Of a stretch of 64,000 nucleotides of DNA, positions 1 to 64,000 are shown piece by piece. The DNA is taken from the NCBI RefSeq assembly GCF_017901175.1, contig NZ_CP072793.1, positions 1,178,001-1,242,000 on the forward strand, read 5' to 3'. The first letter of the stretch is position 1; the number at the start of each line of letters is the position of its first letter. The notes beneath the pieces were generated by a model that saw only the letters and a program-made list of their open reading frames with translations, had not been told where the DNA came from and did not search any database. A program made the translations under genes and the position numbers. The DNA is from Thiothrix unzii. GTDB taxonomy: Bacteria > Pseudomonadota > Gammaproteobacteria > Thiotrichales > Thiotrichaceae.

Positions 1-68
1 TTGTGACCGACGCTGACCGGCGACAGGCCAGTAAATCACTGCGCCGAGAGGAGGAAGCCGCATGGTAA
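1..68 (+). CDS. 3' tail of an upstream conjugation gene (partial)
   Basis: One frame is open from the window edge to a TAA and would end in RQASKSLRREEEAAW. Its last seven bases (ATGGTAA) overlap the start of the next gene, the same junction seen later between the S26 peptidase gene and traF, so it fits the style of this operon. By gene order in F/SXT systems the missing body could be TraB, but nothing in the visible residues proves that. Confidence 0.35.
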   Translation, partial: VTDADRRQASKSLRREEEAAW

Positions 69-409
69 TGCAACGGTTAAAGCGTATTCCGCGCTGTTTA
101 TGGCTACCCCTGCTGGCTTTCGTGCCGTCGCTGGGGTGGATTGGGGTCGTACAGGTAACACGTCCGAGTGTGGATGCAGCCATTCACACACTGGTTCCCG
201 GTACGGACATCCAAGCCATTAACCCAACCCCGTTGGACGGGATGTACGAAGTGGTGGCAGGTCAGAACATTTTCTACATGCAGCCCGGTAAGCCGTATTT
301 GCTGGTAGGGCATTTGTTTGACCTCAGCACTGCCGAAGACCTGACCCAACTGAAAAAAAACCAACGGATACAACCCAATAATCCGACAACAACGGAGACA
401 ACCCCATGA
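62..409 (+). CDS. Membrane-anchored stand-alone DsbC N-terminal-domain protein
   Basis: This 115-residue protein has an N-terminal hydrophobic segment (about residues 13-32) followed by a region resembling the dimerisation domain of the disulfide isomerases DsbC/DsbG (DIQAINPTPLDGMYEVV, then LVGHLFDLSTAEDL). The catalytic thioredoxin domain with CxxC is absent, so it cannot act as an isomerase alone. DsbC-like genes are common in SXT-type transfer operons next to traV and traC. A good Shine-Dalgarno (AGAGGAGGAA) precedes the ATG, and the stop overlaps the traV start as ATGA. It is probably an inner-membrane protein facing the periplasm that helps fold or tether disulfide-rich transfer proteins; that role is inference. 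Confidence 0.7.
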   Translation: MVMQRLKRIPRCLWLPLLAFVPSLGWIGVVQVTRPSVDAAIHTLVPGTDIQAINPTPLDGMYEVVAGQNIFYMQPGKPYLLVGHLFDLSTAEDLTQLKKNQRIQPNNPTTTETTP

Positions 410-945
410 TGATGATGCCCTTCCACCTGATCATTGTATTACTGGGTGTTTTGTTACTCAGTGGGTGCAGCACCAGCCCCAACTATGCGTGCGGTACACC
501 GCAAGGCGGTAAATGCCAATCGGTGTCTGACTCCTACCTCAGTGCTTTGGGTAAAAAGCTTAAAGGTAATGCAACGGCTACTAAGACGACCAACACCACC
601 GGCAAGCCTGCGGTTGAAGCCAGCGCACGGGTGACACAATACATTCCCGAAGGCGTGGCGATCCGCTCCCTACCGCAAGTGATGCGGGTATGGATTGCGC
701 CGTGGGAAGACAATAACGGGGTATTCCACGACCAATCCTACAGCTATTTTGTGGCGGATGCCGGGGAATGGTCATTGCGTGCCAACACCGAAAAAAGCCT
801 GTATCCCAACGGCTACGCGCTGTTAGAGCGGCCTACCGATAAAACGGCTGCACCGGCTGACAACAAGGCGGATGCCAAACCCAAGGCGGCGATGACCACG
901 CAACAAGCGCAGGATCAAGCCCTTGACTTCATGGCGGGTGAGTAA
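406..945 (+). CDS. traV: TraV-family outer-membrane lipoprotein of the conjugative T4SS
   Basis: The protein is 179 residues with a lipoprotein signal peptide ending in the lipobox LLSGC. The mature N-terminus has paired cysteines (NYACGTPQGGKCQSVS), and the core motif MRVWIAPWEDNNG is typical of TraV. TraV proteins sit in the outer-membrane core complex with TraK and TraB (VirB7-like). Four consecutive ATG codons open the frame; the first overlaps the previous stop. The C-terminus is Ala/Lys-rich and probably disordered. The stop overlaps the traC start by one base (TAATG), indicating translational coupling. Confidence 0.88.
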   Translation: MMMMPFHLIIVLLGVLLLSGCSTSPNYACGTPQGGKCQSVSDSYLSALGKKLKGNATATKTTNTTGKPAVEASARVTQYIPEGVAIRSLPQVMRVWIAPWEDNNGVFHDQSYSYFVADAGEWSLRANTEKSLYPNGYALLERPTDKTAAPADNKADAKPKAAMTTQQAQDQALDFMAGE

Positions 946-3479
946 TGTTAGCCAAACTTGCCGCCCTGATCACCCCTAAGAACCGGCGTTCCACCCCGGA
1001 TGCCAATGTATTGCGCGGTGAACCACCACCGAGCATTGCGGTTTTTAGTGAGCATTTTAAACGTTATGGCTTGGCGGATTTGCTGCATTACGAATCCTAC
1101 GACCCGGAAACGCAGCTTTACTACAACAGCTTAAATGCCGCGTTTATTAACCCCAAGGAACGCCCAAAAAGTTACGGTTTCATTTTAGAAATCCCGCCGT
1201 CGGCGGGTGCGAATGAGGAAATGGCTAAAATCCTGCTGGGGATGTTTAACCAGCAGTACCCGACTGGATCGACTATTCAATGCTGCTTGTACGCCTCCCC
1301 GGAAATTGCCGGGATGTGTCAGGCGTGGGTAGGTGCGCGGCAATCCGGCTCGATTTATGAGCGCATGGCACAACGCCGTGCCGATTACCTGTTAAAAGGT
1401 ACACGCCGCTCCTTGTTTAAGGATTCCACCTACTTGGTGCGTGATTACCGTTGTACTTTTGCTTTGATGATGCCGGGTAATCCCGATGAGGGCGACATCA
1501 GTGACGCACTGTCATTGCGTGACAGTTTGATGGGGGTATTGCGTGCTGCCGGGTTTCCGGCACGGGTAGTGGCTCCACCGGACTTGCTGGCATTGGTGGA
1601 TGAGCTGGTGAGTCCTGCCCGTGAAGGTGACTTTAAGCATTTAAAGCCGCAGTACGATGCGCATGTGCCGTTACGGGAGCAGGCGGTATCCCGCGAGGTC
1701 AACCTGCAAATGAAGGAAGACGGCTTAGTGATCGGTGACAAGGCGGTGCGTTGCTTGTCGGTCAATAGCTACCCCAAAGAATGGTCACTGGCGATGATGG
1801 AGGATTTCATTGGGGATTATTTCCAAGAAACCCTGCAAGTGCCGTGCGCGTTTGTGTCTACCATCGGGATTCAGATACCCGATAGGGAGGCAATGCAGCG
1901 CATGGTGACGCTGAAGGCCAGTCGCGCTATTCAAACGGCGGATTCACCGATGGCGAAATTCCTGCCGGACTTGCTGAATCGGGGACGGGAATGGCGCAAA
2001 GTGCAAGACGATGTGGACTCCGGGATTTCCTTGGCGCGGGTATGGCACGGGGTCACGTTGTACCCGCAGCTTGGACTCGCGGATCAAGCCGAAAGCCAAG
2101 TCAAAAGTTTGTATCTGTCGAAGGGCTGGAAATTAGAGGTTGACCGCTTCTTACAAGTGCAATCCTTCCTTGCCGGATTACCGGGACGGTTTGACCCGCA
2201 TTTAGCTCAAGATTTTGCCCAGTTCAAGCGGTTGCGCACCATTACCCAATTCAACGTGGTGAATACCATGCCGGTACTGGCGGAATGGTCGGGTACTGCA
2301 TCACCGCTGCTGATGTTGTCCGGGCGACGTGGGCAATTGATGTTCATTGACATGTTCGATAATAACCAAGGCAACTACAACGGTGCAGTAGTGGCCTCCT
2401 CCGGTTCGGGCAAGTCGTTTTTCTTGAATGAGATCGTCAGTTCCGTGGTGGGTACGGGGGGACGAGCGTGGATTATTGACGTAGGGCGTTCGTATGAGCG
2501 TACTTGTAAGTTGCTGGGTGGACAGTTTATTGAGTTTACTGAGAACGCCGGGATTAACATTAACCCGTTTAGCACCATCCGCGAGTTTGACGATGACGAG
2601 CTGACCATGCTCAAACAAATCGTGGCGCAAGCCATTGCCTCGGAAGGCGGGATTGATGACCTCTCCATGTCATGGATTGAGCAGGCGATTACCTCGGTAT
2701 GGCAGGACAAAGGCAACACTGCCACCTTTACTGACATTGCCCAATTCCTACTGACCCACCCGGATCACCGCGCTAAGGACATGGGCGAAATCCTGTTCCC
2801 GTACACCAAAAATGGGGTTTACGGACGCTTCTTTGAAGGCAAATCCACGTTAACCTTCGACAATGATTTGATCGTGCTGGAGCTGGAAGAACTCAAATCC
2901 AAGAAGGAACTACAGGGCATTGTGCTGTTAATCATCATGCTGCGTATCCAACAGGAAATGTACCTCGGTGAGCGTAACCGCCGCAAAATCTGCGTGATTG
3001 ATGAAGCATGGGATTTGATGAGCGGTGGGCAAGCCACCAAGTTCATTGAAACCGGTTATCGCCGGGTACGTAAATACGGCGGGGCATTCCTAACCGCCAC
3101 ACAGGCGGTCAATGACTACTACAAAAACCCAGCAGCCCAAGCCGCGTGGGAAAACTCCGACTGGGTATTCATGCTGCGGCAAAAAGACGAATCCATTGAA
3201 CAGCTCAAAGCCTCCGGGCGGTTCTCGGTCGGTGAGTATTTGGGGCGCGTGTTACGTTCCATCCGCACCCGCCACGGCGGATATTCGGAAGTGTACATTC
3301 ACATGCCCGGTGGTGGTGCTGTCGGGCGACTGATCGTCGATAGCTATACCGCTAAAGTGTATTCCACCAAAGCCGAAGAGGTTCACGCGGTCAATCAATT
3401 GGTAGCACGCGGCTACTCGCTGGCCGATGCCGTGGAGGAATTGGTACGTCAAGAAGAAGCAAGTAAACATGGACACTAA
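945..3479 (+). CDS. traC: TraC, VirB4-like type IV secretion ATPase
   Basis: At 844 residues this is a full-length F-type TraC. The Walker A motif SSGSGKS lies near residue 487 and Walker B ICVIDEAWDLM near residue 683, followed by a helicase-like C-terminal half (RRVRKYGGAFLTATQ). TraC is the cytoplasmic ATPase, docked at the inner membrane, that powers pilus assembly and transfer. It starts on the A of the traV stop codon and its last 11 bases overlap trbI, so it is central to an uninterrupted operon. No broken motif is visible. Confidence 0.95.
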   Translation: MLAKLAALITPKNRRSTPDANVLRGEPPPSIAVFSEHFKRYGLADLLHYESYDPETQLYYNSLNAAFINPKERPKSYGFILEIPPSAGANEEMAKILLGMFNQQYPTGSTIQCCLYASPEIAGMCQAWVGARQSGSIYERMAQRRADYLLKGTRRSLFKDSTYLVRDYRCTFALMMPGNPDEGDISDALSLRDSLMGVLRAAGFPARVVAPPDLLALVDELVSPAREGDFKHLKPQYDAHVPLREQAVSREVNLQMKEDGLVIGDKAVRCLSVNSYPKEWSLAMMEDFIGDYFQETLQVPCAFVSTIGIQIPDREAMQRMVTLKASRAIQTADSPMAKFLPDLLNRGREWRKVQDDVDSGISLARVWHGVTLYPQLGLADQAESQVKSLYLSKGWKLEVDRFLQVQSFLAGLPGRFDPHLAQDFAQFKRLRTITQFNVVNTMPVLAEWSGTASPLLMLSGRRGQLMFIDMFDNNQGNYNGAVVASSGSGKSFFLNEIVSSVVGTGGRAWIIDVGRSYERTCKLLGGQFIEFTENAGININPFSTIREFDDDELTMLKQIVAQAIASEGGIDDLSMSWIEQAITSVWQDKGNTATFTDIAQFLLTHPDHRAKDMGEILFPYTKNGVYGRFFEGKSTLTFDNDLIVLELEELKSKKELQGIVLLIIMLRIQQEMYLGERNRRKICVIDEAWDLMSGGQATKFIETGYRRVRKYGGAFLTATQAVNDYYKNPAAQAAWENSDWVFMLRQKDESIEQLKASGRFSVGEYLGRVLRSIRTRHGGYSEVYIHMPGGGAVGRLIVDSYTAKVYSTKAEEVHAVNQLVARGYSLADAVEELVRQEEASKHGH

Positions 3480-4056
3480 GGACAACCCAGTGAATCACAC
3501 CAAACCCACCAACCGCTGGCAAGGTTGGCTGGATGCCGCATTACCACTGCTATGGGGAGCCATTGCCGCCACCGCCGTGGTACTGGTGTCGCAGGTGTTT
3601 TTTAAACCTGCCACGACACCACCAGTCAAATTGGCAACGGCGGATATTGCCAAAATCATGCAGGAATTTAACGAGCGGGTGCTGCGTGATCCTAATAATC
3701 CCAATGCGGTGAATTACGCACTGGAAGAGTCCGCATTGGCAGCAAACCAGCTTGATCCGCTGATGAAGTACCTTGTTACTGAGGTGCATCCCGGCTACAC
3801 CTTGATCCAGCCGCAAGCACTGGCGTATCACAGTGACGCGATCCCGGATTTCACCGACGAGTTACGGGTGTTGTTGCTCAAGCGTACTGGCAAATTCAAC
3901 AAGCTGGAGGATGTACCTGCACCTGCGATGCCGACCGCCGATCAGGTGACGAACCAAGTCCCGCCAACAGCACCGCAGGCTGCACCAGCAACGCCAGATG
4001 CTCCTTTGTTGCCTTTGAACCCGGTAAAAGACAGTGATGCTGGAACAGACCCTTAA
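3469..4056 (+). CDS. trbI: TrbI-like inner-membrane conjugation protein
   Basis: The protein is 195 residues with one transmembrane segment (about residues 20-45) and a periplasmic region with a DIAKIMQEFNERVLRD stretch, the layout of F-type TrbI. Its place straight after traC is the classical position of trbI. TrbI affects pilus extension and retraction. The chosen ATG lies inside the end of traC; an upstream in-frame start would overlap traC much further and has no ribosome site. The C-terminal 50 residues are Pro/Ala-rich and low in complexity. Identification rests mainly on topology and synteny. Confidence 0.65.
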   Translation: MDTKDNPVNHTKPTNRWQGWLDAALPLLWGAIAATAVVLVSQVFFKPATTPPVKLATADIAKIMQEFNERVLRDPNNPNAVNYALEESALAANQLDPLMKYLVTEVHPGYTLIQPQALAYHSDAIPDFTDELRVLLLKRTGKFNKLEDVPAPAMPTADQVTNQVPPTAPQAAPATPDAPLLPLNPVKDSDAGTDP

Positions 4057-4573
4057 TAACCCGACACTGGCTACAACAGCCCGTTGGCACAAGGCACGGC
4101 GGTTACGCAATTACCTGCTATTAAGCGTGGTGGTGGGTTCTGTGTGGGGCTATGCCTTGTTGTGGGTGATTGCCCATTACCGGTTTGCCGGTAATGAAAC
4201 CGACAGCCTGCCCGATGCGTTTTTTATTGTGGCACTGGGTCAGCATGTACCGCAGCGCGGCGAGTTATTGCCGTTTCGGATTGGGGCGAGTGTACGCCAC
4301 TACCCCACTGGCATGATCTTCATTAAGCAGGTTTTGGGGATGCCGGGGGATGTATTGGTATGGCAAGGTGACACCGCGTATGTCGGCGGACGGCGCGTGG
4401 GAGTAGCGCATTCGCACACCCCTAGTGGCGATGTTTTGGTACGCACCCCAGCAGGAGTGATTCCGCCTGAGCATTATTTTGTGGCCACCGCACACCCGGA
4501 TTCTTACGACAGCCGCTATCAGGATGTCGGCTTGGTGAGTGCGGCACAGATTGCAGGGCGGGTGCTATGGTAA
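4037..4573 (+). CDS. TraF/TrhF-type S26 signal peptidase of the conjugation system
   Basis: The protein is about 178 residues with an N-terminal membrane anchor and the S26C peptidase arrangement. A candidate nucleophile Ser lies in DSLPDAFF (degenerate SxPxGxY) and the general-base Lys in FIKQVLGMPGDVL, followed by the HYFVATAHPDSYDSRY box. TrhF/TraF peptidases cleave and sometimes cyclise pilin or process other transfer proteins at the inner membrane. A GTG three bases upstream is an alternative start. The reading frame overlaps trbI upstream and ends in the ATGGTAA junction with traF. Confidence 0.8.
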   Translation: MLEQTLNNPTLATTARWHKARRLRNYLLLSVVVGSVWGYALLWVIAHYRFAGNETDSLPDAFFIVALGQHVPQRGELLPFRIGASVRHYPTGMIFIKQVLGMPGDVLVWQGDTAYVGGRRVGVAHSHTPSGDVLVRTPAGVIPPEHYFVATAHPDSYDSRYQDVGLVSAAQIAGRVLW

Positions 4574-5412
4574 AGCCTTTGGCAACGTATCGCCTCGCTT
4601 TGTTACGTCTGGCACTGCTGGTAGTGGTCGGTGGATGGAGCGCACCCGCACTGGCAGCGGCGCAATGGTACGACGACAAGGAACGTGGTTGGTTCTGGCG
4701 GGAGCTTCCTCCTTCACCACCAGCGATTAAACCACCGGAAGAACCCGTGCCTGTGGCTGCTGCACTACCCGTATCCGCAACGATACCCACCCCAGTAGCC
4801 ATGCCGCAGCCACCCACGGCTACGCAACGCATGGAAGCTGTGCGTGCTGAACTGGAAGAAGCCAAAAATGCCGCAATTCTCACCCCAACCCCGGACAATC
4901 TGGCGAAGTACCTGACGCTGCAAGAGCAGACCATGAACCAAGCCATGTTGTTTACCGATATGTGGCAACGGGTACGCTGGGCAAATCCGGCACTGGATTA
5001 CGCCTTTATTCACCCGACCGCAGCCGGTGGGGTACGAGTAGACCGCCAGCTTACCCGTGCCGAACAAAAAGCGGCGGTGCAAGCCGTGGCTAAAGACAAC
5101 GGTTTGTTTTTCTTCTTTAAGCGCAATTGCCCATTTTGTGATGAACAAGGGCGTATTTTGCAAGCCGTCGCCAACGAATACCGCATGACCATCATGCCGA
5201 TCTCATTGGATGGGTCAACCAACCCGTATTTCCCGAACGCCAAACCCGACAACGGGATTGCGGCGAAGATGGGGGTACAGGATGCACCAGCATTATTCAT
5301 TGTCAATCCTGATACCAAAGAATCCCTACCGTTGGGTTACGGGGTTATTCCGTTGGATGAGATTGAAACCCGTATCCGCCGTTTACTGACCATGCAGCCG
5401 GGAGTGTACTGA
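4567..5412 (+). CDS. traF: TraF, thioredoxin-fold pilus assembly protein
   Basis: The 281-residue protein has a cleavable signal peptide (cut near ALAAAQW) and the TraF hallmark WYDDKERGWFWRELPP. A Pro-rich linker leads to a C-terminal thioredoxin-like domain with KRNCPFCDEQG. F-plasmid TraF itself has lost the CxxC, but many relatives keep it, and this one has an intact CPFC, so redox activity in the periplasm is plausible. It overlaps the previous gene by seven bases and traH by one (TGATG). With the DsbC-N protein it may form a disulfide-handling pair for TraH and other Cys-rich subunits (inference). Confidence 0.9.
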   Translation: MVKPLATYRLALLRLALLVVVGGWSAPALAAAQWYDDKERGWFWRELPPSPPAIKPPEEPVPVAAALPVSATIPTPVAMPQPPTATQRMEAVRAELEEAKNAAILTPTPDNLAKYLTLQEQTMNQAMLFTDMWQRVRWANPALDYAFIHPTAAGGVRVDRQLTRAEQKAAVQAVAKDNGLFFFFKRNCPFCDEQGRILQAVANEYRMTIMPISLDGSTNPYFPNAKPDNGIAAKMGVQDAPALFIVNPDTKESLPLGYGVIPLDEIETRIRRLLTMQPGVY

Positions 5413-6293
5413 TGCCACTGCAACGCACCTCAATAACGACAATAATCATCCGCTTGATCACCCGTGCGGCACTGGTACTGCTACTGGTAGCGGTCAGTGG
5501 CACGGCACAGGCTGATCTGGAAGGTAAGCTCAATGAATATTACGGCTCCTTGGGCGGCGGTGCGTCGCTCTCGCCCAGTGCCATGTACCAAGGGCAATCA
5601 GCTAACCACTTCTCTGGTGGTGGTATCCGTATCCGCACGCCGGTCAACAATTACCAGCTCATGAGCTTCCAAGCCCCGAAGCTGCAATACGGCTGTGGCG
5701 GGATTGATGCGTTCCTTGGTGGGTTTAGCTTTATCAACAAGGAACAACTGGTCGCAATGGCGCGGCAAATCGGCTCCACTGCCGTATCCACCGCGTTTTA
5801 TTTGGCACTGGACTCGATGTCACCGGAACTCTCCGCCTTAATGAAACGCTTGCAGGAGTGGGCGAACAAAGCCAACCAGTTCAATATTAACTCGTGTGAG
5901 GCAGGCACTAAAATGGGCGCGTCCTTATGGCGCAATATGGGCGGGGATAAAACCGACTTGTGTAAACGTTATCACGGCGGCAAAGGGGTGTTGGCGGATG
6001 AGTTCACCGCGAAGATGGCGTGTGATACCGATGGCTGGGATTTTTCTTGGGTTCCCGGCATGGCTAAAAATGACGATGACCGCAAAATGAAAGAAATGGT
6101 GGCAGGCAATATTGTGTGGCGTGCGCTCAAGGGTGCAGGTATCCGTGACAATAACCTTGCCGAACTGATCATGTCGATTACCGGCACAATCATTATTCCC
6201 GAAGGGAATTCTAAAGACCCTGCCAAGCCGCAAGTGATGCCTGCCACCATTACCTACGACAATTCCTGCGGGGTGACACCAACTTTATCTTGA
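5412..6293 (+). CDS. traH: TraH, N-terminal part (split gene)
   Basis: These 293 residues start with a signal peptide (cut near TAQADLEGK) and match the N-terminal two thirds of TraH, the periplasmic pilus assembly protein, usually about 450-480 residues: SGGGIRIRTPVNNYQLMSF, YGCGGIDAFLGGFSFI and several paired cysteines. The frame stops at TGA just where the TraH sequence continues in the -1 frame in the next gene. A -1 slip at the GGGG run at 6270-6273 would read through as CGGDTNFILMHC and restore one protein of about 485 residues. It could equally be a single-base deletion in G5, a natural split with TGATG coupling, or a sequencing error. Confidence 0.85.
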   Translation: MPLQRTSITTIIIRLITRAALVLLLVAVSGTAQADLEGKLNEYYGSLGGGASLSPSAMYQGQSANHFSGGGIRIRTPVNNYQLMSFQAPKLQYGCGGIDAFLGGFSFINKEQLVAMARQIGSTAVSTAFYLALDSMSPELSALMKRLQEWANKANQFNINSCEAGTKMGASLWRNMGGDKTDLCKRYHGGKGVLADEFTAKMACDTDGWDFSWVPGMAKNDDDRKMKEMVAGNIVWRALKGAGIRDNNLAELIMSITGTIIIPEGNSKDPAKPQVMPATITYDNSCGVTPTLS

Positions 6294-6871
6294 TGCACTG
6301 CAACGAGCATGAGAAGTGCATGGGAATTGCCGAACAACAGTACAGCAACAGTAAAGCACTGTCACAACTGCGTGAGCGGGTCAAACTGGGGATCGACCAT
6401 GTGGTGAAGGCCGTGGCTGATCCCAGCATGAACATTGCCAATTGCAGCACCTGTCCCAATGCGGGGGATGCCCTCACGGTGATTGAACTCAGTGAATACC
6501 CGATCTTTGCGATGCTGCAAGCCGAATACGATGCCGGGATGCAAGGCTCGTTAGTCGCTAACGAGTACCGGGAATTGTTAGCCAAAGAAATCGCCTACCG
6601 GTTCTTTGCCAAAGCCGCTACCCCGTTACTCACCGCGTTAGCCAATGACGGTGAAGCGGTGGCAGGGACGGAAGGGATGCGGGCGGAACTCGCCGCCAAC
6701 TTGCGGCACATTTTGGAGTCGTCACAACAAGAACTCAATGCCGAGCAGCAGCGCAAAGGGGGGCTAACCAATGTCATTAGCACCTACATGCAAATGAAAA
6801 AAATGGCGACAGCCCGTTATGCACCGTCGCTGACGCAACGGCTACGTTTAGCACAAGTGTTGCGTCGTTAA
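6293..6871 (+). CDS. traH: TraH, C-terminal part (split gene)
   Basis: The 192-residue product has no signal peptide and carries the TraH C-terminal region (CNEHEKCMG, then SQLRERVKLGIDHVV, a NCSTCPN Cys pair and long helices). Alone it would stay in the cytoplasm, although its partner domains are periplasmic, which argues that the functional product is a fusion with the preceding frame. The ATG shares one base with the preceding stop. There is no obvious ribosome site of its own beyond coupling. traG starts 12 bases downstream with a strong site. Confidence 0.8.
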   Translation: MHCNEHEKCMGIAEQQYSNSKALSQLRERVKLGIDHVVKAVADPSMNIANCSTCPNAGDALTVIELSEYPIFAMLQAEYDAGMQGSLVANEYRELLAKEIAYRFFAKAATPLLTALANDGEAVAGTEGMRAELAANLRHILESSQQELNAEQQRKGGLTNVISTYMQMKKMATARYAPSLTQRLRLAQVLRR

Positions 6872-6883
6872 GGGAGTAAAAGC

Positions 6884-9800
6884 ATGGCATTGGATATTTA
6901 CACCTTCGGGAGTGGTTCGTATGTGGTGGAAGCCCTGCACGCGGTCAAGATGTTCATGGGATCGGGCAGTTACACCACGCTGGTACGCATCGCGGGTTTG
7001 ATTGGGTTGCTGTGGGTGATGTTGGTCGCGTTACGCAATAAAAACGGTGGGGGGATTCAGGCTGACTGGTCATGGTTGCTGTTCTTTGCGTTCTTTTACG
7101 TCGGCTTGCTGGTTCCCAAAGTTGACCTGATTGTGAATGACCCGCTTGATCCACCAACCACGGCCTCACCCGTGGTAACGGATGTGCCGCTGGGATTGGG
7201 GATTATTGCCTACATAACCAGTGGCATTGGCAAGGGCTTGGTGGACAAGTACGAAACCTTTATCACCATTCCCGGCGACCAAAAGTACAGTACCAACGGG
7301 ATGTTGTTTGGAGCCAATGTGATGCGCTCCTTCGGTGAAATGGAATTCCCGGATGCGCGGTTCTCCAGCGACATCAACCAGTTCATCGGGCATTGTTTGT
7401 TTCCGCAGATTACCGCTGGCAATTTGTCGATTGATGCGTTTGCCACCGGTAGTGACTTGTGGACGCACCTCAAAACCTATGCCCAAACCAACCGCTGGAT
7501 CGAATTTAGTGACGGGGTGACACGCACCTGCCGTGAGGCCGCCAATGATCTGGACACACGTACTAACGGCATGACGGCACAGGTCAACAATGCTGCTGGG
7601 CAGGCAGGGCAGAAAATCTGGCCAACCAAGGGTGTGTCGGATGCGCAAGCCGCGTTTTTAGCCAGTGCCGGTGGCACAACCGCCACGGACTTTTTAGGTT
7701 ACACCCAAACCGGAGCTGATCTCACCCGCCAAGCGATGATGATCAAAGCCGTGTCCGGGGCGTTGGAGGGCGCGAGCATTGACTCAGACAACCAATCAAT
7801 GGCACAAGCCATTTACCAAGCCAAGGCCGAATCCCAGCAACGTAATACCTACATTATGATGGGCAACACCGCCTCACGTACCTTGCCGGTGATGAAAGCG
7901 GTGATGGAGGCCATTGCCTACGCGATTGCACCGCTGGTGTTCCTGTTTATTTTAATGCCCGGTGGCGTTACCGCACTCGGACAATACGCGATGTTCATGG
8001 TATGGCTGCAAATGTGGCCTATTTTGTACGCGGTGATCAACTCAGTAATGTACTGGTACGGCTCCCAAAGCAGCCTGAATGCCGCACTGCTTTCCAACGG
8101 TGCGCACGGCTTAACCCTTGAAAGCATGAACTCGGTCAATGCCGTCAATGCCGACATGGTGGCATTGGCGGGTTACATGGCAATCAGCATCCCGATGATC
8201 TCCTACATGCTACTCAAAGGTGGTATGGCTGCCGGTGGTGCGGTCTACAGCAGCTTGATGCAACCGGCTAACAGTACCGCCTCTGCCGCCGCCAATGAGC
8301 AAACCAGCGGAGCCATGAGCATGAACACCCTGACAATGGACACGGCCTCATGGGGTAACATGAATGCCAACAAGATGGACACCAACCGCAGCATGGCTGC
8401 TGGCATGACCTCCGTGACCGCTGGTGGTGATGGTACGACCACCACGACCACATCAACGGGTGGCACAATCACCAGCATGATGAAAAGCAATTACGCCTAC
8501 GGCACGCAGATGGATTCTGCGATTAAGTCGTCGGTCAGTGCCAGTGCGCGGGAATCCGTGACTGCTGCCCGCATGGATTCCGCTGAATACATGGCTTCCA
8601 CCTCGTCCTTGTTGAGCAATATGAAATCCTTCAGCCATCAGGCGCAGCAATCCACCGGCACGACCGACACCGCCACGCAGCAAAAATCGGCACAATTGGC
8701 GCAATCCGTGGATAAAATGGAAAACATTGGGCGTGATTTTGCATCTAGCCGGGGCTTGAGTTACCAAACCGGTTTGGGTTTATTGGCACAAGCATCCGCA
8801 GGTGTTGGTTTAAGTGGCAAAGCCGATGCCAAATCCCAAGAAGATTACCGGGAAGCGGTGAAAGTGGCGGAATCCTCTGGCTTTAAGGATTCGATGCAAA
8901 CTGCCCAACAGCTCTCCACTCAGCTCGCGGCTACCCGTCAGGATGGGGTATCCGACTCCACCGCACGTAACCTGCAAGCCGGGTTACAGCAAAATAACGC
9001 CTTGGCAGAAAAGGCAGCGGCTTCTTACCAGCGTGCGCAAGCCTTTGAAACCGTCAGGGCGCGGTTGGAGGAACACGGGATCAGCTTTGGGGGGGACATC
9101 AGCGACTTCATGCGTAACCGTTTAGGGGTTAGCCCGAATGAGTTTACCTCCACCCAAGCAATGGCTTACCAAACCAATGATTCGGCGGTTGCCGCCGCAG
9201 CTATCCAGAAAATGCAGGGTTGGGTCGACAGCTTTGTGAACCAAGGCGGTGCAGCAGCATTGGTAGGGGTGCAGGCTGCACCCACGGCCACTGGCGTTAA
9301 TGAATTTAATACGGCTAACCGCGCAGACATTACCCAACAAGGTCATGCGGGGGTTCAGGGGTTACAACACACTGGGGCAGGTGCGATCAGTGGCGCATCC
9401 GGTAATGCTGGATTGGACATTAACCGCACCGTACCGGCTGGCTATCAAGGCGTAGTCGATGGCGCACAAGCAGGCATGGCACAGACACGCACGGACATGA
9501 GTGTGGCGCAGGAGGGGATTCAGCAGACGGCTGACCGGGACAGTACCCTGATCCAAGACATGGCAAAGCGCGATGCCAGTGAAGCTGCCGCAGAACGCAC
9601 CTCTGACAACGTGCTGTCCGTAACCCCGGAACCGCTTGCTGCCGCCGCCCAGTTTGCCAATAAAGGCATAACAGACATCGTTGCCACCGGTTCTGGCTTA
9701 TCGCAAGGCATTGCCGGGGCGGTGGAGCGGGTTGCTACCGGACGTGAGCAAGACTGGAACACCGATTTCAGTGCCGGGTTTAACCGTGTTGCCCAAAGTG

Positions 9801-9895
9801 AACTACTCACCCCTTCACAGAACGGCTCAACCAAGGACATTTATAACGAGCTGTACGGCAAAGACGAAGCCGAGGCTCAAAAAAAAGCTCTCTGA
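6884..9895 (+). CDS. traG: TraG, mating-pair stabilisation / entry-exclusion recognition protein
   Basis: The 1003-residue protein begins MALDIYTFGSGSYVVEAL, typical of TraG. Membrane helices lie near residues 30-75 and 345-455 (the TraG_N domain), and the rest is a long, Ala/Ser/Thr/Gln-rich periplasmic domain. TraG is needed for pilus assembly through its N-terminus and mating-pair stabilisation through its C-terminus. A strong site (AAGGGAG) precedes the ATG. The frame ends three codons after an A8 run (9879-9886); the -1 frame remains open from there into a Gly-rich linker and the lysozyme-like domain, so the true protein may be about 1165 residues. Confidence 0.92.
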   Translation: MALDIYTFGSGSYVVEALHAVKMFMGSGSYTTLVRIAGLIGLLWVMLVALRNKNGGGIQADWSWLLFFAFFYVGLLVPKVDLIVNDPLDPPTTASPVVTDVPLGLGIIAYITSGIGKGLVDKYETFITIPGDQKYSTNGMLFGANVMRSFGEMEFPDARFSSDINQFIGHCLFPQITAGNLSIDAFATGSDLWTHLKTYAQTNRWIEFSDGVTRTCREAANDLDTRTNGMTAQVNNAAGQAGQKIWPTKGVSDAQAAFLASAGGTTATDFLGYTQTGADLTRQAMMIKAVSGALEGASIDSDNQSMAQAIYQAKAESQQRNTYIMMGNTASRTLPVMKAVMEAIAYAIAPLVFLFILMPGGVTALGQYAMFMVWLQMWPILYAVINSVMYWYGSQSSLNAALLSNGAHGLTLESMNSVNAVNADMVALAGYMAISIPMISYMLLKGGMAAGGAVYSSLMQPANSTASAAANEQTSGAMSMNTLTMDTASWGNMNANKMDTNRSMAAGMTSVTAGGDGTTTTTTSTGGTITSMMKSNYAYGTQMDSAIKSSVSASARESVTAARMDSAEYMASTSSLLSNMKSFSHQAQQSTGTTDTATQQKSAQLAQSVDKMENIGRDFASSRGLSYQTGLGLLAQASAGVGLSGKADAKSQEDYREAVKVAESSGFKDSMQTAQQLSTQLAATRQDGVSDSTARNLQAGLQQNNALAEKAAASYQRAQAFETVRARLEEHGISFGGDISDFMRNRLGVSPNEFTSTQAMAYQTNDSAVAAAAIQKMQGWVDSFVNQGGAAALVGVQAAPTATGVNEFNTANRADITQQGHAGVQGLQHTGAGAISGASGNAGLDINRTVPAGYQGVVDGAQAGMAQTRTDMSVAQEGIQQTADRDSTLIQDMAKRDASEAAAERTSDNVLSVTPEPLAAAAQFANKGITDIVATGSGLSQGIAGAVERVATGREQDWNTDFSAGFNRVAQSELLTPSQNGSTKDIYNELYGKDEAEAQKKAL

Positions 9896-9948
9896 GTGAA
9901 ACGGGACAAGGTGGCAATGGTGGGGGTAATCATGGAGGGGCTGCATCG

Positions 9949-10386
9949 GTGGTATCCACTAGCCGGGGCAAAGAAGTGTCTTACCCCGATGGTGAAACCC
10001 GTATTGGCGGGTCACGCTCTTGGCGCAACAACAACCCCGGTAACTTGGAATACGGCAAATTCGCTAAACAACATGGCGCGATTGGCACGGATGGTCGCTT
10101 TGCAGTGTTCCCTGATAAAGCCACGGGTGATGCCGCGAGAGTCGCCTTATTACGCGGGAAGTACGGCGATCACTCCATCGCCAGTATGGTCGCAGCGTAT
10201 GCCCCACCGCATGAAAACGATACCGGGCGTTACGCCACCGTGATTGCCACCGCTGCTGGGGTTGCGCCATCTGCCCGGATCAGCGAGTTAAGCGACCAAC
10301 AATTCTCCAGCATGGTAGACAAAATGGCGCAACATGAAGGCTGGAAAGCGGGGCTGACAGAACGACGTGGGGCAACAACGGCATGA
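9949..10386 (+). CDS. Lysozyme/peptidoglycan-hydrolase-like domain, possibly a -1 frameshift extension of TraG
   Basis: The segment contains RSWRNNNPGNLEYGKFA, GAIGTDGRFAVFPDKATG and later QQFSSMVDKMAQHEGW, a pattern I associate with phage-like muralytic or virion structural proteins (RNNNPGN family). Two translation modes fit. One is independent initiation at GTG 9949 with GGAGGGG eight bases upstream. The other is a -1 slip on the A8 run near the end of traG, because this frame is open without a stop from 9877, through a Gly/Asn-rich linker. As part of TraG it would place a cell-wall enzyme on the transfer channel. No secretion signal is present, which favours the fused form. Confidence 0.6.
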   Translation: MVSTSRGKEVSYPDGETRIGGSRSWRNNNPGNLEYGKFAKQHGAIGTDGRFAVFPDKATGDAARVALLRGKYGDHSIASMVAAYAPPHENDTGRYATVIATAAGVAPSARISELSDQQFSSMVDKMAQHEGWKAGLTERRGATTA

Positions 10387-10583
10387 ATGCAACGGGTTTT
10401 ATTGCAGGGCAGTTGGGCTATGATCTGGAATTATCCGTATTAAAATCCAGTGCTGGTTACTACATTGGAACGAGCATGGATTCCATGCCTGTTTCTCGTG
10501 AATCGGTTGAATACTGGGAAAGCGAATCGGACGCAGAAGCTGCTTTGCAGCATAGTAGCTTCACTCAGCGTCAATCCCCTTAA
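10383..10583 (+). CDS. Small conserved-looking protein of unknown function
   Basis: The 66-residue ORF overlaps the preceding stop as ATGA. Its body reads like a real folded small domain: GYYIGTSMDSMPVSRES, EYWESESDAEAAL and a final FTQRQSP, a layout I associate with small orphan proteins on integrative elements. No membrane segment or metal-binding motif is visible. It is the last plus-strand gene of the transfer operon and converges on the minus-strand cassette 13 bases further on. Function unknown. Confidence 0.6.
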   Translation: MNATGFIAGQLGYDLELSVLKSSAGYYIGTSMDSMPVSRESVEYWESESDAEAALQHSSFTQRQSP

Positions 10584-10596
10584 GATAAAAATGCAC

Positions 10597-10806
10597 TCAC
10601 TTAAACAGGGTTTTAAATGTGTTATCGAATGATTTCGGATAGCAGTCGTATTTGCCTGTAGAAGGGTCGATACCATGCTTATATTTATCAAACCCACTAC
10701 TATCAACAGTGATGTCATAAATTTTCATCACCTTACGCAATGCCCATATAACCGCAACGACGGGAACGATGCTTGCCAAACCTATAATCAATTGTATGAT
10801 TTCCAT
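10597..10806 (-). CDS. Small single-pass membrane protein
   Basis: The 69-residue protein has one strong transmembrane helix (IIQLIIGLASIVPVVAVIWAL) at the N-terminus and a charged, Tyr/Lys-rich tail. An AGAGG ribosome site overlaps the end of the recombinase gene, nine bases before the ATG, so it is cotranscribed with and coupled to it. No family is recognised. Its base composition is more AT-rich than that of the transfer genes, consistent with the cassette being separately acquired. Confidence 0.55.
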   Translation of the reverse strand: MEIIQLIIGLASIVPVVAVIWALRKVMKIYDITVDSSGFDKYKHGIDPSTGKYDCYPKSFDNTFKTLFK

Positions 10807-10815
10807 GATGAACCT

Positions 10816-11358
10816 CTATTCATTCCCACCATTATTTTCCTGCACCAGCCTATACAAGCTGGAACGGTGCAGGCCGTATTTTTTTGCCAGTTCAGCCTTG
10901 TTGGTTGACGCTTGAAACTCCTGCCGCAGCGCATTCAGTTCTGCCGCAGTCAATTTATTCTTACGCCCAAACTTCACGCCAGCGGCCTTGGCCTTCGCCA
11001 CACCTTCCGCAATGCGCTCATTGACTAAGCTTCGGTCAAACTCCGCCATCGCCAATACAGTCTGGTACAAGTTTGCCTTCCTGCTGTCAAGTCCCTGATC
11101 CAGAACTACCAGCCCCACTTGTTTATGGGCTAAGGCCAGCATAGCCTGAACTAAGTGATGCAGCGAACAGGCTAACCGATCTAGCCGAGTAACAACCAGC
11201 GCATCACCTTCCCGGACAAATTCCAATACCGCATCCAATTCGGCAAGCGTATTATCCTTTTCCTGAAACAGCGTATCGCAACCGTACTGCCGCAGCTTTT
11301 CTAGCTGTATGTCCAGACTTTGCCCAGTGGTGCTGAATCGCGCATAACCAATATTCAT
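10816..11358 (-). CDS. Serine recombinase (resolvase/invertase family)
   Basis: The 180-residue protein has the small serine-recombinase layout. The catalytic N-domain has YARFSTTGQSLD (nucleophile Ser9, Arg7) and VVTRLDRLACSLHHL (the two arginines that activate the phosphate); a long helix and a C-terminal helix-turn-helix follow (AELAKKYGLHRSSLYRLV). The usual RLARS is RLACS here, a variation at a position normally Arg. Such enzymes resolve cointegrates or invert DNA. It overlaps the upstream 92-residue gene by four bases (ATGA) and is third in a four-gene operon. Confidence 0.9.
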   Translation of the reverse strand: MNIGYARFSTTGQSLDIQLEKLRQYGCDTLFQEKDNTLAELDAVLEFVREGDALVVTRLDRLACSLHHLVQAMLALAHKQVGLVVLDQGLDSRKANLYQTVLAMAEFDRSLVNERIAEGVAKAKAAGVKFGRKNKLTAAELNALRQEFQASTNKAELAKKYGLHRSSLYRLVQENNGGNE

Positions 11359-11633
11359 TTTGATGTCATATTCAACATTCGTCCCAACACGCGCTGGGCA
11401 AAGTCTGGTGCGCTCTGTTTTGCCGCCGTCATCGTCATGAATCCGGTTGCCTTAAATCCCAAATAACGCAAACTAAAGCCTACGGTGTCATCACTTTCCT
11501 TGACCACTAACATCGCTTGCCCAGCAAATAAGGCCGATTGCAGTACGCTGTCAGCCTTGCCATCTTCACCGCGCCATACCTGCTGTGGCGCATCCAATGT
11601 CCATTTCCCAGCCTCAGTGACCTGTATTCTCAT
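11355..11633 (-). CDS. Small hypothetical protein of the recombinase cassette
   Basis: The 92-residue product has no recognised domain. The N-terminal half looks like a beta-rich fold (MRIQVTEAGKWTLD, AGQAMLVVKESDDTVGFSLRYL) and the C-terminus is helical. It lies two bases after the nuclease-like gene and overlaps the recombinase start, so it is clearly part of the operon. A role as partner or regulator of the nuclease-like protein is only a guess. Confidence 0.55.
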   Translation of the reverse strand: MRIQVTEAGKWTLDAPQQVWRGEDGKADSVLQSALFAGQAMLVVKESDDTVGFSLRYLGFKATGFMTMTAAKQSAPDFAQRVLGRMLNMTSK

Positions 11634-11635
11634 CG

Positions 11636-12247
11636 TTAGCCCACGATCCCCATTAAAATACTGAACACTTCTTCTGTATCATCAGGAATGGTTTGGGTAC
11701 GGATATGTTTGGCAATGTGCTTACGCTTACGATCCAGCGTGCCAAATTTCCAGATGTCACCTAATGTCACTGCCCCGTATAATATGTTGGCTTCTCTGTC
11801 GTGATACTGATCAAGGGCGATCATTTCCGCAGCCAATTGATTGAAGCCGCTGTCCACATCTTTTTTCTTGGCTTCGATCACAATCAACTCTTGAGTGGAA
11901 CGCAGCAAATAGTCAAGTGAGCCACTGAGCTTGTCACTGACATCCAACAGGTATTCCACGTTAATCTTGGCGGTTGTGTTCCGTGCAATTTCAAGAATCA
12001 AAGGCGCAATCAGAAATTCGCGTTTCGCCATTTCCGATGTGAGACTGATGCGCGGAAGAATGGCGTAGTACAATTCATTCAAACGCTGGACAGCTTCTGG
12101 ATTAGGGTGAGCGACTTGTGGTAATTCCAGCATCTCCATGCCGAAGCTGTAACCAAACTCTGCCACAATCTCATCCGTCGGTGCGGTCATGTCGAAATAA
12201 TCGCTAAAGGTATAGCGTTTATTTTCTTTAAAAATGGAGCGTTTCAC
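11636..12247 (-). CDS. PD-(D/E)XK nuclease-like protein
   Basis: In this 203-residue protein the segment SGSLDYLLRSTQELIVIEAKKKD gives Asp112, Glu125 and Lys127 spaced as in PD-(D/E)XK restriction-type nucleases, with a downstream QLAAEMIALDQ helix that fits the fold. Similar short proteins are widespread orphans related to the N-terminal nuclease domains of type I restriction subunits. Activity is not proven. It is the first gene of the minus-strand cassette, with a perfect 19-bp dyad (12264-12282) 17 bases upstream of its start. Confidence 0.6.
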   Translation of the reverse strand: MKRSIFKENKRYTFSDYFDMTAPTDEIVAEFGYSFGMEMLELPQVAHPNPEAVQRLNELYYAILPRISLTSEMAKREFLIAPLILEIARNTTAKINVEYLLDVSDKLSGSLDYLLRSTQELIVIEAKKKDVDSGFNQLAAEMIALDQYHDREANILYGAVTLGDIWKFGTLDRKRKHIAKHIRTQTIPDDTEEVFSILMGIVG

Positions 12248-12263
12248 GATCTAACTCTCTCTT

Positions 12264-12282
12264 GCTTCAACTAGGTTGAAGC
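12264..12282. promoter_or_regulatory. Perfect inverted repeat, likely operator of the minus-strand cassette
   Basis: GCTTCAAC-TAG-GTTGAAGC is a perfect 8-3-8 dyad just upstream of the nuclease-like gene. Its position over the likely ribosome or promoter region suggests repressor binding or an mRNA hairpin blocking translation. A recombinase binding half-site is a less likely alternative. The remainder of 12283-12480 shows no gene. Confidence 0.5.
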
Positions 12283-12383
12283 TGATAGCAATAAAAAGAG
12301 CTGCAACTTGTGGAGAAACACCGCCGCAGCCACTTTACAGAGGTCTTACACTTAAAGAGTTAAAGTTGCAACCAGTAGCTCAA

Positions 12384-12410
12384 TTGTAACCATGCTTATC
12401 ATGTTATACT
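12384..12410 (+). promoter_or_regulatory. Possible extended -10 promoter for the second recombinase gene
   Basis: TGTTATACT gives an extended -10 (TGn plus TATACT), with TTGTAA 15 bases upstream as a weak -35. Transcription from here would leave a leader of about 160 bases containing both copies of the 18/19-base repeat. Confidence 0.35.
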
Positions 12411-12480
12411 CCGAGTGTCTCATAAATATATTAATATTTAAAGACAATTCATGGATGAAATAGGTTAAAATGAGTACACT

Positions 12481-12575
12481 CAAATGAGCCATGCAGTATT
12501 TGGGTGGCCAATAGAATAGATGTGCAACTTAAATTGACCACCTTGCTTTTAACCACCCAAATGAGCCAGCAGTAT
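12481..12575 (+). repeat. Direct and inverted repeats in the leader of the second recombinase (candidate res/att site)
   Basis: CAAATGAGCCATGCAGTAT (12481-12499) recurs as CAAATGAGCCAGCAGTAT (12558-12575), the second copy running into the start codon. In addition ATTTGGGTGG (12498-12507) is inverted as CCACCCAAAT (12553-12562). Paired imperfect repeats directly upstream of a serine recombinase gene are the usual layout of its crossover and regulatory sites. Confidence 0.5.
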
Positions 12576-13209
12576 GAAAATTGCGCGTATCTATATGCGG
12601 GTAAGCACTGAGCAACAAGACCTTGCCCGACAGTCAGCGATTGTTGACGCTACCCGTGCCAGTGGTTGTTATGTTGCTGGCATTTATCGTGAGAAAGCAT
12701 CTGGTGCACGCGCTGACCGACCAGAACTTCTGCGGATGATTTCTGACTTACAAGTTGGTGAAATTGTGGTCGCCGAAAAAATTGATCGTATCAGTCGACT
12801 CCCCCTTCCTGAAGCAGAACAGTTGGTTGCTTCTATACGGGCAACAGGAGCAAGACTTGCCGTACCGGGTGTCGTGGATTTGTCTGATCTGGTTGCCGAA
12901 TCCCAAGGGGTAGCAAAGATTGTTTTGGAGTCAGTTCAAGACATGCTACTCAAACTGGCTCTACAAATGGCACGAGATGATTACGAAGATCGTAGAGAAC
13001 GCCAACGGCAAGGCATTGAACTTGCCAAACTAACAGGCAAGTACACAGGGCGGAAACCAGATACCAATTTGCATGAGCGCATCATTGCCCTGCGCCAAGC
13101 TGGAAACAGTATTTCCCGAACATCTGAATTAGCGGGATGTAGCGAGAGCCAAGTCAAACGAATTTGGACAATGCACAAGGAAAACAAAGGGAAAGGGCAA
13201 AAGGATTAA
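12574..13209 (+). CDS. Serine recombinase (resolvase family)
   Basis: The 211-residue protein carries IYMRVSTEQQDLARQ (Arg9, nucleophile Ser11), a YREKASGARADRPELLRM segment and VAEKIDRISRLP, the full resolvase catalytic set, then a C-terminal helix-turn-helix (NSISRTSELAGCSESQVKRIW). It is not a close copy of the other recombinase in this window. The start codon lies inside one of two direct repeats and lacks a clear ribosome site, so expression may be autoregulated or the mRNA weakly translated. It marks the end of the mobile region; the gene pool downstream is metabolic. Confidence 0.9.
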   Translation: MKIARIYMRVSTEQQDLARQSAIVDATRASGCYVAGIYREKASGARADRPELLRMISDLQVGEIVVAEKIDRISRLPLPEAEQLVASIRATGARLAVPGVVDLSDLVAESQGVAKIVLESVQDMLLKLALQMARDDYEDRRERQRQGIELAKLTGKYTGRKPDTNLHERIIALRQAGNSISRTSELAGCSESQVKRIWTMHKENKGKGQKD

Positions 13210-13350
13210 AGGGCTGTTAAGGGCAATGGAAAGATAAGGGAATGGACTTATCCGAAAGGGCTAAATGTTAGAGCACGGATGAGCTGACGGCATTTCTTGC
13301 ACACGATACTCGTTTCAATTTTTAGGAGTTTATTTTTCAAGCCAATAAAA

Positions 13351-13366
13351 TACCACCTACGTGGTA
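13351..13366. promoter_or_regulatory. NarL-type 7-2-7 site upstream of the CBS-domain gene
   Basis: TACCACC-TA-CGTGGTA matches the NarL/NarP arrangement of two inverted heptamers (TACYYMT type) with a 2-base spacer. It lies 95 bases before the CBS gene start and near narXL, suggesting that phospho-NarL controls that gene. The rest of 13210-13460 holds no convincing ORF. Confidence 0.5.
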
Positions 13367-13815
13367 GTTCGGTTACGTCCAAAGTGTAATTGTCCCACGG
13401 AATAATGATGGTTAGGCTAGGGTATCCGCAAGTCACGCGATAAATTACGAGGATACCGCCATGACGTTGGAAAAACAGGACTTTATTGCTGCTTTACAAA
13501 GCTACAGTGAAGAACCCAGTATATTGCCCGATGAACTATGGTCGATTTATCAATCTGCTGTGACTCATTCCGTTATCCGTGAAAAAGCGGCTTACCCGTT
13601 GTCAGCCTTAATGGCGCAACCTGCCATCACAATAAGTGCTGAGGCTTTCTTGATGGAAGCTTCGCGGTTAATGTTGGAAAAACGTATCAGCGGTTTGCCT
13701 GTAGTGGAAAATAAGATGCTGGTAGGCATTATTACTGAAGGTGATTTGATGGCAGGTTTTGGTGTGCCAGTGAGGGCTGCCCAAACTTCACGGATGAAAA
13801 AAGCCCTTGATTCGT

Positions 13816-15128
13816 GAGTCTGTCAAATAAACTGTGTAACACGTTTTTCATAGGGCGGAGAGCGGAACCCGCTCTTCACCGAACATAAGTAAAAAAGTCT
13901 GCAAAGCGGGTTTCCAGTGGTGAATGACCGACCACTTTTGCGAGGCTTCGCGTACCGCCAAATACAGGCTTTTGAGGGCTGAACTGTCATTGGGAAAGAT
14001 GCGCCGGTTGCGGGTAAACTTGCGCAAACTCATGTTCAGGGATTCAATCGCATTGGTGGTGTAAATCACTTTGCGGATCTCCGGCTGGAACTGGAAAAAC
14101 GGGATGACATTCGCCCAGTTACCGCGCCATAGACGCACGACTGCTTTGTATTTGTTACCCCATTCGGTGTCGAGGGCTTCCAGTTCGTGTTCGGCTTCTT
14201 CAGCAGTGCTGGACTGGTAAATGCGCTTGAGGGCAGCGACCACACCTTTGGTATCCTTGGCGGTGACGTAGCGCAAGCTGGCGCGAACCATGTGTACCAT
14301 GCACAACTGGGTCAGCGTTTTGGGAAGACCGCGTTGACGGCTTCAGGCAAGCCGTTTAAGCCATCCATGCACGCCACGTAGATGTCTTGTACGCCCCGGT
14401 GGCGTAGTTCCGTCAAGACCGATAACCAGAACTTGGCACCTTCATTTTCTGCCAACCAGATGCCCAACACGTCCTTTTCACCGCGTAAGTTGACCGCCAA
14501 TACCACATGGGCTGATTTATTGATGACCTGCTTATCTTGTTGAACTTTAACGACAATCCCATCGAGCCAGACAATCGGGTAGATATTATCCAGTGCTCGC
14601 GTCTGCCACGCTTTAGCTTCGCCCTGAACGGCTTCGGTTACTTCCGCGATCAGCGTATGCGAGATGTCCACCCCGTACAGGCGTTTGATCGTGTCTTCGA
14701 TGTCGCGGGTGGTCATGCCTTTGGCGTACAGCGTCAGGATGTGTTCTTCCATCCCTGCTAACCGTATTTGGCGTTTTTGTATCAACTTCGGCTCAAAGCT
14801 GCCATCACGGTCACGCGGTGTCTCTACCTGCAACTCACCAAATTCGCCTTTGATGGTCTTGTTGCCTTTGCCGTTACGGGTATTGCTGCGCCGTTGCCCG
14901 GCTTCGCTACGCTCACCCTTGTCGTAGTTTAGGTGCACATCCAATTCGGCTTCCAAGCTGCGGTTGATCATCCGCTGCAAGAGCTGGCTGTAAAGGTTTT
15001 TGACATCAGCAGGCGTTTTGCAATCGCTGAGTAAGTCATCCATGAGTTTCGGGTCGAGGCGTTCCATGTTACTGCTCCTTCTTGGGATTCACGTTATATA
15101 GCAGTTACACAGTTCAGTTTACAGTCTC
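13816..15128. mobile_element. IS256-family insertion sequence, 1313 bp
   Basis: The element is flanked by the 8-base target duplication TGATTCGT (13808-13815 and 15129-15136). The ends are imperfect inverted repeats of about 25 bases: left GAGTCTGTCAAATAAACTG, right (complement) GAGACTGTAAACTGAACTG, both continuing TGTAAC. The size, the 8-base duplication and the transposase family agree with IS256. Because the duplication is intact, the insertion is probably recent, though the transposase carries a frameshift. Confidence 0.93.
13848..15067 (-). pseudogene. IS256-family (mutator-type) transposase with a frameshift
   Basis: Two frames together give a full transposase of about 405 residues. 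The N-part (251 residues) contains VWLDGIVVKVQ and ACMDGLNGLPEAVNAVFPK, giving two catalytic Asp. The C-part continues CMVHMVRASLRYV and supplies the Glu in NAIESLN. The first frame ends FPKR-stop where relatives read FPKTLTQLCMVHM. Adding one base in the CCC of TTCCCAAAACG near 14315 restores the frame, so a one-base deletion is the simplest explanation. Transposition would need an intact copy elsewhere or frameshifting. Confidence 0.88.
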
Positions 15129-15337
15129 TGATTCGTGGTTACACCCACACCCGATCTCAACCAGTCCCTCGAGTACTGTAGGTGAAGTCATGATCCGTTC
15201 CGTGGTTAGTGCCGAACCTCAGCAAACCCTGAAAGAGGGGTTGGAGCTGATGCGCCGTTATCAAGTAACGCGCCTTGTGATTGTTGATGATCAACGGCAA
15301 GTCGTCGGGATAGTCACCCGTTCCGACATTTTGCGCT

Positions 15338-15988
15338 TCACTTCTGCTGATCCACAAACCACACTGTTGCCTCCACCCGCGACCGCAGGTTGAGTTTGCG
15401 CAGTAAATGCTTGACGTGAACTTTGACCGTACCTTCGGTAATGCCCAGTTCCCGCGCTACCAACTTATTGCTTTTACCCGCCGCGACGCGCTCCAGAATA
15501 CGCTGTTCCTGTTCAGTCAAGCCTGCTTCTGAAGGCGTTTTGGGGTGAATCGCGTCGTGGCGCATCGCGTGTGCCAGCAAGTTGATCAAACGTTCGGTGA
15601 GGGTAATACGTCCCGCCGCCGCTTCCGCCAGCTTTTCCACCAAATCTTCAGGTTCCATTTCCTTGAGCAAATAGCCGTCTGCACCTGCGCGTAACGCTGC
15701 CACCAAATCACTCGCCTGATCGGAAACCGTGAGCATCACCACCCGTGCATCGCTGCCAGAGGCTTTGATGACTTTTAATACCTCAATGCCGCTCATGTCT
15801 TTCATGTTCAGGTCGAGCAAGATCATGTCGGGGGCAAGTTCCAACGCCATGTCGATGCCTTCCTGCCCGCAGGAGGCTTCGCCGACAATGATGAAATCAG
15901 GCACCATATTGACCAAATAGCGCACGCCTTTGCGAAACAGGGGGTGATCGTCCACGATCAGCAGGCTTTGCGGGGTTTCAAGCGGCAT
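15338..15988 (-). CDS. narL: NarL, nitrate/nitrite response regulator
   Basis: The 216-residue response regulator starts at MPLETPQSLLIVDDHPLFRKG. The receiver domain has the acidic pair Asp13/Asp14 and phospho-acceptor Asp59 (MILLDLNM). A LuxR-type helix-turn-helix output domain follows (LTEQEQRILERVAAG, then GTVKVHVKHLLRKLNL). The start has AAGGA ahead of it and lies 11 bases inside the end of narX; a much longer upstream frame overlapping narX is rejected. It binds TACYYMT heptamers, and several such sites are visible nearby. Confidence 0.95.
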   Translation of the reverse strand: MPLETPQSLLIVDDHPLFRKGVRYLVNMVPDFIIVGEASCGQEGIDMALELAPDMILLDLNMKDMSGIEVLKVIKASGSDARVVMLTVSDQASDLVAALRAGADGYLLKEMEPEDLVEKLAEAAAGRITLTERLINLLAHAMRHDAIHPKTPSEAGLTEQEQRILERVAAGKSNKLVARELGITEGTVKVHVKHLLRKLNLRSRVEATVWFVDQQK

Positions 15989-17855
15989 GGGCAATCCTTG
16001 TTTTGGGGGTGAAATCGAGTTGTACGCAAGTGCCACCACCAGCACGCGGCAGGTATTGCAGTATGCCATGCAGGGCGCGGGCGCGTTCGTCCATAATTGC
16101 CATGCCGTAATGGTGCAGGTTGGCGGTTTTTTGGATACCTGCGCCGTCATCTTCGATGCGCAATTGCAGGCTATTGTTATCGTCTTGACGCTGCAACGAC
16201 ACCCACGTTTGGCTGGCGTGCGCGTGTTTGAGGGTGTTGGATAAGGCTTCGCGCACGATTTGCAGCAGGTGAATTTCTTCGTTGGGGGTCAGGTTGAGGT
16301 TGCCTAAACTAACCTCCAGCGTAATTGGTAAGTTGCCGCGTTCGGCAAATTCGGTGGTGGTTTGTGCCAGTGCCATGCCTAAATCATCGTCTTCCATGCG
16401 CAAACGGAAGGTGGAGAGCAGTTCGCGCAATTGCTGGTAGGAACTATTGAGGCCCTCGCGCAATTCTTCCAGTGCAGCGGTAACTTCTGTGACATCCGCC
16501 GGATTTTTTACCGCCGTGCGCAAGCGGCTGACTTGGATTTTCATATAGGCCAGCGATTGTGCCAAGGAATCGTGCAATTCGCGGGCGATGACGGCGCGTT
16601 CTTCCAGTAGGGAAACGCGGCGGTGCTGTTCGCTGCGTTGTTCGGAGGCAATGGTGACACCGATGTGGCGCGATAATGCTTCCAGTAATTGCACTTGCCA
16701 GCGTTCGGCAGTGGTGTTGGCGGGGACATCGACAGCTAACATGCCGTAGCGTTTTTCGGCATCGGTGAGCGGCATCCGCAAGATTTGACGACCGTCGGGG
16801 AGCGTGTCCATGCGGGCGGCGTGCGGGTCGTGGCATTCGGCGCAACTGTTGGCGCGTTGGCACAGCGGGCTTTTGCCATCGCTGGAAGTAGTTGCGACGA
16901 CATCGCCTTGTTGGTCATTGTCTTCTTTGAGGCAAATCGTGCCATTGCCTAAGCCCAACACCGCTTCAGCATCTTTCAACACGTTGTGGAAGACATCGCG
17001 GTCGGGGGCTATGCCGTGTAAGCGCGTGATGGAGCGGTACAGTAAATCCAGTGAACGATTGCTGCGGGTAAGTTCGGCGGTTTTTTGTTCGACCCGTGCT
17101 TCAAGGTCTTGGTAAAGTTTGGAGAGATCCTCTGCCATCAGGTCAAAAGCTCGTCCCAGTTGCCCGATTTCGTCTTCACCCGCAAGGTCGGTGCGTACCG
17201 CGAGATTGCCTTGGCGGATTTGGTCGGTTAGCCCCAATAGCCCTTTGAGCGGGGTGACAAAAATGTTGTTGACCAAGTAAATGGAGAGGATCACGGCGAG
17301 GATCGTGCCAATCACGGCAACACCCAAAATCACCCGCAACACCAAAATCTTGGCTTCGGTGGCTTCTTCAATCTGCTTGACCAGATCATTGATGTGCGCA
17401 ACGAATTGGGGAATGGCATCGAGCAATGCGGCATCGGCGGAGGTGGTGGTGCTCGTGGTCAGTAAGGGAATCAGGTCGGGTTTGATGCGTTGCTGCCAGC
17501 CGCTTTCGACTTGCCGATACACTTGCTTGAGCGGGGTGGTTTCGTCGGTGGGCAATACGGAGAGGATCGAGTCCGCCGCTAAATCGGTTTCAAAGCGTTG
17601 GATGGCTTGTTGCAAGTCGCTGCGGTGCGTGGGGTTGGGGTCATGCAGGATGCGTTGGTAGAGGGATGCCATGCGCCAACTTTGCATCCGCAAACTTCCA
17701 GCGACGTTGATGGCTTCGCCGTTGCCTTGGGTGGTTTCCGCGACCATCCATGACGTGGACATGCCGACAATCGCCAGAACCGTGATGGCAGCGATCATCC
17801 CGCCCAGCCGTAGCAGCAAGGAATTTTGGAGTTTTTTCCACAGAATGCGGTTCAC
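15978..17855 (-). CDS. narX: NarX-type nitrate/nitrite sensor histidine kinase
   Basis: The protein is 625 residues with a GTG start and AGGAAA upstream. TM1 lies near residues 18-38, and the periplasmic domain carries the ligand-binding P-box NGEAINVAGSLRMQSWRM. TM2 (about 170-192), a HAMP domain and a coiled coil follow. A GAF-like central region with a Cys cluster (LCQRANSCAECHDPH) leads to the HisKA_3 box ARELHDSLAQSLAYMKIQ and an HATPase domain (EDDGAGI). It phosphorylates NarL in response to nitrate. The order narX-narL with overlap indicates one transcript. Confidence 0.95.
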   Translation of the reverse strand: MNRILWKKLQNSLLLRLGGMIAAITVLAIVGMSTSWMVAETTQGNGEAINVAGSLRMQSWRMASLYQRILHDPNPTHRSDLQQAIQRFETDLAADSILSVLPTDETTPLKQVYRQVESGWQQRIKPDLIPLLTTSTTTSADAALLDAIPQFVAHINDLVKQIEEATEAKILVLRVILGVAVIGTILAVILSIYLVNNIFVTPLKGLLGLTDQIRQGNLAVRTDLAGEDEIGQLGRAFDLMAEDLSKLYQDLEARVEQKTAELTRSNRSLDLLYRSITRLHGIAPDRDVFHNVLKDAEAVLGLGNGTICLKEDNDQQGDVVATTSSDGKSPLCQRANSCAECHDPHAARMDTLPDGRQILRMPLTDAEKRYGMLAVDVPANTTAERWQVQLLEALSRHIGVTIASEQRSEQHRRVSLLEERAVIARELHDSLAQSLAYMKIQVSRLRTAVKNPADVTEVTAALEELREGLNSSYQQLRELLSTFRLRMEDDDLGMALAQTTTEFAERGNLPITLEVSLGNLNLTPNEEIHLLQIVREALSNTLKHAHASQTWVSLQRQDDNNSLQLRIEDDGAGIQKTANLHHYGMAIMDERARALHGILQYLPRAGGGTCVQLDFTPKTRIAHAA

Positions 17856-18031
17856 GCGGTGGGTTTCCTAGTGTTGTTATTGGATGCTGCACTTCGATTC
17901 TAGGTTAATATATTTAGGGGTGGGAGGTGTGAAAAATAAAGGCGTACCACTTTTGCGCTACTGCACTCTGCATTTGTTTGTGACTTCAATAAAATATTAT
18001 TATAAAACAATGCATTAAATAATTACACCAC

Positions 18032-18047
18032 TACCACTAAAGTGGTA
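18032..18047. promoter_or_regulatory. Perfect NarL 7-2-7 palindrome between narX and narK1
   Basis: TACCACT-AA-AGTGGTA is a perfect inverted heptamer pair with a 2-base spacer, the high-affinity NarL/NarP layout. A further heptamer TACCACT occurs at 17945-17951. The site lies in the 290-base gap between narX and narK1 and can serve both. A TAGAAT -10-like sequence lies at about 18102, placing the palindrome near -75 for narK1. Confidence 0.7.
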
Positions 18048-18145
18048 ATTAGTCTCTTTCCTCAGTCATTACCCCCACTGGAATTAGGATTTTATCGGCA
18101 TAGAATCGCCTTGAAACCACTTATGGTTCCGTCACGAGGTGAATT

Positions 18146-19402
18146 ATGGCAACGCAGCAATACAAGGCATGGTCGGTCGTCATCATGAGTACGCTGGCTT
18201 TTACCGTGTGCTTCATGATCTGGATGATGTTTGCCGTCATCGGGATTCCTATCAAAGCAACCTTGGGTTTGAACGAAACCCAGTTCGGGATTTTGATCGC
18301 AACACCGGTACTGACCGGCTCATTGATCCGTGTCCCGCTGGGGATGTGGACAGATAAATTCGGTGGGCGCATCGTATTCCTCATCCTGATGCTCTCCACG
18401 GTATTCCCGATTTGGATGATTTCGCAGGCAACCCAATTCTGGCATTTCCTCGTGACCGGCTTGTTTGTCGGGGTAGCGGGTGGTTCATTCACCGTCGGGA
18501 TTGCTTATTGCGCCCGATGGTTCCCGAAAGAACGCCAAGGCTTGGCGATGGGGATTTTCGGCGCAGGCAATACCGGCGCGGCTGTCACCAAATTACTCGC
18601 ACCCATCATTGTCGTTGGGTATGGCTGGACAATGGTTCCGCAAGTTTACGCGGTGCTGATGTTGGTTACGGCGATTGTGTTCTGGTTTTTCACCTTCAGT
18701 GAACCGGGTCACAAGGTCGGTAAATCCGTCACGGTACGCGAACAGCTCGCTGCGTTCAAAGACCCCAAAGTATGGCGTTACAGCCAATATTATTCCATCG
18801 TGTTTGGCGGCTATGTAGCGTTGGCACTGTGGATGACCAAATATTATGTCAGCGAATACGGTTTCGACCTGAAAACCGCCGCGTTCTTGGCAGCCGCGTT
18901 CAGTATCCCCGGCGGGGTGTTGCGGGCGGTCGGTGGTTACTTCTCCGACAAACTCGGCGCACACACCATGACTTGGTGGGTATTGTGGGTTTCGTTGGTG
19001 TGTTTGTTCTTCCTGTCTTACCCGCAAAGTGACATTACGATTCAAACCCTGAATGGGGCAAAAACCTTTCACATGGGTCTAACCCCGACCGTCTTCACCA
19101 TCATCCTATTCACCCTTGGCGTAGTCTTCGCTGTCGGTAAAGCCTCGGTTTTCAAGTACATATCCGACGATTACCCCGACAACATTGGCGTGGTATCCGG
19201 CGTGGTGGGCTTGGCGGGTGGTTTGGGTGGTTTCCTGATGCCGATTATGTTTGGCGCATTGGTGGATCTCACCGGCATTCGCTCTTCCGCCTTCATGCTG
19301 ATGTTCGGGGTGGTGTGGGTGTCGCTGATGTGGATGTATTTCACCGAAGTTCGCCCGGTTCATGCCGATTTACACGAAAAATCCCTCACCACAAACCTTT
19401 AA
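18146..19402 (+). CDS. narK: NarK1-type nitrate transporter (NNP family)
   Basis: This is a 418-residue MFS protein with twelve predicted membrane segments. The NNP nitrate signature is present as GIFGAGNTGAAVTKL and again as VVGLAGGLGGFLMP, and substrate-site arginines fit GSLIRVPLGMWTD and GGVLRAVGGYFSDK. NarK1 types are thought to act as nitrate/proton symporters that feed NarG. It is followed 15 bases later by a second, longer NarK, an arrangement known from denitrifiers where the pair may even be fused. Confidence 0.93.
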   Translation: MATQQYKAWSVVIMSTLAFTVCFMIWMMFAVIGIPIKATLGLNETQFGILIATPVLTGSLIRVPLGMWTDKFGGRIVFLILMLSTVFPIWMISQATQFWHFLVTGLFVGVAGGSFTVGIAYCARWFPKERQGLAMGIFGAGNTGAAVTKLLAPIIVVGYGWTMVPQVYAVLMLVTAIVFWFFTFSEPGHKVGKSVTVREQLAAFKDPKVWRYSQYYSIVFGGYVALALWMTKYYVSEYGFDLKTAAFLAAAFSIPGGVLRAVGGYFSDKLGAHTMTWWVLWVSLVCLFFLSYPQSDITIQTLNGAKTFHMGLTPTVFTIILFTLGVVFAVGKASVFKYISDDYPDNIGVVSGVVGLAGGLGGFLMPIMFGALVDLTGIRSSAFMLMFGVVWVSLMWMYFTEVRPVHADLHEKSLTTNL

Positions 19403-19417
19403 TGCGAGGAATACCTG

Positions 19418-21025
19418 ATGACTGATATTAAAAATTGGGACGTGGAAGACACCACGTTCTGGGAAAGCACCGGCAAGAAGATTGCCAACCGCAATTTGTG
19501 GATTTCGATCCCCAGCCTGCTGATGGGTTTCGCCATCTGGCTGATGTGGGGGATTATCACCGTACAGATGTCCAATCTGGGCTTTCCGTTTAAAGACGAA
19601 GAGTTGTTTACCTTGACGGCAATTGCCGGTTTGGCAGGCGCGACCCTGCGGATTCCGGCTTCTTTCTTTATCCGCTTGGCAGGTGGGCGCAATACCATTT
19701 TCCTGACCACCGCACTGCTGATGATTCCGGCTATCGGCACAGGGTTTGCGCTGCAAAACAAGGAAACTCCACTGCTGACTTTCCAGATTCTGGCATTTTT
19801 GTCCGGGATTGGTGGCGGTAACTTTGCGTGTTCCATGTCCAATATCAGCACGTTTTTCCCCAAGCGTTTGCAAGGTACGGCACTGGGTTTGAACGCGGGT
19901 TTGGGTAACTTTGGTGTGACTACCATGCAAATCCTGATTCCGCTGGTGATGACGATGGGCGTGTTTGGCGCATTGGGTGGCGATTCCATGCCTTTGATGA
20001 AAGATTCCGGCTGGATTCTTGGCAAAATTTTGGCAGGCACAGAAACGTGGGTGCAAAACGCGGGCTTTGTATGGCTGGTATTCCTGATTCCGCTGGCGTT
20101 CTTCGGCTTCTTTGGCATGAATAACCTGTTACCGATTTCTCCGGCAATTGGCGGCACGCTTGCGGCGTTCGTGAAAATTTTGTGGCTGTATGGCTTGGCA
20201 TTTTTGACCACTGCGGTTGGCTTGTATTTGTACCTGCCTGCGCCCACGGGTTTGGGTTTGCTGAATATGTGGATAGCACTGCCGCTGATCATTGTGGCAA
20301 CGCTGGGCATTATGAAATTAGCGGCTTTCGGTGAGATGAAAGCCAATATCAGCAAGCAATTTGCCATTTTCAACAATAAGCATACTTGGTCAATGACCGT
20401 GCTGTACCTGCTGACCTTCGGTTCGTTCATCGGTTTTTCAATGGCATTGCCACTGGCGATCAAGGTCATTTTCGGTAATACCCATGTGTTTGATGCGGCG
20501 ACCCAAGCTTGGGTACATGCAAAAAACCCTAACGCTATTTCGGTGTTCACTTACGCATGGATAGGCCCTTTCGTGGGTGCGTTGATTCGTCCGGTTGGTG
20601 GCTGGATTTCTGACAAAGTGGGCGGCTCTATCGTTACGCAAGTGATTTCATTGGTGATGGTGGGCGCGTCGGCGTATGCCGGTTACATCATGATGCAGGC
20701 TTATCAATCGGCTACCCCCGAAATTTACTTCCAGCCGTTTTTGTGGACATTCGTGTTGCTGTTTGCTGCCACCGGTTTGGGCAATGGCTCGACCTTCCGC
20801 ACGGTTGGGGTGATTTTTGACCGTTTGCAAGCAGGCCCTGTGTTGGGGTGGACTTCAGCAGTAGCGGCTTACGGTTCGTTCATTGCACCGGTGGTGATCG
20901 GGGCGCAAGTGAAAGCGGGTACGCCGGAAAACGCGATGTACGGCTTTGCGATTTTCTACGCGCTGTGCCTGATTTTGAACTGGTGGTTCTACCTACGTAG
21001 CAGCAGCGAGATTAAGAACCCTTAA
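19418..21025 (+). CDS. NarK2-type nitrate/nitrite transporter (NNP family)
   Basis: The 535-residue MFS transporter has the nitrate signatures NAGLGNFGVTTMQIL and TGLGNGSTFRTVGVIF and the arginine motifs GATLRIPASFFIRLAGG and GALIRPVGGWISDKVGG. It is longer than NarK1 because of a large central loop with extra hydrophobic segments. Such second copies usually act as nitrate/nitrite antiporters, exporting nitrite while importing nitrate. Ribosome site GCGAGGA. It probably forms a transcript with narK1 and the downstream narGHJI genes. Confidence 0.92.
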   Translation: MTDIKNWDVEDTTFWESTGKKIANRNLWISIPSLLMGFAIWLMWGIITVQMSNLGFPFKDEELFTLTAIAGLAGATLRIPASFFIRLAGGRNTIFLTTALLMIPAIGTGFALQNKETPLLTFQILAFLSGIGGGNFACSMSNISTFFPKRLQGTALGLNAGLGNFGVTTMQILIPLVMTMGVFGALGGDSMPLMKDSGWILGKILAGTETWVQNAGFVWLVFLIPLAFFGFFGMNNLLPISPAIGGTLAAFVKILWLYGLAFLTTAVGLYLYLPAPTGLGLLNMWIALPLIIVATLGIMKLAAFGEMKANISKQFAIFNNKHTWSMTVLYLLTFGSFIGFSMALPLAIKVIFGNTHVFDAATQAWVHAKNPNAISVFTYAWIGPFVGALIRPVGGWISDKVGGSIVTQVISLVMVGASAYAGYIMMQAYQSATPEIYFQPFLWTFVLLFAATGLGNGSTFRTVGVIFDRLQAGPVLGWTSAVAAYGSFIAPVVIGAQVKAGTPENAMYGFAIFYALCLILNWWFYLRSSSEIKNP

Positions 21026-21029
21026 GAAA

Positions 21030-21061
21030 CCCCTCACCCCAACCCCTCAAGGGGCGAGGGG
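21030..21061. repeat. REP-like G+C-rich palindrome
   Basis: A nested hairpin: outer CCCCTC/GAGGGG and inner CCCC-tcaa-GGGG, in the 55-base gap between narK2 and the DsrC-like gene. A related element beginning CCCCTCACCCC occurs at 54156-54213, so this is probably a dispersed intergenic repeat. There is no U-run; transcript processing or stabilisation is possible. Confidence 0.55.
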
Positions 21062-21080
21062 CTAAGACAAGGAAATAGCT

Positions 21081-21473
21081 ATGGCAATTCAACAATACGA
21101 CGACAATCTGCAAACCAACCCTTACGCGATTTATACCTTGGCGTTGGAAGTAGACGGCAAAACCATCCTCACCGATCAGGAAGGTTACATCCAGAACATG
21201 GATGACTGGAGCGAAGGTTTCGTGGAAGCCCTCGCCGAACGTGAAGGCTTGGTGTTGACCGATGAGCATTGGGAAATCATTGAGTTCCTGCGCAACTACC
21301 ATCAGGAACACGGCGTGCAAGCCCCTGTGCGTGACATGCTCAAGCACTTCAAGCAAGCATGGGGCGAAGAGTTCGCCACCAACCATTATTTACACGAAAT
21401 ATTCCCTAAAGGCGGCCCGCAAAAGCAGGGCAATCGCTTAGCAGGAATCCGTAGAACCAAAGGGGAGCATTGA
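21081..21473 (+). CDS. Cysteine-less DsrC/TusE-superfamily protein (first copy)
   Basis: The 130-residue protein has the DsrC/TusE fold signature: DQEGYIQNMDDWSEGFVEAL, LTDEHWEIIEFLRNYHQEH, APVRDMLKHFKQAWG and the C-terminal arm. In DsrC the arm carries two conserved Cys and in TusE one, but here it reads GGPQKQGNRLAGIRRTKGEH with neither. It therefore cannot carry sulfur as a persulfide or trisulfide in the known way. Cys-free members of the superfamily have been described and proposed to be regulatory (RspA group). It sits directly before narG with a good ribosome site, and a 130-residue paralogue ends the nas operon. Confidence 0.88.
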   Translation: MAIQQYDDNLQTNPYAIYTLALEVDGKTILTDQEGYIQNMDDWSEGFVEALAEREGLVLTDEHWEIIEFLRNYHQEHGVQAPVRDMLKHFKQAWGEEFATNHYLHEIFPKGGPQKQGNRLAGIRRTKGEH

Positions 21474-21476
21474 TCC

Positions 21477-24400
21477 ATGAGCCATTTTCTAGACCGCTTA
21501 ATGTATTTCACCCGCCCGAAGGAAAGCTTCTCTAACGGTCACGGGGTTATGACCATTGAAGACCGCAAATGGGAAGATTCTTATCGCCACCGCTGGCAGC
21601 ATGACAAGGTGGTACGTTCCACCCACGGCGTAAACTGCACGGGTGGCTGTTCATGGAAGATTTTCGTCAAGAACGGCTTGGTTGCATTTGAAATGCAGCA
21701 AACCGATTACCCGCGTACCCGCGAAGACCTGCCTAACCATGAACCGCGTGGTTGCCAGCGCGGGGCTTCGTTTTCGTGGTACCTGTATAGCCCGCACCGT
21801 ATCAAATACCCGCTGATCCGGGGTCGTTTGCTCGACTTGTATCGCGCCGAACGCAGCAGCGGCAAAGATCCGGTGGATGCATGGGCAGCGATCCAAGCCG
21901 ATGAAAACAAACGCCAAAAGTATGTGGCGGTGCGCGGTTTGGGCGGTTTCGTGCGGGCAACATGGGAAGAAGTAACGGAAATCACTGCTGCTGCCAACAT
22001 CCACACCATCAAGAAATGGGGGCCAGACCGTATTTACGGTTTCTCCCCGATTCCAGCGATGTCGATGATTTCCTACGCCGCAGGTTCACGGTACTTGTCC
22101 CTCATTGGCGGGGCTTGCGGTTCTTTTTATGACTGGTACTGCGACTTGCCAGCCGCTTCCCCTCAGACATGGGGCGAGCAGACTGACGTACCGGAATCAG
22201 CCGACTGGTACAACTCTACCTACATCATTATTGCTGGTGCAAACCTGCCGATGACCCGTACCCCGGATGCGCATTTTGCTTTCGAGGTGCGTTACAAGGG
22301 TGCGAAAGTGGTATCAATGGCACCGGACTACGCCGAATACGTCAAAGCCGCCGATTTATGGATGCCAGTACGTCAAGGCACGGATGCCGCCGCGTTTCTG
22401 GCAATGGGTCACGTCGCGCTGAAAGAGTTCTACATCAACAGTCAAGACCCCTACTTCCAAGAATACGCCCGCACTTACACCGACCTGCCGATGCAGGTGA
22501 TGCTGCGCTCACACGAAAACGGTACGTTTGTATCTGACCGTTTGCTCCGCGCTTCTGACTTTGACGGCGCGTTGGGTGAAACCAATAACCCGGACTGGAA
22601 AACCATTGTTTTTGACGAAATGAGCAAGGCATTTGTTGCCCCGAACGGTTCTATCGGTTTCCGTTGGGGTGAGGATGGCAAATGGAACTTACTGCCCAAG
22701 AATGCCGCTGACCAGAGCGATATTCAAGCCGAACTGACTTGCGTCGGACACCAAGACGAAGTGGTTTCCGTTGGCTTCCCGCATTTCAACCATGACGAAC
22801 CTGACCTGCTGTTCCGCAATGTACCCGTGCGCAAAGTGACGCTGGCGAATGGTGAAACCGCGCTGGTGGCTTCGGTATTCGACCTGCAAATTGCCCAATA
22901 CGGCATTGACCGTGGCTTAGGCGGTGGCAATGTTGCCAAAGATTACAGCGATGCCAGCGTGGCTTATACCCCGGCATGGGCAGCCAAAGTCACGGGCGTG
23001 AAAGCGGCGGACATTGAGCGCACCGGGCGCGAGTTTGCCTACAATGCTTCCAAGACCAAGGGCAAGTCGATGGTCATCATGGGCGCGGCAATCAACCACT
23101 GGTATCACAACGACCTCGCTTACCGTTCCATTATGAACCTGCTGCACATGTGCGGTTGCGTAGGGCAATCTGGCGGCGGCTGGGCGCATTATGTCGGGCA
23201 GGAAAAACTGCGTCCGCAAGCGGGCTGGGCACCGATTGCCTTCGCGCTTGACTGGCAGCGTCCGCCGCGCCACATGAACTCCACCTCGTACTGGTATTTC
23301 CACACCGACCAGTGGCGTTACGAAACCCTCGACGCTGACACGCTGTTGACACCTGCCGGGAAAGCCAAGAACAAGGGCTACTCGCTGGCAGATTACAACG
23401 TGGCTGCTTCGCGCATGGGCTGGTTGCCAACCGCGCCGCACTGGAATGCCAACCCGCTGGAGTTGGTGGCTGAGGCTGAAAAAGCCGGGGCAACCGATGA
23501 AGCCAGCATCAGCAAACACATTGTTGGCAAGCTGCAAGACGGCTCGTTGGATGTGGCATTCGCCGACGTGGATAACCCGGTCAACTGGCCGCGCAACCTG
23601 TTCGTATGGCGTGCCAACCTGATTGGGACTTCTGCCAAAGGTCACGAATACTTCCTCAAACACCTGCTGGGTGCGCAAAACGGCGTGCTGCAAGAAGGCG
23701 GTTCCGGGCGTGCCAACAAGGAAGTGAAGTGGCACGAAGATGCGCCCATCGGCAAGCTCGACTTGATGGTGGACATCAACTTCCGCCTCAATTCCACTGG
23801 CGCGTATTCCGACATTATCCTGCCAACGGCGACGTGGTATGAGAAAAACGACCTCAACACCACCGATATGCACCCCTTCATCCACCCATTGGCAGAAGCG
23901 GTATCACCGGGGTGGGAATCCAAGTCTGACTGGCAAATTTTCAAGTCGATTGCCAAGACTTTCTCGCCACTGGCAGAAAAGCACTTGGGTACACGCAAGG
24001 ACGTGGTAGCCCTGCCGATGCAGCACGATTCACCGATGGAACTGGCGCAACCGTTTGGGCAGGTAGTTGACTGGAAGCGTGACGGCGTTGCCCCGATTCC
24101 GGGTAAAACCATGCCGATCTTGAAAGTGGTCGAGCGTAATTTCGGTGACACCTACAAAAAGTACATCGCCCTAGGGCCGTTGATGATCAAACTCGGCAAC
24201 AACATCAAGGGTGTGGACTGGAACACTGAAGCTGAATACGAAGAGCTGAAGAAGTGCAACTACACGGTGAAAGAACCGGGCGTTTCCTTCGGGATGCCGT
24301 CGCTGGAAGAAGACATCAGCGTGTGTGATTCGGTGATGCGCATGGCTCCTGAAACCAATGGCGAAGTGGCGCACAAGGCATGGTCAGCGATGTCGAAAAA

Positions 24401-25235
24401 GACCGGCATTGACCATCACCACCTGTACGCCGGACGGCACGAGGACAAGATCACCTTCCGCGACATCCAAGCCCAGCCGCGCAAGATCATTACCGCGCCT
24501 ACCTGGTCGGGGATTGAGTCTGAAACCGTGTCGTATACCGCCGGTTACACCAATATCCACGAACACATCCCGTTCCGCACCCTGACCGGACGGGCGCATT
24601 TCTACCAAGACCACGAGTGGATGCTGGATTTCGGTGAAGGTTTCTGTACCTACAAGCCGATGGTGGATTTGGGTGAGCTTAAAGGTTTGCCTGCTGCTGT
24701 CCTCAACAAGCCGCACCTGAGCCTGAACTGGATTACCCCGCACTCCAAATGGGGCATCCATTCCAGCTATCAGGACAATTTGCGGATGCTGACGCTGTTC
24801 CGGGGCGGGCCTTACGTGTGGGTGGCGGAAGACGATGCCAAAACCATTGGGCTGGAAGACAACGACTGGGTGGAAGCGGTCAACCACAACGGTGCAACCG
24901 TGGCACGGGTGATTGTGTCGCAGCGTATCCCTCGCGGGATGGCGATGATGTACCACGCACAGGAGAAGAATATCAACGTACCGGGTTCGCCTTCCACTGG
25001 GAAGCGCGGCGGTATTTTGAACTCCGTGACCCGCGTACTGGTCAAGCCGACCAATATGATCGGCGGTTATGCGCAGTTGGCGTACAGCTTCAACTATTAC
25101 GGCACGGTCGGTTGCCAACGCGACACGATGGTGGCTTTGCACAAGATCGCAGACAAGGACGTGGACTGGCTGGAACGTCCGCTCACCCCTGCCCGCGAAG
25201 CGCAACGCAACCCCAACGGCATCGGCCCCAAGTAA
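21477..25235 (+). CDS. narG: NarG, respiratory nitrate reductase catalytic subunit
   Basis: The 1252-residue protein begins MSHFLDRLMYF and has no Tat signal peptide cleavage site, as for cytoplasm-facing NarG. The N-terminal FS0 iron-sulfur site reads HGVNCTGGCSWKIF, and the molybdenum-ligating Asp lies within ESADWYNSTYIIIAGANLP. It reduces nitrate to nitrite using a bis-MGD cofactor and electrons from NarH. GGGGAG precedes the start, which follows the DsrC-like stop by three bases, so they share a transcript. Length matches E. coli NarG (1247). Confidence 0.98.
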   Translation: MSHFLDRLMYFTRPKESFSNGHGVMTIEDRKWEDSYRHRWQHDKVVRSTHGVNCTGGCSWKIFVKNGLVAFEMQQTDYPRTREDLPNHEPRGCQRGASFSWYLYSPHRIKYPLIRGRLLDLYRAERSSGKDPVDAWAAIQADENKRQKYVAVRGLGGFVRATWEEVTEITAAANIHTIKKWGPDRIYGFSPIPAMSMISYAAGSRYLSLIGGACGSFYDWYCDLPAASPQTWGEQTDVPESADWYNSTYIIIAGANLPMTRTPDAHFAFEVRYKGAKVVSMAPDYAEYVKAADLWMPVRQGTDAAAFLAMGHVALKEFYINSQDPYFQEYARTYTDLPMQVMLRSHENGTFVSDRLLRASDFDGALGETNNPDWKTIVFDEMSKAFVAPNGSIGFRWGEDGKWNLLPKNAADQSDIQAELTCVGHQDEVVSVGFPHFNHDEPDLLFRNVPVRKVTLANGETALVASVFDLQIAQYGIDRGLGGGNVAKDYSDASVAYTPAWAAKVTGVKAADIERTGREFAYNASKTKGKSMVIMGAAINHWYHNDLAYRSIMNLLHMCGCVGQSGGGWAHYVGQEKLRPQAGWAPIAFALDWQRPPRHMNSTSYWYFHTDQWRYETLDADTLLTPAGKAKNKGYSLADYNVAASRMGWLPTAPHWNANPLELVAEAEKAGATDEASISKHIVGKLQDGSLDVAFADVDNPVNWPRNLFVWRANLIGTSAKGHEYFLKHLLGAQNGVLQEGGSGRANKEVKWHEDAPIGKLDLMVDINFRLNSTGAYSDIILPTATWYEKNDLNTTDMHPFIHPLAEAVSPGWESKSDWQIFKSIAKTFSPLAEKHLGTRKDVVALPMQHDSPMELAQPFGQVVDWKRDGVAPIPGKTMPILKVVERNFGDTYKKYIALGPLMIKLGNNIKGVDWNTEAEYEELKKCNYTVKEPGVSFGMPSLEEDISVCDSVMRMAPETNGEVAHKAWSAMSKKTGIDHHHLYAGRHEDKITFRDIQAQPRKIITAPTWSGIESETVSYTAGYTNIHEHIPFRTLTGRAHFYQDHEWMLDFGEGFCTYKPMVDLGELKGLPAAVLNKPHLSLNWITPHSKWGIHSSYQDNLRMLTLFRGGPYVWVAEDDAKTIGLEDNDWVEAVNHNGATVARVIVSQRIPRGMAMMYHAQEKNINVPGSPSTGKRGGILNSVTRVLVKPTNMIGGYAQLAYSFNYYGTVGCQRDTMVALHKIADKDVDWLERPLTPAREAQRNPNGIGPK

Positions 25236-25245
25236 GGAGATTTAC

Positions 25246-26796
25246 ATGAAAGTCAGAGCACAATTCGCATTCGTCTTCAACTTGGACAAGTGCATCGGTT
25301 GCCATACCTGTTCCGTCACCTGCAAGAACGTGTGGACGAACCGTAAGGGCGTGGAATATGCGTGGTTCAACAACGTCGAATCCAAACCGGGTATCGGCTA
25401 CCCCAAAAACTGGGCAGACCAGAACCAGTGGAAAGGCGGCTGGGAACTCAAAGGCGGCAAGCTGGAGCTGAAATCAGGCGACCGCAAGTCCAAACTGCTG
25501 AACATTTTCGCCAACCCGGATATGCCGGAAATTGACGATTACTACGAGCCGTTCACCTACAACTACGCACATTTGCAGAATGCACCGTTGCTGGAAGCCA
25601 CCCCAACTGCCCGCCCACAATCGCAGATTACGGGTGAGACGATGGAAAAAATCCACTGGGGGCCAAACTGGGAAGATGACCTTGCAGGCGAATACTCCAA
25701 GCGTAGCAAGGACGTGGACATGGATGGCATCCAGAAGGAGATGTACAGCCAGTTCGAGAACACCTTCCATATGTATCTGCCGCGTATCTGCAACCATTGC
25801 CTGAACCCGGCGTGTGTGGCGGCTTGCCCATCCGGTTCGATCTACAAGCGTGAGGAAGACGGCATTGTACTGGTGGATCAGGACAAATGCCGGGGCTGGC
25901 GGATGTGTATTTCCTCCTGCCCGTACAAGAAGGTGTTCTACAACTGGGAATCCGGCAAGGCAGAAAAGTGCATCGGTTGCTACCCACGGGTGGAATCCGG
26001 GATGCCAACCGTGTGTTCCGAGTCCTGCGTTGGGCGTATCCGTTACAACGGCATTATGCTGTATGACGCGGACAAGATCGAAACGCTGGCAAGCACCCAG
26101 AACGAGCAGGACTTGTACGAAGCCCAGTGCAACATCTTTCTCGACCCCAACGACCCTAAGGTGATCGAAGCCGCACGCGCTGAAGGCATTAACGAAGACT
26201 GGATCATCGCCGCGCAAAAATCACCGATCTACAAGATGGCGATTGACTGGAAGATTGCGTTCCCGATGCACCCGGAATTCCGCACCCTGCCGATGGTGTG
26301 GTATGTGCCACCGCTTTCCCCAGTACAGTCGCAGATCGACCAAGGTAACCTCCCCGTCGGCCCCGATGGTGCAATCCCGTTGGCAGGCACGATGCGTACC
26401 CCGATCCAGTACCTTGCCAACCTGCTGACCGCAGGCAAAACCGCGCCAGTGGAAAGTGCCCTGAACCGCCTGATTGCAATGCGCAGTTACCAGCGTTCGG
26501 TGCATGTGGAAGGCATTGCTGATACCCGCGCACTGGATGCGGCGGGCATCACCGAAGACCAAGCCAAGGAAATGTACCGTTACCTGGCGATTGCCAACTA
26601 TGAAGACCGTTTCGTCATCCCCACCGGGCATGAGGAAGTGCGGCTGGAAGACTTCTACGCCTTCCAAGGGCAGAACGGTTTCACCTTCGGCAACGACTCT
26701 TCCGCAGGCATTTCCAAAACCTCCTTGTTCCCTGAACGGCGCAAGGAAACGGTGGAAGTCTGCGTTATCCAACCCTTGTCCAAGTTGAAGCCATAG
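25246..26796 (+). CDS. narH: NarH, nitrate reductase iron-sulfur subunit
   Basis: The 516-residue protein starts at MKVRAQFAFVFNLDKC; AAGGAG supports this start, and a longer frame reaching into narG is spurious. It has four cluster motifs: CIGCHTCSVTCK, CNHCLNPACVAACP, CRGWRMCISSCPYKK (Trp replaces the second Cys, giving the [3Fe-4S] cluster) and CIGCYPRVESGMPTVC. It passes electrons from NarI haem to NarG on the cytoplasmic side. Confidence 0.98.
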   Translation: MKVRAQFAFVFNLDKCIGCHTCSVTCKNVWTNRKGVEYAWFNNVESKPGIGYPKNWADQNQWKGGWELKGGKLELKSGDRKSKLLNIFANPDMPEIDDYYEPFTYNYAHLQNAPLLEATPTARPQSQITGETMEKIHWGPNWEDDLAGEYSKRSKDVDMDGIQKEMYSQFENTFHMYLPRICNHCLNPACVAACPSGSIYKREEDGIVLVDQDKCRGWRMCISSCPYKKVFYNWESGKAEKCIGCYPRVESGMPTVCSESCVGRIRYNGIMLYDADKIETLASTQNEQDLYEAQCNIFLDPNDPKVIEAARAEGINEDWIIAAQKSPIYKMAIDWKIAFPMHPEFRTLPMVWYVPPLSPVQSQIDQGNLPVGPDGAIPLAGTMRTPIQYLANLLTAGKTAPVESALNRLIAMRSYQRSVHVEGIADTRALDAAGITEDQAKEMYRYLAIANYEDRFVIPTGHEEVRLEDFYAFQGQNGFTFGNDSSAGISKTSLFPERRKETVEVCVIQPLSKLKP

Positions 26797-26806
26797 GAGG
26801 TACACC

Positions 26807-27316
26807 ATGTTTTACCGTTTACTCGCAAGGTTGTTGGATTACCCAACGGCTGAATTGCAGAGTGCTTTACCCGAAATCTGGGCGCAACTGGAAAAACTAC
26901 CGGAAGGGGAACGCAAGGTGGTGGGCAACTTTCTTGCCCATTTGCACTGGGAGGATATGACCGAATGGCAAGCATTATACGTGCGTACTTTTGACATGGT
27001 TCCTGATAATGCCTTGCATCTGAGCCATCACCTGTTTGGGGATGACAAAAACCGGGGGCCTGCACTGATCGACTTGAGTGAGTTCTACAAAGAATACGGT
27101 CTGGAACTGGCAGCCAATGAGCTGCCGGATTACCTGCCGTTGATGCTGGAATTCAGCAGCCAGTTGGAGCAGGACGAAGCCAAGATGTTCCTGAGTCAAT
27201 GGGTCAAAGTGCTGGGCCAGCTTGCCCTGAATCTGGAGAAAGTGGAAAGCCCTTATGCACCGCTAATCCGCCTGATTGAACAACGCAGCCAGCTTGTTAC
27301 TGCAAAAGCGGCATGA
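26807..27316 (+). CDS. narJ: NarJ, nitrate reductase assembly chaperone
   Basis: The 169-residue protein has the TorD/NarJ-type all-helical pattern: MFYRLLARLLDYPTAELQ, then YVRTFDMVPDNALHLSHHLFGDD and a PDYLPLMLEFSSQL segment. NarJ binds the NarG N-terminus and is needed for molybdenum cofactor insertion. It is shorter than E. coli NarJ (236) but within the range of gammaproteobacterial homologues. Ribosome site AGGAGG; position between narH and narI is standard. Confidence 0.93.
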   Translation: MFYRLLARLLDYPTAELQSALPEIWAQLEKLPEGERKVVGNFLAHLHWEDMTEWQALYVRTFDMVPDNALHLSHHLFGDDKNRGPALIDLSEFYKEYGLELAANELPDYLPLMLEFSSQLEQDEAKMFLSQWVKVLGQLALNLEKVESPYAPLIRLIEQRSQLVTAKAA

Positions 27317-27331
27317 AGGGAGGAATGACCC

Positions 27332-28024
27332 ATGTTTGATTTACATACATTTTTATACGGGGTATTCCCCTATATCGCCACCATCGTGTTCCTGTTGGGA
27401 AGCTGGATACGTTTCGACCATGAGCAATATACTTGGAAAAGTGACTCGAGTCAGTTACTGTCCAAACAGAATATGCGGCTGATGAGCAATTTGTTCCACG
27501 TCGGTATTTTGGGGATTTTCTTCGGGCATGTCGCAGGGATGGTTCTGCCACATGGCTTGTGGGTAGGGTTGGGTATTTCGGATCTTGCGCACCAGTGGAT
27601 TGCGATCTTGGCAGGCTTGGCATTCGGTGGTGCAGTGGTTGCCGGTGGCGCAATGCTGTGGCAGCGGCGGATGTTCAATAAGCGGGTACGCGCCGCGAGC
27701 CGCTGGATGGACATCAATATCTTGGGTTGGTTGGTAATTACTGCCTGCTTTGGGTTGCTGACTGTGCCGTTTTCCATCGGTCATGCGGTGAAAGGTGATG
27801 TTAGCACCATGTTGGTATTGGGTGAGTGGATTCGTAGTATCTTGATCCTGCAACCTGAGCCGGAACTGATCCGCAATGTGGACACCGTTTACAAGGTTCA
27901 TGTGTTCTTCGGGATGTCGGTGTTTCTGTTCTTCCCGTTCACCCGTTTGGTTCATGTATGGAGCGCACCTGTGCCGTACTTGTTCCGTGCTTATCAAGTG
28001 GTGCGTACTAAACGCCGCCTGTAG
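27332..28024 (+). CDS. narI: NarI, nitrate reductase cytochrome b subunit
   Basis: The 230-residue protein has five hydrophobic segments. Histidines suitable for the two b-haems appear in LFHVGILGIFFGHV and GHAVKGDVST/YKVHVFFGMS, and the family motif FPFTRLVHVWSAPVPYLFR is near the C-terminus. NarI oxidises quinol at the periplasmic side and anchors NarGH. GGGAGGA precedes the start. It is the last gene of narGHJI; two RNA elements and hairpins follow before moeA. Confidence 0.96.
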   Translation: MFDLHTFLYGVFPYIATIVFLLGSWIRFDHEQYTWKSDSSQLLSKQNMRLMSNLFHVGILGIFFGHVAGMVLPHGLWVGLGISDLAHQWIAILAGLAFGGAVVAGGAMLWQRRMFNKRVRAASRWMDINILGWLVITACFGLLTVPFSIGHAVKGDVSTMLVLGEWIRSILILQPEPELIRNVDTVYKVHVFFGMSVFLFFPFTRLVHVWSAPVPYLFRAYQVVRTKRRL

Positions 28025-28043
28025 TTTTCAAGAAGAAAAGTTT

Positions 28044-28090
28044 GGTTAGACCCTCCGAAACTGACTGGATGTAAGCCACCAGTCAGGGGT
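28044..28090 (+). ncRNA. Candidate cis-regulatory RNA element, copy 1 (upstream of moeA-moaA)
   Basis: GGTTAG then ACCC (28050-28053), bulge TCCGAAA, stem CTGACTGG (28061-28068) with CCAGTCAG (28079-28086) around loop ATGTAAGCCA, then GGGT (28087-28090) closing on ACCC. Copy 2 has the same outline with compensating stem changes, so the fold is supported by covariation. It is far shorter than the known Moco riboswitch (about 140 bases) and I cannot match it to a known class. It lies after narI, directly before a terminator hairpin, and most likely acts on read-through into the molybdenum cofactor genes. Confidence 0.6.
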
Positions 28091-28092
28091 TG

Positions 28093-28119
28093 CGGGCGGT
28101 AGCAATACCGCCCGTTTTT
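28093..28119 (+). terminator. Intrinsic terminator after RNA element copy 1
   Basis: CGGGCGGTA-GCAA-TACCGCCCG, a perfect 9-base-pair stem with a GCAA loop, followed by TTTTT. It would end nar transcripts, or act as the expression platform of the RNA element three bases upstream. Confidence 0.85.
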
Positions 28120-28137
28120 AATAATTCTATTTTTCGT

Positions 28138-28184
28138 GGTTAACCCTCCGAACCGACCAGCAAATGTAGTCACTGGTCGTGGGT
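28138..28184 (+). ncRNA. Candidate cis-regulatory RNA element, copy 2
   Basis: GGTTA then ACCC (28143-28146), bulge TCCGAAC, stem CGACCAG (28154-28160) with CTGGTCG (28173-28179) around loop CAAATGTAGTCA, one base, then GGGT (28181-28184). Relative to copy 1 the stem differs at paired positions on both sides, while ACCCTCCGAA, the TGTA..G.CA loop residues and GGGT are kept. Copies start 94 bases apart. The downstream hairpin ends just ahead of the moeA ribosome site. Confidence 0.6.
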
Positions 28185-28187
28185 GTT

Positions 28188-28213
28188 GGCGATAGCAATA
28201 TCGCCCATTTTTT
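28188..28213 (+). terminator. Terminator-like hairpin before moeA
   Basis: GGCGATA-GCAA-TATCGCC, a 7-base-pair stem with the same GCAA loop as the first hairpin, then CA and TTTTTT. It ends a few bases before AAGGAG of moeA. Being between a structured RNA and the gene it precedes, it is a plausible attenuator rather than an operon end. Confidence 0.65.
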
Positions 28214-28226
28214 CAAGGAGAAAACA

Positions 28227-29483
28227 ATGCCTGAATTGAATGTCAATCCACAATCATTCGACAAAAAACAACTGATGCTCAGTGTTGAGGAAGCTCAGGC
28301 TCGTATCTTGGAAGCCATATTGCCCATTACCACGAAGGAGCGCGTTGGTTTACGGCAAGGATTGGGGCGTATTCTGGCAGATCCGTTACTGGCACGGATG
28401 GACGTTCCCTCTCACCGCAATTCCGCGATGGATGGTTATGCATTTCGACACATTGATACAGATATTCACAAGGCATTTTATGTAGCGGGTGTTTCAATGG
28501 CTGGGCATCCTTTCCACGACTCACTGGATATTGGTCAATGTATACGCATCATGACAGGAGCAGTGGTTCCTGCCGATGCCGATACGGTAGTGATGCAGGA
28601 GCATGTATCACGAGAAGGGGACATCATGACCCTGCAACGAATTCCCATTCCGGGGGCTAATGTCCGTCATCCCGGTGAGGATTTGTGTACTGGGGATGCA
28701 GTTTTACTTGCTGGACGAAAATTGAATGCTGCTGACCTTGGGGTACTGGCCTCGCAAGGCATTGGCGAAGTGGATGTGTTACGCCGTCCACGTGTGGCCT
28801 TTTTTTCCACTGGCGATGAACTCAAGGGTATCGGTGAAGTCCTGCAACCGGGTGATGTGTATGACAGCAACCGTTATACCCTATTCGGGATGCTGAACAA
28901 GCTGGATGTAGACATCCTCGATCTGGGGGTTATCCCTGATCAGCAAGAAGCGGTAGAACACGCTTTTGCTCAGGCAAGCCAACTTGCTGATGTGGTGATT
29001 ACCAGCGGTGGTGTCTCTGTAGGGGATGCCGATTATGTGACGGATACCTTGCGTAAGACTGGCACGGTGGATTTCTGGAAAATTGCCGTCAAACCCGGCA
29101 AGCCACTGGCGTTCGGTAAGCTCAATGACCGCTGCCTGTTCTTTGGTTTACCCGGTAATCCAGTATCAGTGATGGCGACTTTCCTGTTATTTACTCGTGC
29201 CGCCATTCTGAAGCTGCGAGGGGAAACGATGATCGAACTTCCTGAATACTCAGCTATTTGTGATACACCTTTGCAGAAAGCACCGGGGAGAAAGGACTAC
29301 CAGCGGGGTGTTTGCCATTTGGATGTACGAGGGCAATGGCACGTTCGCAGTACGGGGATGCAAGGTTCACACATCCTAAGCTCCATGAGTACCGCAAACT
29401 GTTTTATTGCTCTGCCTTTGCTGGCAGGCGACGTAAACGCGGGTGAGATAGTCAATATCATTCCGTTCCATGAACTACTCTGA
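28227..29483 (+). CDS. moeA: MoeA, molybdopterin molybdenumtransferase
   Basis: The 418-residue protein starts at MPELNVNPQSFDKK, with AAGGAG upstream. Family motifs are present: DVPSHRNSAMDGYAFR, RIMTGAVVPADADTVVMQE, ITSGGVSVGDADYV and FFGLPGNPVSVM. MoeA inserts molybdate into adenylylated molybdopterin, giving active Moco needed by NarG and the NasA enzyme in this window. It is followed by moaA after eight bases, and its expression probably depends on the two RNA elements in front of it. Confidence 0.95.
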   Translation: MPELNVNPQSFDKKQLMLSVEEAQARILEAILPITTKERVGLRQGLGRILADPLLARMDVPSHRNSAMDGYAFRHIDTDIHKAFYVAGVSMAGHPFHDSLDIGQCIRIMTGAVVPADADTVVMQEHVSREGDIMTLQRIPIPGANVRHPGEDLCTGDAVLLAGRKLNAADLGVLASQGIGEVDVLRRPRVAFFSTGDELKGIGEVLQPGDVYDSNRYTLFGMLNKLDVDILDLGVIPDQQEAVEHAFAQASQLADVVITSGGVSVGDADYVTDTLRKTGTVDFWKIAVKPGKPLAFGKLNDRCLFFGLPGNPVSVMATFLLFTRAAILKLRGETMIELPEYSAICDTPLQKAPGRKDYQRGVCHLDVRGQWHVRSTGMQGSHILSSMSTANCFIALPLLAGDVNAGEIVNIIPFHELL

Positions 29484-29490
29484 GGTTAAT

Positions 29491-30477
29491 ATGGACAAAG
29501 GACTCGTTGACCCTTTTGGACGCACTATCAGTTATTTAAGGGTATCCGTAACTGATCGTTGCGATTTGCGTTGCTTCTATTGTATGCCAGAGGCATTTAA
29601 CAGCTACGAGATTCCTGATAATTGGCTAACATTCAATGAAATTGAAAGAGTTGTAAGTGCTTTTTCAGCCCTAGGCGTGAGTCGGTTGCGTTTAACGGGC
29701 GGTGAACCGTTGGTGCGCAAGGGCTTGCCCGAACTGGCAACGCGGCTGGCAGCATTACCCGGTATTACCGATTTATCCTTAAGCACCAATGCTAACCGAC
29801 TAGTGCATGACGCACTGGTGCTCAAGCAGGCAGGCATTTCCCGTCTCAATGTCAGTCTCGATAGCCTGCAACCTAAACGCTTTCAACTCATTACCAAAGG
29901 CAAGTTGGATAAAGTCATGGCAGGCTTGATGGCAGCCAAAGCCGCTGGGTTTGCCCCCATCAAAATCAATATGGTGGTGATGCAGGGCATCAACGACGAC
30001 GAAGTGCTGGATATGGTGGAATTCTGTCTGGAACACCGCTTCACCCTACGTTTTATTGAAACCATGCCGATGGGTGAAACGGGGCGCAATGCCCGCGATT
30101 CGTATTACCTGAGCCTGCAAACGGTTAAGGCACGGTTGGCGGAACACTACAATTTGTTGCCGTCGATCATGGAGGGCGGTGGCCCGGCACAGTATTACAC
30201 CATCGGTGATACGGGGTTGAAGATTGGATTTATTACGCCAATTTCGCAGCATTTTTGTGCTACCTGTAACCGTGTGCGGCTGGGTGTGGATGGCACGTTG
30301 TATTTGTGTTTGGGGCAGGAACATAGCGTGGCATTGCGTCCGTTATTGCGGGCGGGGATTAGCGATGTGGCGTTGCAAGGAGTGATCCGCAAGGCGTTGT
30401 GGCTGAAGCCGCTGGAGCATAACTTCAACCAAACGCAAACGCAGGTGTTGCGGTTTATGTCGATGACTGGCGGATAG
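29491..30477 (+). CDS. moaA: MoaA, GTP 3',8-cyclase
   Basis: The 328-residue radical SAM enzyme starts at MDKGLVDPFGRTISYLRVS. The SAM cluster is CDLRCFYC, the SAM-binding region is LTGGEPLVRKG, and the second cluster motif is CATCNRVRLGVDGTLYLCL. It catalyses the first step of Moco synthesis, turning GTP into cyclic dehydro-GTP with MoaC. TGAGGT lies just before the ATG; a start 21 bases upstream inside moeA is less likely. An FNR-type box overlaps its stop codon and serves the next operon. Confidence 0.94.
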   Translation: MDKGLVDPFGRTISYLRVSVTDRCDLRCFYCMPEAFNSYEIPDNWLTFNEIERVVSAFSALGVSRLRLTGGEPLVRKGLPELATRLAALPGITDLSLSTNANRLVHDALVLKQAGISRLNVSLDSLQPKRFQLITKGKLDKVMAGLMAAKAAGFAPIKINMVVMQGINDDEVLDMVEFCLEHRFTLRFIETMPMGETGRNARDSYYLSLQTVKARLAEHYNLLPSIMEGGGPAQYYTIGDTGLKIGFITPISQHFCATCNRVRLGVDGTLYLCLGQEHSVALRPLLRAGISDVALQGVIRKALWLKPLEHNFNQTQTQVLRFMSMTGG

Positions 30478-30478
30478 T

Positions 30479-30527
30479 TTGACTTGAATCAATATATTTC
30501 CTGCGTTATCAGTGTATGAAGTGATGC
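30479..30527 (+). promoter_or_regulatory. FNR-type box and class II promoter of ubiUVT
   Basis: TTGAC-TTGA-ATCAA (30479-30492) fits the FNR consensus TTGAT-N4-ATCAA with one mismatch. A start site 41.5 bases from its centre falls at about 30527, and TATGAA occupies exactly the expected -10 position (30515-30520). In E. coli ubiUVT is an FNR-type regulated anaerobic set, which agrees. Confidence 0.6.
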
Positions 30528-30550
30528 CATTAACCACAGCGAAAATACCC

Positions 30551-31561
30551 ATGCCCAAACCACTACTCGAACTCATTTGCCCCGCTGGCAGCTTGCCTGC
30601 TCTCAAGGCAGCAGTAGACCACGGTGCAGACGGCGTTTACCTCGGTCTGAAAGACAATACTAACGCCCGCAATTTCAGCGGGCTGAATTTTGATGCCAAA
30701 GCACTGACGGAAGGTATCCGCTACGCTCATGCCAAAAACCGCAAAGTACTGATGGCACTCAACACCTTTCCGCAGCCTGCCACGCTCAAACGCTGGCAAC
30801 AAGCGGTGGATACCGCTGCCAGCGCGGGCTTGGATGCAATTATTCTTGCCGACCCCGGTCTGATGGCGTATGCGCAAAAGCACCACCCGCAATTACGCCT
30901 ACACCTTTCCGTGCAAGGCTCGGCAACCAATTACGAAGCCATCAATTTCTACCACGAACATTTCGGTATCCAACGTGCCGTCGTACCGCGTGTGTTATCG
31001 CTGCAACAAGTGGAAAACGTGGTAAGGCACACCCCAGTGGAAATCGAGCTGTTCGGCTTCGGCGGCTTGTGTGTGATGGTGGAAGGGCGGTGTTTGTTAT
31101 CGTCTTATGCGTGCGGTGATTCACCCAATACCTTTGGGGCGTGTTCCCCCGGTCATGCGGTACGCTGGCAACAAACCCCGCAAGGCATGGAGACCCGCCT
31201 CAATGGAGTGCTGATTGACCGTTACACCGACCACGAAAAAGCAGGCTACCCCACGCTGTGTAAAGGTCGTTTTGAAGTGCAAGGCGAAACCTATTACGCG
31301 CTAGAAGAGCCGACCAGCCTGAATACGCTGGAAATGTTGCCCGATATGCACCGCCTCGGCATTGCCGCCATCAAAATCGAAGGTCGCCAGCGCAGCCCCG
31401 CCTATGTTGCCCAAGTCACCCAAGTGTGGCGTGCCGCAATTGATGCAGTGAAGCGCAACCCGCAAGGCTTTAAAGCACAACCCGCGTGGTTGGCACAACT
31501 CGACAAGGTTTCCGAGGGCAGTATGCACACCCTCGGTGCTTATTACCGCCCGTGGAAATGA
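30551..31561 (+). CDS. ubiU: UbiU, U32-family subunit of O2-independent ubiquinone hydroxylation
   Basis: The 336-residue protein starting MPKPLLELICPAGSLPAL aligns closely in memory with E. coli UbiU (YhbU): GLKDNTNARNFSGLNF, VSVQ-like LSVQGSATNYEAINFYH, and the Fe-S cysteines in FGGLCVMVEGRCLLSS, GACSPGH and LCKGRF. UbiU-UbiV carry [4Fe-4S] clusters and hydroxylate ubiquinone precursors without O2, using prephenate as oxygen donor. In-frame starts upstream (about 30512) lie before the predicted transcription start, so 30551 is preferred. Confidence 0.93.
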   Translation: MPKPLLELICPAGSLPALKAAVDHGADGVYLGLKDNTNARNFSGLNFDAKALTEGIRYAHAKNRKVLMALNTFPQPATLKRWQQAVDTAASAGLDAIILADPGLMAYAQKHHPQLRLHLSVQGSATNYEAINFYHEHFGIQRAVVPRVLSLQQVENVVRHTPVEIELFGFGGLCVMVEGRCLLSSYACGDSPNTFGACSPGHAVRWQQTPQGMETRLNGVLIDRYTDHEKAGYPTLCKGRFEVQGETYYALEEPTSLNTLEMLPDMHRLGIAAIKIEGRQRSPAYVAQVTQVWRAAIDAVKRNPQGFKAQPAWLAQLDKVSEGSMHTLGAYYRPWK

Positions 31562-31564
31562 CCT

Positions 31565-32464
31565 ATGACAATTGCTATCAAACTCACACTGGGTTCTTTG
31601 CTGTATTATTGGCCGCGTCAGACGGTGCTATCTTTCTACCAACAGGTAGAAAATTGGGCGGTGGACACGGTGTATTTGGGCGAAACTGTGTGCTCCCGCC
31701 GCCACGAATTGCGCCTTGATGATTGGTTGGGGATTGCGGAACGGCTGAACAGTGCGGGCAAGGAAGTGGTGCTTGCTACCCAGACCTTGATCGAATCCGA
31801 ATCCGACCTCAAGGCATTGCGTAAGATCGTGGATAATGGCCCTTTTCGCGTGGAAGCCAACGAATTTGGAGCAGTACGACTACTGTTTGAAGAGGGAATG
31901 CCGTTTGTGGCAGGTTCTGCCTTAAACGTTTACAATCCCGACACCTTGGCATTGCTGGCAAGTTGGGGGGCAGTGCGTTGGATACCTCCCGTCGAAATGC
32001 CACGCACCATGCTGGCTGCCATGCCCGTTCCGGCGACGATGGAAACGGAAGTGTTTGCTTATGGGCGTTTGCCATTGGCTTTCTCATCGCGTTGCTTTAC
32101 CGCCCGCCATTACAACTTGCAGAAAGATGCTTGCCAATTCCGCTGTATCGACCACCCGGACGGCTTGGCCATGAATACCCGCGAAGGTGAAGGTTTCCTC
32201 GCTATCAATGGTACGCAAACCCAATCGGGCAAAGTGCATTCACTCGTCCACCATTTGGGCGAATTGGTGGGAACACCCGTTACCGCCTTGCGCCTGTCAC
32301 CACAGCGACAGGGTATGGCAGAGGTGGTGGCAACTTTCCGTGCCGCGCTGGATGGTGAGTTACCCGCTGCGCAAGCCGCAACACAGTTGGCAACGTATTT
32401 GCCTGCCCCCGCTTGCGACGGGTATTGGTTGGGAACGGCGGGTTTAAATCCCGTCACTGTTTAA
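31565..32464 (+). CDS. ubiV: UbiV, U32-family partner of UbiU
   Basis: The 299-residue U32 protein matches UbiV (YhbV): LGSLLYYWPRQTVLSFYQQ, DTVYLGETVCSRRHEL, and Cys residues in SSRCFTARHYNLQKDACQFRC for its cluster. It forms a complex with UbiU and acts in anaerobic ubiquinone synthesis. Three bases separate it from ubiU, so the two are coupled. Nothing is truncated. Confidence 0.92.
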   Translation: MTIAIKLTLGSLLYYWPRQTVLSFYQQVENWAVDTVYLGETVCSRRHELRLDDWLGIAERLNSAGKEVVLATQTLIESESDLKALRKIVDNGPFRVEANEFGAVRLLFEEGMPFVAGSALNVYNPDTLALLASWGAVRWIPPVEMPRTMLAAMPVPATMETEVFAYGRLPLAFSSRCFTARHYNLQKDACQFRCIDHPDGLAMNTREGEGFLAINGTQTQSGKVHSLVHHLGELVGTPVTALRLSPQRQGMAEVVATFRAALDGELPAAQAATQLATYLPAPACDGYWLGTAGLNPVTV

Positions 32465-32473
32465 AGGAAAATA

Positions 32474-32959
32474 ATGATGACACTAACACCTCCCGCAACA
32501 CTGGTAAAGTTGCTGACGCGCTTGCCTGCCTACCCCGCTTCGCTGGCTTTCGTCAGTGCTTTCAACCTGACGGTGTGGAAAAGCTTGCAAGAGCTGGAGT
32601 GGGATGCGCTGCAAGGGCGGCGTTTTTGCGTCCATATCCGTGACCTTGGTATCAGGCTTGGGTTTGCGGTGGGGCGTTCTGGCTTGCAGGCACACGCGGC
32701 GGAAGAGGCGGATGTGACATTTACTGCCACGCTGATGGATTTCATCCGTTTAGCGATGCGGCTGGAAGATCCGGATACGCTGTTTTTCAACCGCCGCTTG
32801 CTGATTGAGGGCGATACCGATCTGGGCTTGCGCACCAAGAATATGCTGGATGGGGTGGAGTTTGATACCCTGCTGGCAAGTTTCCCACGCACCATCGGCA
32901 AAGTCATCCAACGAGTGCGGAAACAGGCATTGCAAGTGACACCCGCTCATGCCCCTTGA
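32474..32959 (+). CDS. ubiT: UbiT, SCP2-domain accessory factor for anaerobic ubiquinone synthesis
   Basis: The 161-residue protein contains an SCP2 sterol-carrier-like domain (LGIRLGFAVGRSGLQAHAAEEADVTFTATLMDFIRLAM, split here only by wording: GIRLGFAVGRSG and EADVTFTATLMDF). UbiT binds the hydrophobic quinone intermediates. Ribosome site AAGGA. The gene ends 12 bases before the convergent bioB stop. The presence of all three ubiUVT genes next to nitrate respiration genes fits quinol supply to NarI without oxygen. Confidence 0.9.
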   Translation: MMTLTPPATLVKLLTRLPAYPASLAFVSAFNLTVWKSLQELEWDALQGRRFCVHIRDLGIRLGFAVGRSGLQAHAAEEADVTFTATLMDFIRLAMRLEDPDTLFFNRRLLIEGDTDLGLRTKNMLDGVEFDTLLASFPRTIGKVIQRVRKQALQVTPAHAP

Positions 32960-32971
32960 ACTAGTTTAAGC

Positions 32972-33937
32972 TCATCCAGCCAAGTATTCAGTAGCATATA
33001 TGCCGAGTCCCAAACGTGCAAACAGTTGTTGGTCTTGGTCAGTCGAGGGATTGTCTGTGGTCAGCAACTTGTCACCATAAAAAATTGAGTTTGCCCCGGC
33101 GAAGAAGCACCATGCCTGCATTTCGTCACTCATCTGCTTACGCCCTGCGGATAGGCGTACCCAAGATTTGGGCATCAGGATTCGTGCTACGGCTACTGTA
33201 CGCACAAATTCGAGAGGATCAATGCCGAGGGCATTGGTCAGTGGCGTGCCTTCCATCGCCACCAAATTGTTGATGGGTACAGATTCTGGATGCTCCGCAA
33301 GATTGGCTAGTTGTAGCAGCAGGTGGGCACGATCCTGTCGGTTTTCCCCCATTCCTACAATCCCGCCTGAACAAACCTTAATACCTACGGAGCGTACATT
33401 CTCTAGGGTGTTCAGTCGTTCTTGATAAGTGTGGGTGGTGACAACTTGAGCATAGAACTCCGGTGAAGTATCAAGATTATGGTTGTAGTAATCCAGTCCA
33501 GCCTGTTTCAGGTGTTGCGCCTGTTCCCTCGTCAACATTCCCAATGTCATACAGGTTTCCATTCCAAGTGCCTTGACAGCCTGTATCATGACGAGAATTT
33601 TTCCGAGATGTTTGTCTGCCGGGTTGCGCCATGCAGCCCCCATACAGAATCGTGTTGCACCTTGTGCCTTGGCGGTGCTGGCCGCCGCTGTCACTGCATC
33701 CAGCGGCAGCAGGTGATGATGTTGCACGGGGCTATCGTGTCGGGCACTTTGTGAACAGTAACCACAATCTTCCGAACAGCCACCAGTCTTGATGCTTAGT
33801 AAGGTGCTGGTTTGTATCCGGTTTGTCGGGAAATTGTCCCGGTGTGTTTTGTGTGCCTGAAAAAGTAGGTCATTGAATGGCATTGCCAATAATGTTTCAA
33901 CTTCTTCGATTTGCCAATCATGGCGTAATCTATGCAT
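32972..33937 (-). CDS. bioB: BioB, biotin synthase
   Basis: The 321-residue radical SAM enzyme has the cluster motif CSEDCGYC and the typical blocks [50 protein letters not shown] and [17 protein letters not shown]. It inserts sulfur into dethiobiotin. The start [13 protein letters not shown] has AAGGTG upstream and lines up with E. coli BioB; an in-frame ATG ten codons earlier, touching the pdxB stop, is the alternative. No other bio genes are nearby, so this copy is separated from the rest of the pathway. It may be a second copy in this genome. Confidence 0.94.
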
Positions 33938-33967
33938 GGTATCTCTCACCTTATCTATTTTTAACAT

Positions 33968-35020
33968 TCAGGATAAACCACTGAATTCCCGTCGTACTGG
34001 ATAGGTTTTGCGTAACTGGTCGAAATGGAGGGATACATCCAGTTCCTTGTTGTACAGCAACGCATTCATGCGTCGGTCATCTTCACGAATATTGTAAGCA
34101 TGGAGGATGTCCCGGCGTTTATCTTCTGTGTCTGTATTGGGTAATGGTTCGGTCGGGGGCAACGGCGACTGCCAACACGGTTGCACCTGTAAAAACTCAC
34201 AGCAGGCACGATACACCATCTCCGTGCCGCGCACTCTTCCATCAAGGCTGTAACCCGCAATATGCGGTGTACCCAGCAAGGTATGTTGGAGCATGGTCAG
34301 GTTGATGGCGGGTTCGTTTTCCCATGTATCCAGCACCACATCCAAATCAACACGGGTTTGTAAGCGTTTCAGTAAGGTGCTTTCGTCCACCACCCCGCCA
34401 CGCGCGGTGTTCAGCAATAACGTGCCGGGGCGCAAGCGGTTAATCCTTGCCGCATCCAGCAGCCGAAACGTCGGGTATTCGCCAACGCGAGTAAAAGGGA
34501 CGTGCAGCGTGACAATATCGCAGGCAAGAGCCGCTTCCAGTGAATGCAAACCGCTGTAGCCTTGCGCTTGCAGGGGTGGGTCATTCGCCACACAACACAG
34601 CCCTTGGGCTTCACACAATTGCCTGACCCGTGAGCCGACGTTGCCATGCCCGATAATGCCGATGCTGCGCCCCTGCAACGGTTTGTCCCGCAGCAATGAC
34701 CAATGGCTGACGGCAGCCAGCACGTATTCCGCCGCCGATACCGCATTGCAACCGGGCGCACGCGCAAAGCCGATACCCTGTTTGCGCAGGTAATCGAGGT
34801 CAATGTGGTCAAAACCCGCCGTGGCGGTGGCGACGAAACGCACCGACGTACCTGCCAGCAGTTGCGCATTCACCTTGGTGACAGAACGTACCACCAATAT
34901 ATCCGTGTCCTGCAAATCGGCATTGCACATAACACGCCCTGCCACCAGCCGGGTTTGCCCCAGTGTATTAAAGGCTTCAGCAGCGTAAGGAATGTTTTCA
35001 TCAAGGGTAATCGTCAGCAC
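33968..35020 (-). CDS. pdxB: PdxB, erythronate-4-phosphate dehydrogenase
   Basis: The 350-residue D-2-hydroxyacid dehydrogenase has the NAD motif GIIGHGNVGSRVRQL, substrate-side residues in LLNTARGGVVDES and WENEPAINLTML, and the catalytic His in GTPHIAGYSLDG. The C-terminal PdxB dimerisation extension is present. It makes 3-hydroxy-4-phospho-2-oxobutanoate for pyridoxal phosphate synthesis; serC, whose product performs the next step, is in the same operon. Adjacent to bioB (TGAATG junction). Confidence 0.94.
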   Translation of the reverse strand: MLTITLDENIPYAAEAFNTLGQTRLVAGRVMCNADLQDTDILVVRSVTKVNAQLLAGTSVRFVATATAGFDHIDLDYLRKQGIGFARAPGCNAVSAAEYVLAAVSHWSLLRDKPLQGRSIGIIGHGNVGSRVRQLCEAQGLCCVANDPPLQAQGYSGLHSLEAALACDIVTLHVPFTRVGEYPTFRLLDAARINRLRPGTLLLNTARGGVVDESTLLKRLQTRVDLDVVLDTWENEPAINLTMLQHTLLGTPHIAGYSLDGRVRGTEMVYRACCEFLQVQPCWQSPLPPTEPLPNTDTEDKRRDILHAYNIREDDRRMNALLYNKELDVSLHFDQLRKTYPVRREFSGLS

Positions 35021-35023
35021 GGT

Positions 35024-35911
35024 TTAAGCTCCCAATTGTTCGGCAATCTTGTTCAGTACCAGCCACTTTTTGCCGCACCATTGCGGCGCAAGGAGGATGT
35101 CGGGTGAGGCGGTAGCAGTCACACGGTGAAAAGTAACATCCGGTGGTGTTTTACGAATCAGGGTGACGGCAAGTTCCACGTATTCATCCAGTGTCAGCGG
35201 TTGGTATTCATTGCGCCGCCATTCATTCGCCAGTTGCGTGCCTTTGACGACGTGTAGCGGGTGTAATTTTAAGCCTTCCACGCCCAAATCCAGCACCCGT
35301 TGCAGCGTTACGCGGCTGTGAGAAGCACCTTCACCGGGTAATCCCGCAATCAAGTGGGTACATACCGGCAACTGGCGAGCATGGGCGCGTTGCACTGCAT
35401 CCGCATAGGCGGCGAAACCATGCCCCCTGTTGACCCGGCGTAAGGTACGATCGAAGCTGGATTGTAGTCCCAGTTCCAGCCATACCTCATAGCCTTGGTC
35501 GCGGTAACTGGCGAGTAAATCCAGCACAGCATTGGGGACACAATCCGGGCGCGTGCCAATACTCAAACCGATGACATCCGGTTCTGCGAGTGCTTGGTCA
35601 TAGAGCGGTTTCAGCACTTCCAGCGTGGCATAGGTGTTGGTGTATGCCTGAAAATAAGCGAGGAATTTTTTCGCCCCGGTACGTTTTGCCAATACCGCCC
35701 GCCCTGCGGCAATTTGCTCGGCGATGGTAGGCGGGTGCCTGCCTTGTGGGTTGAAGGAGGCATTATTGCAAAAGGTGCAACCGCCGCGCCCGATACTGCC
35801 ATCACGGTTGGGGCAGGTGAAGCTGGCATTGAGGGCGAGTTTATGTACCCGCTCGCCGTGGCGGTGTAGCAGGTATTGCCCGAAAGTGTTGAGGTGTTTG
35901 GCAAGGTTCAT
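35024..35911 (-). CDS. yhcC: YhcC-type radical SAM protein (TIGR01212 family)
   Basis: The 295-residue protein has TCPNRDGSIGRGGCTFCNN, supplying the three cluster cysteines in the CX(n)CxxC spacing of this family, followed by LAYFQAYTNTYA, IGLSIGTRPDC and LELGLQSSFDRTLRRVNRGH. The family is widespread and its E. coli member YhcC is poorly characterised; no substrate can be claimed. It lies between serC and pdxB with three to four base gaps, so it is cotranscribed. Confidence 0.9.
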   Translation of the reverse strand: MNLAKHLNTFGQYLLHRHGERVHKLALNASFTCPNRDGSIGRGGCTFCNNASFNPQGRHPPTIAEQIAAGRAVLAKRTGAKKFLAYFQAYTNTYATLEVLKPLYDQALAEPDVIGLSIGTRPDCVPNAVLDLLASYRDQGYEVWLELGLQSSFDRTLRRVNRGHGFAAYADAVQRAHARQLPVCTHLIAGLPGEGASHSRVTLQRVLDLGVEGLKLHPLHVVKGTQLANEWRRNEYQPLTLDEYVELAVTLIRKTPPDVTFHRVTATASPDILLAPQWCGKKWLVLNKIAEQLGA

Positions 35912-35914
35912 GGG

Positions 35915-37000
35915 TTAGCCATACCGTTGCATGAAATCTTGCATAAAATCTACCAACGCCTCTACGCCTGCTTCAGGCATGGCGTTGTAGATACTGGCAC
36001 GCATTCCACCCAGAAAACGGTGTCCTTGCAGGTTCGCAAGTCCTGATTCCAAAGCTTCCGCTAAAAACAGGTTTTCATGCTGCTTATCCGCCAGCATGAA
36101 TGGCACATTCATCCGGGAACGGTACGGTGGTTCAACTGGGTTTTGATAGAAACCGTGGGATGCGTCAATGGTTGCATATAACTTCTGGGCTTTACGCGCA
36201 TTAGTCGCCGCGAGGCTTGTCACCCCACCTTGCTGCTTAATCCATTGGAAAACCAGACCGGATAAATACCACGCATAGGTGGGTGGGGTGTTATACATGG
36301 ATTGGTGATCAGCCAGTATTTGGTAATCGTACAAGCTTGGCGTGCCACTGGCACTGTTACCGAGTAGATCATCACGGACAATAACCACGACCAAACCGGC
36401 TGGGCCGATGTTTTTCTGTGCGCCAGCATAAATCAGCCCGAACTGACTGACATTGACTGGGCACGACAAGATGCTGGAAGACATATCCGCCACCAGTGGT
36501 ACATCACCCGTTTCTGGCACAAAGGGGAACTCAACGCCCCTGATCGTTTCGTTCGGGGTGTAGTGAAGGTAGGCAGCGTGGGGGTTACAGTTCCAGCTAG
36601 TGAATGCCGGTATATGGGTGTAGCTACTGGCTTTCGTGGAAGTGACTACCTTGACGTTGCAGTATTTGTTCGCTTCATGGATGGCTTTGGATGACCAATC
36701 CCCCGTTTCAACATAATCAGCAGTGCGTTTGCCACGCAATAAATTCATTGGAATCATGGCAAATTGGCTGCTGGCGCCACCTTGCAAAAACAGCACCTTA
36801 TAATTCGGTGGGATACCCATAATGTCACGCAAGTCCGCTTCTGCTTGGGCGGCGATGGACATAAATTCCGTTCCCCGATGGCTCATTTCTATGACAGACA
36901 TTCCCGTGCCTTGCCAATTCAGCATTTCACGTTGCGCTTGTTCGAGGATGGGTTGCGGCAACATGGCGGGGCCAGCACTAAAATTAAATACGTGGTTCAC
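35915..37000 (-). CDS. serC: SerC, phosphoserine/phosphohydroxythreonine aminotransferase
   Basis: The 361-residue fold-type I aminotransferase starts at GTG (MNHVFNFSAGPAMLPQPI). Family blocks include EMSHRGTEF, FLQGGASSQFAMIPMNLL and the PLP lysine in GLIYAGAQKNIGPAGLVVV. It works in serine and pyridoxal phosphate synthesis, acting after PdxB. An out-of-frame ATG two bases upstream is rejected. It is the first gene of the serC-yhcC-pdxB-bioB operon. Confidence 0.95.
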   Translation of the reverse strand: MNHVFNFSAGPAMLPQPILEQAQREMLNWQGTGMSVIEMSHRGTEFMSIAAQAEADLRDIMGIPPNYKVLFLQGGASSQFAMIPMNLLRGKRTADYVETGDWSSKAIHEANKYCNVKVVTSTKASSYTHIPAFTSWNCNPHAAYLHYTPNETIRGVEFPFVPETGDVPLVADMSSSILSCPVNVSQFGLIYAGAQKNIGPAGLVVVIVRDDLLGNSASGTPSLYDYQILADHQSMYNTPPTYAWYLSGLVFQWIKQQGGVTSLAATNARKAQKLYATIDASHGFYQNPVEPPYRSRMNVPFMLADKQHENLFLAEALESGLANLQGHRFLGGMRASIYNAMPEAGVEALVDFMQDFMQRYG

Positions 37001-37072
37001 ATTGACTCAATTCTGAGGAGTTAAACAATTACAGGTGACGATTACTTGAATTCATGGGGTGCGTGGCAAGCT

Positions 37073-37720
37073 TCATTCTAGATAAACCATATTCCACAGT
37101 CTTTTCCGCCATGTTTTGTCGGGTGGTGAAGGATCAGGTTGTGTAGCGGCTGGGGTAATAAGAGCTTGCGTAGCCGTTTCTGTTACCAATGGTTGGGCGG
37201 GCAAGTCAACAGGCTGGGGTGGCGATGGCTGGCGACAAGATTGTAGCACTTGAATGAGCAGGTCAAGGATGTCCGCTTGGTTACGGGCATCAATCGGAAC
37301 CAGCTCCACCCTTATGGGCAGGTTTTCCTGTGCCCACTGTCGGTAACGTTCTAAAGGTTCTGTGCGAGTATGATCGCAGTGGGTTATGCCTACCACCACC
37401 TGCTGACTTGCCAACAGATGGGAAAATTTGGCGGTATGGCGTTTCAGGTCGCGGAAGGGGTTGTTACGGCGATTATCCAGCATCACAAGCAAGCCATTGG
37501 CACTTTGGATCAAAATATCCCCGATAGGGTCAAAAGAGCCTTCCCCGGAAATACCGTACAAATGAGCCTGTTCTGTGGGGCTTAGATTGGCAACACCATA
37601 ATCTACAGACATACCACCCAACATCGTGGATGAAGCCTTGCCATCATCACTGACAGACTGCACTGCCGTCGTTTTTCCCGCACCATCAGGCCCGGTAATA
37701 ATGACGTTATATCGTTTCAC
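37073..37720 (-). CDS. Small Ras-like/Arf-like GTPase with Pro-rich tail
   Basis: The 215-residue protein has P-loop GPDGAGKTT and a switch region ending in YGISGEGSFD. The specificity motif is GITHCDHT instead of NKxD, as in some bacterial MglA/roadblock-type GTPases. A Pro/Gln/Thr-rich tail runs from about residue 165. The GTG start has GGAGG upstream; a longer frame would run through the FNR-type palindrome and is rejected. The partner is unknown. The gene diverges from the anaerobic ribonucleotide reductase operon and shares its regulatory palindrome. Confidence 0.7.
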   Translation of the reverse strand: MKRYNVIITGPDGAGKTTAVQSVSDDGKASSTMLGGMSVDYGVANLSPTEQAHLYGISGEGSFDPIGDILIQSANGLLVMLDNRRNNPFRDLKRHTAKFSHLLASQQVVVGITHCDHTRTEPLERYRQWAQENLPIRVELVPIDARNQADILDLLIQVLQSCRQPSPPQPVDLPAQPLVTETATQALITPAATQPDPSPPDKTWRKRLWNMVYLE

Positions 37721-37781
37721 TTTGTATCCTGCCTCCCTGCATTTGTATGCGAACCTAGTGTAGCTTCCTTTACATTCACCG

Positions 37782-37825
37782 CCTTGACTTAAGTCAAGGT
37801 TGATTGCTTGAATTCTACATATAGT
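37782..37825. promoter_or_regulatory. FNR/CRP-family palindrome with class II promoter for the nrdD operon
   Basis: CCTTGACTTAAGTCAAGG (37782-37799) is a perfect 18-base palindrome whose core TTGAC-TTAA-GTCAA matches the FNR/DNR layout. With the site centred at -41.5, TATAGT sits exactly at the -10 position on the plus strand (37820-37825), giving a start near 37832. On the minus strand TACACT is at the corresponding spot for the GTPase gene. Confidence 0.7.
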
Positions 37826-37880
37826 GCTTTTCACAAATTAAATCACTACATGTAGTATTCACAACGAGGTATCACTAACG

Positions 37881-38786
37881 ATGTATAGCCCTTTCTCACC
37901 TGATAATGACGCTCTATACCAATGCTGGCGTGAGCAAAAGTTACAACACTATCCGATATATCTGGATGATCTGATTGTGGAAGTCCGTGATCCGCGCCAC
38001 CTGACCGTTACGGAACACCAAGCGATGCTGGCTCGCTGCCGCAAGGCTAATATGGTGATTTATGCGGGCAAAACCGGGGATGATCCCGACCGCTCCATTC
38101 CACACCGCATGGCGCAGCAATTTGGCTTGCAGCATCTCGACCACAATTGGTTGGCGGATAATGATGGGCTGACATCTTTGACCGTTGCTGCTGTGAATAG
38201 TGGGGCACGCGAACATTACATCCCCTACAGCAACCGCCTGATCCAGTGGCATACCGACGGCTATTACAATCTGCCGGAACAACAAATCCACGGACTGCTG
38301 CTGCATTGTGTGCAAAGTGCGCCAGAGGGCGGCGAAAATCGTCTGCTGGATCACGAAATTGCCTACCTGCGCCTGCGTGACCAAAACCCAGACTACATCC
38401 GCGCCCTGATGCAGCCGGATGTGATGACCATCCCCGCCCGCACCGATGGTGACATCGTGGCACGTGCGAAAAATGTCGGGCCGGTATTTTCGGTTGACGC
38501 GGTGACAGGGGATTTGCATATGCGCTACACCATCCGGGGTAGGAATGTGGTATGGAAGGATGACCCGCTGACCCGCGAAGCACTGGCAGCCCTTGGCGAC
38601 TGGCTGGAAGGTGACTCGACCTACATTTTCCGGGGCAAGCTCGAACCGGGCATGGGTTTGGTCAGCAATAATGTGCTGCACGACCGCAGCGGCTTTACGG
38701 ACACGCAAGACCGTCGCCGCCTGCTATACCGCGCCCGTTACATGGACAGGCTGGCAGGTACGGGGGTAAGGGAGTGGCTGGCATGA
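37881..38786 (+). CDS. TauD/TfdA-family Fe(II)/2-oxoglutarate dioxygenase-like protein
   Basis: The 301-residue protein has the iron-binding HxD in LIQWHTDGYYN and the distal His in NNVLHDRSGF, followed by an Arg (RRRLLYRARY) for 2-oxoglutarate, so the active site looks complete. The family hydroxylates small molecules using O2. Its gene overlaps nrdD as ATGA and follows the FNR-type promoter, an odd place for an O2-dependent enzyme. It could protect, scavenge or act during oxygen shifts, or have a non-oxygenase role; the substrate is unknown. Confidence 0.8.
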   Translation: MYSPFSPDNDALYQCWREQKLQHYPIYLDDLIVEVRDPRHLTVTEHQAMLARCRKANMVIYAGKTGDDPDRSIPHRMAQQFGLQHLDHNWLADNDGLTSLTVAAVNSGAREHYIPYSNRLIQWHTDGYYNLPEQQIHGLLLHCVQSAPEGGENRLLDHEIAYLRLRDQNPDYIRALMQPDVMTIPARTDGDIVARAKNVGPVFSVDAVTGDLHMRYTIRGRNVVWKDDPLTREALAALGDWLEGDSTYIFRGKLEPGMGLVSNNVLHDRSGFTDTQDRRRLLYRARYMDRLAGTGVREWLA

Positions 38787-40495
38787 GCTGCGTGGCGGTT
38801 GCCGACACCATCGACAGCTATTTGCAACAGCGTGATTGGCGGGTAAATGCCAACGCCAATCAGGGCTATTCCGTGGGTGGGCTGATCCTGAACACGGCGG
38901 GGAAAATGATTGCCAACTACTGGCTCGACCATGTGTACCCGCCGGATATTGGGCAGGCGCACCGTGAGGGCGACGTGCATATCCACGACCTCGATATGCT
39001 AGGTGGTTATTGCGCGGGCTGGTCATTGCGTACCCTGCTACATGAAGGCTTCAATGGCGTGCCGGGGCGTACCGATGCCAAAGCACCCAAGCATCTGGAC
39101 AGCGCCTTGTGGCAGGCGGTGAATTTCCTCGGCACATTGCAAAACGAATGGGCGGGCGCACAGGCGTTCAGTTCCTTCGATACCTACCTCGCGCCCTACA
39201 TCCGCAAGGATGCGCTGGACTATGGCTATGTGCGGCAACTGATGCAGTCGTTCATTTTCAACCTGAATTTCCCTTCGCGCTGGGGGTCGCAAACCCCGTT
39301 CACAAATTTGACCTTCGACTGGACGTGCCCGGATGACCTGAAACCGCAGATTCCGGTAATTGCGGGGGAAGAAATGCCCTTCAGCTACGGCGACTGCCAA
39401 GCGGAAATGGGCATGATCAACCGTGCTTTCCTCGAAATCATGGAAGAAGGCGATGCGTGTGGGCGGGTGTTTACCTTCCCGATCCCCACCTACAACATTA
39501 CCCGCGATTTTCCGTGGGATGCCCCTGACACCGATTTGCTGTTTCGGGTCACGGCGAAATACGGTTTGCCGTACTTCCAGAATTTCCTGAAATCAGGGTT
39601 AGAACCGGGCATGGTGCGCTCGATGTGTTGTCGCCTGCAACTGGATTTAAGCCAACTGGAACGGCGTGGTAATGGTTTGTTTGGCTCGGCGGAACAGACG
39701 GGTTCGCTGGGGGTATTCACGATCAATTGCGCCCGACTTGGCTATGTGTATCGGGGTGACAGGACAGGGCTGTTTGCGCGGTTGGATACCTTGCTGGAAT
39801 TGGGGCGTGATAGTCTGGAAATCAAACGCAAGGTCATCCAGCAACACATGGATCAGGGGCTTTACCCCTACACCCAACGTTATCTGGGGACTTTGCGTAA
39901 CCATTTTTCCACCATCGGCGTGAACGGGGTGAACGAGATGATCCGCAATTTCAGCGCGGATACCGCCCACATCGGCGAAGCAGGCGGACAAATACTGGCA
40001 GTACGTTTGTTGCGCCACATCCGGCGGCGTTTGCGTGAGTTTCAGGCGGAAACTGGGCATATGTACAATCTGGAGGCTACTCCGGCGGAAGGCACGACCT
40101 ACCGTTTTGCCAAGGAAGACCGCAAACGCTTCCCCGATATTTTGCAGGCGGGAACAGCAGAACGCCCGTATTACACCAATTCCACCCAGTTGCCCGTCGG
40201 CTACACCGATGACCCGTTTGTGGCACTGAGCCTGCAAGATGGGCTGCAAACCCTGTACAACGGCGGCACGGTGCTGCACCTGTATATGCAGGAACGCATT
40301 TCCAGTGTGGCAGCCTGCAAGCAATTGGTGCGTCGCAGTCTGGAACGTTTCCGCCTGCCGTACATCACGGTGACACCCACCTTCTCCATCTGCCCCAAAC
40401 ACGGTTATCTCGCAGGGGAACATGAGTTCTGCCCGCGCTGTGACGAAAAATTATTACGCCAAAAACGAGAGGAATCCTTATGCACCATTCAGTAA
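38783..40495 (+). CDS. nrdD: NrdD catalytic subunit lacking the ATP-cone and glycyl-radical domain
   Basis: The 570-residue class III ribonucleotide reductase core includes GDVHIHDLDMLGGYCAGWSL (active-site Cys near 77), NFPSRWGSQTPFTNLTF, TFPIPTYNITRDF and the Zn site C537-x2-H540-x9-C550-x2-C553 (SICPKHGYLAGEHEFCPRC). It begins at the catalytic core, so the N-terminal ATP-cone of E. coli NrdD is missing. It stops shortly after the Zn site, before the expected RVxGY motif, which is encoded by the next small gene. The ATG overlaps the dioxygenase stop, with AAGGGAG nine bases ahead. Confidence 0.92.
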   Translation: MSCVAVADTIDSYLQQRDWRVNANANQGYSVGGLILNTAGKMIANYWLDHVYPPDIGQAHREGDVHIHDLDMLGGYCAGWSLRTLLHEGFNGVPGRTDAKAPKHLDSALWQAVNFLGTLQNEWAGAQAFSSFDTYLAPYIRKDALDYGYVRQLMQSFIFNLNFPSRWGSQTPFTNLTFDWTCPDDLKPQIPVIAGEEMPFSYGDCQAEMGMINRAFLEIMEEGDACGRVFTFPIPTYNITRDFPWDAPDTDLLFRVTAKYGLPYFQNFLKSGLEPGMVRSMCCRLQLDLSQLERRGNGLFGSAEQTGSLGVFTINCARLGYVYRGDRTGLFARLDTLLELGRDSLEIKRKVIQQHMDQGLYPYTQRYLGTLRNHFSTIGVNGVNEMIRNFSADTAHIGEAGGQILAVRLLRHIRRRLREFQAETGHMYNLEATPAEGTTYRFAKEDRKRFPDILQAGTAERPYYTNSTQLPVGYTDDPFVALSLQDGLQTLYNGGTVLHLYMQERISSVAACKQLVRRSLERFRLPYITVTPTFSICPKHGYLAGEHEFCPRCDEKLLRQKREESLCTIQ

Positions 40496-40677
40496 ATCCG
40501 CAACCGATTAGGTTGGAAGACAATGAACGCCAGCGTTGCGAAGTGTGGACGCGGGTGATGGGCTACCACCGCCCAGTCAGTTCCTTCAACCCCGGCAAGC
40601 AAAGCGAACACGCCGAACGCCTTCCTTTTGTGGAAAACTCCTCACTGCTAGAAGGAAAACGCGCGTGTTGCAGCTAG
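40480..40677 (+). CDS. Separate glycyl-radical domain of NrdD
   Basis: The 65-residue protein contains RQRCEVWTRVMGYHRPVSS followed by FNPGKQSEHAERLPF. This is the C-terminal glycyl-radical block of NrdD, with the radical-forming Gly28 in RVMGY. It has its own ATG with AGAGGA six bases upstream and overlaps nrdD by 16 bases in the -1 frame, so it looks designed for separate translation rather than being a sequencing slip. It would dock onto the NrdD core and be activated by NrdG, encoded directly after it, as free GrcA (YfiD) does with PflB. Confidence 0.82.
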   Translation: MHHSVNPQPIRLEDNERQRCEVWTRVMGYHRPVSSFNPGKQSEHAERLPFVENSSLLEGKRACCS

Positions 40678-41348
40678 GTGGGCTAGTGCCGCTGACCAGC
40701 ATCGACTTTCCGGGGCATCTGGCGGCGGTTATGTTTTGTCAGGGCTGCCCGTGGCATTGCCGCTACTGCCATAACCCGCATTTGCAGCGTACCGATGTGC
40801 CCAACAAGCTCGAATGGGTAGAAGTGATGCGTTTTTTGCGGGAAAGGGTCGGGTTTCTGGACGGGGTGGTGTTCAGCGGCGGCGAACCCTTGTTACAGCC
40901 ACGTCTGCCGGAAGCAATGCAGGTGGTGAAAGCATTGGGATTCAAGATTGCTTTGCACACAGCGGGGATCATGCCTGCACGCTTGGCGAAAGTGTTGCCT
41001 TATGTGGATTGGGTGGGGCTGGACATCAAAGCCCCGTTCCATGCCTATAAAAAAGTGACGGGACTGGCAGGCAGTGGGTTCAAGGCGGAGGAAAGCCTAG
41101 ACTTGTTGCTGAATGCTCATCATGTAGATTACGAGATTAGGACAACCGTTGATGTTGCTCTGGTGAGGAAATCAGAACTTGAAATACTTGCTGAAACATT
41201 GGCAAAACGTGGGGTAAAACACTTTGTATTACAATCGTGCCAACCATTAACTGTTACTATTCCCATACAAACCACCTATTTGTGGGAGGATACTCGGTTG
41301 TTGGAGAAGTTGGCCGGATTGTTTCCTGTATTTGAAGTCAGAATATAA
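40665..41348 (+). CDS. nrdG: NrdG, anaerobic ribonucleotide reductase activating enzyme
   Basis: The 227-residue radical SAM activase has the motif CPWHCRYC in MFCQGCPWHCRYCHNP and the SAM-binding GGEPL in VVFSGGEPLLQP. It generates the glycyl radical on the NrdD small subunit. The preferred start is GTG 40665 with AAGGA eight bases upstream, overlapping the glycyl-radical gene by 13 bases; a much longer upstream frame covers that gene and is rejected. The last 80 codons are more AT-rich than the first part. Confidence 0.92.
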   Translation: MLQLGGLVPLTSIDFPGHLAAVMFCQGCPWHCRYCHNPHLQRTDVPNKLEWVEVMRFLRERVGFLDGVVFSGGEPLLQPRLPEAMQVVKALGFKIALHTAGIMPARLAKVLPYVDWVGLDIKAPFHAYKKVTGLAGSGFKAEESLDLLLNAHHVDYEIRTTVDVALVRKSELEILAETLAKRGVKHFVLQSCQPLTVTIPIQTTYLWEDTRLLEKLAGLFPVFEVRI

Positions 41349-41381
41349 AGTCTCATTAACGCTGAAGAATAAGGAGTCACT

Positions 41382-41618
41382 ATGCTACCTATTAGAGTAC
41401 TATTTTTTGCCAGTCTGAAAGAGCGGCTTAAACGGGGACAAGCTAATCTGGAAAGTGCTATTGCACTCCCTGTACTGGAGGTCTGGCAGCGTAGTAGTGG
41501 TGAAACGGTATTTCCTGCCAATCTGTTGGTATCCATCAATCAAGAATATGCTAATGCTGAAACATTAGTGCATCCAGGTGATGAAGTTGCTTTCTTCCCC
41601 CCCGTAACTGGAGGGTAA
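41382..41618 (+). CDS. moaD: MoaD, molybdopterin synthase sulfur-carrier subunit
   Basis: The 78-residue beta-grasp protein starts IRVLFFASLKERL and ends in the functional Gly-Gly (FPPVTGG) that is thiocarboxylated and donates sulfur to molybdopterin. AAGGAG precedes the start. No moaE is adjacent; it must lie elsewhere. It follows nrdG by 33 bases in the same direction. This is the third Moco gene of the island, separate from moeA-moaA. Confidence 0.88.
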   Translation: MLPIRVLFFASLKERLKRGQANLESAIALPVLEVWQRSSGETVFPANLLVSINQEYANAETLVHPGDEVAFFPPVTGG

Positions 41619-41706
41619 TTTTTGGAGTCGTTCGGCAGTATTCTCTGTTGCGGTACACCGGATATGATACTCAATGTTAGATAAGCCTCAAAATGGGGAG
41701 AAGCCG

Positions 41707-42021
41707 ATGACAGCGTGGTTCACCAAAAACTTGGGGGATGCCATGCTGGCGCATCCTGCATTGGAACAACTACGAGAACTTTTTGGGCAAACGTATGGCC
41801 TGAATGGATATGCTGATGATACCGCCCTATTTACCCGGCATGAATCAGAGGGGCGGCTTCATTGTGAGGTTAACGTTTATTTTTCTCCTGCTACCTTTTC
41901 CATTGCAACAGTAGTGAACGCAACGCCGTGCAGAAAGCCGATCCCTACTGATTTGGGATTGTTTATGGGTTCTGAGGCAGCTTGGCCTGCCCTTTTCCCT
42001 CACCAAAGAGGTAAACTATGA
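41707..42021 (+). CDS. Unknown small protein between moaD and a methyltransferase
   Basis: The 104-residue protein starts MTAWFTKNLGDAML, with GGGGAGAAG ahead of it; an ATG eleven codons upstream is possible. It is soluble, with a helical N-terminal half and an apparently beta-rich second half (GRLHCEVNVYFSPATFSIATV), ending ALFPHQRGKL. Its stop overlaps the methyltransferase start (ATGA), so the two act from one message. No family is recognised; the nearby moaD suggests a link to molybdenum enzymes but does not prove it. Confidence 0.6.
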   Translation: MTAWFTKNLGDAMLAHPALEQLRELFGQTYGLNGYADDTALFTRHESEGRLHCEVNVYFSPATFSIATVVNATPCRKPIPTDLGLFMGSEAAWPALFPHQRGKL

Positions 42022-42680
42022 ACCAGCAAGACCATTGGGATAATGTCTACCAGACTAAAGATTCAGCTAGTGTCAGTTGGTATGCCCCCAGCCTTGAAAC
42101 CTCACTGCAATTAATTCAGCAGCTTGCGCCCAACCCCGATGCAGCCATTCTGGATATTGGTTCAGGTGCTGCAACGCTGGCGGATGATTTGCTGGCAGCA
42201 GGCTACGCTAACGTGAGCCTATTGGATATTTCAGCGCACGCTTTGCTCATTACTCAACAACGCTTAGGCGTGAAAGCCGAACAAATTCGGTGGCTAGTCG
42301 GTAATGTGCTGGAAATAGATTTACCGCCAAACCATTACGATGTTTGGCATGACCGTGCCGTATTCCATTTCCTGACCGAAGAAACTGACCGCCAGAGTTA
42401 TGTGCAACAAGTGTTGCGGGCAGTTAAACCAGCCGGGCATGTGATTATGGCGACTTTTGGTGAACAGGGACCAAAGCAATGTAGCGGTTTGGATGTCATG
42501 CGCTACGATGCAACAGCCTTGCACGGTGAATTCGGGCGTTCGTTTCGATTGTTGGACAGTTTGACAGTTAACCACCAAACTCCAGCGGGGGCAGTGCAAC
42601 AATTTTTGTATTGCTATTGCCGAGTGGAGGGTGTCAATGTCTTGCCTAATGAGCCAATAACCAAACCAATCCGACAATAG
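42018..42680 (+). CDS. Class I SAM-dependent methyltransferase
   Basis: The 220-residue protein has the Rossmann methyltransferase motifs AAILDIGSGAATLADDLL (motif I), VSLLDIS (acidic residue binding SAM ribose), WLVGNVLEI and YDVWHDRAVFHFL (post-motif). It belongs to the small-molecule TehB/UbiE-like type; the substrate is not deducible. The 3' end overlaps the convergent PP2C-kinase gene by 35 bases. Ribosome site AGAGG. Confidence 0.85.
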   Translation: MNQQDHWDNVYQTKDSASVSWYAPSLETSLQLIQQLAPNPDAAILDIGSGAATLADDLLAAGYANVSLLDISAHALLITQQRLGVKAEQIRWLVGNVLEIDLPPNHYDVWHDRAVFHFLTEETDRQSYVQQVLRAVKPAGHVIMATFGEQGPKQCSGLDVMRYDATALHGEFGRSFRLLDSLTVNHQTPAGAVQQFLYCYCRVEGVNVLPNEPITKPIRQ

Positions 42681-44370
42681 CCAACAGTTCCAGCAACGCT
42701 ACCCCCCGCCAAAACGCCACCGGATTGCGCTCCAGCAATGGGCGGCTTTGCCCATCTCCCACCAGACTGCTATTGGGTTTGGTCAAATCTGCCACAAACT
42801 CTGAGAGCAACTCATAGCGTTTTTCCGGGCTAGACTGCGTGGCTTTTTCCAGCGCGGCATCCACCCATTCTGGTACTTCTGGGTTATACAAACGGGCAGA
42901 GGTGTAAACAAATCGCTTTTTCGCCGCTTTTTCCGGCTCTATCTCGCCGAATGGCAACCTGCCCGTGAACATTTCGTAAGCGACAACCCCTAACGAGAAA
43001 ATGTCGGAACGTGTTGTCCCCGACTGCCCCCGAAAATACTCTGGTGCGGAATAACTGGCTGTTCCAACGATATGGTTGTGCTGTAACACGGTTTGGGTTT
43101 CTGCCAACCCCGCAATCCGGGTAGAACCAAAATCAATGATCTTGAGGGTATTGTTGTGGTCGATCAGTACATTATCTGGCTTTAAATCTTGATGGATCAT
43201 TTCCAGCCGATGCATTGTGCGTAAGCCACGGGAAATTTGGTCAATGGTGGCTCGCACCTGTGCAACCGATGGGTTAGGGTTATCCAACATCCACTGACGT
43301 AAGGTTTTCCCCTCAATGTATTCCACCACGCTGTAGAGAAACGTGCGCGGGCGGCTGGCTTGCTCCACCAGTTTGATGAGGTGCGAGGAATTTAGCCGTT
43401 TGGCAACCCATTCTTCATGTAAAAACAGGTCAATATACAAGGGATCATCATTAAAATTGACCGATGGGGTTTTAATGACCACCTTTCCTACCCCGGTATC
43501 CAGCGTGTCTTCCGCCAGATAAACCTGACTACGCGAAGTGGCATTCAACTCACGTAAAATCAGGTAGCCGTCTAGCACATTGCCTGCTTTGAGGTCTGGC
43601 GGAAACGGCAAACGGGTGAGGTTGCCGTAAAACTCATCCTTGTTGGCTTCCGGCAGACTGTCAATACAGGCAATCTGGCAGGTGATGTTATCCTGACTGC
43701 CACGCTCAAGGGCGGTTGCCACCAGCTTTTCCGCGCATTGCTGTGGATCATGTGGGGATGCCAGCAACAGGCTTTCCAGCGATTCCCGATCTAGCACATC
43801 ATGGATGCCATCGGTCGTCAGCAAATAGCAATCGCCCTCCTGCAAGGTCTGGGTGCGGTGATCCACATCCAGTCGTGCATCAATGCCGAGGGCACGCGCG
43901 AGGTATTCGCGTTCCGTGCCGAACTGGATGCGGTGGTCTTTGGTCAGGCACTCTAGCCGCCCGTCACGCAGGCGGTAAATGCGGCTATCTCCCACATGGA
44001 ACAAATACGCTGTCTGTGATTTGAAAATAACCGCGCAAAACGTCGTTGCCAGCCCGTTGCTTCCAGCATATTCGCGTTGCCCCTGATTGTAGAGCCACAG
44101 GTTGAGCGCACCCAGCACCTTGGTAGCAGCGTGTTTGACCGTCCACGAATCCGGGGTGCTGAAATAGTCATCCAGAAATTGGTGCACCGCAATTTGGCTG
44201 GCTTCCTTGCCGCCTTCACTGGCACTGACCCCATCCGCCAACACAATGGCAATGCCTTTACTGTCCAGCACTGCCCCCTTGGGAACGCACACACCATGAA
44301 AGTCTTCATTTTGTGGTTTGACCCCAGCGATGGAGTGCTGCCCAAGGGTGATGGCGAGGCTAATTTTCAC
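42646..44370 (-). CDS. PP2C phosphatase-Ser/Thr kinase fusion with C-terminal membrane anchor
   Basis: The protein is 574 residues. The N-terminal PP2C domain (about 1-240) has the metal Asp motifs VLADGVSASEGG, FHVGDSRIYRL and LLTTDGIHDVL, and Ser/Thr kinase blocks run about 265-535: VVIKTPS (Lys), IHQDLKPDNVLID (catalytic loop) and LKIIDFGSTRI (DFG). A single transmembrane helix closes the protein. The GTG start lies just after the transporter stop. Phosphatase-kinase fusions are recurrent neighbours of assimilatory nitrate transporters; control of transport or reductase activity is likely but not shown. Confidence 0.9.
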   Translation of the reverse strand: MKISLAITLGQHSIAGVKPQNEDFHGVCVPKGAVLDSKGIAIVLADGVSASEGGKEASQIAVHQFLDDYFSTPDSWTVKHAATKVLGALNLWLYNQGQREYAGSNGLATTFCAVIFKSQTAYLFHVGDSRIYRLRDGRLECLTKDHRIQFGTEREYLARALGIDARLDVDHRTQTLQEGDCYLLTTDGIHDVLDRESLESLLLASPHDPQQCAEKLVATALERGSQDNITCQIACIDSLPEANKDEFYGNLTRLPFPPDLKAGNVLDGYLILRELNATSRSQVYLAEDTLDTGVGKVVIKTPSVNFNDDPLYIDLFLHEEWVAKRLNSSHLIKLVEQASRPRTFLYSVVEYIEGKTLRQWMLDNPNPSVAQVRATIDQISRGLRTMHRLEMIHQDLKPDNVLIDHNNTLKIIDFGSTRIAGLAETQTVLQHNHIVGTASYSAPEYFRGQSGTTRSDIFSLGVVAYEMFTGRLPFGEIEPEKAAKKRFVYTSARLYNPEVPEWVDAALEKATQSSPEKRYELLSEFVADLTKPNSSLVGDGQSRPLLERNPVAFWRGVALLELLAIVGLVWLLAH

Positions 44371-44371
44371 G

Positions 44372-45847
44372 TTATTTCACCTCAATCATTTGTACCGTAC
44401 CGTCTGGCAAAACCTCCACCATCGTGCCACTAGGTTCACGCAGGAACAGTGCTATCATCACCAGTACGGCTGCTGCTACCCCCGCAATGGTGAGGAAAAA
44501 CACGGGGGTAGATACCATTGCCAATACCGTGAGGAATGTCACCCCACCGACATTGCCATACGCGCCCGACATCCCTGCAATCTGCCCAGTCAAACGCCGC
44601 TGGATCAATGGCACCATCGCATACACCGCACCTGATCCGGCTTTCGAGAAAATCCCACCCAAGGTTGCTGCCCCAATCACCATCAACACCGACCAATCCT
44701 TGCTGACCTGCCCTAAAACGGTGAAACTCAATGCAATCCCAACGAATACCACTAACAAGGTAATCTTGCGCCCGTACTTATCGCTAATCAAACCACCCAT
44801 CGGGCGGGCAACCAGATTGATGACCGCATACGACCCGGCCAGCAAACCCGCAGTAACCTTATCCAGCCCAAACATATCCACGTAAAACATCGGCAACATC
44901 GACACCACTGCCAGTTCTGTACCGAATGTCACCATATATGCCAGATTGAGGATAGCCACCTGCGTAAACGAATAGCGTTGCAACATTGGCACAGGTTCTT
45001 TGAGGATGTGCGCATTCACCTTCCAGATTTGCCAGACCTGCACCAGATAAGTCGCTAATAAAACGGCATAAATACTGTTGGCAACCGTCTCCGACAACAA
45101 TTTCATGCCTGCTGGGGACAGTTTCCATGTCAGCACGGCAAGTGCAGCATACATCGGGATATTGGCAATGATGTACAAAAACAGGTCAAACCCACTGCTG
45201 ACTTCCATTGCCCCGGTTTTTTTGGGCTTAAAATAGGTTGAGCCTTTGGGCGTATTACGCACCCGCCAGTAATAGATAAAGCCATAGACAATCGCAATCA
45301 CTCCAGCCGTCACCACACCGTAACGCCAGCCATCTGCACCGCCGACACTGGTGGCAATGATCGGCAACAAACCTGCTGCACCTGCTGAACCAAAATTACC
45401 CCAGCCACCGTAAATGCCCTGCGCCAACCCGGTTTGACGCGCGGGAAACCATTCCGCAATCAGCCGGATACCAACCACAAACCCTGCACCAACAAAGCCT
45501 GCAAGGAAGCGCATGAATGCCAACTGCTCATAAGTTTGCGCCATCGCAAACAAGATGCTGATGATGCCACCCAGCACCAGAATGCTGGCAAACATAATGC
45601 GTGGACCGTAGCGGTCAACCAGCATTCCCACCACAATCCGCGCAGGAATCGTTAGTGCCACATTGAGCGTCAGCAGGATTTTTGCCTGCAAGTCCGTCAG
45701 TTGCAGTGCCTCGCGGATAAACGGCATCAGCGGCGCATGGGAAAACCACACCATAAAGCTGACGAAAAAGGCAAACCACCCCAAATGCAGGGTGCGGATG
45801 TTCGGCTTGGAAAAGTCGAACAAATTAAAGCGTTGCGGTACAGACAT
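44372..45847 (-). CDS. Assimilatory NNP-family nitrate/nitrite transporter
   Basis: The 491-residue MFS transporter has nitrate signature motifs IYGGWGNFGSAGAAG and MSGAYGNVGGVTFL and arginines in TIPARIVVGMLVDRYG and NLVARPMGGLISD. The start MSVPQRFNLFDF has GGAG upstream; a longer frame beginning within the attenuator hairpin is rejected. It is expressed from a sigma54 promoter behind an ANTAR-type attenuator and is cotranscribed with the PP2C-kinase. Distinct from the NarK1/NarK2 pair of the respiratory cluster. Confidence 0.93.
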   Translation of the reverse strand: MSVPQRFNLFDFSKPNIRTLHLGWFAFFVSFMVWFSHAPLMPFIREALQLTDLQAKILLTLNVALTIPARIVVGMLVDRYGPRIMFASILVLGGIISILFAMAQTYEQLAFMRFLAGFVGAGFVVGIRLIAEWFPARQTGLAQGIYGGWGNFGSAGAAGLLPIIATSVGGADGWRYGVVTAGVIAIVYGFIYYWRVRNTPKGSTYFKPKKTGAMEVSSGFDLFLYIIANIPMYAALAVLTWKLSPAGMKLLSETVANSIYAVLLATYLVQVWQIWKVNAHILKEPVPMLQRYSFTQVAILNLAYMVTFGTELAVVSMLPMFYVDMFGLDKVTAGLLAGSYAVINLVARPMGGLISDKYGRKITLLVVFVGIALSFTVLGQVSKDWSVLMVIGAATLGGIFSKAGSGAVYAMVPLIQRRLTGQIAGMSGAYGNVGGVTFLTVLAMVSTPVFFLTIAGVAAAVLVMIALFLREPSGTMVEVLPDGTVQMIEVK

Positions 45848-45882
45848 AAAGCTGTCTCCAGTCAAAAGCGAGCCGTAAAACG

Positions 45883-45972
45883 CAAAAAGCCCTGACATCA
45901 GCCGCCGGAGGAGTGTTGGCAGCGAGTGTCAGGGCTTCTTTGCCTGATAATCCCGGCACGGCATTGTGCGGG
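45883..45972 (-). promoter_or_regulatory. ANTAR-type (NasR/NasT) antitermination leader of the transporter gene
   Basis: Read on the minus strand: hairpin P1 (45972-45952) with hexaloop AATGCC, then P2 (45947-45929) with hexaloop AAAGAA, both having A at position 1 and G at position 4. Next is an 11-base-pair terminator, AAGCCCTGACA with TGTCAGGGCTT, followed by TTTTT. The 3' arm of P2 is also part of the first arm of the terminator, so the structures exclude each other. This is the mechanism known for Klebsiella nasF and Pseudomonas/Azotobacter nas leaders. The regulator itself is not in the window. Confidence 0.75.
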
Positions 45973-46031
45973 CAAACAGTGTTTGTAACAAACACCATCG
46001 TCGTTGACAGTGTTCAATGCTGGTGTTTGTC

Positions 46032-46048
46032 TGCAATTACTGTGCCAG
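46032..46048 (-). promoter_or_regulatory. Sigma54 promoter for the transporter operon
   Basis: CTGGCACAGTAATTGCA on the minus strand matches the -24/-12 consensus (TGGCAC-N5-TTGCA) without a mismatch in the GG and GC cores. It lies about 60 bases upstream of the attenuator. Confidence 0.75.
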
Positions 46049-46088
46049 CCCATAAAAGTGCATGGCAGCTTGTCGCATTCACAACAAT

Positions 46089-46118
46089 TACACCAACAGG
46101 GTGATCCAAACTGGTGCA
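46089..46118. promoter_or_regulatory. Two overlapping NtrC-like sites
   Basis: TACACC-AACAG-GGTGAT (46089-46105) and TGATCCAAACTGGTGCA (46102-46118) resemble the NtrC consensus TGCACC-N5-GGTGCA; the second keeps the AAA-TGGTGCA half of the E. coli glnA site. They lie between the two divergent sigma54 promoters at enhancer distance from both. Confidence 0.5.
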
Positions 46119-46212
46119 AAGCTGTTATAGACGCACCAAAACAGCACAACACCTTCCCCCACATCGCCCCATAACCGCCTTGTTTTATCAGCAATGCCTT
46201 ATGAATGGGAAT

Positions 46213-46229
46213 CTGGCACTGATATTGCA
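46213..46229 (+). promoter_or_regulatory. Sigma54 promoter for nirB operon
   Basis: CTGGCACTGATATTGCA matches TGGCAC-N5-TTGCA perfectly in the -24 and -12 elements. Transcription should start near 46240 and run straight into the ANTAR-type leader. Confidence 0.78.
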
Positions 46230-46285
46230 TAATCACGCACAGGATTTGCCCTCGGTCAACGGCGACTGATACAGGCAAGCACCAC

Positions 46286-46376
46286 AAACACGCAATGGCG
46301 CGTGTTTTACATCCGGGTAACGAAGCCCTGAACCCCTGCAACCGTCTTTGGCGGCAGCGGGTTCAGGGCTTTTTTG
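46286..46376 (+). promoter_or_regulatory. ANTAR-type (NasR/NasT) antitermination leader of nirB
   Basis: P1 is AAACACGC-AATGGC-GCGTGTTT (46286-46307), eight perfect pairs with hexaloop A1/G4. P2 is GGGT-AACGAA-GCCC (46315-46328), again A1/G4. The terminator is AGCCCTGAACCC (46324-46335) with GGGTTCAGGGCT (46359-46370) and six T. The GCCC of P2 is part of the terminator's first arm, so P2 binding by an ANTAR protein would prevent termination. nirB begins 22 bases after the U-run. Confidence 0.78.
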
Positions 46377-46397
46377 TTTTTGGGAAAGAGGCACACA

Positions 46398-48839
46398 ATG
46401 CTCAAAGAAAATCTGGTACTGATCGGCAACGGCATGGCGGGTGTACGCACCCTCGAAGAACTGCTGAAACTTGCCCCCGATGCCTACAACATCACGGTGT
46501 TTGGCGAAGAGCCTTACGGTAACTACAACCGCATTATGCTGTCACCCGTGCTGGCGAGTGAAAAGACTATTGAGCAGATCATGCTCAATAGTGAACAGTG
46601 GTATGTGGACAATGGTATTACCCTGCACAAGGGCAAAAAGGTCGAGCAAATTAACCGCGCCCGCCGCGAAGTGATCGCCTCTGATGGCACGGTAGCCAAA
46701 TACGACCGCTTGATTATTGCCACCGGATCGCTGTCTTTCATGCTGCCGCTCCCCGGTGCAGACAAGCAGGGTGTCATCGGTTTCCGCGACATTAAAGACG
46801 TGGACACCATGCTGGAAGCTGCCCGCAACCACCAACACGCCGTCGTTATCGGCGGTGGCTTGCTGGGTCTGGAAGCAGCCAACGGGCTGATGAAGCAAGG
46901 CATGGATGTCACCGTTGTGCATTTGCTCGACACCCTGATGGAACGCCAGCTCGACAAGCCTGCGGCTACCATGCTGCAAAAATCCTTGGAAGAGCGCGGC
47001 ATGAAATTCCTGATGGAACACAGCACCGCTGAAATCCTCGGCAATGAGCGCGTCACTGGAATACGTTTCAAAAACGGCACGGAAATTCCCGCCGACCTCG
47101 TGGTGATGGCGGTCGGGATCAAGCCGAATATCGAACTGGGTAAAGCCGCAGGCTTGCATTGCGAACGCGGTATTGTGGTCAGCGACACCCTGCAAACCAT
47201 TACCGACCCGAAAATCTACGCGATTGGCGAGTGCGTCCAGCATCGCGGCACGGCTTACGGGCTGGTTGCGCCGTTATTTGAGCAAGCCAAAGTTGCAGCC
47301 AATCACTTGGCAAAATACGGCATTGCCCAATACCGGGGAACAGTCACGTCCACCCGCTTGAAAGTGACAGGGATTGAGTTGTTCTCAGCGGGCGATTTCA
47401 TCGGCAACGACAAGACCGAAGATTTGGTGTTCAAGGATGCGGCTTCCGGCACGTACAAACGGCTGGTGTTGCAAGACAATAAGATCAAGGGTGCGGTGAT
47501 GTACGGCGATACCGTGGACGGTAGCTGGTACTTTGAGATGATGAAGGATGGTACGGACATTTCCGCTTTCCGTAAAACCATCCTGTTCGGGCAACATAAT
47601 CTGGGCGACTCTGGGCATAACCCGGAAACCCGCGTTGCCAGCCTGCCCGACTCTGCCGAAATCTGTGGCTGTAACGGCGTGTGCAAAGGCGACATCGTAA
47701 AAGCCATTACCGAGAAAAAACTGTTCACACTGGATGAAGTCCGCGCCCACACCAAAGCATCGGCTTCGTGCGGCTCATGTACGGGGTTGGTCGAGTCGTT
47801 GCTGGCACACACCGTCGGCGGGGAATATTCCGCCACGCCGAAAACCAAGCCGCTGTGCAAATGCACCGACTATACCCATGACGAAATTCGTTCCGGCATC
47901 CTCAAGCATGAGCTGAAAACCATGCCCGCCGTGCGTGACCATTTCGAGTGGAAAACGCCGGATGGCTGCCCGACGTGCCGTAACGCGCTCAACTACTACC
48001 TGCTGTGCGCCTTCCCCACCGAATACGTGGACGATGCGCAATCGCGCTACATCAACGAACGGGTTCACGGCAATATCCAGAAAGACGGCAGCTATTCCGT
48101 CGTGCCCCGGATGTTTGGCGGGATGTGTACTTCCGACCAACTCCGCGCCATTGCTGACGTTGCCGACAAATACGAAGTGCCAACCATGAAAGTCACGGGC
48201 GGGCAACGCATTGATATGTTCGGCATTCAAAAAGAACAGTTGCCTGCGATGTGGAAGGATTTAAGCGCGGCGGGTTTCGTCTCCGGTCATGCTTACGGCA
48301 AAGCGATGCGTACCGTGAAAACCTGCGTCGGTAGCGAATGGTGTCGCTTCGGTACGCAAGATTCCACCGGCTTGGGCGTAAAGCTGGAAGAACTGACGTG
48401 GGGTTCGTGGATGCCACACAAGTTCAAGCTGGCGGTGTCCGGTTGCCCGCGCAACTGTGCGGAAGCGACCATTAAGGACATCGGGGTGGTGTGCGTGGAT
48501 TCCGGCTACGAGCTACACATCGGCGGCAACGGCGGTATTAAGGTGCGCGTCACTGACCTGCTGTGCAAAGTCGAAACCGAGGCAGAAGTGCTGGAATACA
48601 CCGGCGCGTTCTGCCAGTTCTACCGCGAAGATGCGCATTATCTGGAACGTACCGCCCCGTGGGTGGAGCGTGTCGGGCTGGAAAAGGTCAAAACCGCGAT
48701 TTTGGGTGATGCCGCCAACCGCAAAGCCCTGTATGAGCGTTTCCTGATTTCTCAGCAGCCTGCACAAATCGACCCGTGGAAAGCCCGCGCGGAAGGTGCA
48801 GAAGCCAACGAATTTACCCCCATCTTGATCGAAGCCTAA
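46398..48839 (+). CDS. nirB: NirB, nitrite reductase (NADH) large subunit
   Basis: The 813-residue protein starts at MLKENLVLIGNGMAGVRT, with AGAGG upstream. The N-terminal FAD/NAD domain has GNGMAG and VVIGGGLLGLEAANGL. Bfd-like [2Fe-2S] Cys motifs appear in CGCNGVCKGDIV and SCGSCTG, and the sirohaem/[4Fe-4S] half-domain has CVGSEWCRFG (about residues 644-650) and SGCPRNCAEA (683-687). It reduces nitrite to ammonia in the cytoplasm. A second Bfd-like Cys set (LCKCTDYTHDEIR, CPTCRNAL) is present. Nitrogen control is by sigma54/NtrC and the leader. Confidence 0.97.
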   Translation: MLKENLVLIGNGMAGVRTLEELLKLAPDAYNITVFGEEPYGNYNRIMLSPVLASEKTIEQIMLNSEQWYVDNGITLHKGKKVEQINRARREVIASDGTVAKYDRLIIATGSLSFMLPLPGADKQGVIGFRDIKDVDTMLEAARNHQHAVVIGGGLLGLEAANGLMKQGMDVTVVHLLDTLMERQLDKPAATMLQKSLEERGMKFLMEHSTAEILGNERVTGIRFKNGTEIPADLVVMAVGIKPNIELGKAAGLHCERGIVVSDTLQTITDPKIYAIGECVQHRGTAYGLVAPLFEQAKVAANHLAKYGIAQYRGTVTSTRLKVTGIELFSAGDFIGNDKTEDLVFKDAASGTYKRLVLQDNKIKGAVMYGDTVDGSWYFEMMKDGTDISAFRKTILFGQHNLGDSGHNPETRVASLPDSAEICGCNGVCKGDIVKAITEKKLFTLDEVRAHTKASASCGSCTGLVESLLAHTVGGEYSATPKTKPLCKCTDYTHDEIRSGILKHELKTMPAVRDHFEWKTPDGCPTCRNALNYYLLCAFPTEYVDDAQSRYINERVHGNIQKDGSYSVVPRMFGGMCTSDQLRAIADVADKYEVPTMKVTGGQRIDMFGIQKEQLPAMWKDLSAAGFVSGHAYGKAMRTVKTCVGSEWCRFGTQDSTGLGVKLEELTWGSWMPHKFKLAVSGCPRNCAEATIKDIGVVCVDSGYELHIGGNGGIKVRVTDLLCKVETEAEVLEYTGAFCQFYREDAHYLERTAPWVERVGLEKVKTAILGDAANRKALYERFLISQQPAQIDPWKARAEGAEANEFTPILIEA

Positions 48840-48851
48840 GAGGACATAACA

Positions 48852-49187
48852 ATGAGCAAATGGATAGAAGTGGTGGAATTGTACAAGATTCCCGTATTGG
48901 GTTCGCGCCTGATCAAGACCCGCGACATGGACATTGCCGTGTTCCGCGCCTCTGACGATAGCGTGTTTGCGGTGCGTGACGCTTGCCCGCATCGCGGTGG
49001 GCCGTTGTCACAGGGCATTGTCCACGGGCATACCGTGACCTGCCCGTTGCACAACTGGAAGATTGATCTGCACACGGGTGGTGCGCTTGCGCCTGACCGT
49101 GGTTGCACCAACGTGTTTCCGGTCAAGATCGAGGACGGCAAGGTGTATTTGCAGTTGGTGACGGAAGACGAAGCATCGGCTTGTTAA
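48852..49187 (+). CDS. nirD: NirD, nitrite reductase small subunit (Rieske-like)
   Basis: The 111-residue protein has a Rieske-type fold with intact cluster ligands, CPHRGGPLSQG and CPLHNWKIDL. In the E. coli NirD the cluster ligands are lost, whereas this one has Cys-His pairs and is likely a true [2Fe-2S] protein, as in many assimilatory nirBD systems. AGAGGA lies ahead of the start, 12 bases after nirB. Confidence 0.92.
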   Translation: MSKWIEVVELYKIPVLGSRLIKTRDMDIAVFRASDDSVFAVRDACPHRGGPLSQGIVHGHTVTCPLHNWKIDLHTGGALAPDRGCTNVFPVKIEDGKVYLQLVTEDEASAC

Positions 49188-49196
49188 GGGGCTACT

Positions 49197-51401
49197 ATGT
49201 TATTTGGCAGAACCCAAAAGAACCCTATCAAAATCGCCGATAAACAGGTGGCGGAATGGAAATACGCCGCCTGCGGCTATTGTTCCACGGGCTGTTCCAT
49301 CGAGGTCGGTTTGAATGCTGATGGCACACCTGTCGCTTCACGCGGCGTGGCAGATGCGGATGTGAACCGTGGCAAGCTGTGCCTGAAAGGGATTTTCGAG
49401 CATGAACTGTTCACCTCCGCCGGACGCGGCTTGGCTCCAATGCTGCGCAACCACTGGCATGACCAGTGGCAACCCACCCAATGGGATACCGCGCTGGACA
49501 AGTTGCACGACGAAATCCGCCGGGTGCAAGCCAAACACGGGCCGGATTCGTTCGCCATCATTTCCACCGGGCAAATGCTCACCGAGGAATTTTATACCTT
49601 GGGCAAGCTCACCCGTGGGCTGATTGGTACAAACAACTACGACGGCAACACCACCTTGTGTATGTCGTCGGCGGTGTCCGGCTACAAGCGTTCGTTCGGG
49701 TCGGATGGCCCGCCGGGGTGCTATGAGGATTTCGAGCATACGGGCTGCCTGATTGCGTGGGGTTCCAACCTGCCGGAACAGCACCCGATCATTTACTGGC
49801 GCATGAAAGAGGCGCAGGAAAAGTCCGGCTTCCCGCTGATTGTGGTTGACCCGCGTGTGACCATGCTGGCGCAGAATGCGAATATGCACCTGACCATCAC
49901 GCCGGGGACGGATGTGGTGTTGATGAACGCCATGATGCACGTCATTTTCAAGGAAGGCTTGCACGACCAGCGTTACATCGACGCGAATACCAACGGTGTT
50001 GAGGCATTACGGACGGAAGTTGAAAAATATGACCCCGTAACCGCTGCCAAAATCTGCGGCATCGACGAAGACACCATCCGTGTGGTAGCGCGTACCTTCG
50101 CCAAAGCCCCGGCTGCGATGCAAATCTGGACAATGGGCATCAACCAGTCTACCCACGGCTCCGATGGCGTGGTGGGCATCAACAACCTCGCGCTAATCAC
50201 GGGGAATATCGGTAAACCGGGCGGCACGTCCTTGTCGATCACCGGGCAATGCAATGCAATGGGCACACGCGAATGGTCATCCTGTTCCGGCTTGCCCAGC
50301 TTCCGCTATCTGGAAGTGCCGGAACACCGTGAGGAAGTCGCCAAATTCTGGAATGTTGACCCGGAATTTTTCCCCAAAAAACGCGGGATGCTGCAAACCG
50401 ACATCTATCAGGCGATGGAAGCGGGGCAAATCAAGGGCTTGTGGCTGATTGCCACCAACCCGATGAGTTCCTTGCCCAATACCGCCCGCATCCGCCGTGC
50501 AATGGAGCAACTGGAATTCTGCTGCGTGCAGGACTGCTATCAGGACACCGAAAGTGCGCAATACGCCCATATGTACTTGCCCGCCGGAACATGGGCGGAA
50601 AAAGACGGGGTAATGACCAACACCGAACGCCGCATCAACCGCGTCAAGCCAGTGACTGCCCCACCGGGCGAAGCCAAACCCGACCTGTGGATTTTCAACC
50701 GCGTGGCGGAACGCTTCAATAAGGCAGGCAAGGTGAATTTCCCAGAACAGGCAGGTGATATTTTCCTCGAAATGGGGCAACTGTCAAAGGGACGGCTGGC
50801 GGACATTTCCGGTATGGATCACGCATTGCTGGAACAAAACCGTGGGGTGCAATGGCCCTACACCGCCACCCAGCGCGAGCAAGGCGAAGCCCCGCCCAAA
50901 GGCGGCAAGCGCATTTACACAGTGGATGGCACGTTCAGCTACCCCGACGGTCGCGCCAAACTCATCCCGCTGCCTTTCATCGACAATAACGAAGTGCCGG
51001 ATGAAAAATTCCCAGTGTGGCTGAATACTGGACGCTTGATCGAGCATTGGCACGGGCGCACCAAGACCGGGAAAATCGGTAACAACAACAAGTACAGCCC
51101 GATTCCGTTCATCGAAATCAACCCGGATTTGGCGGCGGAACTTGGCATCCAACGTGGCGAATACGTGCGGTTGGTGTCACGGCGCGGCGATGCGGTAGCG
51201 ATGGCGCAACCGACCCACCGCGTCCCCAAAAACATGGTGTTTTTGCCGTTCCACTTCCATGACTGCGCCAACCGCCTGACCTTGGGTTTGCTTGACCCGC
51301 ACTCTCGCCAGCCTGCCTACAAGCAGTCAGCGGTGCGCATCGAGACGATTGCCGATCAGGTGGCAGCAGCAAAACTGTCGATGGAAATGCGGAAGTTCTA
51401 A
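49197..51401 (+). CDS. nasA: NasA-type assimilatory nitrate reductase catalytic subunit
   Basis: The 734-residue molybdopterin oxidoreductase has an N-terminal [4Fe-4S] motif C26-x2-C29-x3-C33 (CGYCSTGC) with the fourth Cys in GKLCLKG. The molybdenum ligand is likely Cys about 154 in NTTLCMSSAVSG, as in Nas/Nap, unlike the Asp of NarG. There is no Tat signal, so it is cytoplasmic. It lacks the C-terminal NasA ferredoxin-binding extension of some homologues. The downstream DmsBC-like fusion suggests electrons come from quinol. Formate dehydrogenase is less likely since no Sec/Cys-His pair is seen. Confidence 0.87.
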   Translation: MLFGRTQKNPIKIADKQVAEWKYAACGYCSTGCSIEVGLNADGTPVASRGVADADVNRGKLCLKGIFEHELFTSAGRGLAPMLRNHWHDQWQPTQWDTALDKLHDEIRRVQAKHGPDSFAIISTGQMLTEEFYTLGKLTRGLIGTNNYDGNTTLCMSSAVSGYKRSFGSDGPPGCYEDFEHTGCLIAWGSNLPEQHPIIYWRMKEAQEKSGFPLIVVDPRVTMLAQNANMHLTITPGTDVVLMNAMMHVIFKEGLHDQRYIDANTNGVEALRTEVEKYDPVTAAKICGIDEDTIRVVARTFAKAPAAMQIWTMGINQSTHGSDGVVGINNLALITGNIGKPGGTSLSITGQCNAMGTREWSSCSGLPSFRYLEVPEHREEVAKFWNVDPEFFPKKRGMLQTDIYQAMEAGQIKGLWLIATNPMSSLPNTARIRRAMEQLEFCCVQDCYQDTESAQYAHMYLPAGTWAEKDGVMTNTERRINRVKPVTAPPGEAKPDLWIFNRVAERFNKAGKVNFPEQAGDIFLEMGQLSKGRLADISGMDHALLEQNRGVQWPYTATQREQGEAPPKGGKRIYTVDGTFSYPDGRAKLIPLPFIDNNEVPDEKFPVWLNTGRLIEHWHGRTKTGKIGNNNKYSPIPFIEINPDLAAELGIQRGEYVRLVSRRGDAVAMAQPTHRVPKNMVFLPFHFHDCANRLTLGLLDPHSRQPAYKQSAVRIETIADQVAAAKLSMEMRKF

Positions 51402-51413
51402 AGGGAAAACAAG

Positions 51414-53303
51414 ATGTTTAAAGTACGCGAAAACGAGCCGGACTACGCCCTGCTCAACGACCCGACCAGCCAGACCGTCAACCGTTATGGCAAACCGATT
51501 GAAACCGTGGCGGCTGACGATGCCCGCCGCGACCAGTCGTTGAACATCAACGGTGATGGCGAAGTGGGCAGCAACCCCAACCGTTACAAGCAGCACGGTT
51601 TCTATTTCAATGCCGACAACTGCATTGCCTGCCATGCCTGTGAAGCGGCGTGCAGCGAAAAGAACGACAATCCGGCGCATATTGCGTTCCGATCAGTTGG
51701 CTTCGTGGAAGGCGGCACTTACCCCGATTACCGCCGCATCAACATTTCGATGGCGTGCAACCACTGCGACGACCCGGTGTGTTTGAAAGGTTGCCCGACC
51801 CGCGCTTATACCAAGCTCGCTGAATACGGCGCGGTGCTACAAGACCCGGACACCTGTTTCGGCTGCGGTTACTGCACGTGGGTTTGCCCTTACAATGCAC
51901 CACAGCTTGACCCGGTGAAGGGGCAAGTGAGCAAGTGCAATATGTGCGTGGATCGGCTGGAAGTCGGCTTGAAACCCGCCTGTGTGTCCGCTTGTCTGGG
52001 CAAGGCACTGGATTTTGGTGTGGTGGAAAATGTTCCTGAAGGGCGCGAACAAGCGAAAGCGGCAATCCCCGGTTTCCCGCGCACTGACATTACCCACCCG
52101 AATATCCGTTTCCAGCAGAAAAAGGCGGTGCAACGCGACATGGTGCGGGTGGACAGTACCCCGCTGAAATACCACCGCGATGAGGTGGATGGTGCGTACA
52201 AGCCGACGCTTGACCCCAAGCACGGCTTCAAGCGTGAATGGAATGTGCAGAAATTACTGGGTTCGCACGAGAACGCGCACGTCGCGTTTACCCTGAGTGT
52301 GCAGGCGGTGATGGGTGCATTCCTGCTGCTGGCAATCGGGGCATGGCTGCATATTCCGGCGGTGATTGGGTTTATTGGTAGTGATGCTTATATTCCAACC
52401 ACGATTGCCATGATCCTGTTACATACCGTTGGTCTTGCTAAACTGAATTTGCATCTGGGCAAGCCACACCGTTTCTATCGGGGGTTTTACAACCTGAAAC
52501 TGTCGCCCGTCAGCCGTGAAATTGCCGGAGTATCGTTATTTTTTATGGGGTTGGCGGGGTACAGTTTCTTTGCCCTGTTTGAGGGTGGCTTTGCTGCTTT
52601 CCTGCAAAATGCCTTTACTGCTGTGGGTTTGGCGGGGATGGGGTTCGGTGGTTACTATATGTACAAACTGTACCGCATTCCGGCACGACCGTTTTGGAAT
52701 CACTGGCAAACCGGCAGCAGCTTTGCGGGGACAGCCCTGACGCTGGGCAGCTTGTTGCTGGCATTGGTGGCGTTAGTGTTCGGTGCAATGACACCCGCAT
52801 TGGGCGCAACACTCGCGAGTGTTGCGGGCTTGGGGCTGGCACTGGAAGCGGTCGGTTTGTTGTTCCATGCGCGTGATTTGCAAGGGGCAGAGAGTGAGGG
52901 GGCAGCATCGTTTTACGAGCAAACCACCACTTACGGCAATTCGTACTGGCTGCGTAACGGCTTGCTGGCAGCAGCGTTGTTACTGGCAACAGGCATGGTG
53001 GCAACCGATAGCAGTAGTGTGCTGGCATTCGGTTTGTTGACGTTGTTGGCACTGGCTTCCGCGATTATCGGGCGGGCGTTGTTCTATGTGCTGGTGATCC
53101 CCACCACCATGCCGGGCGCGTTTTTCTGGAAGAACAAGGGCTTTGTGGAACATGCCCGCGATAGCGGTTTGGCGGATATGCCGCAACTGGGGGTGGCTTA
53201 CGAACATCATCACCCGTTCAAGCTGGATGAGTTGCTGGAAACGGTGCGCACCACCAGCCTGCAAGAGAAAATTGCCCAAGCCAAACGCATTGTGACCGGT
53301 TGA
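51414..53303 (+). CDS. DmsB-DmsC-like fusion: iron-sulfur electron carrier joined to a membrane quinol dehydrogenase
   Basis: The protein is 629 residues. The N-terminal part (to about 250) has four clusters in DmsB/NrfC style: CIACHACEAACSEKN, CNHCDDPVCLKGCP, CFGCGYCTWVCP and CNMCVDRLEVGLKPAC. The C-terminal part has about eight membrane helices of the DmsC type (SLFFMGLAGYSFFALFEGG, FYNLKLSPVSREIAGVS). No Tat signal is seen, consistent with a cytoplasm-facing electron path. Gene order indicates it delivers quinol electrons to the NasA enzyme. Its first 65 residues precede the first cluster and are of unknown role. Confidence 0.87.
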   Translation: MFKVRENEPDYALLNDPTSQTVNRYGKPIETVAADDARRDQSLNINGDGEVGSNPNRYKQHGFYFNADNCIACHACEAACSEKNDNPAHIAFRSVGFVEGGTYPDYRRINISMACNHCDDPVCLKGCPTRAYTKLAEYGAVLQDPDTCFGCGYCTWVCPYNAPQLDPVKGQVSKCNMCVDRLEVGLKPACVSACLGKALDFGVVENVPEGREQAKAAIPGFPRTDITHPNIRFQQKKAVQRDMVRVDSTPLKYHRDEVDGAYKPTLDPKHGFKREWNVQKLLGSHENAHVAFTLSVQAVMGAFLLLAIGAWLHIPAVIGFIGSDAYIPTTIAMILLHTVGLAKLNLHLGKPHRFYRGFYNLKLSPVSREIAGVSLFFMGLAGYSFFALFEGGFAAFLQNAFTAVGLAGMGFGGYYMYKLYRIPARPFWNHWQTGSSFAGTALTLGSLLLALVALVFGAMTPALGATLASVAGLGLALEAVGLLFHARDLQGAESEGAASFYEQTTTYGNSYWLRNGLLAAALLLATGMVATDSSSVLAFGLLTLLALASAIIGRALFYVLVIPTTMPGAFFWKNKGFVEHARDSGLADMPQLGVAYEHHHPFKLDELLETVRTTSLQEKIAQAKRIVTG

Positions 53304-53317
53304 AAGAGGAACTGAGC

Positions 53318-53710
53318 ATGACAGTACAAGTTTACGCCAACAATATGCAAACCAACCCCTACGCCATTTACAACCTTGCAGTGGTGGTGGATGGGGTGGA
53401 AGTGCTGACCGATCAAGAGGGTTACATTCAGAACATGGATGAGTGGAGCGCGGGTTTCGCCACCGCCCTCGCTGCCCGCGAAGGGCTAGAACTGACGGCG
53501 GAACATTGGGATGTGATCCATTTCATTCGCGAGTATCAGGAAACGCATCGGGTGCAAGCTCCGGTACGCGACATGATCAAGCATTTCAGTCAGTTGTGGG
53601 GGAAAGAGCGTGGCAATAACCGTTACCTGCACGAAATTTTCCCGAATGGCGGGCCGCAGAAGCAGGGTAATCGGCTGGCGGGGATTCGACGGACGAAGGG
53701 GGAGCATTGA
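53318..53710 (+). CDS. Cysteine-less DsrC/TusE-superfamily protein (second copy)
   Basis: The 130-residue protein is a clear paralogue of the gene before narG: TNPYAIYNLAVVVDG, DQEGYIQNMDEWSAGF, APVRDMIKHFSQLWG and an identical C-terminal arm GGPQKQGNRLAGIRRTKGEH. Both DsrC cysteines are absent. ATG 53318 has AAGAGG upstream; a TTG start six codons earlier is rejected. It is last in the nirBD-nasA-dmsBC operon, so each nitrate reductase in the window has its own copy. A regulatory or assembly role is inferred. Confidence 0.88.
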   Translation: MTVQVYANNMQTNPYAIYNLAVVVDGVEVLTDQEGYIQNMDEWSAGFATALAAREGLELTAEHWDVIHFIREYQETHRVQAPVRDMIKHFSQLWGKERGNNRYLHEIFPNGGPQKQGNRLAGIRRTKGEH

Positions 53711-53732
53711 TACTTCCCGTGTCCAATTAGAA

Positions 53733-53767
53733 TCGGGTATAGGTATTTGCTTATACCCGACAATTTT
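53733..53767 (+). terminator. Probable terminator of the nirB-nas operon
   Basis: TCGGGTATA (53733-53741) and TATACCCGA (53752-53760) form a perfect 9-base-pair stem, followed by CAATTTTG, a weak U-tract. It sits 23 bases after the DsrC-like stop. Confidence 0.6.
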
Positions 53768-53809
53768 GCTAGATTCGATCCAGTAACTCATAGGACATTC
53801 ATTAATCGT

Positions 53810-54151
53810 ATGCGCAAGCACATTGTCACATTCCTCATCTTGCTGATGGCTGCCCTGCCAGTCTGGTCAGCGTCGATGGTGTGCCATCATGTGCAAACAA
53901 TGCCGCAGATGATGAGCATGATGGATGCGCAAGCCACTAACCATCACTGCTGCCTTGAAATGCAAAAACAGCAGTCGACGCAAGTTTCCGCTGATACTTG
54001 CCATTGCGACCAACTCCAGCACGCACAGTTTGTCCTGAGTTTGCCAATGTTGCCTGCTGCCGTACCGCCAGACAGTTTCATCCCGCAAGTCTTCTCCCCA
54101 CAAGTATTGCCAGAAGCTGCTGACGTACCCTACCGCCCACCGATTGCCTGA
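53810..54151 (+). CDS. Small exported Cys/His/Met-rich protein of the metal-efflux cluster
   Basis: The 113-residue protein has a signal peptide (MRKHIVTFLILLMAALPVWSA is the hydrophobic region; cut near WSAS). The mature part is rich in metal-binding residues: MVCHHVQ, NHHCCLEM and DTCHCDQLQH. It resembles short DUF2946-like proteins found next to copper and heavy-metal efflux genes, but the match is loose. Probably periplasmic metal binding. A start 21 codons upstream has no better ribosome site and would bury the signal peptide. Confidence 0.6.
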   Translation: MRKHIVTFLILLMAALPVWSASMVCHHVQTMPQMMSMMDAQATNHHCCLEMQKQQSTQVSADTCHCDQLQHAQFVLSLPMLPAAVPPDSFIPQVFSPQVLPEAADVPYRPPIA

Positions 54152-54155
54152 AGAA

Positions 54156-54213
54156 CCCCTCACCCCGTCCCTCTCCCTCCCTTCGGCTACGCTCAGGGAG
54201 CGGAGAGGGGAGA
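54156..54213. repeat. REP-like palindromic intergenic repeat
   Basis: It begins CCCCTCACCCC like the element at 21030 and then forms a long hairpin: CCTCTCC-CTCCCT (54170-54182) pairs with AGGGAG-C-GGAGAGG (54195-54208) around TTCGGCTACGCT. There is no U-run. Likely a dispersed repeat of this genome inserted between two genes of one operon. Confidence 0.6.
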
Positions 54214-54242
54214 AGACGTGTTCAACATTCAGGTAAACAATA

Positions 54243-55838
54243 ATGAAACGATTAAAACGCGCCGCATTAAGCGGCTGCTTGCTCATGGGTATGGCAAGCC
54301 TCCCCCTGCCCGTGTTGGCGCACGGCGGCGAAGATCACAGCCACGGCGATGCAACCCCCGCGCCCCTCATTCCCCCTGCCAGTAGCGGGGTACGTTGGGA
54401 ACTGCAATCACCCGATGTGGAATTGTTCGGCATTATCAGTGCAGGCAAGCTGACGCTGTACGTGGACAGATTCGCCACCAACGAACCCATTCCCAACGCC
54501 AAGGTAGAGTTGGAAAGCAAGGGGCAGAAACTGACCCTGCAAACCGATGCCAAGGGCATTGTCCAAGTGGATGCAGGCTGGCTTGCCACGCCGGGGCGTT
54601 ACGAAATCACTGCCACCGTCTTGGCAAAAGGCATTAATGACTTACTGATTGGCACGGTACAGATTCCTACCGCTACCAACGGTGAGGGCAAGGGTGATTC
54701 TTCCCCTTGGTGGAAATTCTGGGGCAATTTCTTGCAAGACGCTTTGTTGCCCCAAACGGCTTTTGCCCACGGTGGTGAAGACCACAGCCATGCAGGTGAT
54801 GAACCCGCTGCCGCCGTTGCCTTACCTACCGCGCAAGACAAACCCACCCGGTTGACGGATGGTAGCCTGTTTATGCCCAAACCCGCCCAACACCTGCTGG
54901 GTATCCGCACCGCCTTGGGGAAACCGCAAGCGGTCGCACAAAGCTTCACCCTTAACGGCGTGGTCGTGACCGACCCCAACGCCAGTGCCGTGATCCAGCC
55001 GACCATGGGCGGACGTTTGCTTGCCCCCGAAGGTGGTTTCCCTGCACTGGGCAGCCGCGTGAAACAAGGGCAAACCCTTGCTATCCTTGAACCCGCCGCC
55101 AGCAATACCGACAAAGGCGACCAACAAGACAAGATCGCTGAAGTACGTTCCGAACTGGTGCTGGCAGAGAAAAATGCTGTACGGCTGGCAAGCATTGCAG
55201 GCGTTGTTCCACAAATGGAAGTGGATGCGGCACGTAACACCGCCGACACCCTCAAAGCTCGCCTCAAAGCCCTGCAAGGCAGCCTTGCGCAACAGCCACA
55301 ACCGCTGTTGGCACCACTGTCCGGTATTATCAGCAGTGCCAAGGTGGTGTTAGGGCAACAAGCCAATGCGGGCGATGTCTTGTTTGAAATCATCGACCCA
55401 GAACAGCTACAAGTCGAGGCTCTCGCCTACGACGCGACAGTAGCGGCACAAATCATAGGTGCAACCGCAACCCTCAATGCTCAACCTCTGACACTTGACT
55501 TTATCGGCAGCAGCCAACAACTGCGCAACCAAGCACTGCCCCTCCGTTTTAAGGTGGAAGCGAGAGGAGAATCCACTCTCACTATCGGGCAACCGCTCAA
55601 ACTCGCCGTGCAAACCCGCACCAGCATTCAAGGAACACTCTTACCCGCCAGCAGCGTGGTCAACAATAACCAGCAACAGCCAACCGTGTGGGTAAAAACC
55701 GCCGCCGAACGCTTCACGCCACATGTGGTCAAGTTGCAAACGCTGGATGCCGATACCGTAATCATTACCGAAGGCTTACCGAACAGCAGTATCCGTGCCG
55801 TCACCAGCAGCGCGGCTTTATTGGCGCAAGTGCGCTAG
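54243..55838 (+). CDS. Periplasmic adaptor (CzcB/CusB type) of an RND metal efflux pump
   Basis: The 531-residue membrane fusion protein has a signal peptide ending near VLAHGGED. It has two His-rich metal-binding stretches, HGGEDHSHG right after the signal and again FAHGGEDHSHAGDEP near residue 180. The lipoyl/hairpin region follows (PTMGGRLLAPEGG, VKQGQTLAILEPA, coiled coil, LLAPLSGIISSAKVV). It links the inner-membrane pump to an outer-membrane channel. No CzcC/TolC-like gene is in the cluster, so the channel must be elsewhere. The metal cannot be named from sequence alone. Confidence 0.85.
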   Translation: MKRLKRAALSGCLLMGMASLPLPVLAHGGEDHSHGDATPAPLIPPASSGVRWELQSPDVELFGIISAGKLTLYVDRFATNEPIPNAKVELESKGQKLTLQTDAKGIVQVDAGWLATPGRYEITATVLAKGINDLLIGTVQIPTATNGEGKGDSSPWWKFWGNFLQDALLPQTAFAHGGEDHSHAGDEPAAAVALPTAQDKPTRLTDGSLFMPKPAQHLLGIRTALGKPQAVAQSFTLNGVVVTDPNASAVIQPTMGGRLLAPEGGFPALGSRVKQGQTLAILEPAASNTDKGDQQDKIAEVRSELVLAEKNAVRLASIAGVVPQMEVDAARNTADTLKARLKALQGSLAQQPQPLLAPLSGIISSAKVVLGQQANAGDVLFEIIDPEQLQVEALAYDATVAAQIIGATATLNAQPLTLDFIGSSQQLRNQALPLRFKVEARGESTLTIGQPLKLAVQTRTSIQGTLLPASSVVNNNQQQPTVWVKTAAERFTPHVVKLQTLDADTVIITEGLPNSSIRAVTSSAALLAQVR

Positions 55839-55847
55839 GGGGCTACC

Positions 55848-58800
55848 ATGTTTAACGCGATTATCCAGACCAGCCTGAAACAACGCTTGTTCGTGTTGAT
55901 GGGGGCATTGCTGCTGATGTTGTACGGGTTGTTTACCCTGCGACAATTGCCGGTGGATGTATTCCCCGACCTCAATAAACCCACCGTCACCCTGATGACC
56001 GAAGCGGCAGGCATTGCACCGGAAGAGGTCGAACAACTAGTCACCTTCCCGCTGGAAACGGCGATGAATGGGCTGGAAGGCGTGACACGGGTACGTTCCG
56101 TCTCCGGTGTGGGCTTGTCGATTGTGTATGTAGAATTTGGCTGGGGGACGGACATTTACCGTAACCGCCAGCAAGTTTCTGAGCGACTCGGAGCAGTTAC
56201 CAACCAGTTACCGGCGGGCGTTGTGCCACAAATGTCGCCGATCAGTTCGATCATGGGTGAGATTTTGCTGGTGGCAATGACGGCGGAAGAGGGCAAAGCA
56301 ACACCGATGGAGGTGCGGGATTTGGCGGAGTGGGTGGTGCGCCCGCGCTTGCTAGGGATTCCGGGAGTATCACAAGTGATCCCGATGGGCGGCGAAGTAC
56401 GCCAGTACCGCATCACCCCCGATGTGGCAAACATGGAACGCCTCAACATCAGCATCAGCCAGTTGCAGACCGCGCTGCACGGCTTTGCCAGCAATACCAG
56501 CGGCGGCTTTCTGGAAGCACAGTCGCAGGAATACCTGATCCGCAACATTGGGCGCACCACCAAGCTGGAAGACATGCAGCAATTAGTGGTAGCACACCGT
56601 GACAACGTGCCGATCCTGTTGCAGCAGGTGGCGAAGGTGGAATTTGCCGCAGGGGTAAAGCGCGGGGAAGCCAGTTTCATGGGCAAACCGGCGGTCATCC
56701 TGTCGGTGCAAAAACAGCCCAGTGTCGATACGGTCAAGCTCACCCGCGAAGTGGAAAGTGCCTTGGCAGAGATCAACCGCAACCTGCCAGCCGGGGTAAA
56801 GGCGGATAACCTGCTGTTCAAGCAAGCCAATTTCATCGAAAGTGCCATCAGCAATGTGGAGGAAGCCTTGCGTGACGGGGCTATCATGGTGGTGATCGTG
56901 CTGTTTTTGTTCTTGCTGAATGTGCGCACCACGCTGATTTCACTGACCGCCATCCCGCTATCCTTGCTGGCAGCAGGTTTGGTGTTTCATGCGTTTGGCT
57001 TGTCGGTCAATACCATGACGCTGGGCGGTTTGGCGATTGCCTTGGGCGAACTGGTGGATGATGCGGTCGTCGATGTGGAAAACGTGCTGCGCCGCCTGCG
57101 CCAGAATGCGTTGCTGCCCGCGCCATTGCCAGCCTTGCAGGTGATTGCGGCGGCTTCGCGGGAAGTACGTTCCGGGGTGGTGTATGCCACGCTGATTGTG
57201 GTGCTGGTGTTCGTGCCGCTGTTCTTTTTGGCGGGAATTGAAGGGCGCTTGTTTACGCCGCTGGGCATTGCCTACATTGTGTCGATACTGGCGAGCTTGG
57301 GGGTGGCGGTCACGGTGACGCCGGTGTTGTGTTATTACTTGCTGGGGAAACAAACGGCGGAAGAAAAGCCAGATTCCCCGCTAGTCCGCCTCCTTAAACG
57401 CCTCGACACCCGCCTGTTGCACTGGTCATTTCGCCACGTCAAGCTATTGCTCAGTGCTGCCATGATCGTGGTATTGCTCGCTATCGCCAGCATCCCGTTT
57501 TTTCCCCGCGCCTTCCTGCCCGCGTTCAACGAAGGCACGTTGACGGTCAGCCTGCTGTTGCAACCGGGCATTTCCCTGACCGAATCCAACCGCATTGGCA
57601 CATTAGCAGAAAACCTGTTGTTGCAAGTGCCAGAGGTAAAACAGGTCGGGCGGCGCACCGGACGCGCTGAACTGGACGAACACGCCGAAGGGGTGCATTC
57701 GGGCGAAATTGACGTGGACTTGAAGCCTTCGGAACGTGGGCGTGATGCGGTCTTGGCGGACATCCGTGCAAGGTTGGCGGTAATCCCAGCTTCCATCAAC
57801 ATCGGGCAACCGATTTCGCACCGCCTTGATCATTTGCTTTCTGGAGTCAGGGCGCAAATCGCCTTGAAAGTGTTTGGTGATGACACTGACACTTTACGTA
57901 GCTTGGCAACGGCGCTGCAAACCCGCTTGGCAGCGATTCCCGGCGTGGTTGATCTGCAACTCGAAAAACAGGTGCGCATCCCGCAATTGCAGGTACGGGT
58001 GGATTACAACAAAGTGCAGCAGTACGGCGTTACCCCCGCCAGCATTAACCAAGCCCTCGAAACCCTTGCCAATGGCGCAACCGTCGCCCAAGTGCTGGAC
58101 AACAACCGCCGTGCTGACGTGGTGATCCGCCTGCAAGACACTGACCGCACTGCCCACGGTTTGCGCAACCTGCTGGTGGAAACCCATTCCGGTTACATCC
58201 CCTTGCAACAGATTGCCAGCATCGAAGACAGCAGCGGCCCCAACCAGATCGTGCGCGAAAACAGCCGCCGCCGCATCGTGCTATCCGCCAATGCCGCTGA
58301 TGGCGCGGATATGGCGGCGGTGGTGCAAGCCATCCGTGCGGAACTTGCCGCCTTTCCGTTACCCGAAGGCTATTTCACCCGCCTCGAAGGGCAGTTTCAG
58401 GCGCAAGAGGAAGCTACCCAACTCATTGCCATGCTCGCGCTGGTGTCGCTGACCCTGATTTTTCTGGTGCTGTACAGCCGTTACCAATCCAGCGTGTTGG
58501 CGCTCATCATCATGGGCAATATCCCGCTGGCACTGGTCGGCGGCGTGGTGGCGCTGTGGCTGGCGGGGCAAACGCTGTCGGTGGCAAGTCTGGTCGGCTT
58601 CATCACACTGGCGGGGATTTCGACCCGCAACGGCATCCTCAAAATCAGCCATTACCTGCATCTGGTGCAGCATGAAGGCGAAACCTTCGGCATCCCCATG
58701 ATCGTGCGCGGCAGCCTAGAACGCCTGACACCCGTGTTGATGACCGCGTTGGTGGCAGCGTTTGCGTTGCTGCCCCTGATCTTAGCCAGCGGCGAACCGG

Positions 58801-58961
58801 GCAAGGAAATCCTGCATCCGGTGGCTCTAGTCATTTTCGGCGGGTTGGTCAGTTCCACCCTGCTCGATACCCTGCTTACCCCGGTACTGTTTTACCGCTG
58901 GGGCGAGCAACCGTTGAACCAATTGTTATCCCAACAAGGAACTAACCATGAAACTGTTTAA
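55848..58961 (+). CDS. RND heavy-metal efflux permease (HME family, CzcA/CusA-like)
   Basis: The 1037-residue transporter has the RND twelve-helix plan and two large periplasmic loops. The proton-relay segment reads GELVDDAVVDVENVLRRL, which differs from the CzcA DFGxIVDGAV type and the CusA DAAIVMIEN type, so substrate assignment is open. Other family blocks: VDVFPDLNKPTVTLMTEA, EQLVTFPLETAMNGL and SGEPGKEILHPVALVIFGG. It exchanges protons for metal ions. It begins nine bases after the adaptor gene and overlaps the next gene by 14 bases. Confidence 0.9.
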   Translation: MFNAIIQTSLKQRLFVLMGALLLMLYGLFTLRQLPVDVFPDLNKPTVTLMTEAAGIAPEEVEQLVTFPLETAMNGLEGVTRVRSVSGVGLSIVYVEFGWGTDIYRNRQQVSERLGAVTNQLPAGVVPQMSPISSIMGEILLVAMTAEEGKATPMEVRDLAEWVVRPRLLGIPGVSQVIPMGGEVRQYRITPDVANMERLNISISQLQTALHGFASNTSGGFLEAQSQEYLIRNIGRTTKLEDMQQLVVAHRDNVPILLQQVAKVEFAAGVKRGEASFMGKPAVILSVQKQPSVDTVKLTREVESALAEINRNLPAGVKADNLLFKQANFIESAISNVEEALRDGAIMVVIVLFLFLLNVRTTLISLTAIPLSLLAAGLVFHAFGLSVNTMTLGGLAIALGELVDDAVVDVENVLRRLRQNALLPAPLPALQVIAAASREVRSGVVYATLIVVLVFVPLFFLAGIEGRLFTPLGIAYIVSILASLGVAVTVTPVLCYYLLGKQTAEEKPDSPLVRLLKRLDTRLLHWSFRHVKLLLSAAMIVVLLAIASIPFFPRAFLPAFNEGTLTVSLLLQPGISLTESNRIGTLAENLLLQVPEVKQVGRRTGRAELDEHAEGVHSGEIDVDLKPSERGRDAVLADIRARLAVIPASINIGQPISHRLDHLLSGVRAQIALKVFGDDTDTLRSLATALQTRLAAIPGVVDLQLEKQVRIPQLQVRVDYNKVQQYGVTPASINQALETLANGATVAQVLDNNRRADVVIRLQDTDRTAHGLRNLLVETHSGYIPLQQIASIEDSSGPNQIVRENSRRRIVLSANAADGADMAAVVQAIRAELAAFPLPEGYFTRLEGQFQAQEEATQLIAMLALVSLTLIFLVLYSRYQSSVLALIIMGNIPLALVGGVVALWLAGQTLSVASLVGFITLAGISTRNGILKISHYLHLVQHEGETFGIPMIVRGSLERLTPVLMTALVAAFALLPLILASGEPGKEILHPVALVIFGGLVSSTLLDTLLTPVLFYRWGEQPLNQLLSQQGTNHETV

Positions 58962-59433
58962 AACCACCCTACTGGCGGCATCACTGCTATTTGCGGGCTA
59001 TGCCGTGGCGCATACCGATGAATTCCTCGACAGCCAAAAATCCCCGCACGATGGGCAAATCCGCATGACCGATACCCACCACCTTGAATTAGTGATTAAG
59101 GACAAAGACATTACTGTGTACGTGATGAACCACGCCAATGAAGCCCAGCCCAGCGCGGGAATGACCGCCACTGCTACGGTACTGTCCGGTGAAACCAAAA
59201 CCGAGGTGAAACTCGAACCAGCGGAGGAAAACCTGCTGAAAGGCACGGGCGATTTCAAAACCAGTGAGGACATGAAAGTGGTGCTTTCGGTCACGCCTGC
59301 TCCGATGACAGTACGCTACATGCCATTCCAGAAAGCCGAAGCTCCGGCAGCAACAACGTCTGCCCCAACAGGTCACGAGGGGCATGATATGGGCAAGATG
59401 GCAACGCCTGCCAAAGACGACACCAAGAAATGA
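58948..59433 (+). CDS. Exported small protein downstream of the efflux pump
   Basis: The 161-residue protein has a signal peptide (cut near GYAVAHTDE), a beta-sandwich-like middle (HHLELVIKDKDITVYVMNH, then VKLEPAEENLLKGTGDF) and a His/Met-containing tail (GHEGHDMGKM). The middle resembles the extra domain at the N-terminus of the adaptor protein of this operon (which reads LTLYVDRFATNEP there), suggesting a periplasmic metal chaperone or adaptor. The identity is not established. Confidence 0.6.
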   Translation: MKLFKTTLLAASLLFAGYAVAHTDEFLDSQKSPHDGQIRMTDTHHLELVIKDKDITVYVMNHANEAQPSAGMTATATVLSGETKTEVKLEPAEENLLKGTGDFKTSEDMKVVLSVTPAPMTVRYMPFQKAEAPAATTSAPTGHEGHDMGKMATPAKDDTKK

Positions 59434-59453
59434 TGGCACGAGAGGGTAAACTT

Positions 59454-59669
59454 ATGGCTGAAACGGTACTCGAATCCATCCTGACCTGCCCGCATTGCGG
59501 ATTCTCAAAACAGGAAACCATGCCGACCGATGCCTGCTGGTTTTTCTACGAATGTGAGCAGTGCAAAACGCTGTTACGCCCTAATCCGAGGGACTGTTGC
59601 GTGTTTTGCTCATTCGGTACAGTGAAATGCCCTCCCATCCAACAGCAACAACCTTGCTGCGGGCAGTAA
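59454..59669 (+). CDS. Small Cys-rich zinc-ribbon-like protein (GDCC type)
   Basis: The 71-residue protein contains CPHCGFSKQETMPTDACWFFY, CEQCKTLLRPNPRDCCVFCSFG and a final CCGQ: eleven cysteines, mostly in CxxC or CC pairs. Similar GDCCVFCSYG proteins are found next to heavy-metal RND pumps. It has no signal peptide, so it is a cytoplasmic metal binder. GAGAGGG lies ahead of the start, and the operon terminator follows it. Confidence 0.75.
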   Translation: MAETVLESILTCPHCGFSKQETMPTDACWFFYECEQCKTLLRPNPRDCCVFCSFGTVKCPPIQQQQPCCGQ

Positions 59670-59675
59670 ACTGTC

Positions 59676-59709
59676 TGGTGGGTAGAGCGTCAGCAATACC
59701 CACCATTTT
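59676..59709 (+). terminator. Terminator of the metal-efflux operon
   Basis: TGGTGGGTA (59676-59684) pairs perfectly with TACCCACCA (59697-59705) around a 12-base loop, followed by TTTT. It lies between the convergent efflux and chromate operons and may act for both. Confidence 0.75.
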
Positions 59710-59732
59710 CGAGGATAGGGTGCATTAATCGC

Positions 59733-60083
59733 TCACAACAAGACGACCCCAAACCGACGCATGACTACGGCAAAAGCGGTAAAACAAACCACGGTCAGCA
59801 CCGCCGATGCCAACAGCGTCAACCAAAACCCCAGCCGAGGCAACAAGGCGGGGAATGCCAAAAACATTGGCAAAGTCGGCACGACATACCAAAAGGTATA
59901 CCACGCATGGTTGGCAAGCTTGGTGGCAGGTTGCCCTTCCACATACAACCACACCAACGTCAGCAGGGTGACAAGCGGTAACGCAGCAACAAACCCGCCG
60001 AGCTTGTCACTGCGTTTCGCCAGTTCGGAAATCAACACCACCAGTGCGGCAGTCACAGCGTATTTGGTAATGATCCAACCCAT
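59733..60083 (-). CDS. DUF3147/GlpM-like small membrane protein
   Basis: The 116-residue protein has four hydrophobic segments, with GWIITKYAVTAALVVLISELAKRSDKLGG at the start (motif ISELAKRSDKLGGFVAALPL) and an LPMFLAFPALLPRLGFW block. DUF3147 proteins are small inner-membrane proteins of unknown role. It is the last gene of the chromate operon, 21 bases after the ChrB-like gene, so a role in resistance or stress is possible. Confidence 0.75.
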   Translation of the reverse strand: MGWIITKYAVTAALVVLISELAKRSDKLGGFVAALPLVTLLTLVWLYVEGQPATKLANHAWYTFWYVVPTLPMFLAFPALLPRLGFWLTLLASAVLTVVCFTAFAVVMRRFGVVLL

Positions 60084-60104
60084 AATGGTGCTTCCTGTGA
60101 AATG

Positions 60105-60557
60105 CTACGCCGGATAATTCCAGCTATGCGTTTCCTGTTGCGTATGCCTGCACCACGCATACAGCGCGTCATACATCACCATGCCCTGCGCCAGCATTGC
60201 GTGGTCATCCGCAAAGTTATGTGACAATCCCAACGATAACGCCAGCAATCCGGCGGCTTGCGGGGCAATATCCAGCCGTGCCGTATCCGCCCCGCGTACA
60301 ATCACCGCCAATTGCAGCAATGCCGGGTCGGTGAGGTTGTGCTTGCTGATGAAAGCATCGAAGCTGCATAACGCCCCAACGTGGGAATATTCCACGTCGG
60401 GAATGTCATAAGGGGTAGCCCCGCTGGTTTCCGCCACTGCCAGCACCTGATCGGCTGGTACGTAGAGGAATTCGGCATCCTTGTCGATAAAGCGGGTAAT
60501 CAGCCACGGGCAAGCGATGCGGTCAATTTTCGGACGTTCGCGTGTGACCCATTTCAT
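60105..60557 (-). CDS. ChrB C-terminal-domain protein
   Basis: The 150-residue protein matches the C-terminal domain of chromate-resistance protein ChrB: KIDRIACPWLITRFIDKDAEF, PADQVLAV and SFDAFISKHNL. The full ChrB encoded at the head of the operon carries a related C-terminal half (LASAWLIHRFIDPVAQF), so the window holds a free and a fused version. Chromate or superoxide-linked regulation or detoxification is the family role. The ATG overlaps the rhodanese stop as ATGA. Confidence 0.85.
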   Translation of the reverse strand: MKWVTRERPKIDRIACPWLITRFIDKDAEFLYVPADQVLAVAETSGATPYDIPDVEYSHVGALCSFDAFISKHNLTDPALLQLAVIVRGADTARLDIAPQAAGLLALSLGLSHNFADDHAMLAQGMVMYDALYAWCRHTQQETHSWNYPA

Positions 60558-60868
60558 TTGGCTTCCACCTTGCCACCAGCAGCTTTCAGCCCTTCAATGC
60601 CGCCCTCAATGAAACGGGCATTCACGCCTTCCGCTTGCAGACGGTCAACCACGCTATTGCTGACTCCGCCACCGCGCACACAATAAATCACCACCTCATG
60701 CTTGCGGGGTATGGCTTCGATCCATTGGTCAATCTGGGTCGGGTCTTTCCAAATCGCAAACGGTACGGTTTCGTTGGAGGCAGCACGGTCTTCCAAACGG
60801 CGCACGTCCAGCACCATTGCTGTGTCTGCAATTGCAGCAAAATCTTCCGGTTTAATAGTACGTTCCAT
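60554..60868 (-). CDS. Single-domain rhodanese
   Basis: The 104-residue protein, MERTIKPEDFAAIADT, has VLDVRRLEDRA and the active-site loop IYCVRGGGVSNSV with the catalytic Cys. The loop length is that of sulfurtransferases, not Cdc25 phosphatases. GGGAG precedes the ATG, and the chrA stop is two bases upstream. A longer in-frame extension into chrA is rejected. The rhodanese-ChrB-C pair is common in chromate operons, perhaps handling sulfur chemistry when chromate enters through sulfate routes. Confidence 0.88.
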   Translation of the reverse strand: MERTIKPEDFAAIADTAMVLDVRRLEDRAASNETVPFAIWKDPTQIDQWIEAIPRKHEVVIYCVRGGGVSNSVVDRLQAEGVNARFIEGGIEGLKAAGGKVEAK

Positions 60869-60870
60869 AC

Positions 60871-62217
60871 TCACATTGCTCCCATAGCGAGTGTATAACT
60901 CAAACCCAATACGGCGCACACGCCGATCACTTTCATCACATCCACCTTGTATTTCCACAGCGCGACAAATGCACCGATGGCTACCACCACCGCGAACCAT
61001 TCAAGCGGTGCTGCAAATGGGGTAGCATCCGTCGCTTTAGGCCAGAACGTATGCCACGCAAAAAACACCGCCAGATTCATGATCACACCCACTACCGCAG
61101 CGGTTACGCCAGTCAAGGGTGCGGTAAATTTGAGGTCATTACGCGAGCTTTCTACCACCGGCCCCACCGCGAGGATGAACAGGAATGACGGTAAAAAAGT
61201 GAAAAAGGTGGCGACGGCAGCCCCGGCAAAGCCTGCTGCAATCGGGTTGGCTACTACTGTTTTTGCCACACCGCCCAGATAGCCGACCCAAGTAACCACC
61301 ATGATTAACGGCCCCGGCGTAGTTTCACCCAGTGCCAAACCATCCATCATTTGCGCACCTGTCAACCAGCCGAACTGTTCCACCCCACCTTGGTAGACGT
61401 AGGGTAATACTGCATACGCCCCGCCAATGGTCAGGAATGCTGCTTTGGTGAAGAAGTTACCCATCTCACTCAAGGCTTGGCTGCCGCCCAGTGCGAACAT
61501 GGCGACAGCCCAAATGCCGATAAAAGCAGCAACGGTGATGCCGAGTTTTGCCCATGAAAACTTGGCGTGTGCTGGTGTTGGGGTGTGGTCATCAATCACC
61601 GCCGCGCCGTATTGCTTGTTGGATGCGCCATGCCCGCCACCGCCTTTGAACTTGTCCGGCATGACTTTACCGCCAATGATACCGAGCAAGGCGGCTGCCA
61701 ACACAATCCACGGGAAACCGACATCAAACACAAAAATGGCAATAAAAGCCGCTGCTGCGATACCCCACAAGACGCTGTTTTTCAGCGCCTTCGAGCCAAT
61801 CCGCCACGCCGCAAACAGCACAGTCGCTACCACGGCGGGTTTTATGCCATAGAACAAACCTTGCATCAGCGGCACATCGCCCCACGCCAAATATACCCCT
61901 GCCAACACTGACAGCAGCAAAAACGCAGGCATAAAGAACAACACCCCCGCCATCACCGCTCCCACCACGCCGTGCATCAACCAGCTAATGTAAATCGCCA
62001 ACTGGATCGCTTCCGGCCCCGGCAAAATCATGCAGAAATTCAGCGCGTGTAGAAAACGGTGTTCGGAAATCCAGCGTTTCTTTTCCACCAAGTCGGTGTG
62101 CATCATCGCAATCTGCCCCATCGGGCCACCAAAGCTGATGAAACCGAGTTTCAGCCAGTAGAAAAACGCCTCACCCAAGGTCGGGGCTTGTGGTGTAGTT
62201 TGTGGTGTATCGCTCAA
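60871..62217 (-). CDS. chrA: ChrA, chromate transporter
   Basis: The 448-residue protein has two homologous CHR halves and about ten to twelve helices. The family motif FGGPMGQIAMMHTDLVEKKRW is in the first half (key residues GGPxGQIAxM), and GGAYAVLPYVYQGGVEQFGWL occurs in the second. It exports chromate from the cytoplasm. The start overlaps chrB as ATGA. A central His/Gly-rich loop (KFKGGGGHGASNKQYG) separates the halves. Confidence 0.94.
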   Translation of the reverse strand: MSDTPQTTPQAPTLGEAFFYWLKLGFISFGGPMGQIAMMHTDLVEKKRWISEHRFLHALNFCMILPGPEAIQLAIYISWLMHGVVGAVMAGVLFFMPAFLLLSVLAGVYLAWGDVPLMQGLFYGIKPAVVATVLFAAWRIGSKALKNSVLWGIAAAAFIAIFVFDVGFPWIVLAAALLGIIGGKVMPDKFKGGGGHGASNKQYGAAVIDDHTPTPAHAKFSWAKLGITVAAFIGIWAVAMFALGGSQALSEMGNFFTKAAFLTIGGAYAVLPYVYQGGVEQFGWLTGAQMMDGLALGETTPGPLIMVVTWVGYLGGVAKTVVANPIAAGFAGAAVATFFTFLPSFLFILAVGPVVESSRNDLKFTAPLTGVTAAVVGVIMNLAVFFAWHTFWPKATDATPFAAPLEWFAVVVAIGAFVALWKYKVDVMKVIGVCAVLGLSYTLAMGAM

Positions 62218-63152
62218 AGGGAATCCTCCGGTAAGGAAAAAGCGCAGTAAAGATCATCGAGGAGCTGCCCGCCTTCCGCCAGCAGCACATCATCATTGGG
62301 GGAACGGTGTTTTAAACCTTTCAACAGCACCGCAAATCCGGCGGCTTCCGGCGCATTGCCACCCACATCCAGCGTATGCACCAGATGCGCCAGCCGTTGC
62401 AGGGCGGTGTCTTGTGCCAGCCCAAAGCTATGCAGCAGGGTTTCAAAGGTCACGTATCGCCCGGTATGGGTAAAATGCGCCCCATCAAAGTCAAACCCCA
62501 ATGCCTCTGGCGGGCAGGTGTTGAGGTCTTCCAGCCACAGGAATTGGGCTACTGGGTCAATAAAACGGTGGATCAGCCATGCTGAGGCAAGGCGGTCTAC
62601 CCACAAATCGCGGCGGGTTGCCCAGCTCTTGCCTTGGAAATTTGCTTTGTCGAGCCGTTCCGGTTCACCCTGCTGGGAGGTGGGTTCAGCCGAAACTGTC
62701 CGCCCACGCACGGCAGCTTCTGCTGTGTGCAGGCGTTCACGGGCGGGGATTTGCAGCGGATGCGGGAAATAGTCCGTGTCGGTAATGGCAGCTAACCGCT
62801 TGCCCAACCCTTTCAGTTGCTTGCGGGTAGCGGCAATGTCGGCGGCGAGCGGGTCGAATTGCGCCAGTTCCTCCAGCCATGCTGTGTATTCGGCACTGCG
62901 ATCAAACAAAGCGGGGAAACTGTCGGCTTGTTGCGCATCGGCTTGCAGTGCTAGCACCCACGCCTCCCCGCCCGATTTGTGGGTGTCTTCGGTAATGCCA
63001 TCAAACCGTGCATGGGTATCAGGGCGTGAGGGCAATAGCCACACGCCATCACGCAGGCTGGCGCAACCAAGGGTTTTTAATGCCCGCCAGATGCGCATTC
63101 GTGCCGTGGCGTTTTCGGTGGGCAGGGAGATGATGAGTAATAACCAATTCAT
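62214..63152 (-). CDS. chrB: ChrB, chromate-responsive regulator/resistance protein
   Basis: The 312-residue protein matches full-length ChrB. The N-terminal domain is LPTENATARMRIWRALKTLG followed by LRDGVWLLPSR, and the C-terminal ChrB domain starts RRDLWVDRLASAWLIHRF. In Ochrobactrum and Cupriavidus ChrB senses chromate and regulates chrA. No ribosome site precedes the ATG; a TATAAC -10-like sequence lies only four to nine bases upstream, so a leaderless message is possible. An inverted repeat 25 bases upstream is the candidate operator. Confidence 0.92.
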   Translation of the reverse strand: MNWLLLIISLPTENATARMRIWRALKTLGCASLRDGVWLLPSRPDTHARFDGITEDTHKSGGEAWVLALQADAQQADSFPALFDRSAEYTAWLEELAQFDPLAADIAATRKQLKGLGKRLAAITDTDYFPHPLQIPARERLHTAEAAVRGRTVSAEPTSQQGEPERLDKANFQGKSWATRRDLWVDRLASAWLIHRFIDPVAQFLWLEDLNTCPPEALGFDFDGAHFTHTGRYVTFETLLHSFGLAQDTALQRLAHLVHTLDVGGNAPEAAGFAVLLKGLKHRSPNDDVLLAEGGQLLDDLYCAFSLPEDSL

Positions 63153-63176
63153 CTGGTTATAGTAGCAACCTCTACA

Positions 63177-63200
63177 GTAAAGTTACAACCATAACTTTAC
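63177..63200. promoter_or_regulatory. Inverted repeat upstream of chrB, likely operator
   Basis: GTAAAGTTA-CAACCA-TAACTTTAC is a perfect 9-6-9 dyad, 25 bases before the chrB start and overlapping the expected -35 region. It suits binding by a dimeric repressor (ChrB itself or another regulator). Confidence 0.55.
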
Positions 63201-63223
63201 TGGTTTTACGCCAGCCGCTTTAT

Positions 63224-64000
63224 TCAGCCGTAACGCCCATCCACACGCGGTTTGATCAGCATCGGCGCGTACAGCCACACAAACAGGGCGAACGCTGCAA
63301 TCCAGATAAATTGCGCACCCAATATCCAGAAGGCGTAAAACTGCGGCAACAACCACACCGCCACCACCCGCACCAGCGTACCGATGAACAACAAACCGAA
63401 AATAACGCTGACCAGTGGCGGCGGCTCCGCCACATTACGCCCGGTATGCCCCAAGGTCACACGCGCCATCATCCCCACCGTCAGGGTAGCAATTCCGCCA
63501 TACGCAAACGCATGAACCGCCAAAAACGGTGAAATTCCCGCCGCCACGCTCAGAAATTTCAGCGCAAAACCCGCAATCAACCAGCCATACGCCAGATACA
63601 GCACCCACAACAACGGTTTTTGCCAGATATTGGGGTGATACCAGCCCCACAAACGCAAAATATGTAACGGCACTTGCACCAATGCCAAAAGTGCTGCCGC
63701 CCACGCTGCGCCGCGATGACCACTTGCCATTGCCAGCAAATCCGCCAGCATAAACAGCAAAAACAAAATCAGGCTGGCGCGATCAATCCACGAATGGTTC
63801 TGCGCAGTAAACGGGCAACTCACGCCACGTTCGATGAAAAACGGGATTACCCGCCGCCCCATTGTCAAAATCAACGCTACAATGACGTAAAAACCCGCAT
63901 ACAAACCCAGTTGCATTCCTTGCGCCCAAATACCCAGCAAACCCAGATAAAACAACGCATTCGCCAGCAACAGCAAGCCAACCTTGCCCACAATCGCCGC
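63224..64000 (-). CDS. nnrS: NnrS-family membrane protein, C-terminal part (runs off the window)
   Basis: About 258 residues with at least seven helices match the C-terminal region of NnrS: GRRVIPFFIERGV, VHAFAYGGIATLTVGMMARVTLGHTGR and the His/Met residues near it. NnrS is a haem- and copper-containing membrane protein that protects against nitric oxide and is often tied to denitrification or nitrate metabolism. The frame remains open to the edge, so the start lies outside. It ends 72 bases before the divergent chrB regulatory region. Confidence 0.88.
   Translation of the reverse strand, partial: AAIVGKVGLLLLANALFYLGLLGIWAQGMQLGLYAGFYVIVALILTMGRRVIPFFIERGVSCPFTAQNHSWIDRASLILFLLFMLADLLAMASGHRGAAWAAALLALVQVPLHILRLWGWYHPNIWQKPLLWVLYLAYGWLIAGFALKFLSVAAGISPFLAVHAFAYGGIATLTVGMMARVTLGHTGRNVAEPPPLVSVIFGLLFIGTLVRVVAVWLLPQFYAFWILGAQFIWIAAFALFVWLYAPMLIKPRVDGRYG

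Follow-up and report, generated by a model that had tools for sequence, protein, structure and literature searches.

Within the window, a stretch of 64,000 nucleotides from Thiothrix unzii, the nitrate reductase genes narGHJI are followed on the same strand by moeA and moaA. The interval between the end of narI (28024) and the ATG of moeA at 28227 holds two tandem copies of a bulged hairpin, which we refer to as the element, and each copy is followed after 0-3 nt by an intrinsic terminator (Table 1). The end of terminator 2 directly abuts the moeA ribosome site AAGGAG (28215-28220). An earlier, sequence-only reading of this locus had described the two copies, their common ACCCTCCGAA, the stem of 7-8 bp, the closing GGGT, the GCAA hairpin with a T run behind each copy and the approach of the second terminator to the ribosome site, and all of these features were found as described. 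The GGTTA that it counted as part of the repeat is present at both copies, with starts at 28044 and 28138 that are spaced by 94 nt, but it lies outside the conserved element and occurs in only 4 of the 13 copies now known. A pseudoknot between GGTTA and the loop was dropped as a candidate for this reason. The single loop pattern proposed for both copies needs a gap, since ATGTAAGCCA of copy 1 can be matched to CAAATGTAGTCA of copy 2 only in this way.

Table 1. Features of the region between narG and moaA; positions are those of the window.
Feature	Position	Strand	Description
narG, narH, narJ, narI	21477..28024	+	upstream transcription unit; NCBIfam above curated cut-offs
Element copy 1	28049..28090	+	bulged hairpin of ~42 nt
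Copy 1 closing helix	28050-28053/28087-28090	+	ACCC/GGGT
Copy 1 bulge	28054-28060	+	TCCGAAA
Copy 1 stem	28061-28068/28079-28086	+	8 bp
Copy 1 loop	28069-28078	+	ATGTAAGCCA
Intrinsic terminator 1	28092..28119	+	10-bp stem (hairpin 28092-28115), GCAA loop 28102-28105, T run
Element copy 2	28143..28184	+	bulged hairpin of ~42 nt
Copy 2 closing helix	28143-28146/28181-28184	+	ACCC/GGGT
Copy 2 bulge		+	TCCGAAC
Copy 2 stem	28154-28160/28173-28179	+	7 bp
Copy 2 loop	28161-28172	+	CAAATGTAGTCA
Intrinsic terminator 2	28188..28213	+	7-bp stem (hairpin 28188-28205), GCAA loop 28195-28198, T run
moeA	28227-29483	+	NCBIfam above curated cut-offs
moaA	29488-30477	+	NCBIfam above curated cut-offs

The two terminator-like sites compare with 0.6 +/- 0.8 in shuffled sequence, and the T runs are the presumed sites at which transcription stops. 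A search for sigma-70-like promoters between 27700 and 28300 found none, where 0.7 would be expected by chance. Further downstream on the same strand lie ubiU, ubiV and ubiT (30533-32956), genes of oxygen-independent ubiquinone synthesis, a position fitting for quinone supply to nitrate respiration. Upstream of narG are two MFS transporter genes (18146-21022, + strand), probably narK-like as judged by position, and a gene on the - strand (15981-17855) for a PilJ-HAMP-HisKA_3 sensor kinase whose domain order suggests a NarX-like protein. F-type conjugation genes with TraC, TraF and TraG domains (945-9892) also lie upstream of the nar region, and between the two are a resolvase gene (12574) and a fragment of a mutator-family transposase gene (14315-15067).

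Homologues of the element were collected with exact patterns and MoeA neighbourhoods, from which a six-copy covariance model and then a model of 13 matches were built. This gave 13 copies, spread over 12 loci and 10 of the 16 Thiothrix genomes, every one of them behind narI. The genome of the window has three, the two described here and a third (c3) between ppiC and moaA of a second nar operon. No credible copy was found in the other 47 genomes of the family or among the sampled 369 class and 398 phylum genomes, where the matches that were read are attributed to chance; the number of candidates scored per genome was 14-21 in searches over 40 genomes (96 in the family search), so that distant forms can be missed. 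In the class sample 42 of the 369 genomes, the window's own included, matched at E <= 0.5, and 16 of the 29 foreign loci returned were read and judged chance. The same judgement was reached for weak matches in other genera (G016, E 0.70; G018, E 0.046) and for the three foreign matches at E <= 0.02 in the phylum sample, and 17 weaker matches within the genus (E 0.05-1.9) were counted as chance without being read. An exact-pattern match in G039 was rejected because it lies inside a coding region. A pattern search confined to the GUAAGCC loop type returned 13 matches, five of the element and eight of other sequence. Six plasmid records gave matches of 23-31 nt, none covering more than 15% of the query. 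Two of the 16 class loci read, from two genomes of one other genus (L059 and L068, near position 1501), share ACCCCCCGAAAC and GGGGT at E 0.04-0.08; their hairpin-like string, GACCCCCCGAAAC...GCGGGGT, has a loop and terminator unlike those of the element. The structured RNA has thus been found so far only in Thiothrix, also by the covariance-model search of other nitrate reducers that the sequence-only reading had proposed, whose sensitivity was limited.

The element is of nearly fixed size, and its 13 copies hardly vary in ACCC-UCCGAAA, in the GUAAGCCA-type loop and in GGGU. Mean identity is 1.0 in ACCC, 0.98 in GGGU, 0.96 in the bulge and 0.84 in the loop, and 0.68 in the columns upstream of the element. 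At 0.71-0.74 the upper stem varies more than any other part of the element and yet remains paired. In an alignment fitted to the covariance model (13 copies, 12 distinct rows; one false match of 11 bits, L040:2513, removed beforehand), 97% of the cells of 12 pairs can pair, compared to 19-47% in slid controls. On this model-fitted alignment two-sided changes fill 21 cells against 6.4 after shuffling, a value reached by none of 500 shuffles. By a weaker measure, two-sided changes affect 5 of the 12 pairs, a number that 36 of 500 shuffles also reach, and the number of further pair types does not exceed that of shuffles in this fitted alignment (333/500). RNAalifold, given no structure and a MAFFT alignment of 11 copies with their terminators (near-duplicates G053 and G054 omitted), returned the same two hairpins as a consensus of 22 pairs, seven of them with double-sided changes. 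Counts on the MAFFT alignment were 17 two-sided cells against 5.9 shuffled (0/500) and seven pairs (2/500), and pair types again did not exceed shuffles. These results support the earlier proposal that the stems covary. The added proposal that even the terminator hairpins covary is correct but thin, as copies 1 and 2 differ in this way at a single terminator pair, G-C in one and A-U in the other. No covariation is seen in the closing helix, whose ACCC is fixed. In one copy, G059a, the 5' strand ACCCUCC is unchanged although its 3' partner is altered; this single case hints that the strand may matter for its own sequence.

Directly behind all 13 copies stands a hairpin with a GNRA loop (10 GCAA, 2 GCGA, 1 GTGA), a stem of at least 7 bp and a run of 4-7 T in an 8-base window, so that a GC-rich hairpin directly before a T run, the mark of an intrinsic terminator, is present in the window and at every copy. 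When the modules are folded in isolation, the predicted minimum-energy structure holds both hairpins side by side in 13 of 13 copies; with flanking sequence the predicted fold keeps the terminator in all 13 and drops the upper stem in c3, G057 and G061. The folding energy of copy 1 with its terminator is far below that of shuffles (z -4.7), while that of copy 2 is not (z -1.5, 14 of 200 shuffles being equally good). Copy 2 (28137-28184) and the copy in G057 (L042, 1501-1552) form a subtype with a 12-nt loop ending in GTAGTCA and a 7-bp stem, both before moeA, and copy 1 resembles the copies of G058 and G054. The tandem in the window may join two lineages rather than reflect a fresh duplication.

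At gathering level, Rfam 15 gave no match to any family in the window and nine homologue loci, and two short stretches searched up to E 10 gave sub-threshold matches only, the one with the highest bits, to sroB, aligning mainly on the terminator. This agrees with the sequence-only reading, which could assign the structured RNA in front of moeA-moaA to no known class; that reading is partly supported overall and the structured element itself is confirmed. Like the element, the Moco riboswitch (RF01055) stands before Moco synthesis genes. It is much larger than ~42 nt, and the element has no gathering-level match to it. ANTAR targets, the sites of NasR-type antitermination, consist of two hairpins with hexaloops that both carry A1 and G4; the likeness lies in the two hairpins, the second being a terminator, and in the nitrate-related genes. 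An ANTAR target was rejected on the terminator hexaloop, which is AGCAAT in 10 of 13 copies (A at position 4), and on the upper loop of 8-12 nt. A CsrA/RsmA site presents GGA at a hairpin loop, and this was rejected on three of the 13 copies (c2, G057 and G059b), whose loops lack GGA. Integron attC sites and kink-turns were dropped on sequence grounds. The Moco-II motif (RF01713), whose context is Moco and nitrate reductase genes, is of similar size at 46 model positions compared to ~42 nt. The element has no match to its covariance model even at E 10 in the two short stretches, a separation made by the model. The Moco-II model likewise found nothing in the window's own genome, 274 class and 398 phylum genomes, but the controls were also silent, so that this does not show its absence. 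Moco-II is listed for Proteobacteria (PMC2864571). Like an intrinsic terminator or an intra-operon attenuator, the Thiothrix module places a GC-rich hairpin with a T run between genes of the same operon; unlike them, it has 0-3 nt ahead of this a conserved and covarying hairpin, bulged, in which the sequences of loop and bulge are fixed. Our literature search found no paper that joins Thiothrix with a riboswitch or describes such a layer of RNA control in nar operons.

The genomic context links the element to nar rather than to Moco genes. There are 14 narI loci in 12 of the 16 genus genomes, and the element follows 12 of them, either immediately or with ppiC or a TusE/DsrC-family gene in between (moaA and ppiC of the relatives were identified by similarity to the proteins of the window, the ppiC of its own genome excepted). 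In G049 (L044) a ppiC frame that lacks the usual C-terminus runs into an intact element and ends at a TAA in the loop. An intact moeA or moaA lies behind the element on the same strand at 8 of the 12 loci. At the other four no intact Moco gene follows: an apparent remnant of the moaA start was read in G054, rlmD follows in G056, no recognised Moco gene in G052, and in G053 a convergent pdxB-like gene whose PdxB score is below the cut-off. Conversely, the four genus genomes without narI all have moeA and none has the element, and in the window's own genome none of the Moco genes outside the two nar operons was found to carry one (three copies in all). G051 and G060 have narI-ppiC-moaA operons (loci L105 and L103) with neither hairpin nor terminator. 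Because they fall at two places inside element-bearing clades of the narI-ppiC tree (support 0.99 and 0.93, on a root chosen at G057), two losses appear to be the simplest reading. The two genomes form a natural deletion pair for the module. That G052 and G053 keep the module although no Moco gene follows is a weak argument, as the tree shows them to be closely related.

These data bear on the regulatory signal that the sequence-only reading had suggested, namely Moco, molybdate or nitrate. In favour of a compact riboswitch, with Moco, a precursor, molybdate or a nitrogen oxide as the ligand that switches the terminator, are the aptamer-like look of the element, whose stem varies while its unpaired bases are conserved, the adjoining terminator, the Moco gene behind 8 of the 12 loci and the tandem copies in the window. 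However, the element tracks narI and not the Moco genes, and it has no credible copy outside the genus in the family, class and phylum samples. In addition, forbidding the terminator helix, at a cost of 13.6-21.3 kcal/mol over the 13 copies, did not reveal a shared antiterminator: the upper stem is kept in 10 of 13 copies, the closing helix too in eight, and c3, G058 and G053 shift to pairings that differ from each other. As no alternative helix is shared by the copies, this speaks against a riboswitch that works by swapping helices, the only mode that such folding covers, as opposed to tertiary or protein effects. Antitermination and sequestration of the ribosome site were rejected on the same grounds. 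In the predicted folds of c3 and G061 the loop pairs with a GTGG before moaA, a string that the moeA leaders lack. A Moco riboswitch is thus disfavoured and in our judgement very unlikely; the element is not like a classical metabolite riboswitch. From the earlier proposal of a riboswitch or attenuator, the attenuator remains plausible because intrinsic terminators sit inside the operon.

The module could also simply terminate the nar operon constitutively, with a neighbouring hairpin that only aids termination or shields the mRNA end and regulates nothing. The high cost of forbidding the terminator in every copy, the persistence of the module at operon ends without Moco genes and its apparent double loss would all suit this explanation. 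In such a terminator there would be no need for the 7-nt bulge to be near-invariant and the loop to be conserved while the stem changes freely, nor for the module to stay beside moeA or moaA at 8 of 12 loci, and we regard this explanation as unlikely.

The strongest rival to an attenuator module is an sRNA derived from the 3'UTR, cut or released from the end of the nar mRNA, with the invariant ACCCUCCGAAA strand as its seed. Precedent exists in NarS, which according to a review is cut from the 3' end of narK mRNA and represses nirC (PMC8139620). The likeness to this type lies in the place at the 3' end of a nitrate-respiration message with an intrinsic terminator last; compared with NarS, which comes from narK and targets nirC, the Thiothrix module is only a putative source of an sRNA and usually has a Moco gene behind it. 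At 12 of 14 nar loci the module does lie, with its own terminator and T run, at what would be an mRNA 3' end, behind narI, ppiC or the TusE/DsrC-family gene, and it is retained where no Moco gene follows. The constancy of ACCCUCC in G059a also suits a seed, but ACCC is paired in the predicted fold. Among the matches listed, seven genomes have a ccoN ribosome site, TTCGGAGGG, to which CCCUCCGAA is exactly complementary; ccoN encodes subunit I of cbb3 oxidase and was identified by NCBIfam in G055 only. Five of these, among the matches listed, have the element (G049, G056, G057, G058 and G059), but the match also occurs in G051 and G055, which lack it, so that among these genomes it does not track the element. 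In all seven this ccoN site (L151 and L143-L148, upstream of ccoN) also pairs exactly with CCCTCCGAA of the element. Moreover, the ACCCUCCGAAA strand resembles the anti-Shine-Dalgarno sequence and its complement would resemble a ribosome site anyway: TTCGGAGG-N4-11-ATG has 202 matches in the 16 genomes against 155 in a backward control. ccoN as a target is therefore a lead and not support, and we consider an sRNA to be somewhat unlikely. A combined scheme, in which an sRNA released during nitrate respiration would use its anti-Shine-Dalgarno-like strand to silence, for example, ccoN and its terminator would at the same time curb Moco synthesis in cis, appears very unlikely. If it were true, a nar sRNA would couple the nitrate and oxygen respiratory chains.

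The explanation that we favour, tentatively and at slightly short of an even chance, is that element and terminator form a nar-specific 3'-end module that attenuates read-through and whose loop and bulge are read by a partner. Transcripts of the nitrate reductase genes probably terminate at the module, and expression of the cofactor genes that lie behind it in most cases is probably held down. RNA polymerase would mostly halt at the module, leaving a narGHJI(-ppiC) mRNA that ends in two stable hairpins. moeA or moaA would then be reached by read-through only, which would keep the Moco enzymes below nitrate reductase, and in the window the tandem copies would double the stop. The near-invariant ACCC-UCCGAAA strand and the GUAAGCCA-type loop may be recognised by a protein, RNA or small-molecule partner, and this putative partner would adjust how much transcription reads through or what becomes of the mRNA end. 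At 4 of the 12 loci attenuation cannot be all that the module does, since no intact Moco gene stands behind it. Further points against this explanation are that G051 and G060 manage without the module, that the upper stem is missing from the predicted fold of c3, G057 and G061 once flanks are included, that the closing helix does not covary and that the c3-type and c2-type loops differ.

Should the module act as a tuned attenuator or as an sRNA, it would represent a nar-specific layer of RNA control that we did not find described in the literature searched. With the element, nitrate respiration in filamentous sulfur bacteria gains a structured RNA that covariation supports and that Rfam 15 does not contain. 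The number of copies in related operons is two, one or none, and some operons have a copy but no intact Moco gene; because the operons vary in this way, the split between expression of nitrate reductase and expression of its cofactor can be tested across natural strains.
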